NCBI GenBank assembly: GCA_035235625.1
Contig: CP141140.1
Coordinates: 44,201,351 to 44,265,350, forward strand
From: Saururus chinensis
Taxonomy: Eukaryota; Streptophyta; Magnoliopsida; Piperales; Saururaceae
Reading direction: 5' to 3'
Length of the DNA: 64,000 nt
Below the pieces are notes generated by a model, which did not search any database, had not been told where the DNA came from, and saw only the letters and a list, made by a program, of their open reading frames with translations. The translations under genes were made by a program, and so were the position numbers. This document shows positions 1 to 64,000 of this stretch, piece by piece. Positions within the stretch are counted from its first letter, which is position 1. Each line of letters begins with the position of its first letter.

Positions 1-118
1 CTCCTAGGAGATGAATTTCCTTCCATGGCAATGTTCCTGAAGTATGTATTGGCTTTAGAAGGGATAATGAAGGCAAATAAGTATATAAATGGAAGGCAAG
101 GTAGTCAAATAAGAGATT

Positions 119-328
119 GACAGGAAGACCTTCAAACTTTTCGAGTTAGGGCTTGTTCAAAACGTTGTTTCTAGAGAGAGTTGGAAGGGAAACGCGTCCA
201 GGAAGCTTGCCCAGTACATGTGTGACGTAGTTTTTGTGCGGGGCAACAAGAAAACTGACATAACTATTCCAACTGTTCTTGAGACTGCAGCCGCGATTGA
301 ATGGGTCATAAGTCTTTTTTATAGCTAA
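119..328 (+). pseudogene. Short coding-like segment inside the CACTA element, unknown product
   Basis: An open frame of about 69 codons starts at GAC 119 and ends at TAA 326-328. It has a plausible protein composition (KLAQYMCDVVFVRGNKK, then ETAAAIEWVISLFYS at the end) and no ATG near its start, so it looks like a terminal exon or a remnant. I do not recognise a domain. Its place upstream of the CACTA repeats suggests a 3' exon of an element-encoded or captured gene. That is inference only. Confidence 0.25.
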
Positions 329-394
329 TTAAGTTGACTTGGTAGATTATCCGATTGATAGTCGATGGGGTCCATGCGGAGTACATACAAAAAT

Positions 395-1290
395 TACAAA
401 AAATACTAATAGCAACGTATAAATATGTCTTTATTAGTACATGTACTAGCGACACATAGCTATATATGTTGCTAATAAGTGTACTAATAGCGACGTATAG
501 AGTTATACGTCGCTATTAGTATTTTATTTAATTATTTTTTTATTTTTAAATTTAATTTTAAAAAAATAAAAATTTTAAAATTTAAAATTAGAGGAGAGAG
601 AGAGGAGAGGGAAAGGGAAAGGGTGAAGAGAGAGAGGGGAGGGAAGAGAGAGAGAGAGCGAGAGGGGAGGGAAGAGAGAACGGAGAGGGAACGAGAGAGA
701 GAGAGGGAGGGAGGAGAGAGAGGGAGGGAGGAGAGAGAGAAGGAGGGAGAGAGAGAGAGGGAGGAGGGGAGATCTTAAGAGAGAGAAAGAGAGGGGATGG
801 AGGAGAGAGAGAGGGGAGGGAAGAGAGAGAGAGGAGAGGGAAGAGAGAGAGGGAGGGAGGAGAGAGAGGGGGAGGGAGGAGAGAGAAAGAGGAGGGAGGA
901 GAGAGAGAGAGGAGAGAGGGAGGGGAGAGAGAGAGGGAGGAGGGGAGATCTTAAGAGAGAGAGAAAGAGAGAGGGGAGGGAAGAGAGAGAGAGAGGAGAG
1001 GAGAGGGAAGAGAGGGAGGTGAGATGAATTGTATTTTGATTTTTTAAAAAAATATTAATTTTTTTTATTTTTTCAATAAAAAATTAAATTAAAATAAATA
1101 CTAATAGCAACGTATAAATCTCTACGTCGCTGTATTAGCAACGTATAGATATATACGTTGCTAATAAGTGTACTAATAGCGATGTATAGAGTTATATGTC
1201 GCTATTAGTATTTTTATTTAATTATTTTTTTATTTTTAAATTTAATTTTATAAAAAATCTTAAAATTTAAAATTAGAGGAGAGAGAGAGA
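395..1290. repeat. ~700 bp internal direct duplication of CACTA subterminal block
   Basis: The block at about 395-620 recurs at about 1098-1310: AATACTAATAGCAACGTATAA, the hairpin around TAGCGACGTATAGAGTTATA, the A/T stretch, then AAATTAGAGGAGAGAGAGA. The two copies differ at scattered positions. The unit is therefore hairpin block plus GA tract, repeated at about 700 bp spacing. Confidence 0.7.
588..1024 (+). repeat. GA-rich (purine) low-complexity tract
   Basis: Nearly pure purine sequence of AGAGAGGGAGG type, with internal near-repeats such as GGGGAGATCTTAAGAGAG at about 767 and 942. Open frames across it encode only R/E/G strings and are composition artefacts. Confidence 0.9.
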
Positions 1291-1850
1291 AGAGAGAGAG
1301 GAGAATGAAAGGGTGGAGAGAGAGAGGGGAGGGAAGAGAGGGAGAGGGGATGGAGGAGAGAGAGAGAGAGAGGAGAAAGGGAGGAGGGGAGATCTTAAGA
1401 GTGAGAGAGAAAGAGAGAGGGGAGGGAGGAGAGAGAGAGAGGGGGAAGAGAGATAGAGAGGAGAGGGAAGAGTGAAGAGAGAGGCTGGACAGGGGAGGGA
1501 GGAGAGAGAGGGAGGGAAGAGAGAGAGAGTAAAGGGAGGAGAGAGAGAGAGAGGAGGGAAGAGAGAGAGAGGAGAGGGAAGCATGAGAGAGGGAGGAGAG
1601 AGAGAGAGGAGAGGGAAGCGAGAGAGAGGGAGGAGAGAGAGGAGAGGGAGGAGAGAGAGAGAGGAGAGGGAAGAGTGCAGAGAGAGAGGGTAGAGAGGGA
1701 GAGAGAGGGGAAAGAGAGGGCAAGGGGGAGAGAGGAGGGGAGAGAGAGGAAGGGAAGGGAGAGAGAGGGAGGAGAGAGGGAGAGTGAGGAGAGAGAGAGA
1801 AGAGGGGAGAGAGGAGAGAGGGGAGAGAGAGAAGAGGGGAAGGGAGAGAA
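1277..1850 (+). repeat. Second GA-rich (purine) low-complexity tract
   Basis: Same composition as the tract at 588-1024, including another copy of GGGGAGATCTTAAGAG at about 1386. It belongs to the second copy of the duplicated CACTA unit. Long open frames on both strands are low-complexity artefacts. Confidence 0.9.
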
Positions 1851-1852
1851 AA

Positions 1853-2065
1853 GACCAAATTATTTGCGACACATCGTATGCATCGCAAATAGTCACCAAT
1901 TACGACGTTTGGTTTCAAATGTCGCAATAAGGAAATATGATAGCAATGTTTCTGGAGAAACGTTGCAATAGGCATGTGTTGTAGCGACGTTTCCTTAGCA
2001 ATGTCGCAATAGGCATGTGTTTTAGCGATGTTCCCAAGGAAACATTGCTAATACGAAATTTCGCG
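1853..2065. repeat. Subterminal hairpin repeats of CACTA element
   Basis: Short inverted motifs follow one another: TTGCGACACATCGTATGCAT, TAGCAATGTTTCTGGAGAAA with its inverted partner, and AGCGATGTTCCCAAGGAAAC followed by ATTGCT. Each can fold back on itself. They resemble transposase-binding subterminal repeats. Confidence 0.6.
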
Positions 2066-2069
2066 CAGG

Positions 2070-2880
2070 GAATTTTCGTTTGCCCGCACGGGCAATTTCG
2101 CTCGTGCAGTATTTATCTCCACCTCCTCCATAGTTTTTCCACCCTGCCTTCGTCGTGCCTCCATCCTTCCACTGCCATCCCATCTCCGCTGTCTCCAGCT
2201 CCTTCCGCCACCATCCCTCCTCGGCCCCGAGCCATGTCGCATTCTCACTGTCCTGCCGCGCTCAGCAGTCCCCAGCCGCACAAAATCGCACCGCTACTAT
2301 TTTCCCGCACTGAGCATGCCGTCTAGGCCCTCGCCCGCCTGTAGTCTAGCCCCGCGCATGCTGGCCCGCACCGTTCCTGCCTCTAGCCCCTTCCGCCACT
2401 GTCCCGACTTGGCCTCGCGCCGCCCGTTGCCGCTTTCCCGCCCCAAGCATGTCGTCATGACCCTTGCCCGTCGTCCAGCCCCGCGCATGCCGGCCCGCAC
2501 CGCACCGTGCCTGCCTCCAGCCCTTCCGCCACCGTCCAAACTCGGCCCCACGCCATGACATAGTCCCGCTGCTCCCTACCATCCCGCCGTCCTGGCCCTC
2601 GCCCGTCGTCCAGCCTCGTGCATGCCTGCCCCCACCACGCTTGTCGTCTCATCCCGCCCCTTGCAGCGCCACACTTCACCTCGTGCATGAGGTCGCCGCC
2701 CCGCCCCTAGCTCGCCGTCCAACCCTGAGCCCGCTGTCGCGCCACGACCCAGCATTCCGCTCCATGCCGGTGTCGCAGTCCTGTACACTCCCGTACACTC
2801 CCATCACAAATGCAACAGCACCCGCGCAGGGTGCAGTTACCCGCGACCTAGGTCACTGCTGACCCGAGTTAATCTTCCAA
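2070..2880. repeat. GC-rich degenerate tandem repeats inside CACTA element
   Basis: C-rich sequence with at least three degenerate units of ~130 bp. They are marked by CCCCGCGCATGCTGGCCCGC (about 2350), CCCCGCGCATGCCGGCCCGC (about 2480) and a CCTCGTGCATGCCTGCCC variant (about 2614), each followed by a CCTTCCGCCAC-like motif or variant. Open frames run through it on both strands because stop codons are rare at this composition. No protein family is recognisable. Confidence 0.6.
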
Positions 2881-2929
2881 ACCAGGTCACTCGGGTAGTG
2901 ACTCGGTTTGGTAATTTTTTTTATTTAAT

Positions 2930-3370
2930 TATTTGAGTGACACTCCATCACTAATAGAGTTTTTATTTTTTAAATACTTTTAGCGATGCATCTCTAAGCG
3001 TCGTTAATTATGATAAATTATTTTTTATTTCTAAGCAATTTTTTTATTATTTATTTAAATAATTATATTTTAAAAAATAAAAAAAATATTTTTATTAGTG
3101 ACGTATAATAAACGTCGCTATTAGTATATTATTAGCGACGCATATGATTAAGCGTCGCTAATAATATACTAATAGCGATGTTTATTATACGTTGCTAATA
3201 CATACTTTTAACGATGCTTTTTAGTATGCATCATTAATATGTAATAGTGACAGCAATTTTATCGACGTGTTTAGCAACATTTTTTTTATGTCGCTAATAA
3301 TTATTAACAACATATAGGGTATTATTAGCAATGCTTAAAAGCATCGCTACTAGTTAATTTTGTTATAGTG
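2930..3370. repeat. Right subterminal repeat region and terminus of CACTA element
   Basis: Dense alternation of TAGCGACG and CGTCGCTA-type motifs in both orientations (for example 3099-3125, 3131-3165, 3172-3200, 3315-3350), closing with the TATAGTG end. Confidence 0.75.
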
Positions 3371-3618
3371 CATCCCAAATTACACTTATTTATATACTAG
3401 GTTAACTACTTACGAAACCTCGTAATTAAAAACTATCTCATTTTTTAAAATAACCGATGCGTGTAGTTATAATCGGCAGACCGTCAACACGTGGATGCCC
3501 ACTAATACTATCATTACACTATTCTATCAGTAGATCTTTGATTTATCAGTGACTTGCCAATGATGAAAAATAAACTTTTTGATAAGTAAAAAGAAATAGT
3601 ATTCTTGAGGGTGTCACA
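3371..3618 (-). repeat. LTR fragment (3' LTR start, minus strand) cut by the CACTA insertion
   Basis: Read on the minus strand, a G-rich polypurine stretch (GGGGGAGAA, about 3619-3630) is followed by TGTGACACCC, the usual junction of polypurine tract and LTR start in plant retrotransposons. The LTR would run left to the CACTA end, where it stops. No second copy was found in the window. Confidence 0.4.
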
Positions 3619-6600
3619 TTCTCCCCCGTAAAAATAAATTTTTCTTTAAAATTCGAATAAATCAAATCTTCACAAACATCAATTGGTTCATCGACATGTC
3701 AATGGTACACAATTTTTTTAATAAAAACACGCACTGACAGCCCAAATGTCACTTTCCCTCTTCTGGTTACATATCGAGAAGTTTGGGCTCCGTCGGTGAT
3801 TTTAGAAAATTGCATTTCCTCTCCACTAGCAATCTCTGTTCAGCCTTTTTGTGGCTTTAGTGGCCTCTCTCTCTCCCTCTGCCACCGCCAGAGCCACACT
3901 TTATAAACCCCGCAGTCAAGAACTTCCAAACCCTTCTGTTGGACCCTTTTCATTTTCTCCGAGATTAAATTTATGGTAAAATTAAATATTTATTAAAAAT
4001 ACGTCGATTTATTACCAAATGTCAAAGATCACTCAGTAAAGAAGAGTAACTTGGATATATATAATACAATATTTCAAAAGATGGCATAACATGACTTTAT
4101 ACATTAAAACCACTGACCTTCTTACAATCACAATTGTGGTTGTTAAAGCCTCTTCTCAAGATTTTCCCTATTCTAGACTAGTCAAATCATAAAAATAACC
4201 CCTCTATTGCTTCAAATACCATCTATTTTACTAGGAACACCTTTCGAATAGACCCAATCAGGTTTAAAATGACACATAAATAGGAAAAACAAGGTAGAGC
4301 ACAAGAGGAGCAGAAGGGGGTATGAGATCTGGTTCCTACCCTGCCCCCTCTTATATTGGTGTTATACCACACCGCAAAAATTTATGGAGCTGTGCCATTA
4401 CATGCAGTGACCACTTAGCAAGGTGCACCTCCACATGCATGTGCGACATTGGCTCATTGCGCATTGCATGGGTCCATAGCGCGTCATGCGGGCCTACTAC
4501 ATGTTAGTGAACCTGTTGTGCACTGCATAGGAGTATCACACACTTGCAAGCCTGCCGCGCACGTGGCTTATATAAGGTTTTTTTCTAAAACCTTCTCAAA
4601 TTTTAAATTGCTAAAATTTTTTACTCTAAATTTAAATTCGCACGTTCTTAGTACTATTGGACTCGTATCGACAAACTCTACAAAATTAAATCTCATATGG
4701 GTAGGTATCTTGTACTTTTGAAGTAGGACCTACCAATGTAACATGCTTCATGTGGTTAGAGCTTATTAACCTGATGTTCGATTTTCTGTTCAAAGACTTA
4801 TTATACTAGATTCTCATAACTCTATCACACATTCAAAAAAACCACTGAATAATAAACCCTAAAGAATTAAAATTTACTAACAAAACTAATATTAACTTTA
4901 TACAAGGGCAAAATATAATACTAGAAATTCAGGGTTGTTACACCATTAGTAATTTCCCTCCAAACCAATGAATGGCGGCAAAGTGCTCACTGCCACCAAA
5001 TTCCAGAAAAATCTCGCCACCACCACATGATTTCAAAAGTACAACATGCAAAACTCACTTCTTTAATTTTTCACTTCTTTAATTTCAAATTCTTTAGATT
5101 TCAAAATCACCCGCCACTTTCAGTGACAGGCCACTGAGACACTGATGGGGAAGCCAAAGGATTGGACCTCCATCTACACTCCACACACTCATTCGGGCGT
5201 GAAATCTCAAACTTACTTTGCCTAGCGAGGCACCAGTGTCTCTTTAGCAAAATTTTGCCCTTAGTCTAAACTCTGGGCATCATCAGCGCGTAGATAGGTT
5301 AGCAATAGCAATCCAGGAAACCCATCTATGTAGTCAACAACGCGTAGGTGACTTGCCGAGAGTACACTTGGGCTGCACTAAAATACTATTTCTAATTTCT
5401 TACCCTTTTTCATCTTTTTACAAATGCCTTGGAAAGGAGAGGGGGCTCTTATGCATCATCTTCAAACTCTTCCCCTGCTCCCTCAAATTATTCCCCATAC
5501 TTGAGGGGGAGCTCAGACTCGAGGGATGAGAGATACTCGACTTCCAATCATTAAGCTCCAAAGTCGGAGACTGACTCTCAACCCCTAACCCAAAGCGGGG
5601 CTTCATGCAAGGCAAAGGTAGGGAAGTGGAAGGCTCTCAATGTGACAGGCAAAGGTAGGGAAGTGGAAGGCTCTCAAGGTGACGAGGGGAGCTCCTACCA
5701 AGAGAGGTAGAGGCAGTGCTTCCACCTTGTGTTCGCCATGGCCCGACACTTTGACAAACCTCAGGCTCGACCCACGAGGGCCTCGAGCTCCTGAGCTGCT
5801 ACTCCCACCCTAGGAGCAGCCACCACTACCCATACTTCCATGACAACCTGCTCATCTCCGGCTAGGGCAAATGCAACTCCACCAGCTCTGACACTACCAG
5901 CCACAGCTGCATCAAACCGTAGCAGTAGGGCCCTTTTCATCTAAGCCTAATCCACCACCTCCACTGGCTTCAGCTCCTTTGATGTAGAAGGCGTCACCCT
6001 CTGCCTTTGCGCGTCTATGATTCGAATGGGTTAATCCTCTCTTCCTCGAGGACAAGGAAGGAGGCAGATCGTCACAGAGAGGTGAGTGACCACAGAGAAT
6101 GATGACTATCACTCTCTGATTCCAGGGAAATTGGTTGCACAACACTCAGAGGATCTCCTTGCTTGAGGACTTGCAGCCATTATTTCGTAGTCCAATGGGT
6201 ATACGGCACCATGTGTGATTTTGTCTTTGAGGATTGGAGTTCGACCTCTCCATTGGCAGGTATCTCACATAGCATTGAATCAGCCAGATGATGCGGCTTC
6301 CAGTGATCATAACCCCTGATGCCAAGATTCTCCCACCCATCTATCTACGGGATCGAAATGTGGACTTGTTCGAAGGTAATGCCCTCCTGACCTTGCCGAA
6401 GTCCAACTCTAGCAGGTCTACTATTGGATCTTCATCCACAACCTCTACCCGAGGAAAGGGAGAACCACCCAACTAATGGCATGCATGGCAATAGCTATCC
6501 ACTGCCTCCACACCGATCTACCCATCTACCTACCCTCACATATCATGAGGCAGATCACAAGGTTCGCCACTAACCCCAACAAAAGCCTTCCCCTTTGGTC

Positions 6601-7650
6601 ATTTGATGGCCAGGCTTGGCATTAGCTTCAACTTCGAGTTTTCTAACTCAAGCTAGGGCCGGTCACAATCCTTTCACTCACACAAGTCTTAGGAGTCTGA
6701 ACCTCGACCATCTCTCAGCATCAAGGTCGCAGGTTGAAAAGGGACAAAGCCCTGGCTAGCCATGTGCTGTCCTCAATGCTAGTAGCAGCAGAGGGAGGAG
6801 CAGGCTCCTGCCAACCCAATCCCACCACTCCACCATTGTCCCTGTAGTCCTAGCAGCTATCGAGGAGATGTTGGTGCGCTGTCCGATTTTTGGACAACAC
6901 CACGCAACGGTTTCACCATCTCACCAAAGAGGCGGAATGCATTCAGTAGTCCCAATAGCACCTAAAGATACGTGTGAGGTGCTCTAAGATGGGAGTAGAG
7001 TTCCTACCATCTCCTCCTTGCCATTAAGATTAGGTCTTTAGTCTTTTTATTGTTTTCTTCAAAGCAAAATGTAACAAGCAAATGATGTATGAAAAAATAA
7101 ATCATTTTGATGGAATGAAAAGTTCTTGGTTTTTCTCACAATGTTTGGATAATAATCATGCAACTAATCCCAATCATGTAAAACATGATAGACAGTTTAA
7201 TAAATAGACAAAAGTAAAAGAAGAGGTTCACTCACCTAATCCCATCTCCTCTTCGGCAGGCCACATCTTCAATGGAGGTGTCAAATACTACGGGTGGTTG
7301 GCAATCAAAGGTTGCGATCGACTCTAGTTCTCCCTCCTCCTCCTTAGCACCTATGAGGACCTCCCAATCTAGCGGAAATGCATCCTCCTCCACGGGGAAA
7401 ATCTCCTCTGTGTCCTCCTCAAGATCCTTCTCTGATCCTCCTCCTCAAGGTCTAAGTCCATGAACACTAGTGAAGGTGGATGGTCTCACTGTAGGTTTTT
7501 CTCTCTTCACTGCATCACTCTAGCCACGTCAGTAAACAAACAATTTTGGTTTTAATTCTCTACCCATAACCTTACCAATTTTCATCTTATTAATTGGAAG
7601 ATTACTAATTGACAAGTGACAACTTAGCTTGTGAATTTCTCTTATACCAA
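3619..7650. other. Degenerate, gene-poor region with LTR-like scraps
   Basis: No confident gene. On the minus strand TGTAACAACCCTGAATTTC begins at 4941 and looks like an LTR start. The sequence at 4300-4600 is LTR-like but unpaired. The part at 5400-7060 has coding-like composition in short broken frames and is followed by an A/T-rich stretch with polyadenylation-like signals. No domain could be named. Confidence 0.35.
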
Positions 7651-7663
7651 ATTGTCATGCCCT
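7639..7663 (-). other. Putative primer binding site next to an LTR end (minus strand)
   Basis: On the minus strand, GGGCATGACA followed by ATTTGGTATAAGAG resembles an LTR end plus a degenerate tRNA-Met primer site (TTGGTATCAGAGC type). This would put an old gypsy-type element here, with its body lying to the left. Evidence is a single short motif. Confidence 0.3.
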
Positions 7664-7945
7664 GAATTTTAAATGAATCTTTTATTAAATCCTTTATCCT
7701 CTAACGAAAATCTATCACATGCTACATAATATGTAGCAGATAAAACCATTCAATGAGTTATAAAACAATGAAAATACAAATTGGGGACATGAGGATAATA
7801 TCTTTCACAAACATTAGCTCTGATAATACCATAAATATGCAACTATGTATCTAAATATATTAAAATATTTATAGGATCCAGAGTGTTCTACTTGTCTATA
7901 CCATATGCACCAGCAAATTAAATGACAACTAACACACTCTTGTGC

Positions 7946-8326
7946 CTAAAGCAAATCTATAGGTAGAACATGAATCAGCAAGATGAAAGATAGGTTCCGC
8001 CTAGTCACTAGTGGATCTGAATCATTTGTAAGTGTTGGTGGCTCTAATGTTGCATTTGCTACATCTTGAGGCTTATGATCAATAGGTCTCAACCCTGTCA
8101 TAGTGGGCTCTGCTCTAGGCACTTTGACATGCACCACTCTAAAAATCCTGCATAAGATGTAAGGATATAGCAACATCTCATGTGTGTGGCTATGTAGAAA
8201 TATCATTATCCTCCAAAAAATAATAGAAGGCAGATCCAACTCCAGATGTGGCTGTGCTAGGTATAGAAGTTGTGTTATTGTTCTATCTACTCTCCTTCCT
8301 AGCACTCCATATATCATACCTAGCAA
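7946..8326 (-). pseudogene. ORF of unknown function, possibly a transposon-associated protein remnant
   Basis: A 126-codon open frame on the minus strand. Residues ~30-70 contain DLPSIIFWRIMIFLHSHTHE and then LLYPYILCRIF. That layout recalls the plant transposon-associated domain found next to gypsy-type elements (a 'LPSII..I' stretch, then 'LPYPxLLxRIF'). The match is by eye and weak. No start context or neighbouring exon supports a host gene. Confidence 0.25.
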
Positions 8327-8449
8327 TCACATGTAGAAGCCTAAAGTTCTATGCCATCAAGTGTGCAAGCAAGGACACCTCAAGCTCTGTTCCTCTTGGC
8401 AAACAAAGCAAAGTAGCAGACAACTCACTGCCTTGGCAAACAAAGTAAA

Positions 8450-9349
8450 GTAGCCGACAACTCACTGTTTGGTGGGAAGTCATATCCAACAAACTCTATA
8501 AATGAGAGCTCTCTCCAATCACATCAGCAATGATGTCAAGTGTTACTCTCCCTTAAACTCCTCTTGTAACTCCAATGAGTGCACCATCATCCTCTAGAGG
8601 AGTGATGAATACCACTGTCGAACCAACCTAGGGTAAACTTGTTGACCTAATGTAGATATGGTGGAAAATTAATCCATATAGTAATGTCTGGCCTCTATCC
8701 AACCTATTATAGCCTCTAAAGGAATGTGTACGAGACTCCTCTCACATCTAATCTATTGTACCCTATCTAAACTACTGCTAGAAGCCCCTAGGTCACCGGA
8801 GCCTGACTTGATTGTCTTTTTCTTCATCTCTCTCCCCATCAAGATTCAATGACAATAAACCAACCTAGGACTAAGCATAAACTAATAATAAAGATATGAC
8901 AATAATAAACGTCATAGAATTTAAAAAACATTAAAAAGTTCACCAAAAATTCAAAACTTGAATTTAAAATAGACCCTAAAAAGCTTTTTTTTGTCAAAAT
9001 GACTCCAAATTTGAACCTAGGTAGAACTTGATGAGTAGATAAACTTCATCAACTAAAAAAATAGTCAATTTTGACCCAAAATACCTAAGTTTTAAAAAAA
9101 TCCCCAATTTGGTGAAAAAACGTGAAACCAACATGAATTTTTCGTAAAATCCTGAGTTTTATCAAATCAAAACGCATGAAAATTTAACCAAAGTTCGATC
9201 ATCCTATTTCTAACATTTCTATTGGTTCAAATTACATTAAAACTATTTGAAATCAACTAAAAACTAAAATTTTGAGATTTTGATAGATAAAATTGAATGA
9301 TTTTTGCCCAAATTGTACTCAGATGACCTCTATTCTCACTCACAAATGC
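8450..9349. other. No gene seen
   Basis: AT-rich unique-looking sequence with stops in all frames. No repeat, RNA gene or domain was recognised. Confidence 0.4.
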
Positions 9350-10399
9350 TGTAATGACCCGACTCGAGCCGGACCCACAAAATCACTAATAGAAAATTTT
9401 TCTTTCCTTGAACCAGGAATCATCGTTTGTGTACGAGAGGTAAAACATTTGTCTACGCACTACAGAGCTTCAAGGCTTCCCTGTACTTAGACTTAGGTTG
9501 TAACAGACACATACACACAATGAAGCTTCATAGTTCGTCATGTGTAAAACAAAATAAAACATGTACTTATAATTGACTTGGATAGGGCCAATGTTGTCTT
9601 GTCGTTAGTTACCTACGTACGTATTGGATATTATTCCAACATGATCGGATCCAAACGTAATTCTGCCTAACGGCTAATACATACAAAAAGTGTCACAAAA
9701 TCATATATGTTAAAATACGTATATACTGATATTTAGTTGGAGTTATACAAAAATTCGTAATATATCAGAGTCAAGCGAAAATTAATAAGTTAACGAAATC
9801 GTACATCTCACTCTACCATAGAGCGGGATCAAAACCACATACACACGTCTTGCTCTATCACTGAGCCGAGACTGAACATACACACACCACACGTATTGCT
9901 CTACCCTAGAGCAAGACGGAACATAAACATGTCGCATCAAAGCATAGCAGAATAGTGCACAAAGGATCATGGCATAGCACACATCATAATTTAGCACATG
10001 TAGCTCTATAATTTAAACGGGATGTCAGAAATATTTACTCCCACCATGTCTTGTCAGGTAACGATATTCGGAGTTGCTCGTTTCTTCTCAGCATCCTCCC
10101 CTTAGGATTCAAGGGCAATAAACAAAGATCCCTCTAGCTTCCATATGTTCCTCATCTTGCACTAAAAGACTACGTACAAACGTTCTCCTTACCAGAGATT
10201 CTTCTTGTTTTTCGTGCTAGTGGGTAGCAGACAGAACCTCCCCTACTCGGGGATGTTCCTCACACATCGTGGCTCTTCAGTGGAAGACAGAGCCTCCCCT
10301 ACTCTAGAATGCTTCTCTTGTTGTGGCCCGGCTACTTCGGAGGGAACCTCGTCTTACTTTTGACTCTTTTTTCTTTCTCCGGTGCTTGAGGACAATGGG
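9350..10399 (-). repeat. Truncated LTR, inverted copy of the 13831-15755 LTR family
   Basis: Reverse complement of roughly 14707-15755. It starts with TGTAATGACCCGACTCGAGC (the LTR end on the minus strand) and includes the shared stretch around TAGAGCGGGATCAAAACCAC. It stops at CATTGTCCTCAAGCACC / GGGC, about 10399. Only the 3' 1.05 kb of the LTR is present. Confidence 0.8.
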
Positions 10400-12420
10400 C
10401 TTAGGTTTGAATTCTGAATTTTGACTCAAGTTTACTTATTTTTCTCTTCAAAATACTTGATTAGACTTGCCTATTTGAGTGCCCTCGATTGCTAGTTGCT
10501 TCTCTCATAATTTTCCTTGATTTAAGTGCTTAAATTGTGGTGTTTCAGTTATTATTTTGTTAATTAAAATCAATAGCTGGTTTAAATAACACACTGGATA
10601 AGCATGGGGACTTGGGAAATCCTATGAATAGACCTCCTTTGTTTGATGGAAACTCAATTCTAAAGGATGAAACTAAATAGGATGAGAATGAGACTAGACT
10701 TACTAATCACAACAGTAAAACCCTTAGTGCATTATTCAATGCAATAGAAGAATCAAAGTATATGTTGATCTCTAATTATGTGTTTGTCAAAGTTGCTTAG
10801 AAGAAATTAGTAAAACATAATGAGGGAACTAAGGCGGTGAAGGTGTCTAGGCTACAAAAATTGACTCTAGTGTTTACAAACATTATAATGAGTAAAGAAG
10901 AGACAATTTATGAATATTTTGCTAAAATTTTAGGCATTCAACATTGTGATCAATTAAGAGAACCTATACCTGGATACCTTGTTGTAAGAAAGCGAGTCTT
11001 CGTCTTCAAAATTTAAGATTAAGGTGGCTGACATTAATGAATCACAAAAAATTTACACCTTAGACATAGAGGAGTTGGTTGGGAATGTTAAAACATTTGA
11101 ACTGTAAGAGAAGTCCTATGAGAACAAAAAGGAGTTGATTAAAAAGTCCAAGGGAAAACAAAATCCCTAAAAACAATAGAAGAACTTCTATGAAAAATAA
11201 AGTGTTAAATACCTTAGATGAATATGAAGAATTTGAAAATAATGAAAAATTAATATTTTTATTAGCTAAAAACTTCAGGAAATTTATGAAAACTCATAAC
11301 TTTCAATTTGGGAGTATGGGACAAAATTTTGGGAAGAAACAAGGACAAAATAGAGATGAGAGGCAACGAAACAAGATAAGAAGAATATGAAATGCTTTGA
11401 ATGTGGTATGTTTGGTCACTTAGCTGCTTATTGTCTTAAATTAAATTTGACAATTCTTTCAATGATAAACCCAAGAAGGAAAAGGGGTTTGATTATAAGA
11501 ATCATAGAAATGTGTTTTAAGCAACTTATTCTAATGAGAGCTTTTTTGAAGAATAAAAATTATGTAACTATACTGCCTTCCATGCAAGTGTGAAGGATGA
11601 TAGTTCAAAACAAGATTTTCATGAGTCTACTTCTCTTGAAGAGAACTCAAAATTTGATGTTGATTCTAATGAGTTTAAGGGAATGCTCCAACAACTCTTA
11701 TTCTTGACTAAAAAAGCCAAAAGCCTTGAGAGAGAGTTGTAGAAGAAATAAGATGAACTAGTGTTGTCTTCTAAAGAGGCAAATAGGTTAGTGGAGTTGA
11801 ATGATAGCTAGAAATAGAGGTGAATGGCCTTAAGAAAGACCTAAAGAATAAGAAAGAGAAGTATAATGCTCTCAATAGAGAACTCATGTTCTCTAATGAG
11901 AAATTAGATTGTTTCAAGAGTGAGAAAAAGAAGTTGGGGACTCTGTTTAGCATTGGTCAAACTAACAATGAGTTTATATTTTAGGAATTACTTATCTACC
12001 GCATTAGCAAATCCTATCATCTTTGTGAAGGCAAAAGAGAACATGAAGGAACCAAAGATAGTGCCCAACCCACCTAGGTCAAGAGTGAAAAGAGGAAGGA
12101 TAAGTTATAGCATTATGGGTGTGTGTGATATTTTTCATAGTGAGACCAATACTTGAAGAGAACGTCCTAAGAATTTTCCTTTCAGACATAGGTCAAAGAA
12201 GAATGAGAAGAAGCACACTATCATCTCTAACCCTAGGTTGCCCCACCAAGTCTATGAAAAGAAGATGCAAAGAGTGTGGGTAAAGAAAGTTGATCTTCAA
12301 GCTTTTAAGGATCAATTAAGAAAAACAAAGAAGTCTACCTTAGGTTGCCTTAGGATTGGATGGCTAGGCAAGGCTAAAAAGTCTTATATCTCTAAGTAAG
12401 AGAGTTTGAGTTGTGCCCAT
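10400..12420 (+). pseudogene. gag: Decayed copia-type gag region
   Basis: Pieces of a copia Gag lie in order but in several frames with stops. There is MNRPPLFDGNS at ~10626, GTKAVKVSRLQKLTL at ~10830 followed by a UBN2-like helical stretch, and DIEELVGNVKTFEL at ~11060. A CCHC zinc knuckle (CFECGMFGHLAAYC) lies at 11393-11434, then a Lys/Glu-rich coiled-coil tail to about 12400. The leader at 10400-10620 matches 23800-23990. Pol is not visible downstream. The gag family is clear, and the element is dead and truncated. Confidence 0.7.
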
Positions 12421-13830
12421 GATTTATCATCACTATCATAGGGACATTCATGTTTAGTTTTATTACATTTCCAATTTGTTTTTACATGGATTTGATTCAT
12501 AAGTTTTGAATTAAAAAAAAATAGAATATGATAAAAAAAAACACAAAATTAGTGTAGCTTTTGCTTAGTTTTGCAATTGGCTTTATGTTTATTTTTGATA
12601 AAGTTTAGATCTTGAGATATTTTGAAATTAATTTTCTTTTAAGCAGAAAAATAATATGATTAATAGTCAAACATACCTTAACTAGGAGAATGTACAAAAA
12701 AGAGAGTGAAGATCAATTTGTTTTTTTGTTTTAGTTGCAATTCACTAATTTTAAAAACATGCACACATCATGTTGAGACTAAAGTCTTTTTTATGTATGA
12801 ACATCATGAGAGAATTTTTAACCATAAGTTGACTTAGGTGTTTGAATTTGAGTGAAGATCAGTTGATCAAATTAGAGGATCTTTGGCTAAATTTCTATTT
12901 AGAATTCAAGAAAAGAAACTTATATGTAATGTACTTCAATATTTATGAGTCTTATGAACTTTTATATCTCTTCAAATAATGGTAGTATTCTCGTAAAGAT
13001 GATGAGGAAGGTCTACCTACTTAGTTCAGACTATGCTAGTGTGAAACTCCGATCTACTTCACATAAAGAAAAATGAAAGTAAATTAAAGAAAAGAATGAA
13101 AAATAATATAATGATGCAAGTAGAGATGATATAGAAAAAGCCAAGCCCTAGAAAAATGAATTGAGGAAAAATACCATAACTCACAAAAATGCATGACGTG
13201 TTGATTATTAGTTTTTTTTATTATTTTTATCTTTTTAGAAAAATCATGTATATTGATTCTAGTAAAAGAGAATTAAAAATTGTGAACACAGTCTCTACTA
13301 GAGTATGAAGAAATTTATTTCAGTTTAGTTAAGACTAATATAGCAAGATTCAAGATTAAAAGATACAAAAGTTGACTATATTGCTAAGTTTTTTTCTACT
13401 AATAAAAGAGGATTAATGTGTAAAAAAGAAGAGAATAAAATTGACAATAACATAAAAATAGGGTTAATTGATCTAACGCAAGGTATTAATGAACATGAAA
13501 TGTGTGTGGATACGCTTAGATTAAAAGATAAATGGTTAAAAAATAGCGAAAAAGTGCTCAATTTTGCTTATTTTGAGTGTTTAATTTGTAATTCGAGTTA
13601 TGGATGCCAAAAAAAATTTATTTTGATGGAAAATGCCTTGAAATAATTTTATGAATTTATTGGAAATTTTCTAGAATTTATTAAATTTATTAAATTTTTA
13701 TTATTTTCAAAAAATAGAAAATGTAATCATTTCACAAACAATCAATCAATCGCTAGTCAGGTAATTCGTGTCGAAGCTCAGTTTTAAATTTGATTTCACT
13801 TCATTTCTCTCTAAACTTCTTCTAAGCATT
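12421..13830. other. No gene seen
   Basis: AT-rich sequence downstream of the decayed gag. Short frames only and no recognisable pol domain. The segment just before 13831 is the left flank of the next LTR element. Confidence 0.4.
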
Positions 13831-15755
13831 TGTAGCACCCTGCCTTTCTAATTATGTTCAACCAAGGGGCTTAGAGGTAATTAGTAATTTTTCTAATAAA
13901 TTATAGACAGTTTCAATGGTTGAAACCTCCATATTTGAGTAGAGCTCGAACAAACGAGTGTAACAAATCAAAGAATGGGCGAAATAGAGGTTGGGACCGA
14001 AAGTTACGACCTTCGAGAATCGTAGAGAATAGGCAGGACCCACTTAGAAAGAGCACAATTTATTGCTTTAAGTGGGTTAATATCGAAGGGCTCGTCGATA
14101 TGAGTCCAATGGTACCTAGAACGCGCGAATCCGAATCCGGGGTAGGAAGTTACGCGTGTTTAAAGATTTGAATTTATATAAAAATAATAATAAAAAAAAT
14201 AAAAACAAAATGGCGCGTGACTGGCACGGGCCAGCGTGCGCCCATGTTACCGCAGTGCACATGTGACCCGCACGTTATCACGGGCACCGCCGCTGAAACT
14301 GCGGCGCAGCAATTTCTGCGTGCCGGGGGTCTATAAATACCCCATTTCGTTCTGTTTTTCGATTAGATCTTCTCCTCCCCCGTTTCTGACCGTTCTGAGT
14401 CTGATTAAGGCCATTCAAGAGGCGTTCTTAACTAAATCGAGTGTTTTCTATGTAATGGAGTACTCCTTTCTTTGAGTTGGAGACTATATAAGGGGGAAAC
14501 ACCCTAAGAGAATGAGAGGTCCTGGTCGTTGTCCTCAAGCACCGACAATCTTCTTTTTCTCTGTTTCTGAGTATCCTAGCTCCGATTTAGTCCATCCATG
14601 AGGCGTTCTTGACTAAATCGAGCATGCACTTCACAGTGGAGGGGTCCGTTCTATGAGTTGGCAACCATATTAGGAGGAAATGCCCTAAGCCAAGGAGAAA
14701 TCCTGCCCATTGTCCTCAAGCATCGGAGAAAGAAAAAGGAGTCAGAAGTAAGATGAGGTTCTGTCCGAAGTTGCAGGGCCACAACAAGAGAAGCATTCTA
14801 GAGTAGAGGAGGTTCTGTCTTCCACTAAAGAGCCACGATGTATGAGGAAGATCCCCGAGTAGGGGAGGTCCTGTTCGCTACCCACTGGCACAGAAAACAA
14901 GAAGAATCTCCGGCAAGGAGAATGTTTGTACGTAGTCTTTTAGTGCAAGACGAGGAACGTATGGAAACTAGAAGAAGCTCCATTTATTGCCTTTGAATCC
15001 TAAAGGGAGCATGCTGAGAAGAAATGAGCAACTCCGAATATCGTTACCTGACAAGACATGGTGGGAGTAAGTATTTTTGACTTCCCGTCTAAATTATAGA
15101 GTTGCATGTGCTAAATTATGATGTGTGATATGCCATGATCCTTTGTGCTCTATTCTGCTATGCTTTGATGTGACATATTTATGTTCTATCTTGCTCTAGG
15201 GTAGAGCAAGACGTGTGGTGTGTGTATGTTCGGTCTCAGCTCAGTGATAGAGCGAGACGTATGTATGTGGTTTTGATCCCGCTCTGTGGTAGAGCGAGAA
15301 GTACGATTTTGTTAACTTATTAGTTTCTACTTGACTCCGATATATTATGAATTTTTGTATAACTCCGGCTAAATATTAGTATATATGTATTTTAACGTAT
15401 ATGATTTTGTGACGCTTGTTGTATGTATTAGTCGTTAGGCAGAACTACGTTCGGATCCGATCGTGTTGGGATAATATCCAATACGTACGTTGGCAACCAA
15501 TGACAAGACAACATTGGCCCGATCCAAATCAATTATAAGTACATGTTATATTTTGTTTTACACGCGACGAACTATGAAGCTTCATTGTGTGTATGTGTTC
15601 GTTACAACCTGAGTCTATGTACGGGGAAGCCTTGAAGCTCCGTAGTGCATTGACAAATGTTTTACCTCTCGTACACAGATGATAATTCTTGGTTCAAGGA
15701 AAGAAAATTTTTCTATTAGTGATTTTGTGGGTCTAGCTCGGGTCGGGTTGTTACA
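13831..15755 (+). repeat. 5' LTR of the non-autonomous element
   Basis: 1,925 bp, starting TGTAGCACCC and ending GGGTTGTTACA. A TATA-like motif (CTATAAATACC) at about 14330 could be the LTR promoter. Related copies are at 9350-10399 (inverted, 3' half) and 18946-19905 (5' half). Confidence 0.8.
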
Positions 15756-15775
15756 AATGGTATCAGATCATTGAT
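15756..15775 (+). other. Primer binding site, tRNA-Met-like
   Basis: AATGGTATCAGATCATTG directly follows the LTR end. TGGTATCAGA is the core of the initiator tRNA-Met complement used by most plant LTR elements. Confidence 0.75.
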
Positions 15776-16929
15776 CTGTTTGCGAGAGTATAATAAGAAT
15801 TTTGATTTTAAATTTCTATTTTGAATGTGTTGTGATTGTCTTCAAATAAATTTGAAGTAAATTTCTCTTCTAAGATGTGTTGTCGTTGATTTGAATTAAA
15901 TTCTGATTTTCAACTTTCAGTTATGCATGTACGATATTAAATTTTAATCCAAAATTTAATTGTGAACTTCTGTTCCGCACATGTAACATTAGACTTAATA
16001 CAAGCCTTGATTTTGAGCATTCTATTCTAAATGTGCGAATTTAGATTAATATGGGCTCTAATTTTCAAAACATGATTTTTAAATAGATTTTTAATTGAAA
16101 TTTATGTTTGCATACCTTGCAATAGATTTGCTATGAATGTAAATCTTATGAATTTTAATCTTAAACAAAAATGATTTGAAAATGTTGTTATGAATAAATC
16201 ACGCCAGATTGTGACATGTAATTTTGTTCTGCTTATGTAATGTTAAAATTACATTAAACTCTAATTTTGATAAATTATAATTTGTTTAATTTGAAGTAAA
16301 TTTTATCCTATGTATGTGTATCTGATTGATGGCAAGCCTAGACTTTATAGATGTCGATTTTAAATTAGAATTGATTTGAAATTTTTTCTTTGACTATGTT
16401 GCATCTGATTTGGTATGAGATTTAATCGAAGAATTATTTGACATTTTTATCGCCATGTGTTGCATGAGTTTTTATGCAAACATCAATTTGATAATTTTTA
16501 TTTTTTATTAAAAATTATTTATAGTTTAAGTCCAAATGTGTTGCATCATGTTTAATTTTATGAACTTTGCTTTTGAACTTTTCATCTTGTATATGTGACA
16601 CCGGGATTTACATGAATTCTGATTTTCATGAATTATAATTTTTAATCGTGAGTTATATGAAAATTCTTTTATGAATAAGTTATTTAGATTTAATTTAGAA
16701 CTCTTTTCTACTTGTGTTACATCAAATTTATGACAAATTTCAATTTCTCCAAATTTCAATTTCTCATCAAGAATGAATTGAAATTTTGTTTTACAAGTGT
16801 GGTTTTAGATTTAATCTAAAACTTTAATTTTTACGAATTTTGATTTTGAAGTTGACTTGATCGAAATTTTTTGTTTTGGATTCATTACATTTTTTTTAAT
16901 GTTTTTTGCAACTTCAAGTTCAATGTGTT

Positions 16930-17830
16930 TTACACTATGGTAGAATTAGCATGGGGCAACCGCTGACCGCTCATGCTATTGGACTGAAGCGCTAATGGAA
17001 AACCCTAAAGTTAATTCTACTTGAGTATTTAAATCAAATTTGATTTCGACTAATTCAAAACTTAAATTATTTTCAAAGACAGTAGAATTACTAAGGGGTA
17101 ACCACCGACCGCTCATCTATGTGACATGAGGTGCTAGTGGAAAACTCTACAGTTAATTCTACTCGAGTATTGAAATAAAATTTGATTTAGAATTATTTAT
17201 TTTAGAAAATGTTTCCGATTTAGAAATTATTTTTTTTTCAAATATGGTAGTATTATCACGGGGTAACCACCAAACGCTCATGGTGTGGGCCATGAGGCAT
17301 TAATGGAAAACTCCATGGTTAATTCTACCAGGGTGTTGAAATAAAATTTTGACTTCAAATTGTTTGTTTTAGAAAATATTTTTATTTAGAAATAAATTTA
17401 TTTTTAAATATGGTGGAACCACTTTAGAGTAACCATCAAACACCCACGGTATAGAAGGTGAGGTGTTAATGGGCAACCCTACAATAAATTCTACCAATGT
17501 ATTTATATGAAATGTTAGTATTTTGAATGTTTACTTGATCTTCGAGCAAATCTATTTTGAAAAATAGTGAAAATCCCAAAGAGAAATCACTAAACACTTA
17601 TGATATGAAATATCAGGTGTTAGTGGATTGCTCTAAGGTTAAATGTGCTGGTGGATTTGATATGAAATTTTGATTTCAAATCCTTAAGTATTTGAAAATA
17701 GATTTGAAATTTAGTAAATTTATCTCAATTGCCTGTGGAAATGCTAAGAAGAAACCATCAAACACCTGTCGTATAGGACACAAGGTGTTAGTGGATAGCT
17801 TCAAGGTTGATTCCGCTAGTGTATTGAAAT
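16930..17830 (+). repeat. Internal tandem array A, six degenerate units of ~155-170 bp
   Basis: Units are marked by variants of GGGGTAACCACCGACCGCTC and a following 'gtgctagtggaaaactct...aattctac' segment. They occur at about 16950, 17095, 17260, 17420, 17580 and 17750. Units become more diverged to the right. No coding potential. Confidence 0.7.
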
Positions 17831-17984
17831 GAATTTCAATTACAAATCTGGTTTAATCAGAAATGTTTATTTAGGATTTGATTTGACAATGAAGTTTTCG
17901 ATGATTTGGGTCTTCGGATTCTCTAGATAATTATTTGGTATAAAGTCCAAAAGCTATCAATTCTGGATACAACCAAATTTGGCT

Positions 17985-18470
17985 CTGGTGTGCACAGGTA
18001 TGTAGCATCATGGGAAAGCTCCTATCTTTCCGTCTTCCGTGGCCCCATGAGTGTGGATGAAGCCATTCGGTATTGTGGATTTAAATAAGGATACCCACTG
18101 AAATATTTGTTCGGTTCTAGCGTTCATAAGTGTGGAGCATCATGGGAAAGCTCCTATCCTTCCATCTTCTGTGGCCCTATGAGTGGGGATGAAGCTGTTC
18201 GGTATCACAAATTTAAATAAAGATACCCACCAAAATATTTGTTCGGTTTTGTCATGCATAGGTGTGGAGCATCATGGGAAAACTCCTATCCTTCCATCTT
18301 TCGTGGCCCCATGAGTGCGGATGAAGCTATTCCATATTGCAAATTTGAATAAAAATGCCCACCAAAATATTTGTTCGGTTATGACATGCACAGGTGTGGA
18401 GCATCATGGGAAAGCTCCTATCCTTCTGTCTTCCGTGTCCCCATGAGTGCGGAAGTAAGCTGTTAGGTAT
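17985..18470 (+). repeat. Internal tandem array B, four units of ~130 bp
   Basis: Four well conserved units contain GGAGCATCATGGGAAAGCTC, CTTCCGTGGCCCCATGAGTG and related text, at about 17998, 18135, 18262 and 18395. They are separated by 'gatacccaccaaaatatttgttcgg'-like spacers. The array is much better conserved than array A. Confidence 0.8.
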
Positions 18471-18928
18471 CACATCACTCTAATTTAAGATTTTGAAATA
18501 AATGATACGTCTAATTTTTAATGACATATCAAATTTCTAAATAATGATTTATCCGATTTTGAATTTACTACCGAATTTCGTTTATAAACGATTTATCAAA
18601 TTTTGATGAACGATCGAATTATTCAACTTTGAAAAAATGATATGTCTGATTTTGAACGACATATCAAATTTCTAAATGATGATTTATTTGACTCTAAATT
18701 AAATATCGAATTTCATATGATATGATTTATCAAATTTTAAATTAATAATCGGATTTTGTTTGAAATATTTCATGTGATTACAAATTATCAGATACTGTTT
18801 ATGAATGTTTCATCCAATTTTAAGATTGGATTCTACTTATCAGATTAATTATCAGAGTTTGTAACATATTTATTTTGAATTAGGGTTGTTTTGCAAAGTA
18901 TTTTAAGAAAATTGCAAGGACGCAATTC

Positions 18929-18945
18929 ATTTAAGGGGAAAAGAA
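18929..18945 (+). other. Polypurine tract before the 3' LTR
   Basis: AAGGGGAAAAGAA immediately precedes TGTAGCACCC of the 3' LTR, as expected for the plus-strand primer. Confidence 0.75.
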
Positions 18946-19905
18946 TGTAGCACCCCGCATTTCTAATTACGTTCAACCAAGGGGTTTAGAGGTAATTAGT
19001 GATTTTTTTAATAAATTATAAACGGTTTCAAAAGTTGAAACCTCCGTATTTGAGTGGAGCTCGAAGAAACGAGCATAACGAATCAAAGAACCGGCAAAAC
19101 GGAGGTTGGAACCGGAAGCTATGACCTTTGAGAATCATAGAAAATAGGCGGGACCCACTTAGAAAGAGCACAATTTAGTGCTTTAAGTAGGATAATATCG
19201 AAGTGCTCGTCAATACGAGTCCAACGGTACCTAGAACGCGCAAATCTAAATCCGGGGTAGGAAGTTACGCGTGTTTGAAGGTTTGGATTTATATAAAATA
19301 ATAATAAAAGAAAAATGAAAATGAAATGATGCACGCAGCGTGTGACTGGCGCGCGCCGCAGCGCGGGATGGCGTGGGTGCGACCCACGTAACGCATTGGC
19401 GCGAGCCGTGCATTACCGCGGGCGCGAGCCGCGCATTATCGTAGGCGCTACACATGGTTTTGGCTAGCGCCGCCGCCGAAACCATGGTGCTGCCAGAAAT
19501 GGCGGTGCGGCACCGCAGTTTCAGCACACCAAGGGTTTATAAATACCCCGTTTCGTTCTGTTTTTCAATCAGATCTTCTCCTCCCCCATTTCTGACCGTT
19601 CTAAGTCCAATTAAGGCCATTCAAGAGGCGTTCTTAAGTAAATCGAGTGTGTTCTTCGCAATGGAGCACTCCTTTCTTCGAGTTAGAGACCGTATAAGGG
19701 GAAATGCCCTAAGAGAATGAGAGGTCCTGGTCGTTGTCCTCAAGCACTGACAATCTTCTTTTTCTTCGTTTCTGAGTATCCTAGCTCCGATTTAGTCCAT
19801 CTAGGAGGCGTTCTTGACTAAATCAAGCATGCACTTTGCAGTGGAGGGGTCCGTTCTATGAGTTGGCAACCGTATGAGGAGGAAATGCCTTGAGACAAGT
19901 AAAAT
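18946..19905 (+). repeat. 3' LTR, truncated
   Basis: Direct copy of 13831 to about 14705, ending at GAGGAAATGCCTTGAGACAA. The rest of the LTR is missing and copia LTR sequence on the other strand follows at once. Confidence 0.75.
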
Positions 19906-21172
19906 CTTATTGATAACTTGTAGAAAAATTAAACTTTTAATAATTAAACATCAGCTAAGACTGGTGAGTTTAATATTTGTCTAATTGACCTAGCGGATTA
20001 CTAGTTTGCTCTTAAAACTACTACTTCAACAAGTAAGAATTAAGAGTTCTAGCCTTTTTTAAGCAAATTTTTTTTACTATGCGAAAGTAAGTAATAAGTA
20101 AATATTCTCTCAAAGCACACTCTCATGATTAATCAACCATTATCATTTAATTCTCACATGAACACAATAATTTGCGTGGAAAACCCTAACACAGTTAAAA
20201 AAAACCACAACATTTCTAAAGGAACTAAATCAATGCACTAGAAACCAAGACTTTACATTAATACAAGTAAATCGCCAACCTTGTTTAGACTCTAACACAA
20301 GCTCCTCTTGTTTAGATTATTGTTGCTGCCCTTCAAGTCTTCTTCCTCAAGCACTTGAATCTTTCTCCTCCTTGCCTTGTCTTGGTCTCCTTCTAATCTT
20401 CAAAAAATACCTCTTGTTGTATTTACTTTTACTTTGTAGAATCTTGAATCTCTCATTGAATATATGTTGCAATACCTATTTGAAAACTCTGTGTTTTATC
20501 TCCTTTTGTTGTGGATTGTCTTCTTCAATTCACCATGAATCTTCAACTCAAAACTTCATGTGAATTCTTCTTTGGAAAATAATAAGCAAAGGTATAAACC
20601 TTTTTTTCTCTAATATCCTCTAGGTTTTAGAAATTTTATAACCCTTATATAGCTCCTTAAGTTGGTTTAGGACTTGTAATTAAATAATGAATGAAATTGA
20701 AATTAGAATGTCATAATTTGGGTAATCAGTCCTTGAAATGATTGATTGTTCCAAACTATGAATGATCGTTCATTGTTTATAATGTGCATAATACATTAGG
20801 CGATCGATCGATAACTCTTCACTTTGTTTTGCCTAGGGCTAAAACAATTGGCATTCTATCATTTTATGCTTCACTTGTTGTAGTGATCGATCATTTTGCC
20901 TAATAAATTACTATTTGGCCTTTTTTACCTTAAAAGCTTCTGAAACCTTTGAAGTTGATTCTGAAACATTTCCAAGTGACTTTTATATACAAATTTGACC
21001 TAAATAAGCTTCGAACACCTTTAACATTCTTTAGTCTTATGTCTTAATAAATAAGAACATGTCTACTTCTATTTTTCAAGCCTATCAATTCTAAATCTAA
21101 TTTGACCACGAAACCTCAAATTAGATTATAAGACTCAATATATACACATGGTTTCTTGACATAAGTTTGACA
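19906..21172 (-). repeat. Copia LTR, inverted relative to 22494-23733
   Basis: Reverse complement of the LTR at 22494-23733 with many substitutions. For example, the GTGGATTACTAGAGTGCTC region matches 'gcggattactagtttgctc' here, and TTTGACACA marks its start on the minus strand at ~21172. Confidence 0.65.
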
Positions 21173-21349
21173 CAGAAATTGGTAGATCCATTGACATGTT
21201 GAATACTGACTGACAATGGGTTGGCTATAAATGCCAACCTCACCGATGTCATACGGACGCATTGACCTCAATGTTGATGACCAATACTATTCATCCTCTT
21301 CCTTTTAATGCTACAATCACCAACACATCAGTAATCTCTCTTAGAACAT

Positions 21350-22140
21350 ATGATGTCATATATATTGTAATTAATTGATTTCAATGAATAAAACAATGTT
21401 AAAATTTCATGTATGATGTTACTCTTAAGTTTGTTTAGATTAGTATTGTGGTTAAGTCAGATTTAGAATTGAAGAACTCAAAATATCAGAGTAAACACAT
21501 TCTAAAGGTTCAAGATTGAAGATTACATTGAGTGTTAGAGGATAAAGGTATGACACATGCACTCATCTACACAAATCACTTAGATTTAATTAGAAATCAT
21601 TTTTAAAATTGTTTTTTTAAGTTTTAGGAAAAAGAGATAAAAATCTTTAAAATTATTCATAGGGGATCAATCGCCCTTTAAAACATTATTTGTAGAAATC
21701 AATCTTTTGGTAACCAATTTTTAGATTTTAGCCCAAGGCAAAGTTAGATCGATAGTCTTGCCAAAGATTGAATAATTAAGTGTTTGTTCAAAGTAAAGTA
21801 GTGAATGATTGATCACTTGGTAGAAACGATTGATTGCTAGTAGCTTTAGTTACCTTTTTTATGGATCATAAATAAAGTCATTTCTAACTTGTATTCCTTT
21901 AACCTTGCCTGACTTAAGGCTTTATAAAAAGACTAGACATGGATAAATTTGAAGAGAGGAAAATCATTATTTGAGAGAAGAAAATAGGGAGAGACCTTAC
22001 CATAAATTTTCCTTGAATCACCATATATTTTTTCGTGAAATTCTTATTGGGGTTTGATTGCGTACATGCATGTGATGATTGATTGATAGATTCTTCTTTA
22101 GTGAGATTGTGTGCAAATCACATACAAAGACATAGAGATT
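21350..22140 (+). repeat. Third, diverged and partial copia LTR copy
   Basis: Plus-strand similarity to 22500-23060, for example GTGGTTAAGTCAGATTTAGA and the following 'gaagaactcaaaatat'. It is shorter and more decayed than the neighbouring copies. The 3' part of the LTR is lost. Confidence 0.5.
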
Positions 22141-22493
22141 TAATGTGGAATACATTAACACCTTTGACATAGAGGAGCTTATTGAAAACCTAAGAACTTT
22201 TGAGATGGTAAGAGTTCAATATCCAACAGATGGCGAGAGTGTATCACTGAATTCTCTTCAAACTTCTACTATGTAGAAGTAAGAATCAAGTCCTAGCCTT
22301 TATGCACAATAATTTATACTAAGCAACGAAAATGATCAAAGTATGCATAAACTATCAATCTAGAATATATTCAGCCAATCCAAACATGCAAATCACATAC
22401 AAAGGCATAGAGATTTAATGTGGAAAACCCAAGTTGGGTAAAAAGCATGTAAGAACATATGAGTCATATGTCTAGTTTAATGGCTAAGTTTTG
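22140..22493 (+). pseudogene. Copia gag scrap and flanking decayed sequence
   Basis: The stretch DIEELIENLRTFEM is encoded at about 22165-22210 and matches DIEELVGNVKTFEL of the gag remnant at ~11060. It is a small fragment of the same gag family sitting between two LTR copies. Confidence 0.5.
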
Positions 22494-23733
22494 TGTCAAA
22501 ATTATGTTAGAAACCTTAGGTATGTACTTAGTCTTAAAATCTAATTAGAGTTTGTTCTGGTTAAGTCATATTTAGAATTTAAAGACTTGAAAAATAGGAG
22601 GAGACATGTTCTTATGGCTCAAGATAGAAGCCTGAAGCCCGTTGAAGGTTTTTTGAAGCTTGCTTGGATCATATACACAAACCTAAATCAATTGGAGAAG
22701 TTTCATAAGTAATTTTAAGGGTTTTAGTGTAAAAAGGGCAAAATAATAATTAAACTAATTGAACGATCGATCGTTGGATAGATAGTCAGAAGGAATGATG
22801 GATCGGCACTTGATTTAGCCCAATGTAAACAAAGCTGAGAGTTATTGATTGATCTCTTTGTTAATTGATCAATTGCTTGAAGTATCATGTATTAAGCAAA
22901 GAATAAACTATCAATCGCTAGCAATTCTAGTTACCCTAATTAAGCCATTTTGAATTCAATTACTTTTCTTGATGTAGTAACAAACCTAAATCAGTTTGGA
23001 GAGCTATATAAGGGATAAGAAGCCACAAATTTTGAGAGAGGAAATCCTAGAGAAAATGGAGGAGAAGAGTTTCCACCTTTTACGTATTGTTTCCCAAAGA
23101 GAATTCACATGAAGCTTTGAGTTAAAGATGGGAATTCATAAAGCTATTTAACAACTAAGAAAATATTTCACACATAAGTTTCAAAGAGGAGTTACAACAT
23201 ATCTTCAATGGGAGATTGAATATTCCAAGATGCCAAAGTCAATACAACAAGAAGAGTTTGTTAAAGGATAGAAGAAGACAAAGGAGGAAGAAAAGTTTTA
23301 AATGCTTAAGGGAGAAGACTTCAAGGCTAGCAACGACAAAAATTTGTGGAGATCTAAATAAAAGCAGTTTGTGTTAGATTCAAAATAAAGGTTTGTGGTT
23401 TGCTTATGTCGATATAATTTTCTTGCTTGCTAGTAGTTATTGATTTGGTTCCTTTGAAACTGACATGACTTTCTACTTGAGTTTAGGTTTTCCACATTAA
23501 AATTGTTGTGTGTTCATGTGAGGATTAAATATTTATGGTTTGATTGATTAATATTTAGTTGTTTCTACTATAGGGAAAACATTTTGTGCAAAGAAGCTAG
23601 AACTCTTAGTTCTTACTTCTCAAAGTACTACTTTTACGAGCACTCTAGTAATCCACTAGGTTAGTAGATTGATATTAAACTCATAAGTGGTATATGAGGT
23701 TTAATTATTAAAAAAAATTTACTCCATGATATC
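22494..23733 (+). repeat. Copia 5' LTR
   Basis: Starts TGTCAAAATTATG and runs to the T/A-rich end at about 23733. It is followed by CATGATATCAATCTAATTTG, which resembles a mutated tRNA-Met primer site, and then by a leader and a gag start. This is the best preserved LTR of the cluster. Confidence 0.55.
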
Positions 23734-23956
23734 AATCTAATTTGGCGTGCTACTACATTATAATCTTGCTTAATCTTCTATAGTTTGATTTCTTGTGCTA
23801 GGGTGGGTTTGATTTTTAATTTTGCTTAAGTTTACTTGTTTTTCTATTAGCAATACTTGTATAAACTTGCTTATTTGTGTGCCCTAGATTGTTAGTTACT
23901 TCTCTTTTAATTTTCCTAGATTTAAATGCTTAAAGAGTGTTGCTTAGGTTGTTTTT

Positions 23957-24205
23957 GTGAGATTAAAATTAATTACTGGTTTGAATAACTCAATGAATGA
24001 AGAAGGGGACTTAGGCAATCCAATGAATAGACCTCCCTTATTTGGTGGCCAAAATTTCTTGTTTTTGAAAAAAGGAAGAGAGCATTTATACAAATACTTG
24101 ATGGCAATGCCTAGAAAGCGAATGTTAAAGGCTGAAGCCTTCCAATGACAAAAGACAAGGAAGGGAATTCAATTCTAAAAGATAAACTTGAATGAGATGA
24201 TAATG
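23957..24205 (+). pseudogene. gag: Copia gag N-terminal fragment
   Basis: The frame encodes GNPMNRPPLFGGQNFLFL and ends after ~63 codons. It continues in broken form to about 24205, where similarity to the gag at 10626-10680 stops. It is the start of a Gag protein cut off by the junction with CACTA sequence. Confidence 0.6.
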
Positions 24206-25530
24206 AGGTTGGTTCTTGGGTCAGGTGTTACAAGAGTAGAGAGAGAAGAGAGGAGAGAGAGAAAATAAAGAAAGATAAAGAGTAGACGTAGATATAAGAA
24301 ACTCGACATAGACAAAGATAGGGTAGGCGAGAGAGCCGTAGGACTTCGGTGGGAGGAGGAAAGAGGGAAAGAGAATGAGAATTTCATTTGAATTTTTTGG
24401 GAATTTTTTATTATATATTATATTGTAAAAATAATAAAAATAAAAAACAAAATGTATTAGCGACACATAGGAATATGTGTTGCTAATACCTAAGGTATTA
24501 GCTATGCTTACTCATGTGTTGCTAATACATTAGGTTTTAGCAATGCATATGAGTATGCGTTACTAATTTATTTTATTTTATTTTTATTAATTTTTAAATA
24601 TAATATGATTTAATCCAAAAAAAATTAAATTAAATTTCCCTACTCTCTCTCGCCTCTCTTCCTTAGAGTTGGGGATCATGCTAACATGCGTGAAAGAGAA
24701 GAGAGGAGAGAGACGGAGAGAGAGAAGAGAGCAAGAGAGAAAGAGAGGAGAGAAAAGAGTGGGAGAGAGAGAGAAGTGAACAGAGACGGAGAGAGAGAAG
24801 TAAAGAGAGAGAGGATGTGTTATATTTTTTTATTAAAGCATTATTTGCGACGATTCTTATGAAGTGTTGCAAGTAGTTATATTTTTATAAAAAAAGTTTC
24901 AGATTTTCGATGGTTTAAGAGAAGCGTCACAAATTATTGATTTTTTTTCGGCACTTCGCATAAAGAGTTTTAAATTGCAGTGTGCGGGTGGAAATTCACC
25001 TACGTGCAAAATTTTGCACACACACAAAATTCCCTCATGGGCAAATTTCTGCTCGCACCCTTATCCCCCAGCCCTGTGTCTTCCCTGCCCCTGTTGGACA
25101 CTCCCCCCAATGCCCACCATCTACAATCCTCATCCATTTCCCCCTATCTCCATCCACTACCCTATGTTCTCTCTGTCGTCACCTCCCCCCTGCACACCCC
25201 CCCCACCTAAGTGATTGCCTCCTCTTCTCTCCTTCCCACTCTTGGCACCACAACTTCCCCCTCTGCTTCTGGCCACAACAGGAAGGGTACAACCCCTCCT
25301 TCCCCTGGCCCCCTCCTTTTGGTTCCCCTCCTCCCCCTGGATCGGCTCCCCCACTCCAGGTTCCTTTCTCCCCCCTCCTTTTGCCCTAGCTCCCTTTCGG
25401 CAAGAGCAAGAGGGGCTTTGTCCCTCCTCCTCCCAACTTGGCTCCCCCCACTAGCCCCCCTCCTGTTAACCTGGCTCCAGAGATGTTGGTTTCATATTAG
25501 CAATGCTCTTTAAGAGTGTCACTAATAGAG

Positions 25531-25533
<3 letters not shown>

Positions 25534-25573
<40 letters not shown>
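25534..25573 (+). repeat. (AT)n microsatellite
   Basis: About 20 uninterrupted AT units. Confidence 0.95.
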
Positions 25574-25576
<3 letters not shown>

Positions 25577-25846
25577 GTTATTAGCAATGCTTTTAGAGAG
25601 TGTCGCTAAATTTTTTTTTTCATTTTTAAAAAAGTATTCCTATAGAGCGACACTTTGTGAATTGTCGCCAATTATATATTATTAGGGACATTTAATAAAA
25701 ATCATCGCTAATAATATATTATTGGTGACGCTTTATAAACGTTGAAAATAAAAATTATTCTAGCAATGCAAAAATACAGGGTCGCTAATAGCAGTACTAT
25801 TAGCGATACTTTTCTATATGCATTTCTAATGAGAAGTTACAACGAG

Positions 25847-28800
25847 TGTAAGATTCCTAAACTTGATCCAGTTTATTTTAATCTATTAAACTGCTTTGTG
25901 TGGATTAATGTTAATTCTGATCGGTTTTCACTATTTTTGAAATTAAAGTGGTTAACAAAGGTTTTAACCAATATTTTCTTCACATTTCAAGTTTTTAAGT
26001 TATTTGAAATGTTTCTGAAATTTTCACCATTTTTCCCCAAAATTTGGGTTGGCAGGACCCACCGTGGGCCCCACGAGTAAAATTAGAATTTTTAGCCCTA
26101 AATGTCTCTAATATTAACCTAAGACCCTAGTTAATTATTTTAAAATTTTTAGACAAAAAATTGAGTTTCAAATAAGCAAGTTTCACTATTTTAGTATAAA
26201 ACCCTATTTGTACCACATTAGTTAATTAGGTTTACCCCACCCATTTACTATAAAGGGTAGCCACTTTTCCAATTAGAAAAGGGTTGAGACCTGGAGTTAA
26301 GAGCTTAATCCCTATTTTCCTAAAGGAGAAATGAGATTAAGGTATGATTTTGCTTAATATTTCATTAATCCATTAAAGTTTTGCTAAATCTTTCAAATCT
26401 CTTCCTTTCCTTTGAATCAATTTAGATTTCGACTCGAAAACTACTGATTTGGGTTTCTATTTTAAAACTTAATGCTTGAAATTTCATTTTTGAGTCTCTT
26501 GAACCCTAAATCTACTTGTTCTTGAAGGTTTTAGGTGTTTTAAAATCGGATTTAAAAAGTATTAATAAAAATCATGTTTTTGGGTAGGTTTTGAAGAAGT
26601 TTAAGGAGCCATTTCGAATCAAAAATATGTTGGAAGGTAAGTGTTTTAGTCTCAAACATTGTTGCGATTTGGATTTTAGTTTTGATGGGGTTTCGAAATG
26701 GGTTCCATGATTATGAGCTTTAATGGTGATTTGAGAAAGGTTTGATTTTTAATGAAATTTCGTAGGGTTTATGTTTAGTAATGGCTACATTTGATGTTCT
26801 GGAAGCATGGATTGGACTATAATGAAGTTTGGGGATGTTATTTGATTATTCATGAAGTGTATGCGAAGTTTCAATTTTGAATTCGAAGTGGGGAAGATGA
26901 ACCTGAACAACCGTTATGGCGATCAAACGACTATATTACAGATTTTGACCATTTTGATTCTTGTGCTTCTTTTCATGTTTTTACTCCTAAATACCATTTA
27001 CAATGTTCATGTGGAGTAATTTGGGCTAGAATGAGCCACAAGAAGGGCATGTTATTGATGTTAGAAATTATGAAGAGTATTTAAGTCTTAAGTAAAATTG
27101 CATGTTGTTGGCCACACATGTTAGGATTCCTTATCTTAAATCTACGATTGAATGATTCCTTATGTTTAAGCATGATTCCAATAGGATTATATCATGTTAA
27201 TGAACTGATATGTCATCATATAATGTGGTTAAATTATGGGTGAATGATAGTGCTATGTCTAGATTCAAGTGTGGTATGAATATGCTTGCATATGTTTAGC
27301 ATGTGGTTACACTTGACTTGATTGATGGTTTTCACCCATGATTTCTATTGTAATCCATAATTAGATTTAATGTGCATGTGTGGTAATGATGATGAGTTAA
27401 TTACAAGACATGTTCATATGCTTAGAATTAGATGTTTCTACCATGTACACACACATGTGGGAGAATGATTATGATGATGTTTAGTATCATGATTATAAAT
27501 GATGCATGAGGGGTTGATGAGAGCACTTATCATGAATTAGGATTCATGTGTTTCTTGCCCACGTATGTACCATGTTGCATACATCATGAAATGGATTTCC
27601 AATTGAAACTTTATTGAGATTATTCATGGTTGATCGATTATTTGCAATGATGTGTGGTTGTGTGCTAGATTAATCGATTGTTGGCTTATCAAAAATTGGT
27701 TGGTTTGAAAGGACATGGTTTCGATTTGAGTTCCTAATTGGAACATGGATCCTCCCCAAGTTGAGTTGAGTTGTTGATGCGGTTGAGATTTATTTATTAA
27801 GATAGTCGTACTTGGACCCTAAGAATCCAGAGTGGTATGCTTTCGTGCACCGGCTACCACATGTTCTAGGTTCTCCATATGGGATTCAGACTCTCCTACT
27901 GTAGAGATGTCCAGGGCGAACACAGTGCTCTAGGTTTCCATAAGGAATTGGGACATTCTCGGCCTGGATTGTCTAGGGCAGTAGACTGCTCTGGGTTTCT
28001 GTAAGGAATTCAGACCTTCCTTTTGGATCGTCCAGGGTAAGCAGAGGGGTGGACTACCCCAAACACCCTAGGTTTCTGTAAGGAATTTGGACTGTGTCCA
28101 GAGCGGGCAATGCCCTAGGTTTCCAGTTAGGAAATTGGACCACGTCCAGAGTGGGTGATATGATTGTATTTGTCTTTATGATGGAGATATTAACCATTTG
28201 TTGATAATGCATGTGTATGCGATAATATTATGCCCAGGTTATACAGGTTGTGTAAGGATAATTGAGATTATGTGACATATGTAGATATGATTTATTATGC
28301 ATGATTTAGTGTAGTGTGATTGAGACACATATCATGCAGGGTGAATGATTTATAGATGCATGATATGAATCTGCATTATGTAATTATGTGTGTTAGAGAC
28401 ACTACTCATGCAGGTTATATATGATGTGTATGCATGCTATGATTGAGTGGATGGATTTTATGTCCTATTGTGATTATTAATGTCATGATTAGTATGTATG
28501 AGATATTTGTATGCAGGATAATTACTTATGGGTAAATAGAGGTAAGGTAAGAGAATTAATTAGAAATGAGAATATTGGGTAAAATGTGGATTTGAATTAC
28601 CATGTTGATGTGCCATAGTTGTTTTCTGATTAATGTTACCGTATTTCAAACCTTACTGAGTTTTACTCACCCTTCTTTTTATGTTTTGTTTTGGGGTCGC
28701 ATGGTACATGTAGTTGATCAGGATTCCTTGTATGAGGGACGACCGGGATATGCGTGGATATTTTAGTACCCTATTTTATCTTCTAATTTACGCTATTATG

Positions 28801-29133
28801 ATCATAGAACACCTTGTATGAATGTGTATGTTTCAGACTCATGTTTATCTGATGCTTTTATACTTGTCTAAGATTTTCTGATTTGAGCCACGTGTCGGCT
28901 TAGGATGTTAAGTTTGTGGGTTAAGTGTGATGATTTATTTCAGAGTTAATATTATCTTTTATTTTACCTTATTTCTCTTGCACAAAGGTTTTAAAGGTGC
29001 ACGACTCCGTGTATGTGTCAAATACCCGATTAAGGGGTTAAAGTCTTCCACAATGCAATCTAGTCGCCCCCATTTTTTGACTAGCCCTTGGACCGGGGTT
29101 CAGCTCGGGTTGGGCGAGTGTCGGGGCATGACA
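25847..29133 (+). repeat. Putative solo LTR (gypsy-type, ~3.3 kb)
   Basis: The segment starts TGTAAGATTCC and ends GGGGCATGACA. It is flanked by ACGAG (25842-25846) and AGGAG (29134-29138), a 4/5 match to a target duplication. CACTA subterminal repeats lie on both sides, so it interrupts that element. Internally it has no coding frame. It carries four degenerate copies of a 'TCTAGGTTTCCGTAAGGAAT'-like motif with 'ccagagcgggca' (27860-28150), a pattern seen in long gypsy LTRs. The boundary call rests on TG..CA ends and the imperfect duplication. Confidence 0.5.
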
Positions 29134-29191
29134 AGGAGTCTATTAACAATGCTTTTTAAGAGTCTAATAGTCATTAGCTATGCCTTTATGA

Positions 29192-29640
29192 CTATTTGTA
29201 ATGCTCAAAAGTGTCGCTAATAGTTATTTTTCTTGTAGTGATTACTAATTTTTGGAATTTATTTATCACAGTTTTAAAATTTATCATCTGGAAGTTCAAG
29301 AATTTGCCTACATCGAATTTCTTCGTGCCGACATCCTCTATTTTGTACTTCTTATCTAAGGATTCCCACAGTGTTATTGCACTCTTCATTGGACTATATA
29401 TGTTGTACAACATATTGTTTAGCCCATTGAGAATATAATTTTGGCACATAAAGTTTGCATGTTTCCATACATTGACTATAGCAGCAGTCCATTTATCTCC
29501 TCAGCGAGAAGAGGAACATCCTCATGAAGGAATAGAGCCCAATTCATGTGGTCAGATAGAATAACATTTTCTATTGCAATCTCTTGAAATCTACACCATT
29601 GACTTTTTAGCTATTCTCAGTATCACAACAATAAAAATGA
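29192..29640 (-). pseudogene. Copia gag (UBN2-type) fragment, interrupted by CACTA end
   Basis: On the minus strand, from about 29480 down to 29241, the sequence encodes WKHANFMCQNYILNGLNN, then LWESLDKKYKIEDVGTKKFD and a helical tail. That is the UBN2 core of a copia Gag. The similarity stops at 29240, exactly at the CACTA terminus. Upstream on the minus strand (to ~29600) the frame is broken by stops. Confidence 0.75.
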
Positions 29641-30693
29641 AGAAATGGATAATTTTGTCTTAAGATTGTTATTTTCGTCCTATAGTAATTGTTGTGATTG
29701 GGAAACTTACAACGAGTTAAGAACTTCTAGATTGAATCAAATGTTGATCACTTTGTTCTCAAGACAGTATTACGCCCTTCCTAATGGTACTTAGGATCAC
29801 TTAGTTGTCTATCTTGCAAGAGAAGACAATCTACCACATGTTGTAGAAGTACCTTTAGACAACATATGTAGCAAACCACAATTGCACAATCACTCTCATA
29901 GAAAGATAGTAGAAAAATCCAATAAAGGATGATGTAAAAAAAGATTTTTAGTGTTTTATAGAAAACAAAAGATATCCTGTTGAAACCCGTCCCATTTAAA
30001 CAGACATGCCCACCCATTCAAGGACACACTTGGGTTGAGTGCAAATTAGACTTATTTTGGGTTAAGAGAAAACCAAAAGAATTAGTACAAAAAATAATTA
30101 TGTTGTTGACCCAACCTAGCCAACCGCAAGTGTGAGCTGAACCAGGCTAGCCGGACCTAAGTGTATAAGGGTCCACTTGGGTTAACCCACCTAGGTGTAA
30201 AGGTCTAACATATATCCCCCAGAAAAGTGTAGTGGCCCAAGAACCTAACTTGAAGGACAAAACTTATACTTCATATACCAACTTCATCTCTTTTTAAGCG
30301 ATATTAGACTGTTTATTCTCTTCAACCAATTCACATAAATAATTCTCGTTCACTTGAAAATAAATTTGGGCACTTAATACATAAGAAGCCAATTTGCATG
30401 GGTTTCTTATAAAATGGGCTTAGACAATGTTTACCTACTTTTTAAGAGGGTCGCCCTTGCCCTCCCAGGCTGCATAACCAGCCCACCTTGACCATGGCCT
30501 GAATGGCCTGGCTGCTTAGAAATTGCTTCTCTATGGTTGCCTTCACTGAGATTAGAAGAAACATTACGCTCATAATTTTTATTTCTTATATCATAATTAC
30601 TTCTTTGTTGTGTACATGAATCTTCCGAGTGCTGAACCATGATGGAAATGTGCGTTTGGCTCCAAAATTCACTGTATCCAATGGCCCTACGCG
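29641..30693. other. Decayed sequence, probably the LTR and leader of the copia gag fragment
   Basis: No gene seen. The part at 29640-30420 could be the minus-strand leader and LTR of the element whose gag lies at 29241-29600, but no second LTR confirms it. A 69-codon minus frame at 30431-30640 has no recognisable domain. Confidence 0.35.
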
Positions 30694-30698
30694 AGAAC
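30694..30698. repeat. Target site duplication AGAAC, left copy
   Basis: Identical to AGAAC at 35969-35973, directly flanking the copia LTR starts and ends. Confidence 0.8.
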
Positions 30699-30904
30699 TA
30701 TTAAGGACACCTCCTCCCTTGCCACAATGGCAATCTTGGACTCCCGGCCCTTTCCTTGTGATCACTACCATCCATTTGTCACTACATCCTCTCCCTATAG
30801 AAACACATGCTTGTATATGCTGTGTATGCTCCAATGGGAAATACATACCTATATCTATAAACAGTTGTATTCTATAATGAAATACTATCTTTTGCCTGTT
30901 TTCA
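30699..30904 (+). repeat. Copia 5' LTR
   Basis: 206 bp, from TATTAAGGACACC to CTGTTTTCA, a clear match to 35770-35968 with many substitutions. The terminal TG is not preserved (TA). Confidence 0.85.
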
Positions 30905-30917
30905 TAGTATCAGAGCC
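30905..30917 (+). other. Copia primer binding site
   Basis: TAGTATCAGAGCC directly after the LTR differs by one base from the initiator tRNA-Met site TGGTATCAGAGCC. Confidence 0.8.
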
Positions 30918-31600
30918 TTTCTGCCCAACGACTTGATCCCCCTTTCCATTTCCGGTAACTATTTGCTAGCAAGCTCTCCCATCCGGCGAACTCTCTGGTG
31001 CCCTCCCTCAAGATTGACACCCTTATCAGTTCTCCAACCGTCCCTCTCACCTGCCAACCCCCCTTCGCCTTGTCCTGTGCTCTCCCAGTCACAGGACTCC
31101 ACTTATTGCCGGTGCCCTGTCCTCCCTTTGGATTGACCCTCTGCCTCAAGCTCCAACCCCGCTCGTTGGTCTCCCCTCCCACCGGAGCCACCTCTCGCTC
31201 AACTCGCCAGTCTCCTACTCCCTTCATCCACTCCCACTCCAAATCCACATAACCTGATCACTGCTCGTCCTACTCTGAATGCCCGTCCAAATCTGCTCCG
31301 ATCATAGATCTGCTCTGATCTCATCCCGATCTGCTCAGATCCCGTCCAGATCTACTCCGATCTAGCACCACTCCGCCCTGATCCGCTCTGATACCGTCTA
31401 GTCCCACTGGCGCAACACCGTCCTAGCTCTACCCCGTCACCTCCACAGTCCCCTTTCCAGAAAGACTTCCCCTTTTCCAGCCGCCCATATCTGCCTCCTT
31501 CCAAAAAGACTTCCCCTTTTCTAGCCGTCCAGACTTGCCCTTCTTCTAGAAAGACTTCCCCTTTTCCAGGCCTTGGCATAGCCTCTCCCAGTCCCTCCTC

Positions 31601-32335
31601 ATGGCATCTCCTGACCACTCTATGACCACGTCTGGTCTAGCCCCTGGCTCTCCCTCTTCCCCACCCTCCTCCATGACAATAGATGACCTCTTTGCTCTCG
31701 TGCTGGCAGTGGTTCGCTTCCTCAGCTCTTATCACCCTCAACTTGTCACCGTATGCTGTGACTCCAATACCTTCCTCATTTGGCGGATTCAAGTTCGCGA
31801 CATCCTCGAGGGTTATGATGTCATGGGGTTCCTTGATGGCTCCACTCCATGCCAGGCCACCGGCGACCTTGCTGCTGCCCTACTGCCACCCAATGGCGCT
31901 GCATTGATCGAGTACTCCTCACTGCTATTCGTACCACCATCTCCCATTCCTTGCTCAGCTACTTCATTGGCCTTGAGTTAGTCGTTGCCCTTTGGGCTGT
32001 AGCCAAAGATTGCTTCCTCTCTACCTCCCCAGCTCACATCCTCAATGTGAAAGAACGTCTTGCCACCCACATCCACGGCGATGGCACTATGACCGCATAT
32101 CTCAACATTCTTAAAGCCTATGTGGATCAACTTGCTGCCGCTGGGGCTCCCATCTCGGACCTTGACCTCTTTCATAAGACATTAAACAGTCTCTCTGGTG
32201 TGTACTTTGTCTTCTCTGCCACCCTTCATGCTCGTGGTGTTACCATTCCTCTCCCAGAACTTTGCACGCTTCTCCTTGTTGAAGAAGCCACTCTCTCTGG
32301 CGCCCCCACCTCCCCCACCGTAGGCCCACCCTAGG
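31601..32335 (+). pseudogene. gag: Copia gag
   Basis: Starts MASPDHSMTTSG at 31601. The first frame carries FLIWRIQVRDILEGYDVMGF, the usual N-terminal Gag block. It shifts to a second frame near 31850-31980, which encodes the UBN2-like segment ALWAVAKDCFLSTSPAHILN, HGDGTMTAYL and LKAYVDQLAAAGAPISDLDL, ending at 32334. At least one frameshift is needed to read through. No intact CCHC knuckle was found between 32335 and 32690, where the sequence is very C-rich. Confidence 0.8.
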
Positions 32336-32689
32336 CGACGGCCCTCACTGCCCTCCACTCATGGCATCCCTCTCTTCCGGCTAGCTATGGGCCCCTACCT
32401 CCAGCCCCTCCCCCCACCGCCCCCGGCTCCTATGGGCTGCCTCCCGCCTCACCCTATGGCCTCCCAACGGCTCCCCTTGGCAGCCTCACTCCTGCCCCCC
32501 TTGCCAGGGGCCCGGCCCTTGTACTTGCTGCCCCATATGGGGGAGGGGCTGCCCGGGGCCTTCTCCCCACCCCTGCTGGCTGTGGGGCACCCAGCCCACG
32601 CGGTGGTTCTCCTCGTGGACGTTGGCACTCTGGTCCTTGTAGTCGTGGTCCCTAGCCCCCTTGCTAGATTTGCGATGAGACCAACCACT

Positions 32690-33810
32690 CCACCAAAATG
32701 TGTTGGGAGCACTATTCCGGCCCTAGGGGCTTGCCCTCCAGTGCTTTGGCCCTCTCCGTTGGTGCCTCCTCCTCGGCAACTCCCACGGAGTGGCTCCTTG
32801 ATAGTGGTGCCTCAAACCATGTGACAGCGGATCACGGTAACCTCTCCTTCCATGTGCTTCACTAGACGTCCGACCACGTCAACGTCAGGAACGGGGTGGC
32901 TTTACGCGTCTCATCCATGGGTTACACCACCCTCCATATTTGCCCCTCTACCCTCTCTCTTCGCAATGTCTTACATACTCCATCTATCTCTCATAATCTT
33001 CTCTCTGTTCATAAACTCGCTCTTGATAATAATTGTTTACTAACCTTTGATGTCTCTCATGTTACAATCCAGGACACTAGCACTCAGTGCATACTCTTTT
33101 GAGGACAGTGCTGACATGGTGTCTATCCATTGTCCTCCGCCCTTATCGCATCTCCCACTGCCATACTTGCCTTTGCCTCCTCCCGCCTTTGGCATCATCA
33201 GCTTGGTACTATGTTTAATTTAGTTGCTTCTACTTTGTCACCTCCAATCCAAAAAATATCATCCTTAGATTGTAATAATTGTCTCACTAGTAAAGAGCAC
33301 AAAATCCCCCTCTCACCCTCCCCGAAGCACTCCTCACGCCCTCTTGAGCTCGTCCACTTGGATGTTTGGGGTCCCTCTCTGGTCACATCCTTTCTCGACT
33401 TTCGCTATTATGTGATCTTAGTCGATGACTTCTCCCGTTATACTTAGCTCTATCCCCTCAAACTTAAATTTGATGTAACTGAATGCTTCCGCCTATTCCA
33501 TGCCATGGCCGAACGGACCCTCCACCACACCCTCACCACCCTCTGCACAGAAAATGGTGGTGAATACCTCAACCACCGCCTCTATTCCTACCTCTCATCT
33601 CATGGCATCTCCCACCAAACCTCTTGCCCTGATACCCCCAAGAAAAATGGAGTTGCCAAAAGAAAACACTGGCACATCATCGAAACTACCTTCGGCCTCA
33701 TCTCCCACGGCCACATGCGTCTCTCCTATTGGGTGGATGCTACTTGCACCGCCATCTATCTTATTAACCGCCTATCCTCTCCCTCCCTACAAAACCTCTC
33801 TCCCTACTAA
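32690..33810 (+). pseudogene. pol: Copia protease and integrase region
   Basis: The protease signature WLLDSGASNHVT lies at about 32787-32822. The GAG_pre-integrase block follows (SSRLWHHQLG, then CNNCLTSKEHK, the zinc-binding HHCC pattern). Integrase core pieces are LELVHLDVWGPS, CTENGGEYL and KNGVAKRKHWHIIE. The second acidic residue of the D,D,E triad reads Glu (TENGG instead of the usual TDNGG). Part of the core between the first two acidic residues is missing. Several stops and frame changes occur. Confidence 0.8.
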
Positions 33811-33824
33811 CTCCTCTTCCACAC

Positions 33825-33841
33825 CCCCCCCCCCCCCCCCC
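33825..33841 (+). repeat. Poly-C run
   Basis: About 17 consecutive C residues inside the copia coding region. It probably contributes to frame loss. Confidence 0.9.
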
Positions 33842-34354
33842 GACTACTCCCACCTCAAGCCTTCGGTTGTCACTGCTTCCCTTGGACCCGCCCTTACTCC
33901 TCCCATAAACTCTCTCCCCAGGCCATCTCATGCATCTTTCTCAGTTATTGCCCTAACACCAAAGGATTTTGTTGCCTCGATCCCAACTCCCATCGTGTCT
34001 ACACCTGTCACCACGTCCGCTTTCATGAATATGAGTTCCCTTACCATGACTACCTCCCTACCCCAAACCGCCCCCCCCCCACCACACTCTCCCTTCCTAT
34101 TTCCATCACTACCCGTACCTCCGACTTGCCCCCACAACAACCACCCCCTCTCCCCTCCCCTTCTAACTCTTCTCCTTCTCCCGTTCCTCACCCCACCCCA
34201 CTCCTCTCCCCAACACCACCCTCCCCCCACCTCCCCGCTCACCCAATGATCACTCGTAGCAAATCTGGGATCGTATGTCCTCGTGTCCCTTTCTCCCTCC
34301 TCACTCTCTCTCCACCTCAAACCAAACCCTCTTCCTTCAAAATTGTTTCCTCCA

Positions 34355-35705
34355 TTCCTGAATAGTGTGCCGTTGTGGATGAAGAGATTAATGCCCTCCA
34401 CAAACAAGGTACTTGGTGCTTAGTGGTTCCGCCGTCCTCCTCCAATGTCATTGGTTGTCGCTAGACTTACAAGTCAAGCTTGATGCCAACGAGACTATCT
34501 CTCGCTACATGGCCCGCCTTGTTGCCAAAGGGTTCCATCAAGAGGAAGGCATTGACTACAATGAGACATTTAGGGCACTATCTCTGAAGAACTCTACATG
34601 GAACAACTTCCTGGCTACCATGATGTCACTCAGACCAACCATGTTTGTCGCCTCCACAAAGCCCTCTATGGCCTAAAACAAGCCCCTCGTGCTTGGTTTC
34701 TTTGCTTCTTCACCTACCTTCTCTCCCTTAGCTTTATCTCTTGTCATGCAGAAACCTCCATTTTTCTTCACACCCAATACTCCCACATCACCATCCTTGT
34801 CCTATACGTCGATGACATCCTCATCACCGGTCACCATCCCCCTACATTCACCAAGTCATTTCCCTCCTAAGTTCCACCTTTCTCATTAAAGACCTTGGCG
34901 ACCTCCATCACTTCCTTGACATTGAAGTTACCAGCACCACCAATGGCCACTTCCTCTGCCAACCCCAATATACCCTTTATATCCTTGCTCGTGCCTCTAT
35001 GACCCAATGTAAAGCTTCCCCGACCCCCACCACCTACAAACGCCCTCACCTCAATCCCCACGACCCACCCTTTCTCGACCCCTCTCACTACAAAAACATT
35101 GTTGGCACCTTACAATACCTCACCTCCACCCGTCCTGACCTCGCTATGCCATCAACTTTATTTGCAAACATATGCACAACCCTTCCACCTCTCACTATAT
35201 GGCTGTTAAAAGAATCATTTGCTACCTCAAAGGTACATTCGCTCATAGGCTCTTCCTTCAACCCGGTAATTTTTCCCTTTGTGCCTTCAACAACTCCGAT
35301 TGGGCAAGTGACCCCATTGATCGCCAGTCCATTTCCGGTTATTGCCTCTACCTCGGTCCCAACCCCATTCTCTGGAAGTCCAGGAAGCAAGACACAATGG
35401 CCCGTTCCTCTACCAAAGCCGAGTATAGGGCTCTCTCCAGCATAACCACTGATATTACTTGGGCCCGCATGGTCCTCACCTTCCTTGGAGTGTCCCTCCC
35501 CTACACCCCCATCCTATGGTGTGATAATAAGTTTGTTATCTCTCTCTCAGCCAAACTGGTGTTCCACGTCCCAACCAAACACATCAAACTTGATCATCAC
35601 TATGTTCAGGAGAAGGTTTTAGCCGGCAAGCTTGATGACCAGTATACTCTCACTGCTCAGTAGGTGGCCATTGTCTTCACCAAGCCTCTTTCTATCGAGC
35701 GGTTT
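34355..35705 (+). pseudogene. pol: Copia reverse transcriptase and RNase H
   Basis: RT begins near 34364 with VDEEINALHKQGTWCLV. It then has LVAKGFHQEEGIDYNETF, ALYGLKQAPRAWF and the catalytic YVDDILITG at about 34804-34830, spread over three frames. RNase H follows with ARSSTKAEYRALSS, WCDNKFVISL and TKHIKLDHHYVQE at 35400-35610, and the usual end block FTKPLSIERFQ before the 3' LTR. It cannot be translated as one protein. Confidence 0.85.
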
Positions 35706-35769
35706 CAGTAGTTATAGTCCAAACTCATGGTGCTCATAGTTCTACTTCTTCCATGAGTTTGCTGAGGGC

Positions 35770-35968
35770 TATTAAGGACACCTCCTCTCTTGCCACAATG
35801 ACAATCCTGGACTCCCTTCTTGTAATCACCACCATGTATTTGTTACTACATCCTCTGCTTAGGGTAATACATACTTATATCTTTTGTATATTTTCTAATA
35901 AAAACTACATATTTATATTTATAAATAATTATATTTTATAATAAAATATTATCATTTACCTGTTTTGA
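35770..35968 (+). repeat. Copia 3' LTR
   Basis: 199 bp, TATTAAGGACACC to CTGTTTTGA, followed by AGAAC. The preceding TTGCTGAGGG is a weak polypurine tract. Confidence 0.85.
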
Positions 35969-35985
35969 AGAACAAATGACACCTT

Positions 35986-35996
35986 CTTCTCTGGGA
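35986..35996. repeat. MULE target site duplication, left copy
   Basis: CTTCTCTGGGA at 35986-35996 matches CTTCTCTGAGA at 57488-57498 in 10 of 11 positions. Mutator-like elements make 8-11 bp duplications. Confidence 0.7.
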
Positions 35997-36360
35997 AGCG
36001 AATCTGCTGGGGAGGGTATTTCGCTCAGCATCGATTGGCCACCAATGGTTGCTTACCACATCACAAACACCAGCGGATTCATGGAGACGCTCAATCTGGA
36101 TGGCATTTGGGTTCACGGCGACATGGAACTAACAATTGGTTCACGTTCACGGAACTGGGATTTGGGTCACGTTTAAATTAACAGACACAGAACTGAAAAC
36201 CCGGGTTCCTAACCAAGACAAAACCAGGTAATCAAAACCAACCTCTCGTACAGTAGAAGCGAATCAAGAAGCTCAGTGATTTTTTTCCCGCCTCTGGTAC
36301 TTGCTCCCTTAGAGTTGACATCGCCACCGGAACTGCAGCTCCTCCCTCTTGATCGCCACT
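35997..36360. repeat. Left terminal inverted repeat of the MULE
   Basis: Pairs with 57150-57487 reversed. The best part is GCGAATCTGCTGGGGAGGGT, then CACCAATGG, TTACCACATCACAAAC, GGATGGCATTTGGGTTCACG and TTTTTCCCGCCTC. The similarity contains indels and reaches about 360 bp. Confidence 0.85.
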
Positions 36361-36860
36361 GAAACTGTCCACTGTAGAGCCTCCCTTTCGATCGCCACCG
36401 GAACTGTCCCTTGCAACGCCTCCCTTTTGATCGCCACCGGCCCTTGCAGCGCCTCGCTTTTGATCACCACCGCATAGACTCGACCTTGACCAAATCCCCG
36501 CCGGAAAACTAGTCAAAAGAACACGGGAGAGAAGATCAGGAGAAAAAGCCCAAACCTTTTTCCCGCCTGTCATACCTCCTCCCTCCTAATCGACCGTCAC
36601 CACTGGAATGGAGGAAGTCGGAGCGCCTCCCTCTTGATCGCCAGTGACCAAACTGCAGCCAGAAAAGCCTCTATTTTTCTTGCCTTTCACACCTCCTCCA
36701 TCCCGATCGACTGTCACCATCGAAACCGAGGAAGTCGGAGCGCCACCCTCTTGATTGACCGCAACCACTTAGCTGCTGGAAAAGCCTCCTTTTTCCTAGC
36801 TCTCACACCTCCTCCCTCCTAATTGGCCGGCACTACCGGAACCAAGGAAGTCGCAGCGGC
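36300..36860. repeat. Tandem repeats next to the left TIR
   Basis: Short units of CGCCACCGGAACTG / GCCTCCCTTTTGATCGCCAC (36320-36470) are followed by two to three ~120 bp units marked by GAGGAAGTCGGAGCGCC and GAAAAGCCTC (36600-36860). Open frames across them on both strands are repeat artefacts. Confidence 0.65.
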
Positions 36861-38295
36861 TCCCAAATAGTAATGCCAAATATCTCTTCATTTGTCTCTT
36901 ATATCATTGTGTTTCTGCATTAATTTTCTTTGTCTAGTCCCTGCTTATTTTGTATATGTTGGTGAAGCATGGTGCGGGGGTCGCCTGTATTTCGTGCTCT
37001 GTTTCTATCGGATCTCTCAATTGGTTCATTGCATTTGTGTCTAGTTGAGCAGTAATGTGCTTTCATTTGGATGTTGTTTTCTTATGTTCATTTGGGACTT
37101 GCTCCTTGCTGCCATATTCATTTGTTTTTAATTTTTCTGATTAGGGTCTGTCCAACTTTTTGGTTATTTTTGTCTGTTGAATAATAGTCACTTTGTTCTT
37201 CTATGAATTTCTTTCTTTTTCAGTTTGCCACGCTCAATTTCTCAAAAAAAAACCTCTTAATGTCTATTATAAAATTATCTTTCGATGCTCAATTGTTGGT
37301 CTATGTTGTGAGCTATTTTGTCAATTATATCTCTTTCTTAGGACGTGAGACTTTGAAATCCCTCATATGGTCAGATTGTTCATATTTTGATAGCCATTCA
37401 CGTCACTTTTAAAGATATTTGCTTAATGCTACAAACTACATACAGGCATCTCATTTGTGCATTTGTTTGTGAATGTGGCTTACATTCATGATTATTGTTT
37501 AGCTTGGTCTTAACTCCTTTTCGTGTTGTTTACCCCTGTGTTTCGTCTTTCTCTATGACTTTGACTTAAGCTTGACTGCTCTTGTATTTTTATGAAACCT
37601 AGAGGAGTTCCGCTTATTTTTTATCACACAGAGGAAATTGGCTTATATTGATTTCATGTGTACTATTGATATGTTATATGTCTCTAGTTTTATGTTATGT
37701 GATTGGCTTATTCTAAAATTGAAATGCTAAATTCTCTTCACAACATTATAACTTTATGAATGCACTTTATGATGTTTCAGGAGTCGTCATTGAACATTTA
37801 GTGTCTTCTCCATAGGAGGCTTCCATATATCAAATCCCTATATCATGAAGAATAAATCAAGTATGTTTTCTTTCATCCCTATGGTTAAATAATGTTAGCA
37901 ATATTGTTGAACTTGTAAGAGTATTGCTGATGTATTATGATTATTGCTAATGATTTAGCATTGTTTTTGATGCTTTAGCATTATCGATGATAATCCTATT
38001 ATCAATAAATTAAGTATGTGCCACATTTTCCAAGCATTATTGCTAAAACCATGTTAGCATTATTAGTAAATTGTTATCGTATAATTGCTAAGACTTTATA
38101 ACATGTTTTGTATAATGATTTGGCTTTATTGTTATAACGTTTGAACAAGCTTATTGATGTATGTTTCACCAACTATTTTAATTTTCTTTTTCATTTTAAA
38201 AGATTCATAACTAAAAATGATTCTTGAATTGAGATCTCTACTCATAAGATATTGAATTATATGGCTATGTTATTCATGGGGTATACTAAACACAT
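36861..38295. other. Non-coding left interior of the MULE
   Basis: T-rich, with no coding frame of note. It is the upstream region of the ULP1-type gene and may contain its promoter and a 5' untranslated exon. No clear TATA box could be chosen. Confidence 0.4.
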
Positions 38296-38328
38296 TTGTT
38301 AAACATCTATATACCTTCGTACTCATCC

Positions 38329-41300
38329 ATGGATATCTATGCAGAAGTTTTTGAAATGAAGAAGAGGAGCCTAGGCCTTGCACTAGGGTCAAAAAATATT
38401 AGGCGTGAGTCACTAAAAGTCCCTTGCACCCCCATGAGACTAACAAAGTCAATCAACATTCTCTCTACCATACCGCAGGTGAAGAACTTGTTTGGCCAGA
38501 CCCCATTCATCAAATTGCTTAATGCCATAACCATTATTTGTCAGGCATCACTGTTTGAAGTTATTTTGGGTTATTGGTCTGAGGCTCAACCTGGGGTCAC
38601 ATTCAGGGGACACAGAGTGGACTTTACTGTGGAGGATGTAGCCCTCATCACTGGCCTAAAAATGGGGGGCGATCGGGTGGTATTCGGCCAGAAACGAGAG
38701 AGGGGTGAGTTTTGTAAGGGCCATTTTGGGAAGAAGGTTACAAGGTCTGAAATTGAAAGGAAACTGGACCTGTTACAAGGCAAGACTGATTCTAAATCAA
38801 TGGAGGATTGTGCAAGATTGATCGTCTTGCACATTTTTGTATGCCTTCTATTTACTTAGACCAACCATGTGGTCAAGAATGAGTTAGTTGACCTGGTGGA
38901 AGACATGGGCAACCTCCATTGGTATGACTGGCCTCAAGCCATTTATGACTTTTTAGTAAGTTCAGCCTTAGCCCTCCATAGGAAGCTTGTGTTGAAGGAG
39001 GAAGGCAAGTTTGAGGGATACGGATCATTGATTGGAGCCGCATTTGTCCTATAGGTATTTTATACTTTGTACATAATTATATTTCATTTTTATGTGGGAG
39101 CTACAAGATACTAATGTATATCTATTATATGTCATAGGTGTGGGTGTTTGAGCATTTTCGGATGTTCATATCCCCTATGCCGGAGAAGCTACCCCGATTT
39201 TGCAAATGGCCAAATTGTGGCCTTGTAAAGGGTGAAAAAGAGGGAACACACCACAGGTCGGTGGGTAGATATGCACAATTGTTCAAATATGTGAGACCAC
39301 AAGAGGTAATTGCAACAAGATAATATATATAATGAAATATTTGAGAGTTTTTTAAGAGTTGTTCAACTCTTAATTTTATTGAAAGTTGGATGTTAAATCA
39401 TTGTGCATATGTTAACTGCAGGTTTTATCTGTGTTGGTTCCTGCTGCAAATGAGTCATATCTATTTGAAGGGGCAAGAAAAACTTCAAAGAAAAGGAAGG
39501 TAGGAGTCGAGGCTCTGGAGCAGGGGAAGGATAGTTGGGGTGGGCTATTGGTCTTGAAGTCCTCCATAGAGAATATGTCCTCTGCACTTAGAGTTGTGCA
39601 GAGTGCCATGTATATATTGCATGAGGAGGGTTACCATACAGGCCAGCTACATGGTGTAATTGACACCATTTCAGAAAACTTTTCAAAATTTAAAAGCATG
39701 GCTGATCATTTGGTGAAGAGGCCACTGAAGAAGATGAGGCATGCCTCACCCCCTAGAGCTGGGAACAAGGAGGAACGTGGTGAAGCAAGAGGTGAGGGTG
39801 TGGAGGGTGAAGAGGCGGAGGAAGAGGAAGGAGATGAGGAAGAGGGGGGAGAGGAAGTAGAGGACAAAGAGGAGGGGGAGAAGATGGGGGAGAGGAGGGG
39901 GGTGAGGAGGAAGGAGAGGATGGGGGCAAGGAGGTGGGAGAGAAGGAAGGAGAGGAGGGGGAGATGATGGGGCAGAGGAGGGGGGAGATGATGGGGGAGA
40001 GGAGGGGGGAGAGGAGGAAGGAGAGGAGGGTGGAGAGGATGGAGGAGATGAGGGGGGAGAGGAGCAAGAGGTGGGTAAAAGAGAGGAAGGGCCAGATGGG
40101 GATGAGAGAAAGAAGGATGAGGAGGGAGATGGATATAAGAATAGGGGTGTTGAGAATGTGGAATGTCCATCAAAGAGGCCTGTACGGGTGAAATATAAAA
40201 CCAAGAAGTATGGGACTCCATTTACACAAGAGACGAAGAAAACAAAGAGGGAGAATAAGGCATTGATTGAAGACGTGGAGGCTGCAACAATTGTTGTTTC
40301 TTCCCAGCCCTCAACCAAGCAAACAGTCCCTACCATCCTTCGCCAGCCATTGAAGATAAATTTATGCAATCCCCTCTCTAATTTGACTAAGTGGGACCAA
40401 GATACTATTGAAAAATTCATTAAAGACGGGAGCCACTCCATGGCGAGGGTTGTTGTCGCTGACAAAGACTTGATAGATATGTTAAAGGCGGAGTACATAT
40501 CCTCTAATGTAAGACTACAATTTCTCCTTTTTACATCTTAACTAGTCAATATTGCTTATATATTAAATGTATGTTTCGATGCATGTAGGTTATAGATGCA
40601 TATATGTATATGCTAGAGCAGAGGGCCTCTAGATCAACTGGAAATGCCTTTCCCAAATGCCACTTTGGGAGCTTTGCCTTGCAATATTATTTTACCCAGG
40701 TATGGTCAACAATATAATGTCTATTTATTGGATTAAGTTAGGTTATGGACTAAGTCAAATCGACACCAATTGCAACAGAAAGATGTGGCAAAAGACATAA
40801 TGGATGACCTGGCGACCACTTGTTTTGGAGCTGATAAAGATTACCCTGACATTATCTTCTTACCACTATGTGACAATGCACATTTCCACTTGTTGGTGGT
40901 AGATGTGACCGACGGTGAAGTGAAATGGTTTGATTCAATGCCAGGGTATGGCCATAAGAAAAGGCTTCCGAATGTGAGGAAATTGGTGAGTAATTGTATG
41001 ATTAAGTTAAAATGTCTTTTTTTAGTGATGGCTTTTAAACTAATTCAGCTAACATGTCTAGGTCACAAACATAAGAGTATTACTTGAGGAGCACCTTAAG
41101 GATTTTAATCCTAAGAAGTGGAAGATCAATAGTCAAAAGGGACCATATCAAGGCAACGGGGTTGATTATGGGTTCTTCCTCATGCGTACAGTCTATTGCA
41201 TTAGTTCTGGACTGCCGGTTGATTTTACTCAGGTATATGGCCTAATTGTAGATATCTATTTTAGTTTCTTCTTTGTACCTTCATTCAAAGTGAGGGGATG

Positions 41301-41393
41301 CAATATTAATTGTTTCAACTATTTTAGGAAGATATCTCTCAGCGCTTGAGACTTGTAATGGCTGCAGAGATCTTGAGAGGCTATGTTGAATGA
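38329..41393 (+). pseudogene. ULP1-type (C48) cysteine protease gene of the MULE, disabled
   Basis: Seven exons fit with GT-AG borders: 38329-39054, 39138-39305, 39422-40508, 40589-40699, 40779-40985, 41062-41232 and 41328-41393. Exon 1 encodes a DUF1985-like N-terminal domain (RGHRVDFTVEDVALITGLKM). Exon 3 has a Glu-rich low-complexity tract. Exons 5-6 encode the C48 peptidase core: the catalytic His in AHFHLLVVD, Asp in WFDSMPG, and the oxyanion Gln in PYQGNGVDYG. Family members have DCG at this last site, so the nucleophile Cys is replaced by Tyr (TAT 41167-41169). There are two in-frame stops in exon 1 (TAG 38857-38859 and 39052-39054) and one net frameshift in the Glu tract. Such genes cut SUMO or ubiquitin-like modifiers, and MULE-borne copies have no settled role. 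The start ATG at 38329 is a choice; 38296 is also possible. Confidence 0.8.
39780..40140 (+). repeat. Purine-rich Glu-coding tract in the ULP gene
   Basis: GAGGAGG-type sequence encodes an acidic Glu/Gly run in one frame and Arg/Glu/Gly in another. The frame entering at 39422 ends at about 39967, and the frame that continues to 40508 is offset by one. The shift lies between about 39890 and 40075. Confidence 0.8.
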
Positions 41394-42008
41394 GTAGGAA
41401 CCTCTACGTGATGGTAAGAAACTTAAAGTTTATATATTTATGATGAAAACTATATTGATGGTACATTTTAGCATTTATTTTGATAGGTTTCATCTCTCTT
41501 CTAATGGACCATATTAGTTAAAATTGTGACTCATATAGGTTAATCTTGTTTAGATAGGAACATTTTGTTGTTATACTATCTTTTGATATTACTATATAAT
41601 ATAGCATTGTTTCAGTATCAGTCCAAGAAGACAACTATCTTTTTCTGAAAGGATTTTGTATTTCTAATCTTACAGTTTTTGGACGAGAAGTTAAAGGAAA
41701 CAGTGCACAGGTAACTTCTTTACCTACCTCTAGTTTTTAGCTCATCTTGTTCAGGTTTTCAATGGATGGTTTATTTGTTGCTCAAGTAGATTGAAATGTC
41801 ACTTTTAGAGGTTTGATTATGCAAATATTTGGTCGCAGAAGGCAGAGTTTTAAAAATTTGGCCTTCAAGAATAGGGTCTGGTGAGCTTGTTGTGGAAGTT
41901 TTGTTTGGTCCAGAAGCAGCTAGGGGAAGCTTTGGTGAAATTGTTGGAATATCTATAAGCATTTTGGAGTTTCTCATTATATATCAATGTCAAAAATAGG
42001 GGACTCTG
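41394..42008. other. Interval between ULP gene and GEX3-like exons
   Basis: No clear gene. It holds the 3' side of the ULP gene and possibly the edge of the captured GEX3-like locus. No domain was recognised. Confidence 0.35.
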
Positions 42009-42535
42009 CATATAGGCTGCATGGGCATCATCTTTGGAGTTCAGGGCCTGTACTCCATCGGTTCGGCTATAGCCAAGGCTGCAAGGAGAATGTGACCAAT
42101 TGTTATTTCACTTCAGCCCCTATTATAGATCGTTGCCAAGGAAGTCTCCATGTGAGGTCTCATTAAACCTATTTTACATTTCATTCCTCATTTATCTTTC
42201 CGCTATTACTGTCCATTTCTTTTTATTTTCACCTTCCCCATCATTTGAATTTGTAATGTTTTTCACCATTCTCATCCTGCTCAAGCAGATGGTAAATACT
42301 GAAGGTCAGCTTTATTCCTTGTCTATTCAGAAGCCTCACTATAACTGGATACAGGATTTTAGTGAAGTAGACAGCATTTTTACAGTGGCTCCAGGAAACA
42401 ATGGTCGCCTCTTCCTGGCTTTCCCGAGGAGATCTATCATAATGGCACTTGAAGTTTCATTTGGAAATGTTATTTGGAAACAAAGTGTTGGCCCCTTGAA
42501 TACACAGGAGAGTTCCCCTGTGGTTGATTCCAATG
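42009..42535 (+). pseudogene. Captured GEX3-like (PQQ/beta-propeller) gene fragment, two exons
   Basis: Exon A (about 42009-42151) encodes AYRLHGHHLWSSGPV and then CYFTSAPIIDRCQGSLH, with donor GTGAGG. Exon B (42289-42535), after acceptor CAAGCAG, encodes NTEGQLYSLSIQKPHYNW, FTVAPGNNGRLFLAFPRRSI and IWKQSVGPLNTQESSPVVDS, with donor GTAAAT. The PQQ-like pattern (GxLYSLS, LALDVSxGNxxW, PVVDSNG) resembles plant GAMETE EXPRESSED 3, a membrane-linked protein of egg cells and pollen. Only an internal part is present, with no start, end or membrane segment. It lies 177 bp before the first uncoupling-protein exon on the same strand. Family identity is from memory and moderately sure. Confidence 0.55.
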
Positions 42536-42712
42536 GTAAATGTTTTTGACATATTATCTCTATCACAGATTCTGATGTATGGACGGTAATTATTTTCTTG
42601 CCATACTCATTTCTACCATTGGCATCTTTATCATTTTGAAATGAGGCAGTTTTCATTATTTTCTTATGTTCTTTTGCATTTTTGTGAATGCATTGTTGTG
42701 GCCATTGTACAG

Positions 42713-45014
42713 ATTTGCACAATCCCTTTGGATACTGCAAAAGTCAGATTGCAGCTTCAGAAAAAAGCTGCTTCAGGAGATGTTGGAGTACCAAAATACA
42801 AGAGAATGTTGGGTACTGTTGCGACAATAGCAAGGGAAGAAGGTTTGGTGGCTCTATGGAAGGGCATTGCACCAGGGTTGCATCGTCAGTGTATTTATGG
42901 AGGGCTACGGATTGGGTTATACGAACCAGTATGTCTTGGGCCCATTCTCCAGTTGTTTGCCTACACATTCAACAGTTATATTGACATTTTTTATGTATTG
43001 ATGTCGTGCTAGAATATTGTGCAGGTTAAATCCTTTTATGTTGGTAAGGATTTTGTTGGCAATGCTCCATTATCCAAAAAGATACTTGCTGCGCTTACAA
43101 CTGGTGAGTTATGAGTACTAGCAATGTTTTTATTTATGCTTTGGAGCAACAAAAACAAAATCATGGCGCAATCTACTAGGTGTAAACTCATTGTTCATTG
43201 ATTTTCTCAATTTTAATGTCAAACAGGTGCTATAGCAATCACTGTAGCCAATCCAACAGATCTTGTGAAGGTTCGCCTTCAATCTCATGGGAAGCTTCCT
43301 CCTGGTGTACCTAGGCATTATTCTGGTGCATTAAGTGCTTATTCAACAGTTATCAAATAGGTACTAACTTTTTCATTCTAATCATGTCATAACAAGTAAC
43401 AATATAACTAAAAAATGATCCATATTTTAGGAAGGATTTGGAGCCTTATGGACTAGAATTGGGCCTAATATTGCCCGAAATGCCATTATTAATGTCTTTG
43501 AGATTGCCAGTTATGATCAAGTGAAAGAGGTATAACTTATACAATATTTGATCTTTACTCTGTGTTAGCCTAATATATTTTTGCATTCTGCAATTTATCA
43601 CAATTTTTTAATGTTTTTTTCAATGCAGACAATTTTGAAAATTCCAGGTTTTACAGATAATGTTATTACGCATCTATTGGATGGTCTAGGAGCAGGGTTC
43701 TTTGCAGTGTGTATTGGTTCCACTGTTGATGTGGAAACATTTATGTACTTTGGACTATTATTTTGTTCTTTTTGCATATTTTAAGATTATATATTGACAT
43801 AGTTTACGATCAGGACGAACTGAAGTTAATAGGAGTGTGTCTTTACCTTTAGCTGGATAAATAAAAAAATTCCTAATTTTGCTTTTTTTTTTGCTTTAAA
43901 TATTTCAACCATTAATTTTTTTAAAAACTTCGCCTTTATGTAGAACCATGACACTTGCTGATAATTTATAATGGAATTTTGTATTGTATTTTCACAACAA
44001 AATTTTCTCTTTGGTGGTAATACAACGTCCTATCTCTTCTTCTGTTAAGTTACTGAAGCATAGTCCATGTAAAGCCACTAGAAAATATTAAGAAATGGTT
44101 GATGTGAAAGATGTTTTTGGGCAATCATAATAATAATTTGCAGACGAACTATTTAGGTAAGAAGTAAGATGAAATCAAGAATGATGGGAGACACAACATA
44201 CAAAAATACACTAGACTGCTTCAGTAAGACTTTGAAAAATGACGTATTTCCTATTTTGAGATAGCTTCCTTTCTTTGAAGTTATTTAGTTGGTAGTTGGT
44301 ATTTTCTGTATCATGAAACTGAATAGGATGTGAAATTTGTAACCTATAGCTGCCCTGATGTTTCCTCAGGGACCTTTGGCATTCTACAAAGTATTTATCC
44401 CTAATTTTGGTCGGCTTGGATCATGGAATGTGATCATGTTTCCGACCTTGGAGCAGGTAAAGTTGAAATTTCCTTTTTTTTAAATGTTGCCTATCTATAT
44501 AAGTTGAATTTGTTGTCTTTAGCTACTTACGATGATATGTTTAGATGGAGTCGGAAATTGATTAAACAATTTTTGCTTTGCGTTTTATTTTTGGTCAGTT
44601 GATCCCCTAAAAATTTTGCTTTATGGTCATAGCCACTAGATATTGAGTTGGGTTCAAACAGACCCAATAATCTCAATACCTTCTGAAACATTTCTAGTTA
44701 ACATTATCAAATCAAGTAGTTAAATTCCCAGTATAGTTTCTGAAACATTTCCAGTTAACTTTTATTTGTTGACACTATACCAACACGTCTGAGTATGAAT
44801 TGGGCAATTAGTATTGATTTAATTTGTATGTGAAAAAAGAAATATTCTGAACTTAAAGTCAGATATGGAGATATTTATTTGAGTCTGCATCATCATCATT
44901 GTTGATCTCTTAATTAACAATTAATGGTGTTGCTACTTTCACGTTTTTATTCATATTGTTCCTTTTTTGTATGAATAGGCCAAGAAATTCTTCAGAAGAG
45001 ATTCAGCTAATTAA
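42713..45014 (+). pseudogene. Captured mitochondrial uncoupling protein gene, exon 1 missing
   Basis: Eight exons of a plant UCP/PUMP carrier fit: 42713-42928, 43025-43103, 43227-43360, 43431-43529, 43629-43730, 44169-44243, 44370-44456 and 44979-45014. Carrier signatures are PLDTAKVRLQLQ (repeat 1) and PTDLVKVRLQ (repeat 2). Repeat 3 reads GSTVD...KSRMMGD, so its conserved Pro is lost. KIPGFTDNVITHLLDGLGAG and [16 protein letters not shown] are typical of the family, and the ending AKKFFRRDSAN fits the usual C-terminus. Exon 1, with the N-terminal helix start, is absent and replaced by GEX3-like sequence. Exon 4 ends in TAG just before its donor, and the acceptor of the KSRMMGD exon is weak. 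Introns are retained, so genomic DNA was captured, not an mRNA copy. Active family members dissipate the proton gradient in the inner mitochondrial membrane. Confidence 0.88.
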
Positions 45015-46263
45015 GAAACTGGATTTCCAGTCATTCCGAGGGAAAAATAGATATGCAGACAAAAGGTGCTGTGGGAGTTTTTCCTATTGTTGACTAATAA
45101 GTTTTCCCAGTGCTAAAGTGTCCTTTCATTATAAACATTGCCTCAAAGTTTCTGGAATTTGTTGAGCCGAATTTGCAGCAAAGACATATAATTTAATATC
45201 TACAGACTAGACCTACTTCATTTGTGCTCTTTTACAGGATAAGTTGTTCAAACATTTTGCCCTTGTGATAATCGAAACTTCAGGAATCTTTTCCACTGTA
45301 GTGTTTTGCTGTAAGGGAGCAATTATAAAAGAAATGGGGGTTTTTAATGCCCTAACAGTGTGTAACATCAAAACATGGACATCTATAGTGATACTTTCTT
45401 TTTGGCCGATTAAAGTTGCATCACGCTTGAGGTCTCTCACAGGTTAATAAAGATCTGGAGAAGGCCACCTCGTACTTTGGTTGCACTGGTTCAGTTTTCG
45501 TCCTTCCGTGAATTCTTTCTAATCTTATTGATCGATACGGGATAATTGATTAATGCGCCATTGCCCAATGAATTAGCATTGCTTGTCAAAGATTAGTGTA
45601 CAAAAAATTGCAAGTGGCTTATCTATCTACTTTGGACATGCCTTTTTTTAAACTCTCACTTGTTCGGAAAATTTGGTTCAGACTGATCTTCGGTTTAAAT
45701 TCTTCAAACTTATAAACGACTTTGCCACAAGCTTAAATCTTTGCAAATCATGTACATCATTTCCCATTTCTTTCGGCCTTCTCTGTTCCTTTATCTCCAA
45801 TTTAATTGATATTTATAAATTGTATTACTATATAAAGCAGGTTGAGTAACGATAGGAATTTTTATTTTTACCTATGTACCCATATTTTTTACCTTTACCC
45901 ATCTTTAAAACTTAATTTAACTATTGAATTTTTTTTATTGAACTAGAAAATATTTATATTTGTTAAACTTTCAAACTTTTTGTATTGTCCTCAATTGGTA
46001 TGTGATATGAACTTATTTTGATAAAATTATTTACGATAATTTTTAAATAATTATCACATGTTTTTAACTGAAAATGCTCATATCATGTTTGAAACAATAT
46101 TGGCCACTTCATTGAGGAAAATTGATGGGCGGATATGATCTCTTCCTATATTTATTTGTAGAAAGATAAGTCTAGTGAAGGACATATGACTGTTTGCTGT
46201 GGATTGCATAAAAATGTCTTATGAGCGTCTTGTTTGCTTAAGAATATGGCAGAGAAGGGATTT
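45015..46263. other. Downstream of the captured uncoupling-protein gene; no gene seen
   Basis: Probably contains its 3' untranslated region and captured flank. Small open frames at 45213-45447 on both strands have no recognisable content. Confidence 0.4.
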
Positions 46264-48366
46264 TGTAGATCTGATAGTTGTGGTTGGTTGGATTGATCTC
46301 CCAATGGTGTTGTTTTAAGGTTAGAGTGACATACATAATTAATCGAGTTGGAGAATGAAGTCCTCACTCAGATTCAAAATGTCTGCTCTTGCAAACAATT
46401 TATATATAGAAAAAAAAATATTATTGCAGATCATAGGCAATTTGAATACGTCAGGCTGCAGAGGCAAGTGAAATTTGTGCAGCATTATTTGTACACCATT
46501 GCAACGTTATCGGGCAACGTTGCAGCCTTAACGCTGCCACATTGCAACAATAACGCTGCAACATTGCAGCAATATCGCCACAACGTTGCAGCGTTATCGC
46601 TGCAATGTTGTAGCAATAACGTTGCAACGTTGCAACGCTATCGCTGCAACATCGCATCAATAACGCTGCAACATTGCAGCAATATCGCTACAACATTGCA
46701 GCATTATCACTGCAATGTTGCAACGTTATCGAGGAACGCTGCAACGTTGTAGCAATAACGCTACAATGTTGCAGCAATATCGCTACAATGTTGCAGCGGT
46801 ATCACTGCAATGTTGCAACGTTATCGAGGAACATTGCAATGTTGTAGTGTTATGCTACAACGTTGCAGCAATATCGCTACAACATTGCGGTGTTATCACT
46901 GCAACATTGTAGCAATATCGCTACAACATTGCAGCGTTATCACTGCAATGTTGCAATGTTATCGAGGAACGCGGCAACGTTGTAGCAATAACGCTACAAT
47001 GTTGCAGCGTTATCGCGGCAACGTTGCAATGTTATTGCTGCAACATTGCATCAATAACGCTGCAACATTGCAGCAATATCGCTACAACGTTGCAGAGTTA
47101 ACACTACAACGTTATTGAGGAACATTGCAACGTTGTAGCAATATCGCTACAACGTTGCAGCGTTATCACTGCAATGTTACAGCAATATCGCTACAACGCT
47201 ACAGTGTTATTGATGCGATGTTGCAGCGATAACATTGCAACGTTGCCGCGATAACGCTGCAATGTTGTAGCGTTATTGCTACAATGTTGTCGCGTTCCTC
47301 AATAACGTTGCAACATTACAGTGATAACGCTGCAACATTGTAGCAATATTGTTGCAATGTTACAGCGTTATTGATGTGATGTTGCAGCGATAACATTGCC
47401 GCGATAATGCTACAACGTTGTAGCATTATTGTTACAACGTTGCCGCGTTCCTCGATAATGTTGCAACATTACAGTGATAACGCTGCAACGTTGTAGCAAT
47501 ATTGCTGTAACATTGCAGTGATAACGCTGCAATGTTGTAGCGATATTGCTACAACGGTGCAGTGTTCCTCGATAACGTTGCAACATTGCAGTGATAACGC
47601 TGCAACATTGTAGCGATATTGCTGCAATATTGCAGCATTATTGATGCAATTTTGCAGCGATAACGTTGCAATGTTGCCACGATAACGCTGCAACGTTGCC
47701 GCGATAACGCTGCAACATTGTCGCGTTATCGCTACAATGTTGCAGCGTTCCTCGTTAATGTTGCAACATTGCTGCGATAACGTTGCAACGTTGTAGCAAT
47801 ATTGCTGCAATGTTGCAGCGTTATTGTTGCAATGTTGCAGCGTTAAGGCTGCAACGTTTTAGTGATAATGTTGCAACATTGCAGTGATATTGCTACAATG
47901 CTGCAACGTTGCCCGATAACATTGCGACGTTGTACAAATAACGCTACACATATTTCACTTGCCTCTGCAGCCCGCCGTATTCGAATTGCTTACGATCAAG
48001 GAGTCATGTATCTAGTACAAGTGCAAGTGTGATTTTATAGTAAATATTATCATGCGATTGTTTTATTATGTCTATAGATGTCACCATATATGCAAATTAG
48101 GGTTTGATTGCTTGGAAAAGAAAATGAAGTTCCAATTCAAAGGTCTCTCTGGTTCTGCAGATCATTATGTCACCTATTTTTTCTTCTAATACTCGTGGAT
48201 CTGCAATAATAATATTTTTTCTATATATAAATTGTTTGAAAGAGCAGACATTTTAAATTTGAGTGAGGACTTCATTCTCCAACTCGATTAATTATGTCTG
48301 TCACTCTAACCTTAAAAACAACACCATTGGGAGATTAGTCCAGCCAACCACAACTATCAGATCACA
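46264..48366. repeat. 2.1 kb foldback (giant inverted repeat) of GCAACGTTGC-type palindromes
   Basis: The outer arms TGTAGATCTGATAGTTGTGG (46264) and CCACAACTATCAGATCACA (ending 48366) pair over ~230 bp. The pairing includes 'aattaatcgagttggagaatgaagtcctcactcag' and 'ctgcagaggcaagtgaaat'. The right arm has ~195 bp (about 47997-48195) not present in the left. Between the arms, 46490-47960 is filled with short units such as GCAACGTTGCAGCGTTATCG. The left half carries CGTTATCGAGGAACG and the right half its reverse complement CGTTCCTCGATAACG, with the switch near 47200. The whole unit can therefore fold into one hairpin. It may be a nested foldback or long-TIR element. No target duplication could be confirmed. 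Confidence 0.75.
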
Positions 48367-48796
48367 GTTAAGAAACAAAAAACTGTCGGAAATGTTATTT
48401 GTATTGACTCTGTCCAATTTTTAGATTTTTCGCTTCTCTGTTTACTGCCTTAGACAATTCAAACTAAACTGTTAAAAAGACAAACTCACTAAGGGACAAT
48501 CATGAAAACCTTGATCATGGAAAATCACAGGGGTTCGGCAAGTGATACAACTATGTCCATCTTTATAATGTGAGCCTGATAGGTCATGCTGGAAATATAC
48601 CAGTTATATCTATTTTGCTGCTGGGAATAGAGATAATATAAATTACATTTCTTCTTTCAGTTATTTGTCAATATACATGGGAAGATATCTCAAGATTTCC
48701 CATTCCATACGCTCAAATCATCCTCTAGCTGTAAATTCTCATTAAGTAAACGTGTCAATACTATAACAAACATAAACCCTTCATTATTACCCTTCT
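48367..48796. other. Interval between foldback and CABIN1-like fragment
   Basis: No gene seen. AT-rich. Confidence 0.35.
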
Positions 48797-51520
48797 ATCT
48801 GTTCTAAGAGATGTGTATGCCCGATCAAGAGTGCAGAAGCCCCTAGTCTTCTCTAGGAGGCTCATATAAAGCAAGGTGTATTTACGGATGCAAGTGATGA
48901 ATTTTTGCGAACTTTTAGATAAACTGACTTCCAGAAACTTCTTGTTTCCACCAAGACCTAGAGTTTTCCACCTGTTTATTAAAAAAAATTAGTGAAATAT
49001 TTTCCTTTATCACCAAAATAGAAAGACAGAAGCTATCAATATGGTTTTACTCTTACCTGCCCTTTCTAACCATCCCATCAATCTCCCACATATTAATTGT
49101 AATTGAAGAACGAGAAGACCTGAAGCAGAATGAGAGTTCATCCTTAGCATGTTCAAAGTCCCCTGTTTGACGACTTATGTAAAGGCCTTGAGCCATCTTA
49201 TACCTTGCATTATGGAAATGTTTGAGCTCACCTTCAACACAAATTTTAAGAGCTGAAAGGCAATCCTTAAAAAGGATGTTCCAGGCCTCTTCCAATTGGG
49301 GTAGCTCATCATCCTTTGGTTTCTTCTCAGAGCCAGCTTCTATATTGGTTTTAGCAGTCATACGAAAATGAAGCTCCTCATCACTCCAACCAAATATCTT
49401 CAATACAGTATCCTTAGTTGACTGACTGAAGGAATGTGCAGTAACAACCTGATAAGGCAACGGTTATGTCAAAAATGAATATCAATATTTCAAGTTTAGC
49501 AGACACAAACACAACAGCATTCACTAACATTTCTCTCAGACTTGAGGAAATGTTAGTTTCATTCACAGCTCTACCGTTACCAATATTTTTGTTGACGAAT
49601 TCAGTAACTTAGCTAATGGTTTTTCTTGACATTATTGGAGATCCATCCCAACATTCTATAGGCAATCTATATCATCCAACATAAAAAAATCTCAAATAGG
49701 TGATGTATAAGACACCCTTTCTCATCAAGTCACATTGTTAGGATGATGAGCATATCTGTCGATATAAATTATATGCATTGCCAGTTTTAACACCATTCGA
49801 GCTAGAATAAGAAACCACTAGGAGTACTAGGCATTCAAACTGAAGACCTTGTGAAGGTGCCTCTTATTGCTGTTCAGCCAAGGCGCAATTCCAATTGGTC
49901 TAACTAAAATTATGAAAGATGGTGCTAAAAATAAAAACTAAAATCTTGACAAAACATCATTTGCATATAGTATAAAAGTAGGTGCAATAGATTACTCAAA
50001 ATAGGGGAAAAGAAATTAATGAGCTTTTGTTTTTCTCAACTAATTACCACCTGTAGTGAAGATCCAACAAATAAAACATTGACAAAAGGCTCTAAGAAAA
50101 CTAGCCTGAAGGGCATCCATATTCTGCTTTCCACCTTTATAAAGTAACTTCAAATGCGAAGCATGCATCCTATAAATAGTATCTACAGCTGAATTAATCA
50201 AGTTGAGAGCTTTCTGGTAATAAGAAAAGGCCTTTGCAGCTGGGTACTTCATCTTTTCACAAAGTTTACCAAAGTAGAAAGCATGCAGCCAATCAGGCCT
50301 ACAGTATAAAAAGATACAAAAAAATTAACATTCCACTTTGTTGATCAGGGACATGCAAAGGAATACAGGTCAGGATTGGCAATAGCATACTTGTACTCTG
50401 AAGCTTTCTTGAAGTGTTTCATATAATTCTGGCACAGAAACATCCAGACTTCATTCTTTTTTGGTACAACAGTTCTTTGCTCATAAAATGGAACAACATT
50501 CTGAAGGCTGTCATAATACACTAGTGCCAGTAACTCGTGCATCTAACTCTGAATATGATCACATTAAGAAATCAGATGGGATTATAAGCAAATGAAACAA
50601 CAATCAATAGAAATAAATTACTAAGGTTGTAAAACATACCTTCTGAGAAGGAGTTGTTGCTACAGCCACACTCATTAACGAACATCTCCTAGCCCTTCTT
50701 CAACTAACTTCAACTCTCTGAGGTAAAGAATGATGCTTTCTCCATTCCACAACATTTATGTGCTTGCTGCCATCATTCAGCAGCAAATCTACCTCCTGAA
50801 TAAGAATGCCTCATTATGTCATAGTTGAAAAATTATAAAATCATTTGGCAATAATGTCAACAAAGACAGCTCGCATTGATGCTTATTTGAACACAAAATT
50901 GCTTACCTCATCATAGATAGTTGCAAGCCGCTTCCAGCTGTCAAAGCGCAAGGGGTTGTATATTAAATCATATTTCAATAGGTTTACATGTTGCTCAACA
51001 AAATCTTCACCTTCTTTAGTAAGTACAAAACCAGTCCATTTATCTGTTGCATTCATTTCTTCAGCATGAGCTAGAAAGTAGTAAAGGTTGCTGTACAGCT
51101 CCAGATACTGCTCACAACTACAAATTTGAACACATCAAGAAAAATGCATTGAATTGATCTGAAATTAAAATTGGACTTCATATTTTAAGCTTAATAAACT
51201 GATAAAAGTCAGTTTAAAGGCACTTGGTCAGAGAAAATCTTGACTAATTTGAATAAAAAACTTCAATATAAATTTAAATGGAGTTATATAAATTGTGTAC
51301 CTTGTTGCAGCCAACACTTCACAAATTTTTAGGCCTTTTTTTTATCAGAAAGCACTTTATTTATGATAGATTTTACATTACTTTCTGTAGAAGCTATATC
51401 AGAAAGTTTGTCTTCACATAAATCAGGATCATCTAGAAACTTGTCGATTGGATTTTCTTTTAAAATATCTTCAAGTGGTTGAGGAAAATGGCTACGAATA
51501 GCTCTTAATATTTTTCAAAG
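48797..51520 (-). pseudogene. Captured CABIN1-like (calcineurin-binding, TPR) gene fragment, at least seven exons
   Basis: Minus-strand exons in order, approximate ends: 51301-51510 (ILRAIRSHFPQPLEDILKEN, FLDDPDLCEDKLSDIAS), 50907-51117 ([20 protein letters not shown]), 50640-50795 ([18 protein letters not shown]), 50392-50542 ([20 protein letters not shown]), 50106-50298 (SYYQKALNLINSAVDTIYRM), 49057-49448 (DCLSALKICVEGEL, SFCFRSSRSSITINMWEIDG) and 48797-48973 ([20 protein letters not shown]). The order and content match the middle of plant CABIN1-like TPR proteins, which act in the HIRA histone chaperone complex in animals. Stops occur, for example TGA in the 50640-50795 exon where an Arg is expected, and after KIINKVLSDKKKA in the first. 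One donor reads GC. The N- and C-terminal parts are absent. Introns are retained. Confidence 0.75.
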
Positions 51521-52962
51521 TTTTACCAAGATAGCGGACAAATTGTATGTGATAAATAACACTTATTTTGAATTCATCGTCTAGTTTTTTAATGATTTCC
51601 AAAACAACATGGAAAAAAACATATTGACATGGTGTTTGTGAGAATGTAGATAACAAAGCCTGCTTTTTTCATGAACTACAAATCCAACATAAGGTGTTAT
51701 GATTAGACAAATATTGCAGCCAAATGATAGGATGCTGAAATGAAATGAAATGATAGGATGCTGAAATGAAATATTGCAGCCATGTTCTTAAATGGTTTTA
51801 TTTAAATCCCCCATCACGTCATTACTTCACATATTCCAAATCAACCCTCTGTGAGACCATGGGAGTTCCAAACATATACATAGATTGCAAGTTAGATACT
51901 ATAATACGACACACTGAATCAATTGATGGAATATCACCATAAGCATCCACTGAACCTCATTTACTAGAAAAGAAAAGAAGATAAACAAAATGGGCCTAAG
52001 GTAACGGCTATGAAGTTTCAGAGTAGGTGAAGGCAAGGTGCAGGATATAACACTAAAAAGAATAAGAAATTAATGAGAAAATTAGTCTTCTTTGGTCACT
52101 GTTGGGAGAGTAAGTAAAGTGCTGCTTGATATAGAAAAATAATAGAATATATTATCAAGTGTTAACTGTTGTGAAGTACCAAACAATAACACAAAAATAG
52201 AAAGTACGAGCAATATCTGATTATTAATCTGTATCCTTTTTGCACAAAAAACTACCAAGTTTCTACTTGCATATGTGCAGTGTTTACAAAAAAATTGATT
52301 AGTTGCTAAATACATGACTATCACAAAAAAATCCCTTATCCTCTCCAAAAAATTCTTCACAAGTATTGTATGTTCAAGCATTCTGCACAATAAGTAGACG
52401 AAACTGCAATGTACGTATAATGAGGATAGCAGTCTTGACAACTCCATCCCCTAACAAAAACAAGCTTCCACCTGCATAAACAAAACTATAGTATGCTCAA
52501 TCCAAGGATTAAGTTTTGATAAACATATAATATGCATCTTTCAAATACAATATCCAACCTAGATAGGTTGTTGAGAGCTACTTCGGTCTAAGTAGTGATG
52601 CCTACTTCCAATGGTATCTATGTTGCTAGTGATCAAATCCCCTTGCATAGGTATAGAAACATATTGCATCTGTAAACATATTCAGCTGCTAAGATTTGAA
52701 GTTATACATATGTATATTAATGATGATAACCAAAAGGAAAAGATTAGGAGTTTTACAAATAATAAATTCATCATGCTGCAACCATGTTGGTCAGTGATCT
52801 TTGCGGGTAATTGGCGATGCAAAGAAGTCTCCGGTTGGGAATTTATTTGACTAAGTTGAGTTTGCATGTAATCACTTGGAAGTCCATTGGTTAATTCCTA
52901 CACCATAGAAAAGCGTATTTCAAACATATGTATTTAGCTAAGGTTAGTATACAAGTCAATCA
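51521..52962. other. Interval between CABIN1-like fragment and transposase
   Basis: Minus-strand coding-like sequence at 51540-51640 (for example EIIKKLDDEFKISVIY) may be a further CABIN1-like exon in another frame. The rest is AT-rich without a recognisable gene. Confidence 0.35.
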
Positions 52963-55179
52963 CTAAAAACAAAAACATAATACCTCGATACAACAATTGT
53001 CCATATTTAATCTAGTGGCCTTCTTTTTGGGTAGTGTTTTATTCTTCTTAGTCCTCTCAAGACAACTTTTGATCCTAGGACCACCTCGCTTTCCTCCTTG
53101 TTTTACTTTGAAGCCCTTAACTAGTGGGGAAGTTGCACTATCATTAACATCATTAACTTGTGCTTTGCCACTTCCACTACAAGTTATGTCCACTCCAAAA
53201 GAATCATGCTGGCTATCACAAACCCTACTATGTGAGATGACATCAGGTTGTTGTGAAAGTACACAATTATTACACTCTCGCACTTCCTTCAAAATTATAT
53301 CCACATAGTTTAGGGTAATTAAAGTTGCATCCTCAGTTAGTGTTGCTTTTGTTGTCAAATTTCTAAAAGCCAGACATAAATCATTATTCCTCCTCATGAG
53401 AGCAACATTCGGATCTGCTTCAATTATAGAACCACGACGATTAATAACACTACCAGATTTTGCTTCTTTAGTCCATCTTTTCAGAACATAATGTGGAGGC
53501 AACTCATGTATCTTGAAGTGATCAAGTACCCTAAATGCATGACGGCATAAGATACCCACAAAATTGAACTTCTTACAACTACAATCAACTACATTGGTTG
53601 ATGGGTCATAATTGACAATGTGTTTGTGATGTGTTTGATCCATTTCAATTGTACACTCCTTCATCACACCATGATCAACAACCTCTATTACAACACAGTT
53701 TAGGCAACCTAAATATTCCTTTTCGATCATCTTGAATATTACTGGCGTGTAAACACTTGAAGCATACTTCATGATCTGAGAATGAACAGTCACAATTGGC
53801 ATGCTATGTTTCATCTTAAATTCAGCATTCTCTTCTTTACGACGTCTATCAGCCAATAGCCTCTCATAATGATAAAAAAACCTGCATAAATTATGCTCAG
53901 ATTTCAAGTATCCTCTTAGAATACCGTTCATGCTTTCACTCCTCTATGTGGATTTCATATCACCTGTGAACATATGTCGCCCATAAACCATTGCCCATTT
54001 CTTTCTTTCTTTGAATAGCCCTTCTAGCCATTCATTTCCATGAAGTTCATACTTCTCAAGCATATTATCCCATGCTGTGTAAAATTCTTCTTCATCCTCG
54101 TAATCATAAATGCATTTGCTGAAGTCATGGGCAAATGGCTTCTTTCCATCAATAACTAAATTAAATGAGTGGTTAAGATGCTTACAGGCATTCCTATACA
54201 TATGCCACACACAAATACAATGATGGGTATTCGGTAAAATCGAAGCTATTGCACTAGCCATTGCCTTATCCTGATCAGTTAAAATTGTCTTCGGATGACT
54301 ACCCATTGTATTTGTGAATGTCTTGAACAACCACTCAAAACTTTGGATGGTTTCATCATATAATAAAACTGCTCCAAAAATAATGGTCATCTTATTATGA
54401 TTTAAACCCACAAACAGACCAAATGGACGACAATATTTGTTGGTCCTATATGTGGTATCAAAGCAAACAACATCTCCAAAATGATGATAATCCATAATCG
54501 AAACCGGATCTGCCCAAAAGAAGTTTGTTATTTTATGATCTTCATCATATTGCATGCTATACTCAAATGAGGAATTTTGAGTACACCTCCCTTTCAAATA
54601 CTTGATTATGGCAAAAGCATCTCCTTGGTCAATTGTTTTTTGGCGCTTCGTACATAAGTAATTATTATAGTCCTCCTGAATAAAGCCAAGGTTCTCAAAC
54701 CCCCCTACTTGCTTAGCCAGAAATTCAATTGCTTCTCTTGGGCATATCCTAGAACCATCTGCTATGTCTATAGTAACAACTTGAATAGTACTCATTCTCC
54801 TTTGCGACCTTAGCCTATTAACATAGACTTGGTTTGTGACCTCATGATTATGTTTTTCTTCAAAAGTTCGAATACGCCATGCACCATCTTGTTACAAATT
54901 GATGACCAATTGGGCTTCACATCCAACTCTTGTTTCTGGTCGAGGATTCTTCGGATTTTCCTGTCTCTTATCAAATAGTCTATGACCTTCTTTGGAGCAA
55001 CAAAATCTTCTATAACACCGTTGACCTTTCACATTTGTACGGGAGCTGGCTCGACGAATGCTAAATCCAACATTTCGGGCATACTTATTGTAAAATTTAT
55101 ATGCTTCTTCCTCGGAAGAAAATCTCATACCAACTTCTGGCTCCCATATCTCCCTTCTTTTTTTCTTCTGTAGGATCAC
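52963..55179 (-). pseudogene. MULE transposase, FAR1/FHY3-type (MURA-like), two in-frame stops
   Basis: One exon of 739 codons including the stop, from ATG 55179. Residues ~18-95 form the FAR1 DNA-binding domain (FYNKYARNVGFSIRRASSR, CCSKEGHR, RVGCEAQLVI). Residues ~225-400 form the MULE DDE domain, with Asp in VVCFDTTYRTNKYCRPFG (~241), Asp in ILTDQDKAMA (~302) and a candidate Glu near NEWLEGLFKERKKWA. Residues ~535-555 form a SWIM zinc finger (CSCKKFNFVGILCRH). A basic Lys/Arg-rich tail follows. In-frame stops are TAA at 54892-54894 and TAG at 53944-53946; the frame is otherwise unbroken. The host FAR1/FHY3 light-signalling factors come from this class of transposase. Here the position inside a TIR element argues for a transposase and not a host gene. 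Confidence 0.88.
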
Positions 55180-55600
55180 TTGATTTACCGAGGTCCACTT
55201 CTAATTCTTCCATTTGAAGCCTACACAATTAAATAAGAATGAATCACATACCATTTCATAAGTATTACTTCTCACAAGGAATACGGGAAGCCAATAACCA
55301 ATCATGAAAAAAAATCTTTTAACCAAATACTCATAAGTCTTCACTCCATTTTATATGCTACAAGGGCCAATACATGTTTCCAACTCATGGGCAACAATGA
55401 TTCAGCTCAATATCATACTACACAAAATGGATCGCATCAAGTGATAAGAAATTCAGCATGTTATCTCATGTTGAAACCCTAAATTCTTCTTTTTCTCCCC
55501 AATGCATTGTAACCACCTACTTTTTTTTTAATCACATTGCAACGGGTAAAAGATAAATCAAAATGTGCAACTGAAAACAATTTACCTTGCCCAATCACTC
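55180..55600. other. Upstream region of the transposase
   Basis: On the minus strand this is the 5' side of the transposase, so it likely holds its promoter and leader. A 5'-untranslated intron is possible. No clear core promoter motif was chosen. Confidence 0.3.
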
Positions 55601-55604
55601 AGCG

Positions 55605-56435
55605 GCTAGCAGAACCCAAGTGTAACACTGTATCACCAGCAATAACGTTGCAACGTTGTAGCATTATAACTGCAACGCTGCAGCGTTATTGTTGTAACAT
55701 TATCGAAGAATGCAGCAATGTTGTAGCAATAACGCTTGGCTGGCAGAACCCAAGTGTAACACTGTATCACTAGCAATAACGTTGCAACGTTGTAGCATTA
55801 TCACTGCAATGCTGCAGTGTTATTGTTGTAATGTTATCGAAGAAAGCAGCAACGTTGCAACAACGTTGCAACAACGTTGCAGCGTTATTGCTACAACGTT
55901 GCTGCATTCCTCGATAACGTTGCAGCATTGCAGCAATAATGCTGCAATGTTATAGTGATATCTACAACGTTTCAGCGTTATTGCTGCAATGTTGTAGCGA
56001 TAATGCTACAATGTTGTTGTGTTCCTCGACAACATTGTTGCATTCCTCGATAACGTTGCAACAATAGTGCTGCAACGTTGCAGTGATAATGCTACAACGT
56101 TATTGCTGCAACGTTACGGCTTTAATGCGGCAACGTTGTGGCGTTAATGCAGCAACGTTGCAACAATAATGCTACAACGTTGCAGCATTGCCCAATAACG
56201 TTGCAGCATTGCACCAATAACGCTACAACGTTGCAGTGATAATGCTGCAACGTTGCAGCATTGCCCGATAACGTTGCAACATTGCACCAATAACGCTACA
56301 ACGTTGCAGTGATAATGCTGCAACGTTGCAGCGTTATTGCTACAACGATGCGGCGTTAATGCTGCACCGTTGCAGCAATAATGCTACAACGTTGTAGCGT
56401 TGCCCGATAATATTGCAACGTTTCACCAAAAACAG
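55605..56435. repeat. Second cluster of GCAACGTTGC-type palindromic repeats
   Basis: Same motif family as 46490-47960. Two ~130 bp direct copies begin GGCTAGCAGAACCCAAGTGT and GGCTGGCAGAACCCAAGTGT (about 55603 and 55738). Left of ~55870 the motif TTATCGAAGAATGCAGC appears; right of it the reversed type CATTCCTCGATAACG (55906, 56040). The cluster is therefore also inverted about a centre, but without the long outer arms of the first. Confidence 0.75.
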
Positions 56436-57149
56436 AGCAACATATACCTGCAGAGATCCTCCTCAATCTTATCCGTATTATCTATTCTATTAAAAAAGGG
56501 TATGAACATAGCACGTTACAAGCTTTATCTTAAAAAAACACAGCCTGCATAAGATTATAAACATAAAATGTTTACCATTACCACTAACTGGAGTTCAAAA
56601 GTGGTAGAGTTGATATGTTGCAATATATAGCACAACCCCTGAATTGTCTTCCTCAACAACAACATAAAAGAGCCGCATAATCATATCTATGATTGCAGTA
56701 GCCCTCGTAGTCACTGAATTGTCGTCCTCAACTACAATAGATTTTTGCAGCCACTAGGAGCATTTTTTGAATCGAAGGGCATCGTCCCTCCTCTCCTCAT
56801 TTCATCTGGACCCTATCTCCCTTTCTCCCTGATTGTATTGCACCTAGCTGTGAGAAGCGGGAAAAGAAGAGTAAGAGGGCGGTCAATCAGGAGATGACAC
56901 CGGAAGTTGTTGTTTTTCTGAAAGGATTTTTACTCCTTGTCCAGAGGAACCAAGAGCCTCAGGAACAAAGAGGAGGTGGAACAAAGAGAAGACGAACCAA
57001 GAGCTTTAGGAACAAAGAGGAGGTGGACAACTAGAGGATAACTTACATTGAGGTGGAGTGCAATGGGTGCCGAAAACAGATGAATGAGTATCTTCCTCGG
57101 CTCCGATCTATGTGATAAGTCTGGTTCCAGTGGCTCTTGTTCATGATCG
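56436..57149. other. Right interior of the MULE; no gene seen
   Basis: Unique-looking sequence with short frames and two near-repeats of CCAAGAGC(C/T)T(C/T)AGGAACA followed by AAGAGGAGGTGGA at about 56950 and 56998. Confidence 0.4.
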
Positions 57150-57487
57150 ATCAAAAGGGAGGCACTACGGTGGATGATTTCGGTGGCGACGGTTGATAAA
57201 GAGGAAGTACAAGAGGCGGGAAAAAAGTCCTAGGTTTTTCTGAATTGTTCTAGATTTGCGTCTTTTGTACAGAGGCGGGGTTTCTCTATTCTGATTTCGT
57301 CGTTGTTAGAAAATCGGGTTCCTGATTCCGTGAACATGAACCAATTCCCGGTTTTATGTCACCGTGAACCCAAATGCCATCCAAATTGAGCGTCTCCGTG
57401 AATCTACTGACGTTTGTGATGTGGTAAGTACCCATTGGTGGCTAACCGGTGCTAAGCAAAATACCCTCCCCAGCAGATTCGCGTCCT
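57150..57487. repeat. Right terminal inverted repeat of the MULE
   Basis: Reverse complement of 35997-36360 with indels. It ends CCCTCCCCAGCAGATTCGC followed by four or five further bases. Confidence 0.85.
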
Positions 57488-57498
57488 CTTCTCTGAGA
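57488..57498. repeat. MULE target site duplication, right copy
   Basis: CTTCTCTGAGA, one mismatch to the left copy at 35986-35996. Confidence 0.7.
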
Positions 57499-58620
57499 TG
57501 ACATCAAAGCGTGTATCGTCGATCGCATGCCATAACACCACCAACTATAATCATCATCGTTGTCCTTAGGCCTAAACCAGCTTGCTCTCTGCATGGAGTA
57601 CAAGAGTCTCGTATCCTTCTAATAATCTCTCTTTCACAATATTCACGGAGTTATAACCGCGAACATAGTCAAACCGACTGTAGGCTTCCTTGGCTGTTTG
57701 GCAGGGATCGTTAGACCTTGAGGGTTCTCCAAGGGAAAAAGAATCTGGTCGGACGTCCCAATGTGAGGTTGAGTCTGTCAACTGGCAACTGTAGATATAG
57801 CGAACTTGGGGAGCCCAATTGGAAGAGATCTAAACGCAGGAGAGATCATAGTTGTTCCTCTACTGCGTGCCTCCGAGCCCAATAGCACCACAGAGGCTCT
57901 CCTCTTCAGAAGCCCCTCCAACGAAGCATTCAAGTGCTTCAGTCATGACGGCAATTGCTTCGCCTCGATCATCAGGAAGCGAGTGTCAGATCGAATTATT
58001 ACGACTCAAGAAAGATGACAAAACCTCTTCTCTTGTCACAAATGGAAAGCCATCAAACCCCTCTACTGCTTTCTGACCAGCAGAGACATCAACAAGAGGC
58101 ACTTCACCTGCAGAGCGAGCATGTGACCCCATGCAACTTTCCCACCCCGAAAGTGACATTTCGTCCTCCTCCGGGAGGATTTCTACGGTTACCGGCCAAG
58201 TTGGGCAAAAAAATTATCTTTTTGAAAGTTTCCTTGTTTTAAAGGGTGAAATATATAAAAATAAATTTTATTTTTTAAAAAATAAAAATTTTGAAAAACA
58301 AAAAAATTTACAAAGATGCCTGTGCCAAGTTGGTACCTTTGTGACAAAAATAAATACAATAATAACAAATAAATTTCTCTCTTTATTATTTTGATATTTT
58401 TTAAATATATTTATTTAATTTTCTCAATCGAATAAAGTTCCACAAGTAATTGTCGCATTGACGCCTGTATTCACATGTAAAAACGCTTATTTGATAATTA
58501 AGTTTTATTTTCTTCTATTTTAATAAATATTTATTTTAATTAAATAATTTTTTTATTATACCAAGATGAATATTTAAAGTAAAAAATTAGAATTATGCTT
58601 AAGGTAATGCCCGTTCCGTC
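57499..58620. other. Unassigned region between MULE and nitronate monooxygenase gene
   Basis: 57499-58200 has balanced composition and short coding-like frames on both strands (minus 57572-57781 contains AYSRFDYVRGYNSVNIVKER; plus 57806-58018). I recognise no family, and splice structure is unclear. It may be a decayed host exon. 58240-58620 is AT-rich without features. Confidence 0.35.
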
Positions 58621-58655
58621 TCTCCCTGCTGCTCCCGTGCATCTTACCCCTAGCC

Positions 58656-58661
58656 CACGTG
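58656..58661. promoter_or_regulatory. G-box CACGTG upstream of the nitronate monooxygenase gene
   Basis: A perfect CACGTG palindrome about 390 bp before the chosen start codon. G-boxes bind bZIP and bHLH factors. Function here is not shown by sequence alone. Confidence 0.4.
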
Positions 58662-59042
58662 CACGCACGCAGAACTATTGCTAAAGCAGCGTCGGCGGGA
58701 AGACGACAGACCAGGATTTCTGTGGAATCACGGACGGCCTCATATCTCCTGCTTTCTCAGTCAAATTTGATCTCTCTCTCTAGCTGGGAGCATCAAACCT
58801 CAGCTGCAGCCTGCAGTGTACAATCTACTCCTATTCCATATGTGTGTGTATTCGATAATATGCAGTATACAACCTACTCCATCTTAAGCTTTTGCATAGG
58901 ACGGGCCTCATCTGTAAAAGTGTCAAACGAAGTTGCAGAGGTCGATTTATAAGTTATCAAATAGACTTACAAGTTCGGGTTTGAAACTTCAATTGTTTAA
59001 TCTTTTTCTAGTACGAAGTTGAACCACTGTGGGGAAGAAACA

Positions 59043-62000
59043 ATGAAATTTGGTGGAATCTTAGGATTTGACAATGGGATCATGCTGGCTCCAATGGGCG
59101 CCGATGTCTCGGGGCCAGAGCTGGTTGCCGCGGTTGCTAACGCTGGGGGGATCGGCCTTCTCGCTGGCCCTGTTGTAAGACTCTCTCCCTTCTATATCTC
59201 GCACACATACAGGAGAATTGATAAGATAGATTGTCTACTCAAAGTAGAATTCGATTTTTTCTTTCTCTTCTTATTTGAGCAATAGTTGAATTGGATGCAA
59301 ATGGCTGATGTTGTGGGTGACTCTGGCCCAAATCAGAACGGATATGAGGTGACGGTGAAAGCGATCCGTCAGACAAGGAAGCTTACGGACAAGCCCTTTG
59401 GGGCCGGCATTCTGCTGGAGTTCAACAACGAGCAGACCATCAGAGCCATCTTCGATGAGAAGCTCGCATGCCTCCAAGTTTATTGGGGCGACTTCCCCAA
59501 GGAGATGGTTGATGAAGCTCACAAACTTGGCATCAAAGTCATACATCAGGTCCCCAGAAAGTAGTAATTGACTAACGCTTATGTGTACTCCCTTTCCTTT
59601 TGCTTTGTGCTTGGAAAGCTGAAATGTGATACATGGGCGAGGGTACTCAGGTTGGATCTGTGAAGGAGGCCGAGAGAGCAATTGCGGTCGGAGTGGATTG
59701 CATCGTCGTCCAGGGTGTAGAGGCCGGAGGCCATGTCCGAGGGACGGTCAGTTCTAGTTCTACGCTACCCAACGACTTCTAAGCTCTTCTATTTTTATAG
59801 CATCTCTGGCGAAGTCACTTTTTTAAATAACCAGTCGGGTCCAAGTTGTTAATATATAAACTAGGGAACTTAGGCTGCCAAAGTTATCTTTGTTGGGCTT
59901 CTCTGCCTTCTTTACTTAGTTTCTTAACTCTGTTCAATTACGAGATTTTTTCCCCCCTGATTTTGCTTAAGCAAAAAAATTTCGTTTCTTGAAGGTTGCA
60001 TTAATGGCATTACTTCCCAGAGTTGTGGACGTGGTTGGAGAAAGAGACATCACGGTTGTTGCAGCTGGATCCATTAGCGACGCTCGAGGCTATGTCGCAG
60101 CTTTGGCTTTGGGAGCTAAGGGTATATGCGTCGGTACCAGGTTTGAAGTCTCAGTAGTCTCTTTTTTTATCTCCTTATTCATTATGTAGGCATCTAACCA
60201 GTACTAATTTAAGTGACCAAGTACGGGTTTTATATGTATTTTAAATGCGTATATATTAATTTTTTCTTTCTCGTCATATTATTTGCCGCAATAAATATAT
60301 TTTTTAAATAATATGTATTTTTCACATTTAATACATGTTTTTTGCATAATATATATTTTTCTCATTTATTTTGGGTTACATAATTAGGATACTTCTACTC
60401 TAAAAATATTAGTTTTTTATATTGTACTTATTTTTTATCATAATTTTTTATTTTATATAAATTTTTCTTGGTTTTTTTTTACCATTTTACCACACCCTTA
60501 ACCCTACTATTGTGATACCTATATTTTATCAGTTTGATACTAATCAACTGGTGAAGTGAAGTTGTCTGATGTCGGAAACCAATGGTGCTAGTGCGCAGAC
60601 CGGAATTAATGCAAATTGTACGGATAGACTATGTGTTAGCGGGAGTGCCTTCGATTTATTTTAGGGTGAAGTTTTACTAGCTGATTACGTATCGAAAATT
60701 CTCTCATAGTAAGCATGTCTCATAGGTTTTTATCGTATGACACCCACTTTAGTAGTCAAGGGTGGAGCTACGAAGTTCCCTATACCCTTATTTTCTATCC
60801 CACTATTTATAGCAGGACTCATTAACACTTATTGTCATGATGTCTCATAATTATGTTAATGAGTCGTGCCTTAAATAGTAAAATATACCGCAAGCAAAGT
60901 GTGCGACGCACACTAAAAATTTTCTCAAAGGAAAAAAGGGGAGGCGCAACACAAATATTTTAAGGGGGGCTTAGGCTATTTACAAAGGCACCCCATATAG
61001 GTTTCCAAATTTTGGGCGTTGGGGGGTGGGAGGGTGGGCAAAGGGGGGATAGAGACTACTTGAAGCACTTAACTAGCTGTTTTCCTCACATTGGAGGATA
61101 TGTATCAACATCGATTATGACTCTGCATAATGTCCAATGAATGATGGATAAACAACTGTTTTGTTGGCTAGATTTATTGCCACAAAAGAAGCATATGCAA
61201 ATGACTACTACAAGCAGCAACTCCTCCACTACACAGAAACACAAACAGATCGTACAGACTTGTATGGCCGACTAACATGGAGAGCCTTCGTCCGTTGCCT
61301 CAACACACCATTCCATCAGCAATGGCGGAATTCACCTGACTATGAGTATGTCCAGAATGACGAAAGTCAGCCCATAATCGGCTACTCTATTATATATGAC
61401 GAGGTAATTTAGTTGAACTTATCATCTTGACATAGAACTTAAATTTGTCAATTTAAAATAGGCTAAGAAGTATGCCACCTATTCTTTTAGCCAGCCCATC
61501 CCCTTAACATAGTCAGAGTATTTTTAGACGGTGGATATCTACCAATATAAGGATTAAGCCAAGGGCTAGAGGCCATATAGCCCCACCTCAACCCACAAAA
61601 TTTTAATATAGTATTCCTTAGGTGGGGCTAGGGGTGTTAATGAGTTAAGTATTGTTGAGCTTTAGACAGTTTGATTTTGTGGTTAAAACTTCAATTTTGA
61701 GTTTGAGTCAATTTCATGTCGAGTTTTTTTACTATGTAATCATTGCTTAGTTTTACAATCAGTGGTCAAAAGGTATTTAGAGAAAATTATTAATACAAAC
61801 ATGGTTAGAAAGAGGTCCAATTCACTAGAATTATAAAACTAAATGATCTAGTTTTAGTTGATTTTGATTTTCTAATTTAGACTATTAATATATAATGGAG
61901 GGAGGAACATTTTATAAAAAAATAGTTCTATTTTTGATGAGACATATTATCTATTTTCTCTAACAAAACATATAAGGTAATTATATATGAAAAAATTAAA

Positions 62001-62673
62001 AATAATATATTTAATAAATGAAGTTGAAACTTGGGAGACATAAAATCTATATATAGTGTATAATATATGTATGTATATATTTAAAAAAATAATTATATAT
62101 AATGTAAGTTTAGACTTTTTTTGAGCTTCAAGCAGAGTCGAGTGAACACAAGTATGTTTGAGCTTGCTTGATTAAGTTTGAGATTAAGCTCAAATACGAA
62201 TTGAGTGGAGTTGAATGCAAACCGAGTGGAACTTTTGAGCTTACTTGAACCAAAAATGGAGGCTGCTATTGCTATGTTGGCCCCTCCAAACCAATTTTCT
62301 TGACTCTTTCCCCTTAAAAAAAAGAAGAAATAAATAAATGTGCCAAGGCGAAGTATTTACTCATCTCTTTGGTTGTTGGCAATGGTGGGGATTCACACAG
62401 GATATGGTTCTCCGGCGGTTCGCGGGACAAGTCAGTAACCCAACCACATGTGGGCAGCTTCAAGACATGGTGATGTTGGCTGGGCAAGGTGTGGGACTCA
62501 TCAATGATATCGTCCCAGCTGCTGAAGTCATCCGGAGGTATGTGGAAGGTGCGCGTGCAATGATAAAGGCCTTGAAGGAGACTTACATCCCAGAGCCTGA
62601 TAATTCCTCCGATGTCTCTAATAGCGATGGCGATACTGCTGGCTGGACATGGATTGAGAAATTGTGTTCCTAA
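59043..62673 (+). CDS. Nitronate monooxygenase (2-nitropropane dioxygenase-like), six exons
   Basis: Exons: 59043-59174, 59286-59549, 59651-59746, 59995-60140, 61172-61403 and 62401-62673. All borders are GT-AG and all phases join, giving about 380 codons without a stop. The protein is an FMN TIM-barrel enzyme that oxidises alkyl nitronates to carbonyl compounds and nitrite. Visible signatures are ILGFDNGIMLAPMGADVSGP at the N-terminus, AVANAGGIGLLAGP, LQVYWGDFPKEMVDEAHKLG, VDCIVVQGVEAGGHV with the catalytic-site His, LPRVVDVVGERDITVVAAGS, ARGYVAALALGAKGICVGTR, and GQLQDMVMLAGQGVGLINDI near the end. No signal peptide was seen. ATG 59043 starts directly before the conserved region. The C-terminal ~30 residues (PEPDNSSDVSNSDGDTAGW) extend beyond the usual end. 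Introns 4 and 5 are ~1 kb and AT-rich. The exon 2 acceptor (CAATAG) is the least certain border. Confidence 0.82.
60141..61171. other. Intron 4 of the nitronate monooxygenase gene
   Basis: AT-rich, especially 60230-60480. No nested gene or transposon end was identified. Confidence 0.6.
61404..62400. other. Intron 5 of the nitronate monooxygenase gene
   Basis: AT-rich, with stretches of ATATAT type at 62035-62105. No coding content. Confidence 0.6.
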
Positions 62674-63140
62674 TTGGAAGCATATCAATGGACGTCTGAT
62701 CCATGCCTGTACAATGTTTTCAGTTCCTCGCAGAAGTGGCTTATGCTGAGAGTTGTCAAGTAGCAAAGTACCGTTAGATTCTTTGCCTCATTTTAATTAC
62801 TAGCAATAATGTTGCACAATGTCGTCTCTACTAGCAATAAAATATAATAGTACTAATCCTCTGATTGGGCTAATCGATGTTGACGTCCATCTCTACAATA
62901 TATAGATGCTGATTAAGACGACTTAGGAGACTAATTATATGCAGTAATTATGAAATGAAAAGGGATATTAATAGAGAAATGAGGTATGAAAGTTGATATC
63001 GGCTGCCTAAAACGTGTATGGATTTGGAAGGTGAGGAGGAGCATTAGTTAAACGAATCAATGGGCATTGGCCTCACCTACTTACTTCTTCACCCCACCAA
63101 TCACCTATGTGCTTGGAATCTAGAGGTGACTAGTGAGAGG
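62674..63140. other. 3' region of the nitronate monooxygenase gene; no further gene
   Basis: Contains the likely 3' untranslated region; AATAAAATA at about 62827-62846 could serve for polyadenylation. Nothing else was recognised. Confidence 0.4.
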
Positions 63141-63149
63141 TGCCGATAG

Positions 63150-64000
63150 GCATGGCCAAAGTGCTGGCTGCCCGTGGGCAGGCCGTTGGATGAGAGGGCT
63201 TGGCCCAGCCCGGCTCGTGGCATGCTCGGGCCAGGCCTCCGTTTACGAGTCATAGCAATAGCAGCCTGCAATGAGAGAGGGCCAGCCCGCCTAGCCTGGC
63301 CCCTAGCGGTTGGGGGAGTGCCCCCAACATCTCTTAGAGATGTCTATTTTTTTATTTAAAAAAATTAGATTTGAAAGGGGGAAAATTATTAAATTCTCAC
63401 ATCCCTTAAAAAAGGCAATTTTGACGTCAATAACAATTAAATAACGATTATTTTTAAGAGTAGGAGAGGAAATTGTCATATATAAAACTCTATAAATACG
63501 GAGGGAGTTTAACCTTCTTTTTACCCTTTCTTCTATTCTCTAAAACTCTCTCTCTTTGTCTCCATACTCTCAAGCTCCTAATAACTTTAATTTTTTATTT
63601 TAATTTTAAATATAAAATTAAGCTTTAATACTCTCAAGGCTCAAAAACAAAGTTGTCAATTCTCAAGTTTTCTCCTCCTCAATTGGGTGGGCAACTCAAG
63701 TCTCAAGCATCAAGGTCAAAGGTAAGTAGTTTTTATTTAATAATTTAATTTATACTTTAATTTGCCTCTTTTTTTCTTAGTAATATAATTTTCTTAAAAG
63801 AATATAACATCCTACTCCAACTGTGATTTCTCTTTCTCCTTGATTGCCCCTACCACCAATTTTATTAAAAGAGGAATTCCCAAAATTTATGGTCTACAAC
63901 AAAGAATTTCACCAATTCCTTCGATGGTTAGGGAGAAAAAAAAGTGGCAACCTTCTATGGTGTGGAACTATGAATAAAATTATGGTGGACAATCCCAACA
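63150..64000 (+). mobile_element. Probable hAT transposon, promoter end (partial)
   Basis: 63150-63320 is rich in GGCCCAGCCCGGCT / GGGCCAGGCC / GGCCAGCCCGCC motifs, the subterminal pattern typical of plant hAT elements. It is followed by a TATA box (CTATAAATACGG, 63490), a CT-rich leader (TCTCTAAAACTCTCTCTCTT), a 'ctcaagtctcaagcatcaag' segment and a splice-donor-like GGTAAGT at 63721, which together mirror hAT promoters and leaders. The transposase itself would lie beyond the window. No terminal repeat or 8 bp duplication could be fixed. Confidence 0.45.
63489..63498 (+). promoter_or_regulatory. TATA box of the probable hAT element
   Basis: TCTATAAATA, about 50 bp before a CT-rich leader, in the expected arrangement for a plant promoter. 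Confidence 0.5.

Follow-up and report, generated by a model that had tools for sequence, protein, structure and literature searches.

A giant Mutator-like element family with serial gene capture in the genome of Saururus chinensis

Does a 21.5-kb stretch of Saururus chinensis DNA that holds a transposase, a protease gene and pieces of host genes form one mobile element, and how did the host DNA come to lie in it? The stretch is part of a 64,000-nt window (the whole stretch of DNA analysed) from assembly GCA_035235625.1, contig CP141140.1, 44,201,351-44,265,350, forward strand; positions below are those of the window. The initial annotation had placed a single unit at 35986-57498, bounded by inverted ends and a near-perfect 11-bp direct duplication. 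The unit is real: it has true terminal inverted repeats (TIRs) and a flanking duplication, and the same ends occur in other genome copies. Its exact coordinates did not stand and were corrected to 35994-57486 (21,493 bp). End alignment gave a perfect 9-bp target-site duplication, TCTTCTCTG, on both sides (35985-35993 and 57487-57495, no strand assigned), and the 11-bp duplication was rejected. The ungapped cores of the TIRs, at 35994-36154 (plus strand) and 57326-57486 (minus strand), are 161 bp long and 86% complementary without gaps, as also determined by end alignment. The left TIR begins with GGAAGCGAATC in the window copy and with GGACGCGAATC in seven of the eight other loci compared. The long TIRs are those of a Mutator-like element (MULE), and the 9-bp duplication lies in the MULE range of 8-11 bp given in the available text of PMC6446971.

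In the window's own genome we located 28 elements with both ends. Twenty were flanked by perfect duplications of at least 9 bp, two by duplications with one mismatch and one by a duplication with two; five had none. For 19 of the elements the flank comparison covers about 30 bp outside each end. Chance does not account for the inverted ends, since they recur in all 28 located elements and 20 of these have perfect duplications. The initial annotation had proposed to look for genome copies sharing these ends and to compare their cargo, and such copies were found. At other loci lie six full-length siblings of 20.1-21.1 kb, which match the window copy colinearly from end to end, cargo included; they are 95.7-96.1% identical to it and 97.6-98.5% identical among themselves. 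Further copies were found as well, and the long copies of the family are mostly 18-26 kb. A perfect 9-bp duplication of its own flanks five of the six siblings. The elements without a duplication include the sixth sibling, C2_48.2, and C3_5.66, a copy of subfamily B (see below).

The FAR1-type transposase of the initial annotation was confirmed by domain search and frame reading at 52963-55200 (minus strand). FAR1, MULE and SWIM pieces were matched inside the window element, and the MULE (DDE) domain PF10551, which marks the element as a MULE, scored 98.5 bits in the window copy and 99 bits in a sibling. The window copy has two in-frame stops, and the frame is open for 754 codons in two of the six siblings. 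One of these two is C2_48.2; its transposase was scanned and showed matches in the order FAR1-MULE-SWIM, with the N-terminal FAR1 and C-terminal SWIM of the Jittery type. Among the 120 matches listed of 681 to the transposase, identity was 38-52%, and the named ones were mostly FAR1-RELATED SEQUENCE-like plant proteins. Omega for the transposase was 0.68 with a bootstrap interval of 0.46-1.15, which spans 1. The same is true of every usable interval for the transposase, the C48 gene described below and the exons of the UCP and CABIN1-like pieces; for two short exons the interval was not usable. The element had been called autonomous in type, but with two stops in its transposase and a broken C48 gene the window copy is non-autonomous in its present state; it is a defective, older-type member of the family.

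Three captured host genes had been claimed. Of these, only the uncoupling-protein (UCP) gene has a donor supported by sequence; it was identified by exon search and donor alignment as a segment of about 3.5 kb at 42590-46062 (plus strand), which holds eight exons with introns and the 3' flank, that is, most of a mitochondrial uncoupling-protein gene. Its Mito_carr/UCP exons were matched in the domain search. On another contig (C6:42553436-42556976) we found a UCP gene with eight open exons and introns, 92-93% identical to the captured segment. Homology stops at the capture borders, and within the 8,001 bp read at this locus only 42590-46062 of the window is matched and no TIR end was found. 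By its sequence the C6 locus is likely the source of the captured segment. With this donor, the segment is host gene sequence between MULE TIRs, as in a Pack-MULE. A working UCP cargo was rejected, as stops, frameshifts or a deletion occur in seven of seven copies.

The other two pieces are present, and their names are tentative. The putatively GEX3-like piece (41800-42581, plus strand; copy comparison) is cut at 42581, has an approximate left border and gave only matches below the Pfam cut-offs. The presumably CABIN1-like piece (48749-51600, minus strand; copy comparison) comprises several exons over about 2.85 kb and matched no Pfam family. In subfamily B, of which two copies were read, the UCP and CABIN1-like pieces are absent from these places and the element is otherwise largely colinear. 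One B copy has a further GEX3-like exon beyond the junction, and among 43 genome matches, 14 break off at the GEX3/UCP junction (query 301-302, window 42580-42581). At the CABIN1-like site B carries other DNA, which is compatible with either direction of change. In C3_5.66, a B copy, one ORF was tentatively read as TOPLESS-like; its WD40 match of 13 bits is below the cut-off, and a PDB search with it gave no match.

C11_1.1, C3_3.64 and C3_3.56 were placed in subfamily A (the window copy's subfamily) by samples and the genome match search only. In C5_13.5 and C4_47.4 five of seven interior samples matched no element read; C5_13.5 carries the B-type GEX3 junction, and the assignment of C4_47.4 (32.9 kb) covers its ends and duplication only.

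Two size classes of internally deleted derivative, near 10 kb and near 5 kb, have also spread in the genome. Those read, at about 10.6, 9.3 and 5.1 kb, have cargo and the breakpoint at 50966 in common and lack the transposase. All nine further sampled elements of the 5-kb class carry the CABIN1-like piece at 96-98% identity.

Taken together, the locus is very probably a giant TIR-type MULE that captured host DNA stepwise, spread by cut-and-paste and gave rise to deletion derivatives. The ends, duplications, copies, junctions, one UCP donor and the derivatives support this directly. On this reading the core of the element is the TIRs, the Jittery-like FAR1-MULE-SWIM transposase and the PMD/DUF1985-C48 gene, and movement is by cut-and-paste with 9-bp duplications, presumably driven by the family's own transposase. 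An ancestor would have had a longer GEX3-like piece. In subfamily A the 3.5-kb UCP segment would have replaced the 3' part of this piece, and the 2.85-kb CABIN1-like segment lies in the second half. Capture may have occurred through template switching in gap repair or replication. The enlarged element (subfamily A) would have continued transposing and been the source of both classes of deletion derivative (about 10 kb and 5 kb), which also spread.

Two other histories were considered. The stretch could be a chance assembly of nested insertions, a small ordinary MULE with elements and gene pieces around it and no mobile 21.5-kb whole. Stretches of 385, 455 and 388 bp in the window copy are indeed missing from siblings, the arrays described below vary in length, and one B copy has inside it a piece that is putatively Copia-like by its motif. 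However, the 455-bp stretch (43727-44181, plus strand, with UCP intron and exon edges; copy and donor comparison) is a retained UCP intron region: the donor and the derivatives of 9-10 kb have it as the window copy does, and six of six full-length siblings have lost it. In the B copies the 385-bp stretch aligns throughout, as does most of the 388-bp one. With these stretches found in the donor, derivatives or B copies, their reading as insertions was rejected. The mosaic was rejected too and is extremely improbable, as the six siblings at other loci are colinear throughout and five have their own perfect 9-bp duplications. Alternatively, segmental duplication or ectopic recombination, not transposition, could have spread the 20-kb copies. 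The five elements without duplications would fit, and C3_3.64 and C3_3.56 look like a local duplication because they share the right flank and nearly so the left. Against this, the 20 perfect duplications differ in sequence from element to element and the borders are the same TIR ends, which makes such a spread very improbable and leaves transposition of the giant MULE as the preferred reading.

The C48/ULP-type protease gene of the initial annotation was also confirmed. Domain searches and our exon model gave a seven-exon, KIU/VANC-like gene at 38356-41393 (plus strand) that matches PMD/DUF1985 and Peptidase_C48 and is broken in the window copy. In C2_48.2 PMD and DUF1985 both exceed their curated cut-offs (DUF1985, 36.9 bits against 35.1) and C48 (PF02902) scored 51.3 bits; in the window copy C48 scored 21.3 bits, just over the cut-off, and DUF1985 20.8 bits, below it. 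In the window gene two stops lie in exons 1-2, and tyrosine replaces what we presume to be the catalytic cysteine; this presumed cysteine is retained in six of six siblings. Exon 3 contains a 12-bp tandem repeat (39868-40064, plus strand; repeat search) whose frame varies between copies. With our exon model, four of the six siblings have undamaged exons 1-2 and 4-7, and an intact frame across exon 3 was seen in none of the seven copies read. Because the gene is common to subfamilies A and B, it is not evidently a recent capture. Two palindromic repeat clusters had also been annotated. Both exist, and by repeat search and motif count they are 22-bp tandem arrays built on the palindrome GCAACGTTGC, one in the middle of the element (46499-47932) and one between the transposase start and the right end (55604-56433), neither assigned a strand. 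An inverted repeat found by alignment surrounds the middle array (left arm 46264-46432, plus strand; right arm 48198-48366, minus strand). Of the 49 decamer matches in the window, 48 lie inside the two arrays, and the rest of the element has none (0.25 expected there). Among the seven copies the middle array varies from 1246 to 1911 bp and the right one from 697 to 844 bp. Four derivatives keep 25, 30, 31 and 39 motifs.

It is conceivable, though unlikely, that the PMD/DUF1985-C48 protein acts like Arabidopsis VANC/KIU, binding the GCAACGTTGC arrays and stripping the family's DNA methylation, which would be how an element of this size escaped silencing and spread. The domain scores in C2_48.2, the presumed cysteine kept in the siblings and the confinement of the decamer to the arrays favour this, as do the arrays themselves, which are non-coding, variable in length, in one case upstream of the transposase, and retained as motifs in derivatives. 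The available text of PMC5735166 describes Arabidopsis VANC anti-silencing proteins of VANDAL elements that likewise carry DUF1985 and whose targets are often variable tandem repeats in non-coding parts. However, the present element differs in its FAR1/SWIM transposase and long TIRs, VANDALs being described as non-TIR in the accessible part of PMC13317346. The arrays could also be transposase sites or inert minisatellites, and the reading loses a little probability with the C48-gene frame interrupted in every copy read. If the reading holds, an anti-silencing system would exist in a FAR1-class MULE with TIRs. About as unlikely is the wider proposal of a self-protecting gene-capture engine, in which the DUF1985-C48 protein would lift silencing by binding its own GCAACGTTGC arrays and the 20-kb autonomous-class element and array-keeping derivatives would multiply host segments of several kilobases.

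We conclude that this giant MULE family is genuine and that it captured genes serially. Like Pack-MULEs, which carry host gene DNA between MULE TIRs and move by cut-and-paste with transposase in trans (PMC6431247, available text), it holds host gene DNA between TIRs and is a cut-and-paste element. Unlike them it has a transposase gene of its own, broken in the window copy, long copies mostly of 18-26 kb and single segments of about 3 kb; the Pack-MULEs of 2004 (Jiang et al., as summarised there) were no longer than 7 kb, most of them 1-2 kb. The present family shows that a MULE with both cargo and a transposase gene can be multi-copy at a size of about 20 kb, far over the 1-7 kb of those first Pack-MULEs. 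A C48/ULP gene beside a MULE transposase is shared with KAONASHI (KI) and other ULP-carrying MULEs of melon, rice and grape, and ULP is reported in Jittery-like and TIR MULEs (PMC2528002, available text). KI elements are non-TIR, and the long TIRs set the present element apart from them; none of the ULP-carrying MULEs described in that text has the present set of host pieces. The same text gives large, multi-copy grapevine MULEs (Mutavine-1, 17.7 kb; Mutavine-18, 16.2 kb; Jitvine-2, 14.4 kb), as well as a Mutator family that contains exons and introns of cellulose synthase and resembles the present one in holding host DNA with introns. The present element is larger and unites several host pieces, a transposase and a DUF1985-C48 gene, and here a subfamily without the UCP piece and the donor lie within the same genome. 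The steps of gene capture can be followed in this one genome, which has relatives lacking the UCP piece, a larger form that spread, a border-matched donor and deletion derivatives. With the Jittery group (group 36 in the available text of PMC6446971) the element shares TIRs and the N-terminal FAR1 and C-terminal SWIM of the transposase, whereas its size differs and its duplication is 9 bp, against 8 bp or not indicated in that group.

The ends of the giant Mutator-like element (MULE) in the window pair over 161 bp (86%, ungapped), with a perfect 9-bp duplication on both sides. Matching ends and duplication together place the element borders at 35994-57486. The inverted ends and flanking direct duplication of the initial annotation are thus retained, the duplication being a perfect 9 bp, not a near-perfect 11 bp. 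Immediately left of the element, reading frames at 31550-35663 with RNase H-like and gag-like stretches presumably belong to a Copia-type retrotransposon, so the element would lie beside or inside an older retrotransposon.

The genome (516 Mb, 11 contigs; judging by its genes, presumably that of a plant), in which the window occupies C1:44201351-44265350, was searched with each element end, giving 46 and 42 matches (best 40 of 177 and best 40 of 170 candidates scored). Ends from these match lists were paired by orientation and distance, and 29 candidate elements, window copy included, were read; they are named by contig and Mb position. The second end of C2_30.1 was not located, which left 28 two-ended elements. 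Counted by eye, 20 of these have a perfect duplication of at least 9 bp, C1_63.8 and C1_50.6 have one with one mismatch, and C10_31.7 has one with two; none was found at C2_48.2, C3_3.64, C3_3.56, C3_5.66 and C8_27.0. Two large copies without duplications, C3:3563201-3589478 and C3:3635923-3657953, lie ~46 kb apart. As far as read, their right flanks are identical and their left flanks mostly so, and the pair is probably a local duplication after insertion. C4_47.4 (C4:47404970-47437882) spans 32.9 kb, has the two family ends and is flanked by a perfect duplication; four samples of its interior matched no element read, and it possibly holds another cargo set. For the C5_13.5 and C4_47.4 interiors taken together, five of seven samples matched nothing read.

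The initial annotation had proposed a search for further copies sharing ends and cargo, and six full-length siblings (20,074-21,079 bp), read end to end, proved colinear with the window copy. They are 95.7-96.1% identical to it and 97.6-98.5% among themselves (n = 6). Stretches of 385, 455 and 388 bp in the window copy are missing from all six. The 455-bp stretch contains an intron of the captured uncoupling-protein (UCP) segment and is retained in the genomic UCP donor and the 9-10 kb derivatives, and two subfamily B copies align across the 385-bp stretch and most of the 388-bp one. These differences are therefore losses in the siblings, and the window copy represents an older type. In unrooted trees it clusters with the derivatives, away from the siblings; with the donor included, the donor attaches on the derivative side. 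Of the seven full-length members of subfamily A, the window copy alone retains 46105-46492 and hence both inverted-repeat arms (46264-48366). Arms and array are oriented differently in subfamily B and in C7_39.4.

The captured UCP segment occupies 42590-46062, and a frame over its first exon matches uncoupling protein 2 in PDB at 6.8e-24. The segment is also present, with its introns, in the donor at C6:42553436-42556976. Donor-element homology ends at both capture borders. Eight donor exons are open, six of them fitting the window exon map with expected borders (E-F intron assigned by eye); no first exon of the donor gene was located, and we take the eight to be exons 2-9. A TIR-tip search over the 8,001 bp read at the donor found none, but the same search missed the truncated derivative L108. 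Identity between the donor and nine element copies is 92.3-93.9%, and UCP is interrupted in 7/7 copies. The right border has a few bases common to donor and element and the left a few unmatched bases between, a pattern that fits template switching without proving it.

Two copies of subfamily B were read: C7_40.2, 19,506 bp long and flanked by a perfect duplication, and C3_5.66, 18,171 bp long and without one. Alignment of both to the window runs to 42581 and resumes at 51601, the middle pieces being rearranged; between the equivalent points the UCP and CABIN1-like pieces are absent, and other DNA occupies the CABIN1-like site. The names GEX3, CABIN1 and TOPLESS for captured pieces are our assumption. 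Past the 42581 junction, where 14 of 43 genome matches stop, C7_40.2 continues into what we take to be a further GEX3-like exon. Its joined GEX3-like exons give a beta-propeller match (2.3e-6, below Pfam's cut-off) spanning the junction. The UCP segment therefore took the place of the terminal part of a piece captured earlier. In C3_5.66 (L075/L086), element positions about 6650-8208 and 9858-10071 presumably hold a Copia-like piece and a TOPLESS-resembling ORF (WD40 match 13 bits, below cut-off), so this subfamily may have acquired further host genes.

Two derivatives, C3_32.2 of about 10.6 kb and the 9,256-bp C1_63.8, are made up of the left end, UCP from 43161, an array, the CABIN1-like piece to 50966 and the right end, and lack the transposase, C48 gene and GEX3-like piece. 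C7_39.4 (5.1 kb) shares the 50966 breakpoint and lacks UCP. The CABIN1-like piece is present at 96-98% in 9/9 further 5-kb-class elements (501 bp sampled in each), and C11_8.2 (7.9 kb) represents a distinct deletion. L108 (C3:42860000-42865000), another UCP-bearing derivative, joins the left-end region to UCP from 43501 on; no intact TIR end was found there.

Transposase binding of TIRs and cut-and-paste transposition are established for MULEs, and the family transposase would move this element likewise. Its gene (52963-55200, minus strand; FAR1, MULE and SWIM matches) stays open over 754 codons in two of the six siblings, whereas the window copy carries two in-frame stops. The plus-strand C48 gene (38356-41393) has seven exons in our model, with GT/AG introns in 7/7 copies. 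In C2_48.2 its pieces match PMD (39.4 bits), DUF1985 (36.9) and Peptidase_C48 (51.3), all above curated cut-offs. The presumed catalytic cysteine is kept in all six siblings and substituted in the window copy, and exons 1-2 and 4-7 are intact in four siblings. No copy read has an unbroken frame across the 12-bp repeat of exon 3 plus the rest of the gene; either the model is wrong at exon 3 or every copy read is damaged.

With at most one mismatch, GCAACGTTGC has 49 matches in the window, 48 within two arrays and one at 1000-1999; within the element outside the arrays there are 0 vs 0.25 expected (mononucleotide shuffle). Array lengths vary from copy to copy, and four derivatives keep the motifs. 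In the VANC system, as described in the part of PMC5735166 consulted, DUF1985 proteins recognise variable tandem repeats. The likeness lies in the C48 gene together with the arrays, and by this analogy it is conceivable, if rather unlikely, that they act as a VANC-like system. Host DNA would have been copied into the element during repair or replication, as argued for animal Pack-TIRs (PMC8277862, in part). MULEs are already known to carry ULP genes, to reach large sizes in grape (up to 17.7 kb) and to capture host DNA with introns (PMC2528002, in part), and the first Pack-MULEs included none above 7 kb in the portion of PMC6431247 consulted. The present family is distinctive in bringing these features together: its size alongside a transposase gene and several cargos, relatives that lack the UCP piece, and a donor locus.

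Elsewhere in the window, a long purine-rich (GA) stretch at 391-1709 occurs in two copies (81%) with similar short borders. A 1,051-bp inverted repeat (9350-10400 and 14705-15755, 90% identity) possibly marks a further TIR element, roughly 6.4 kb long.
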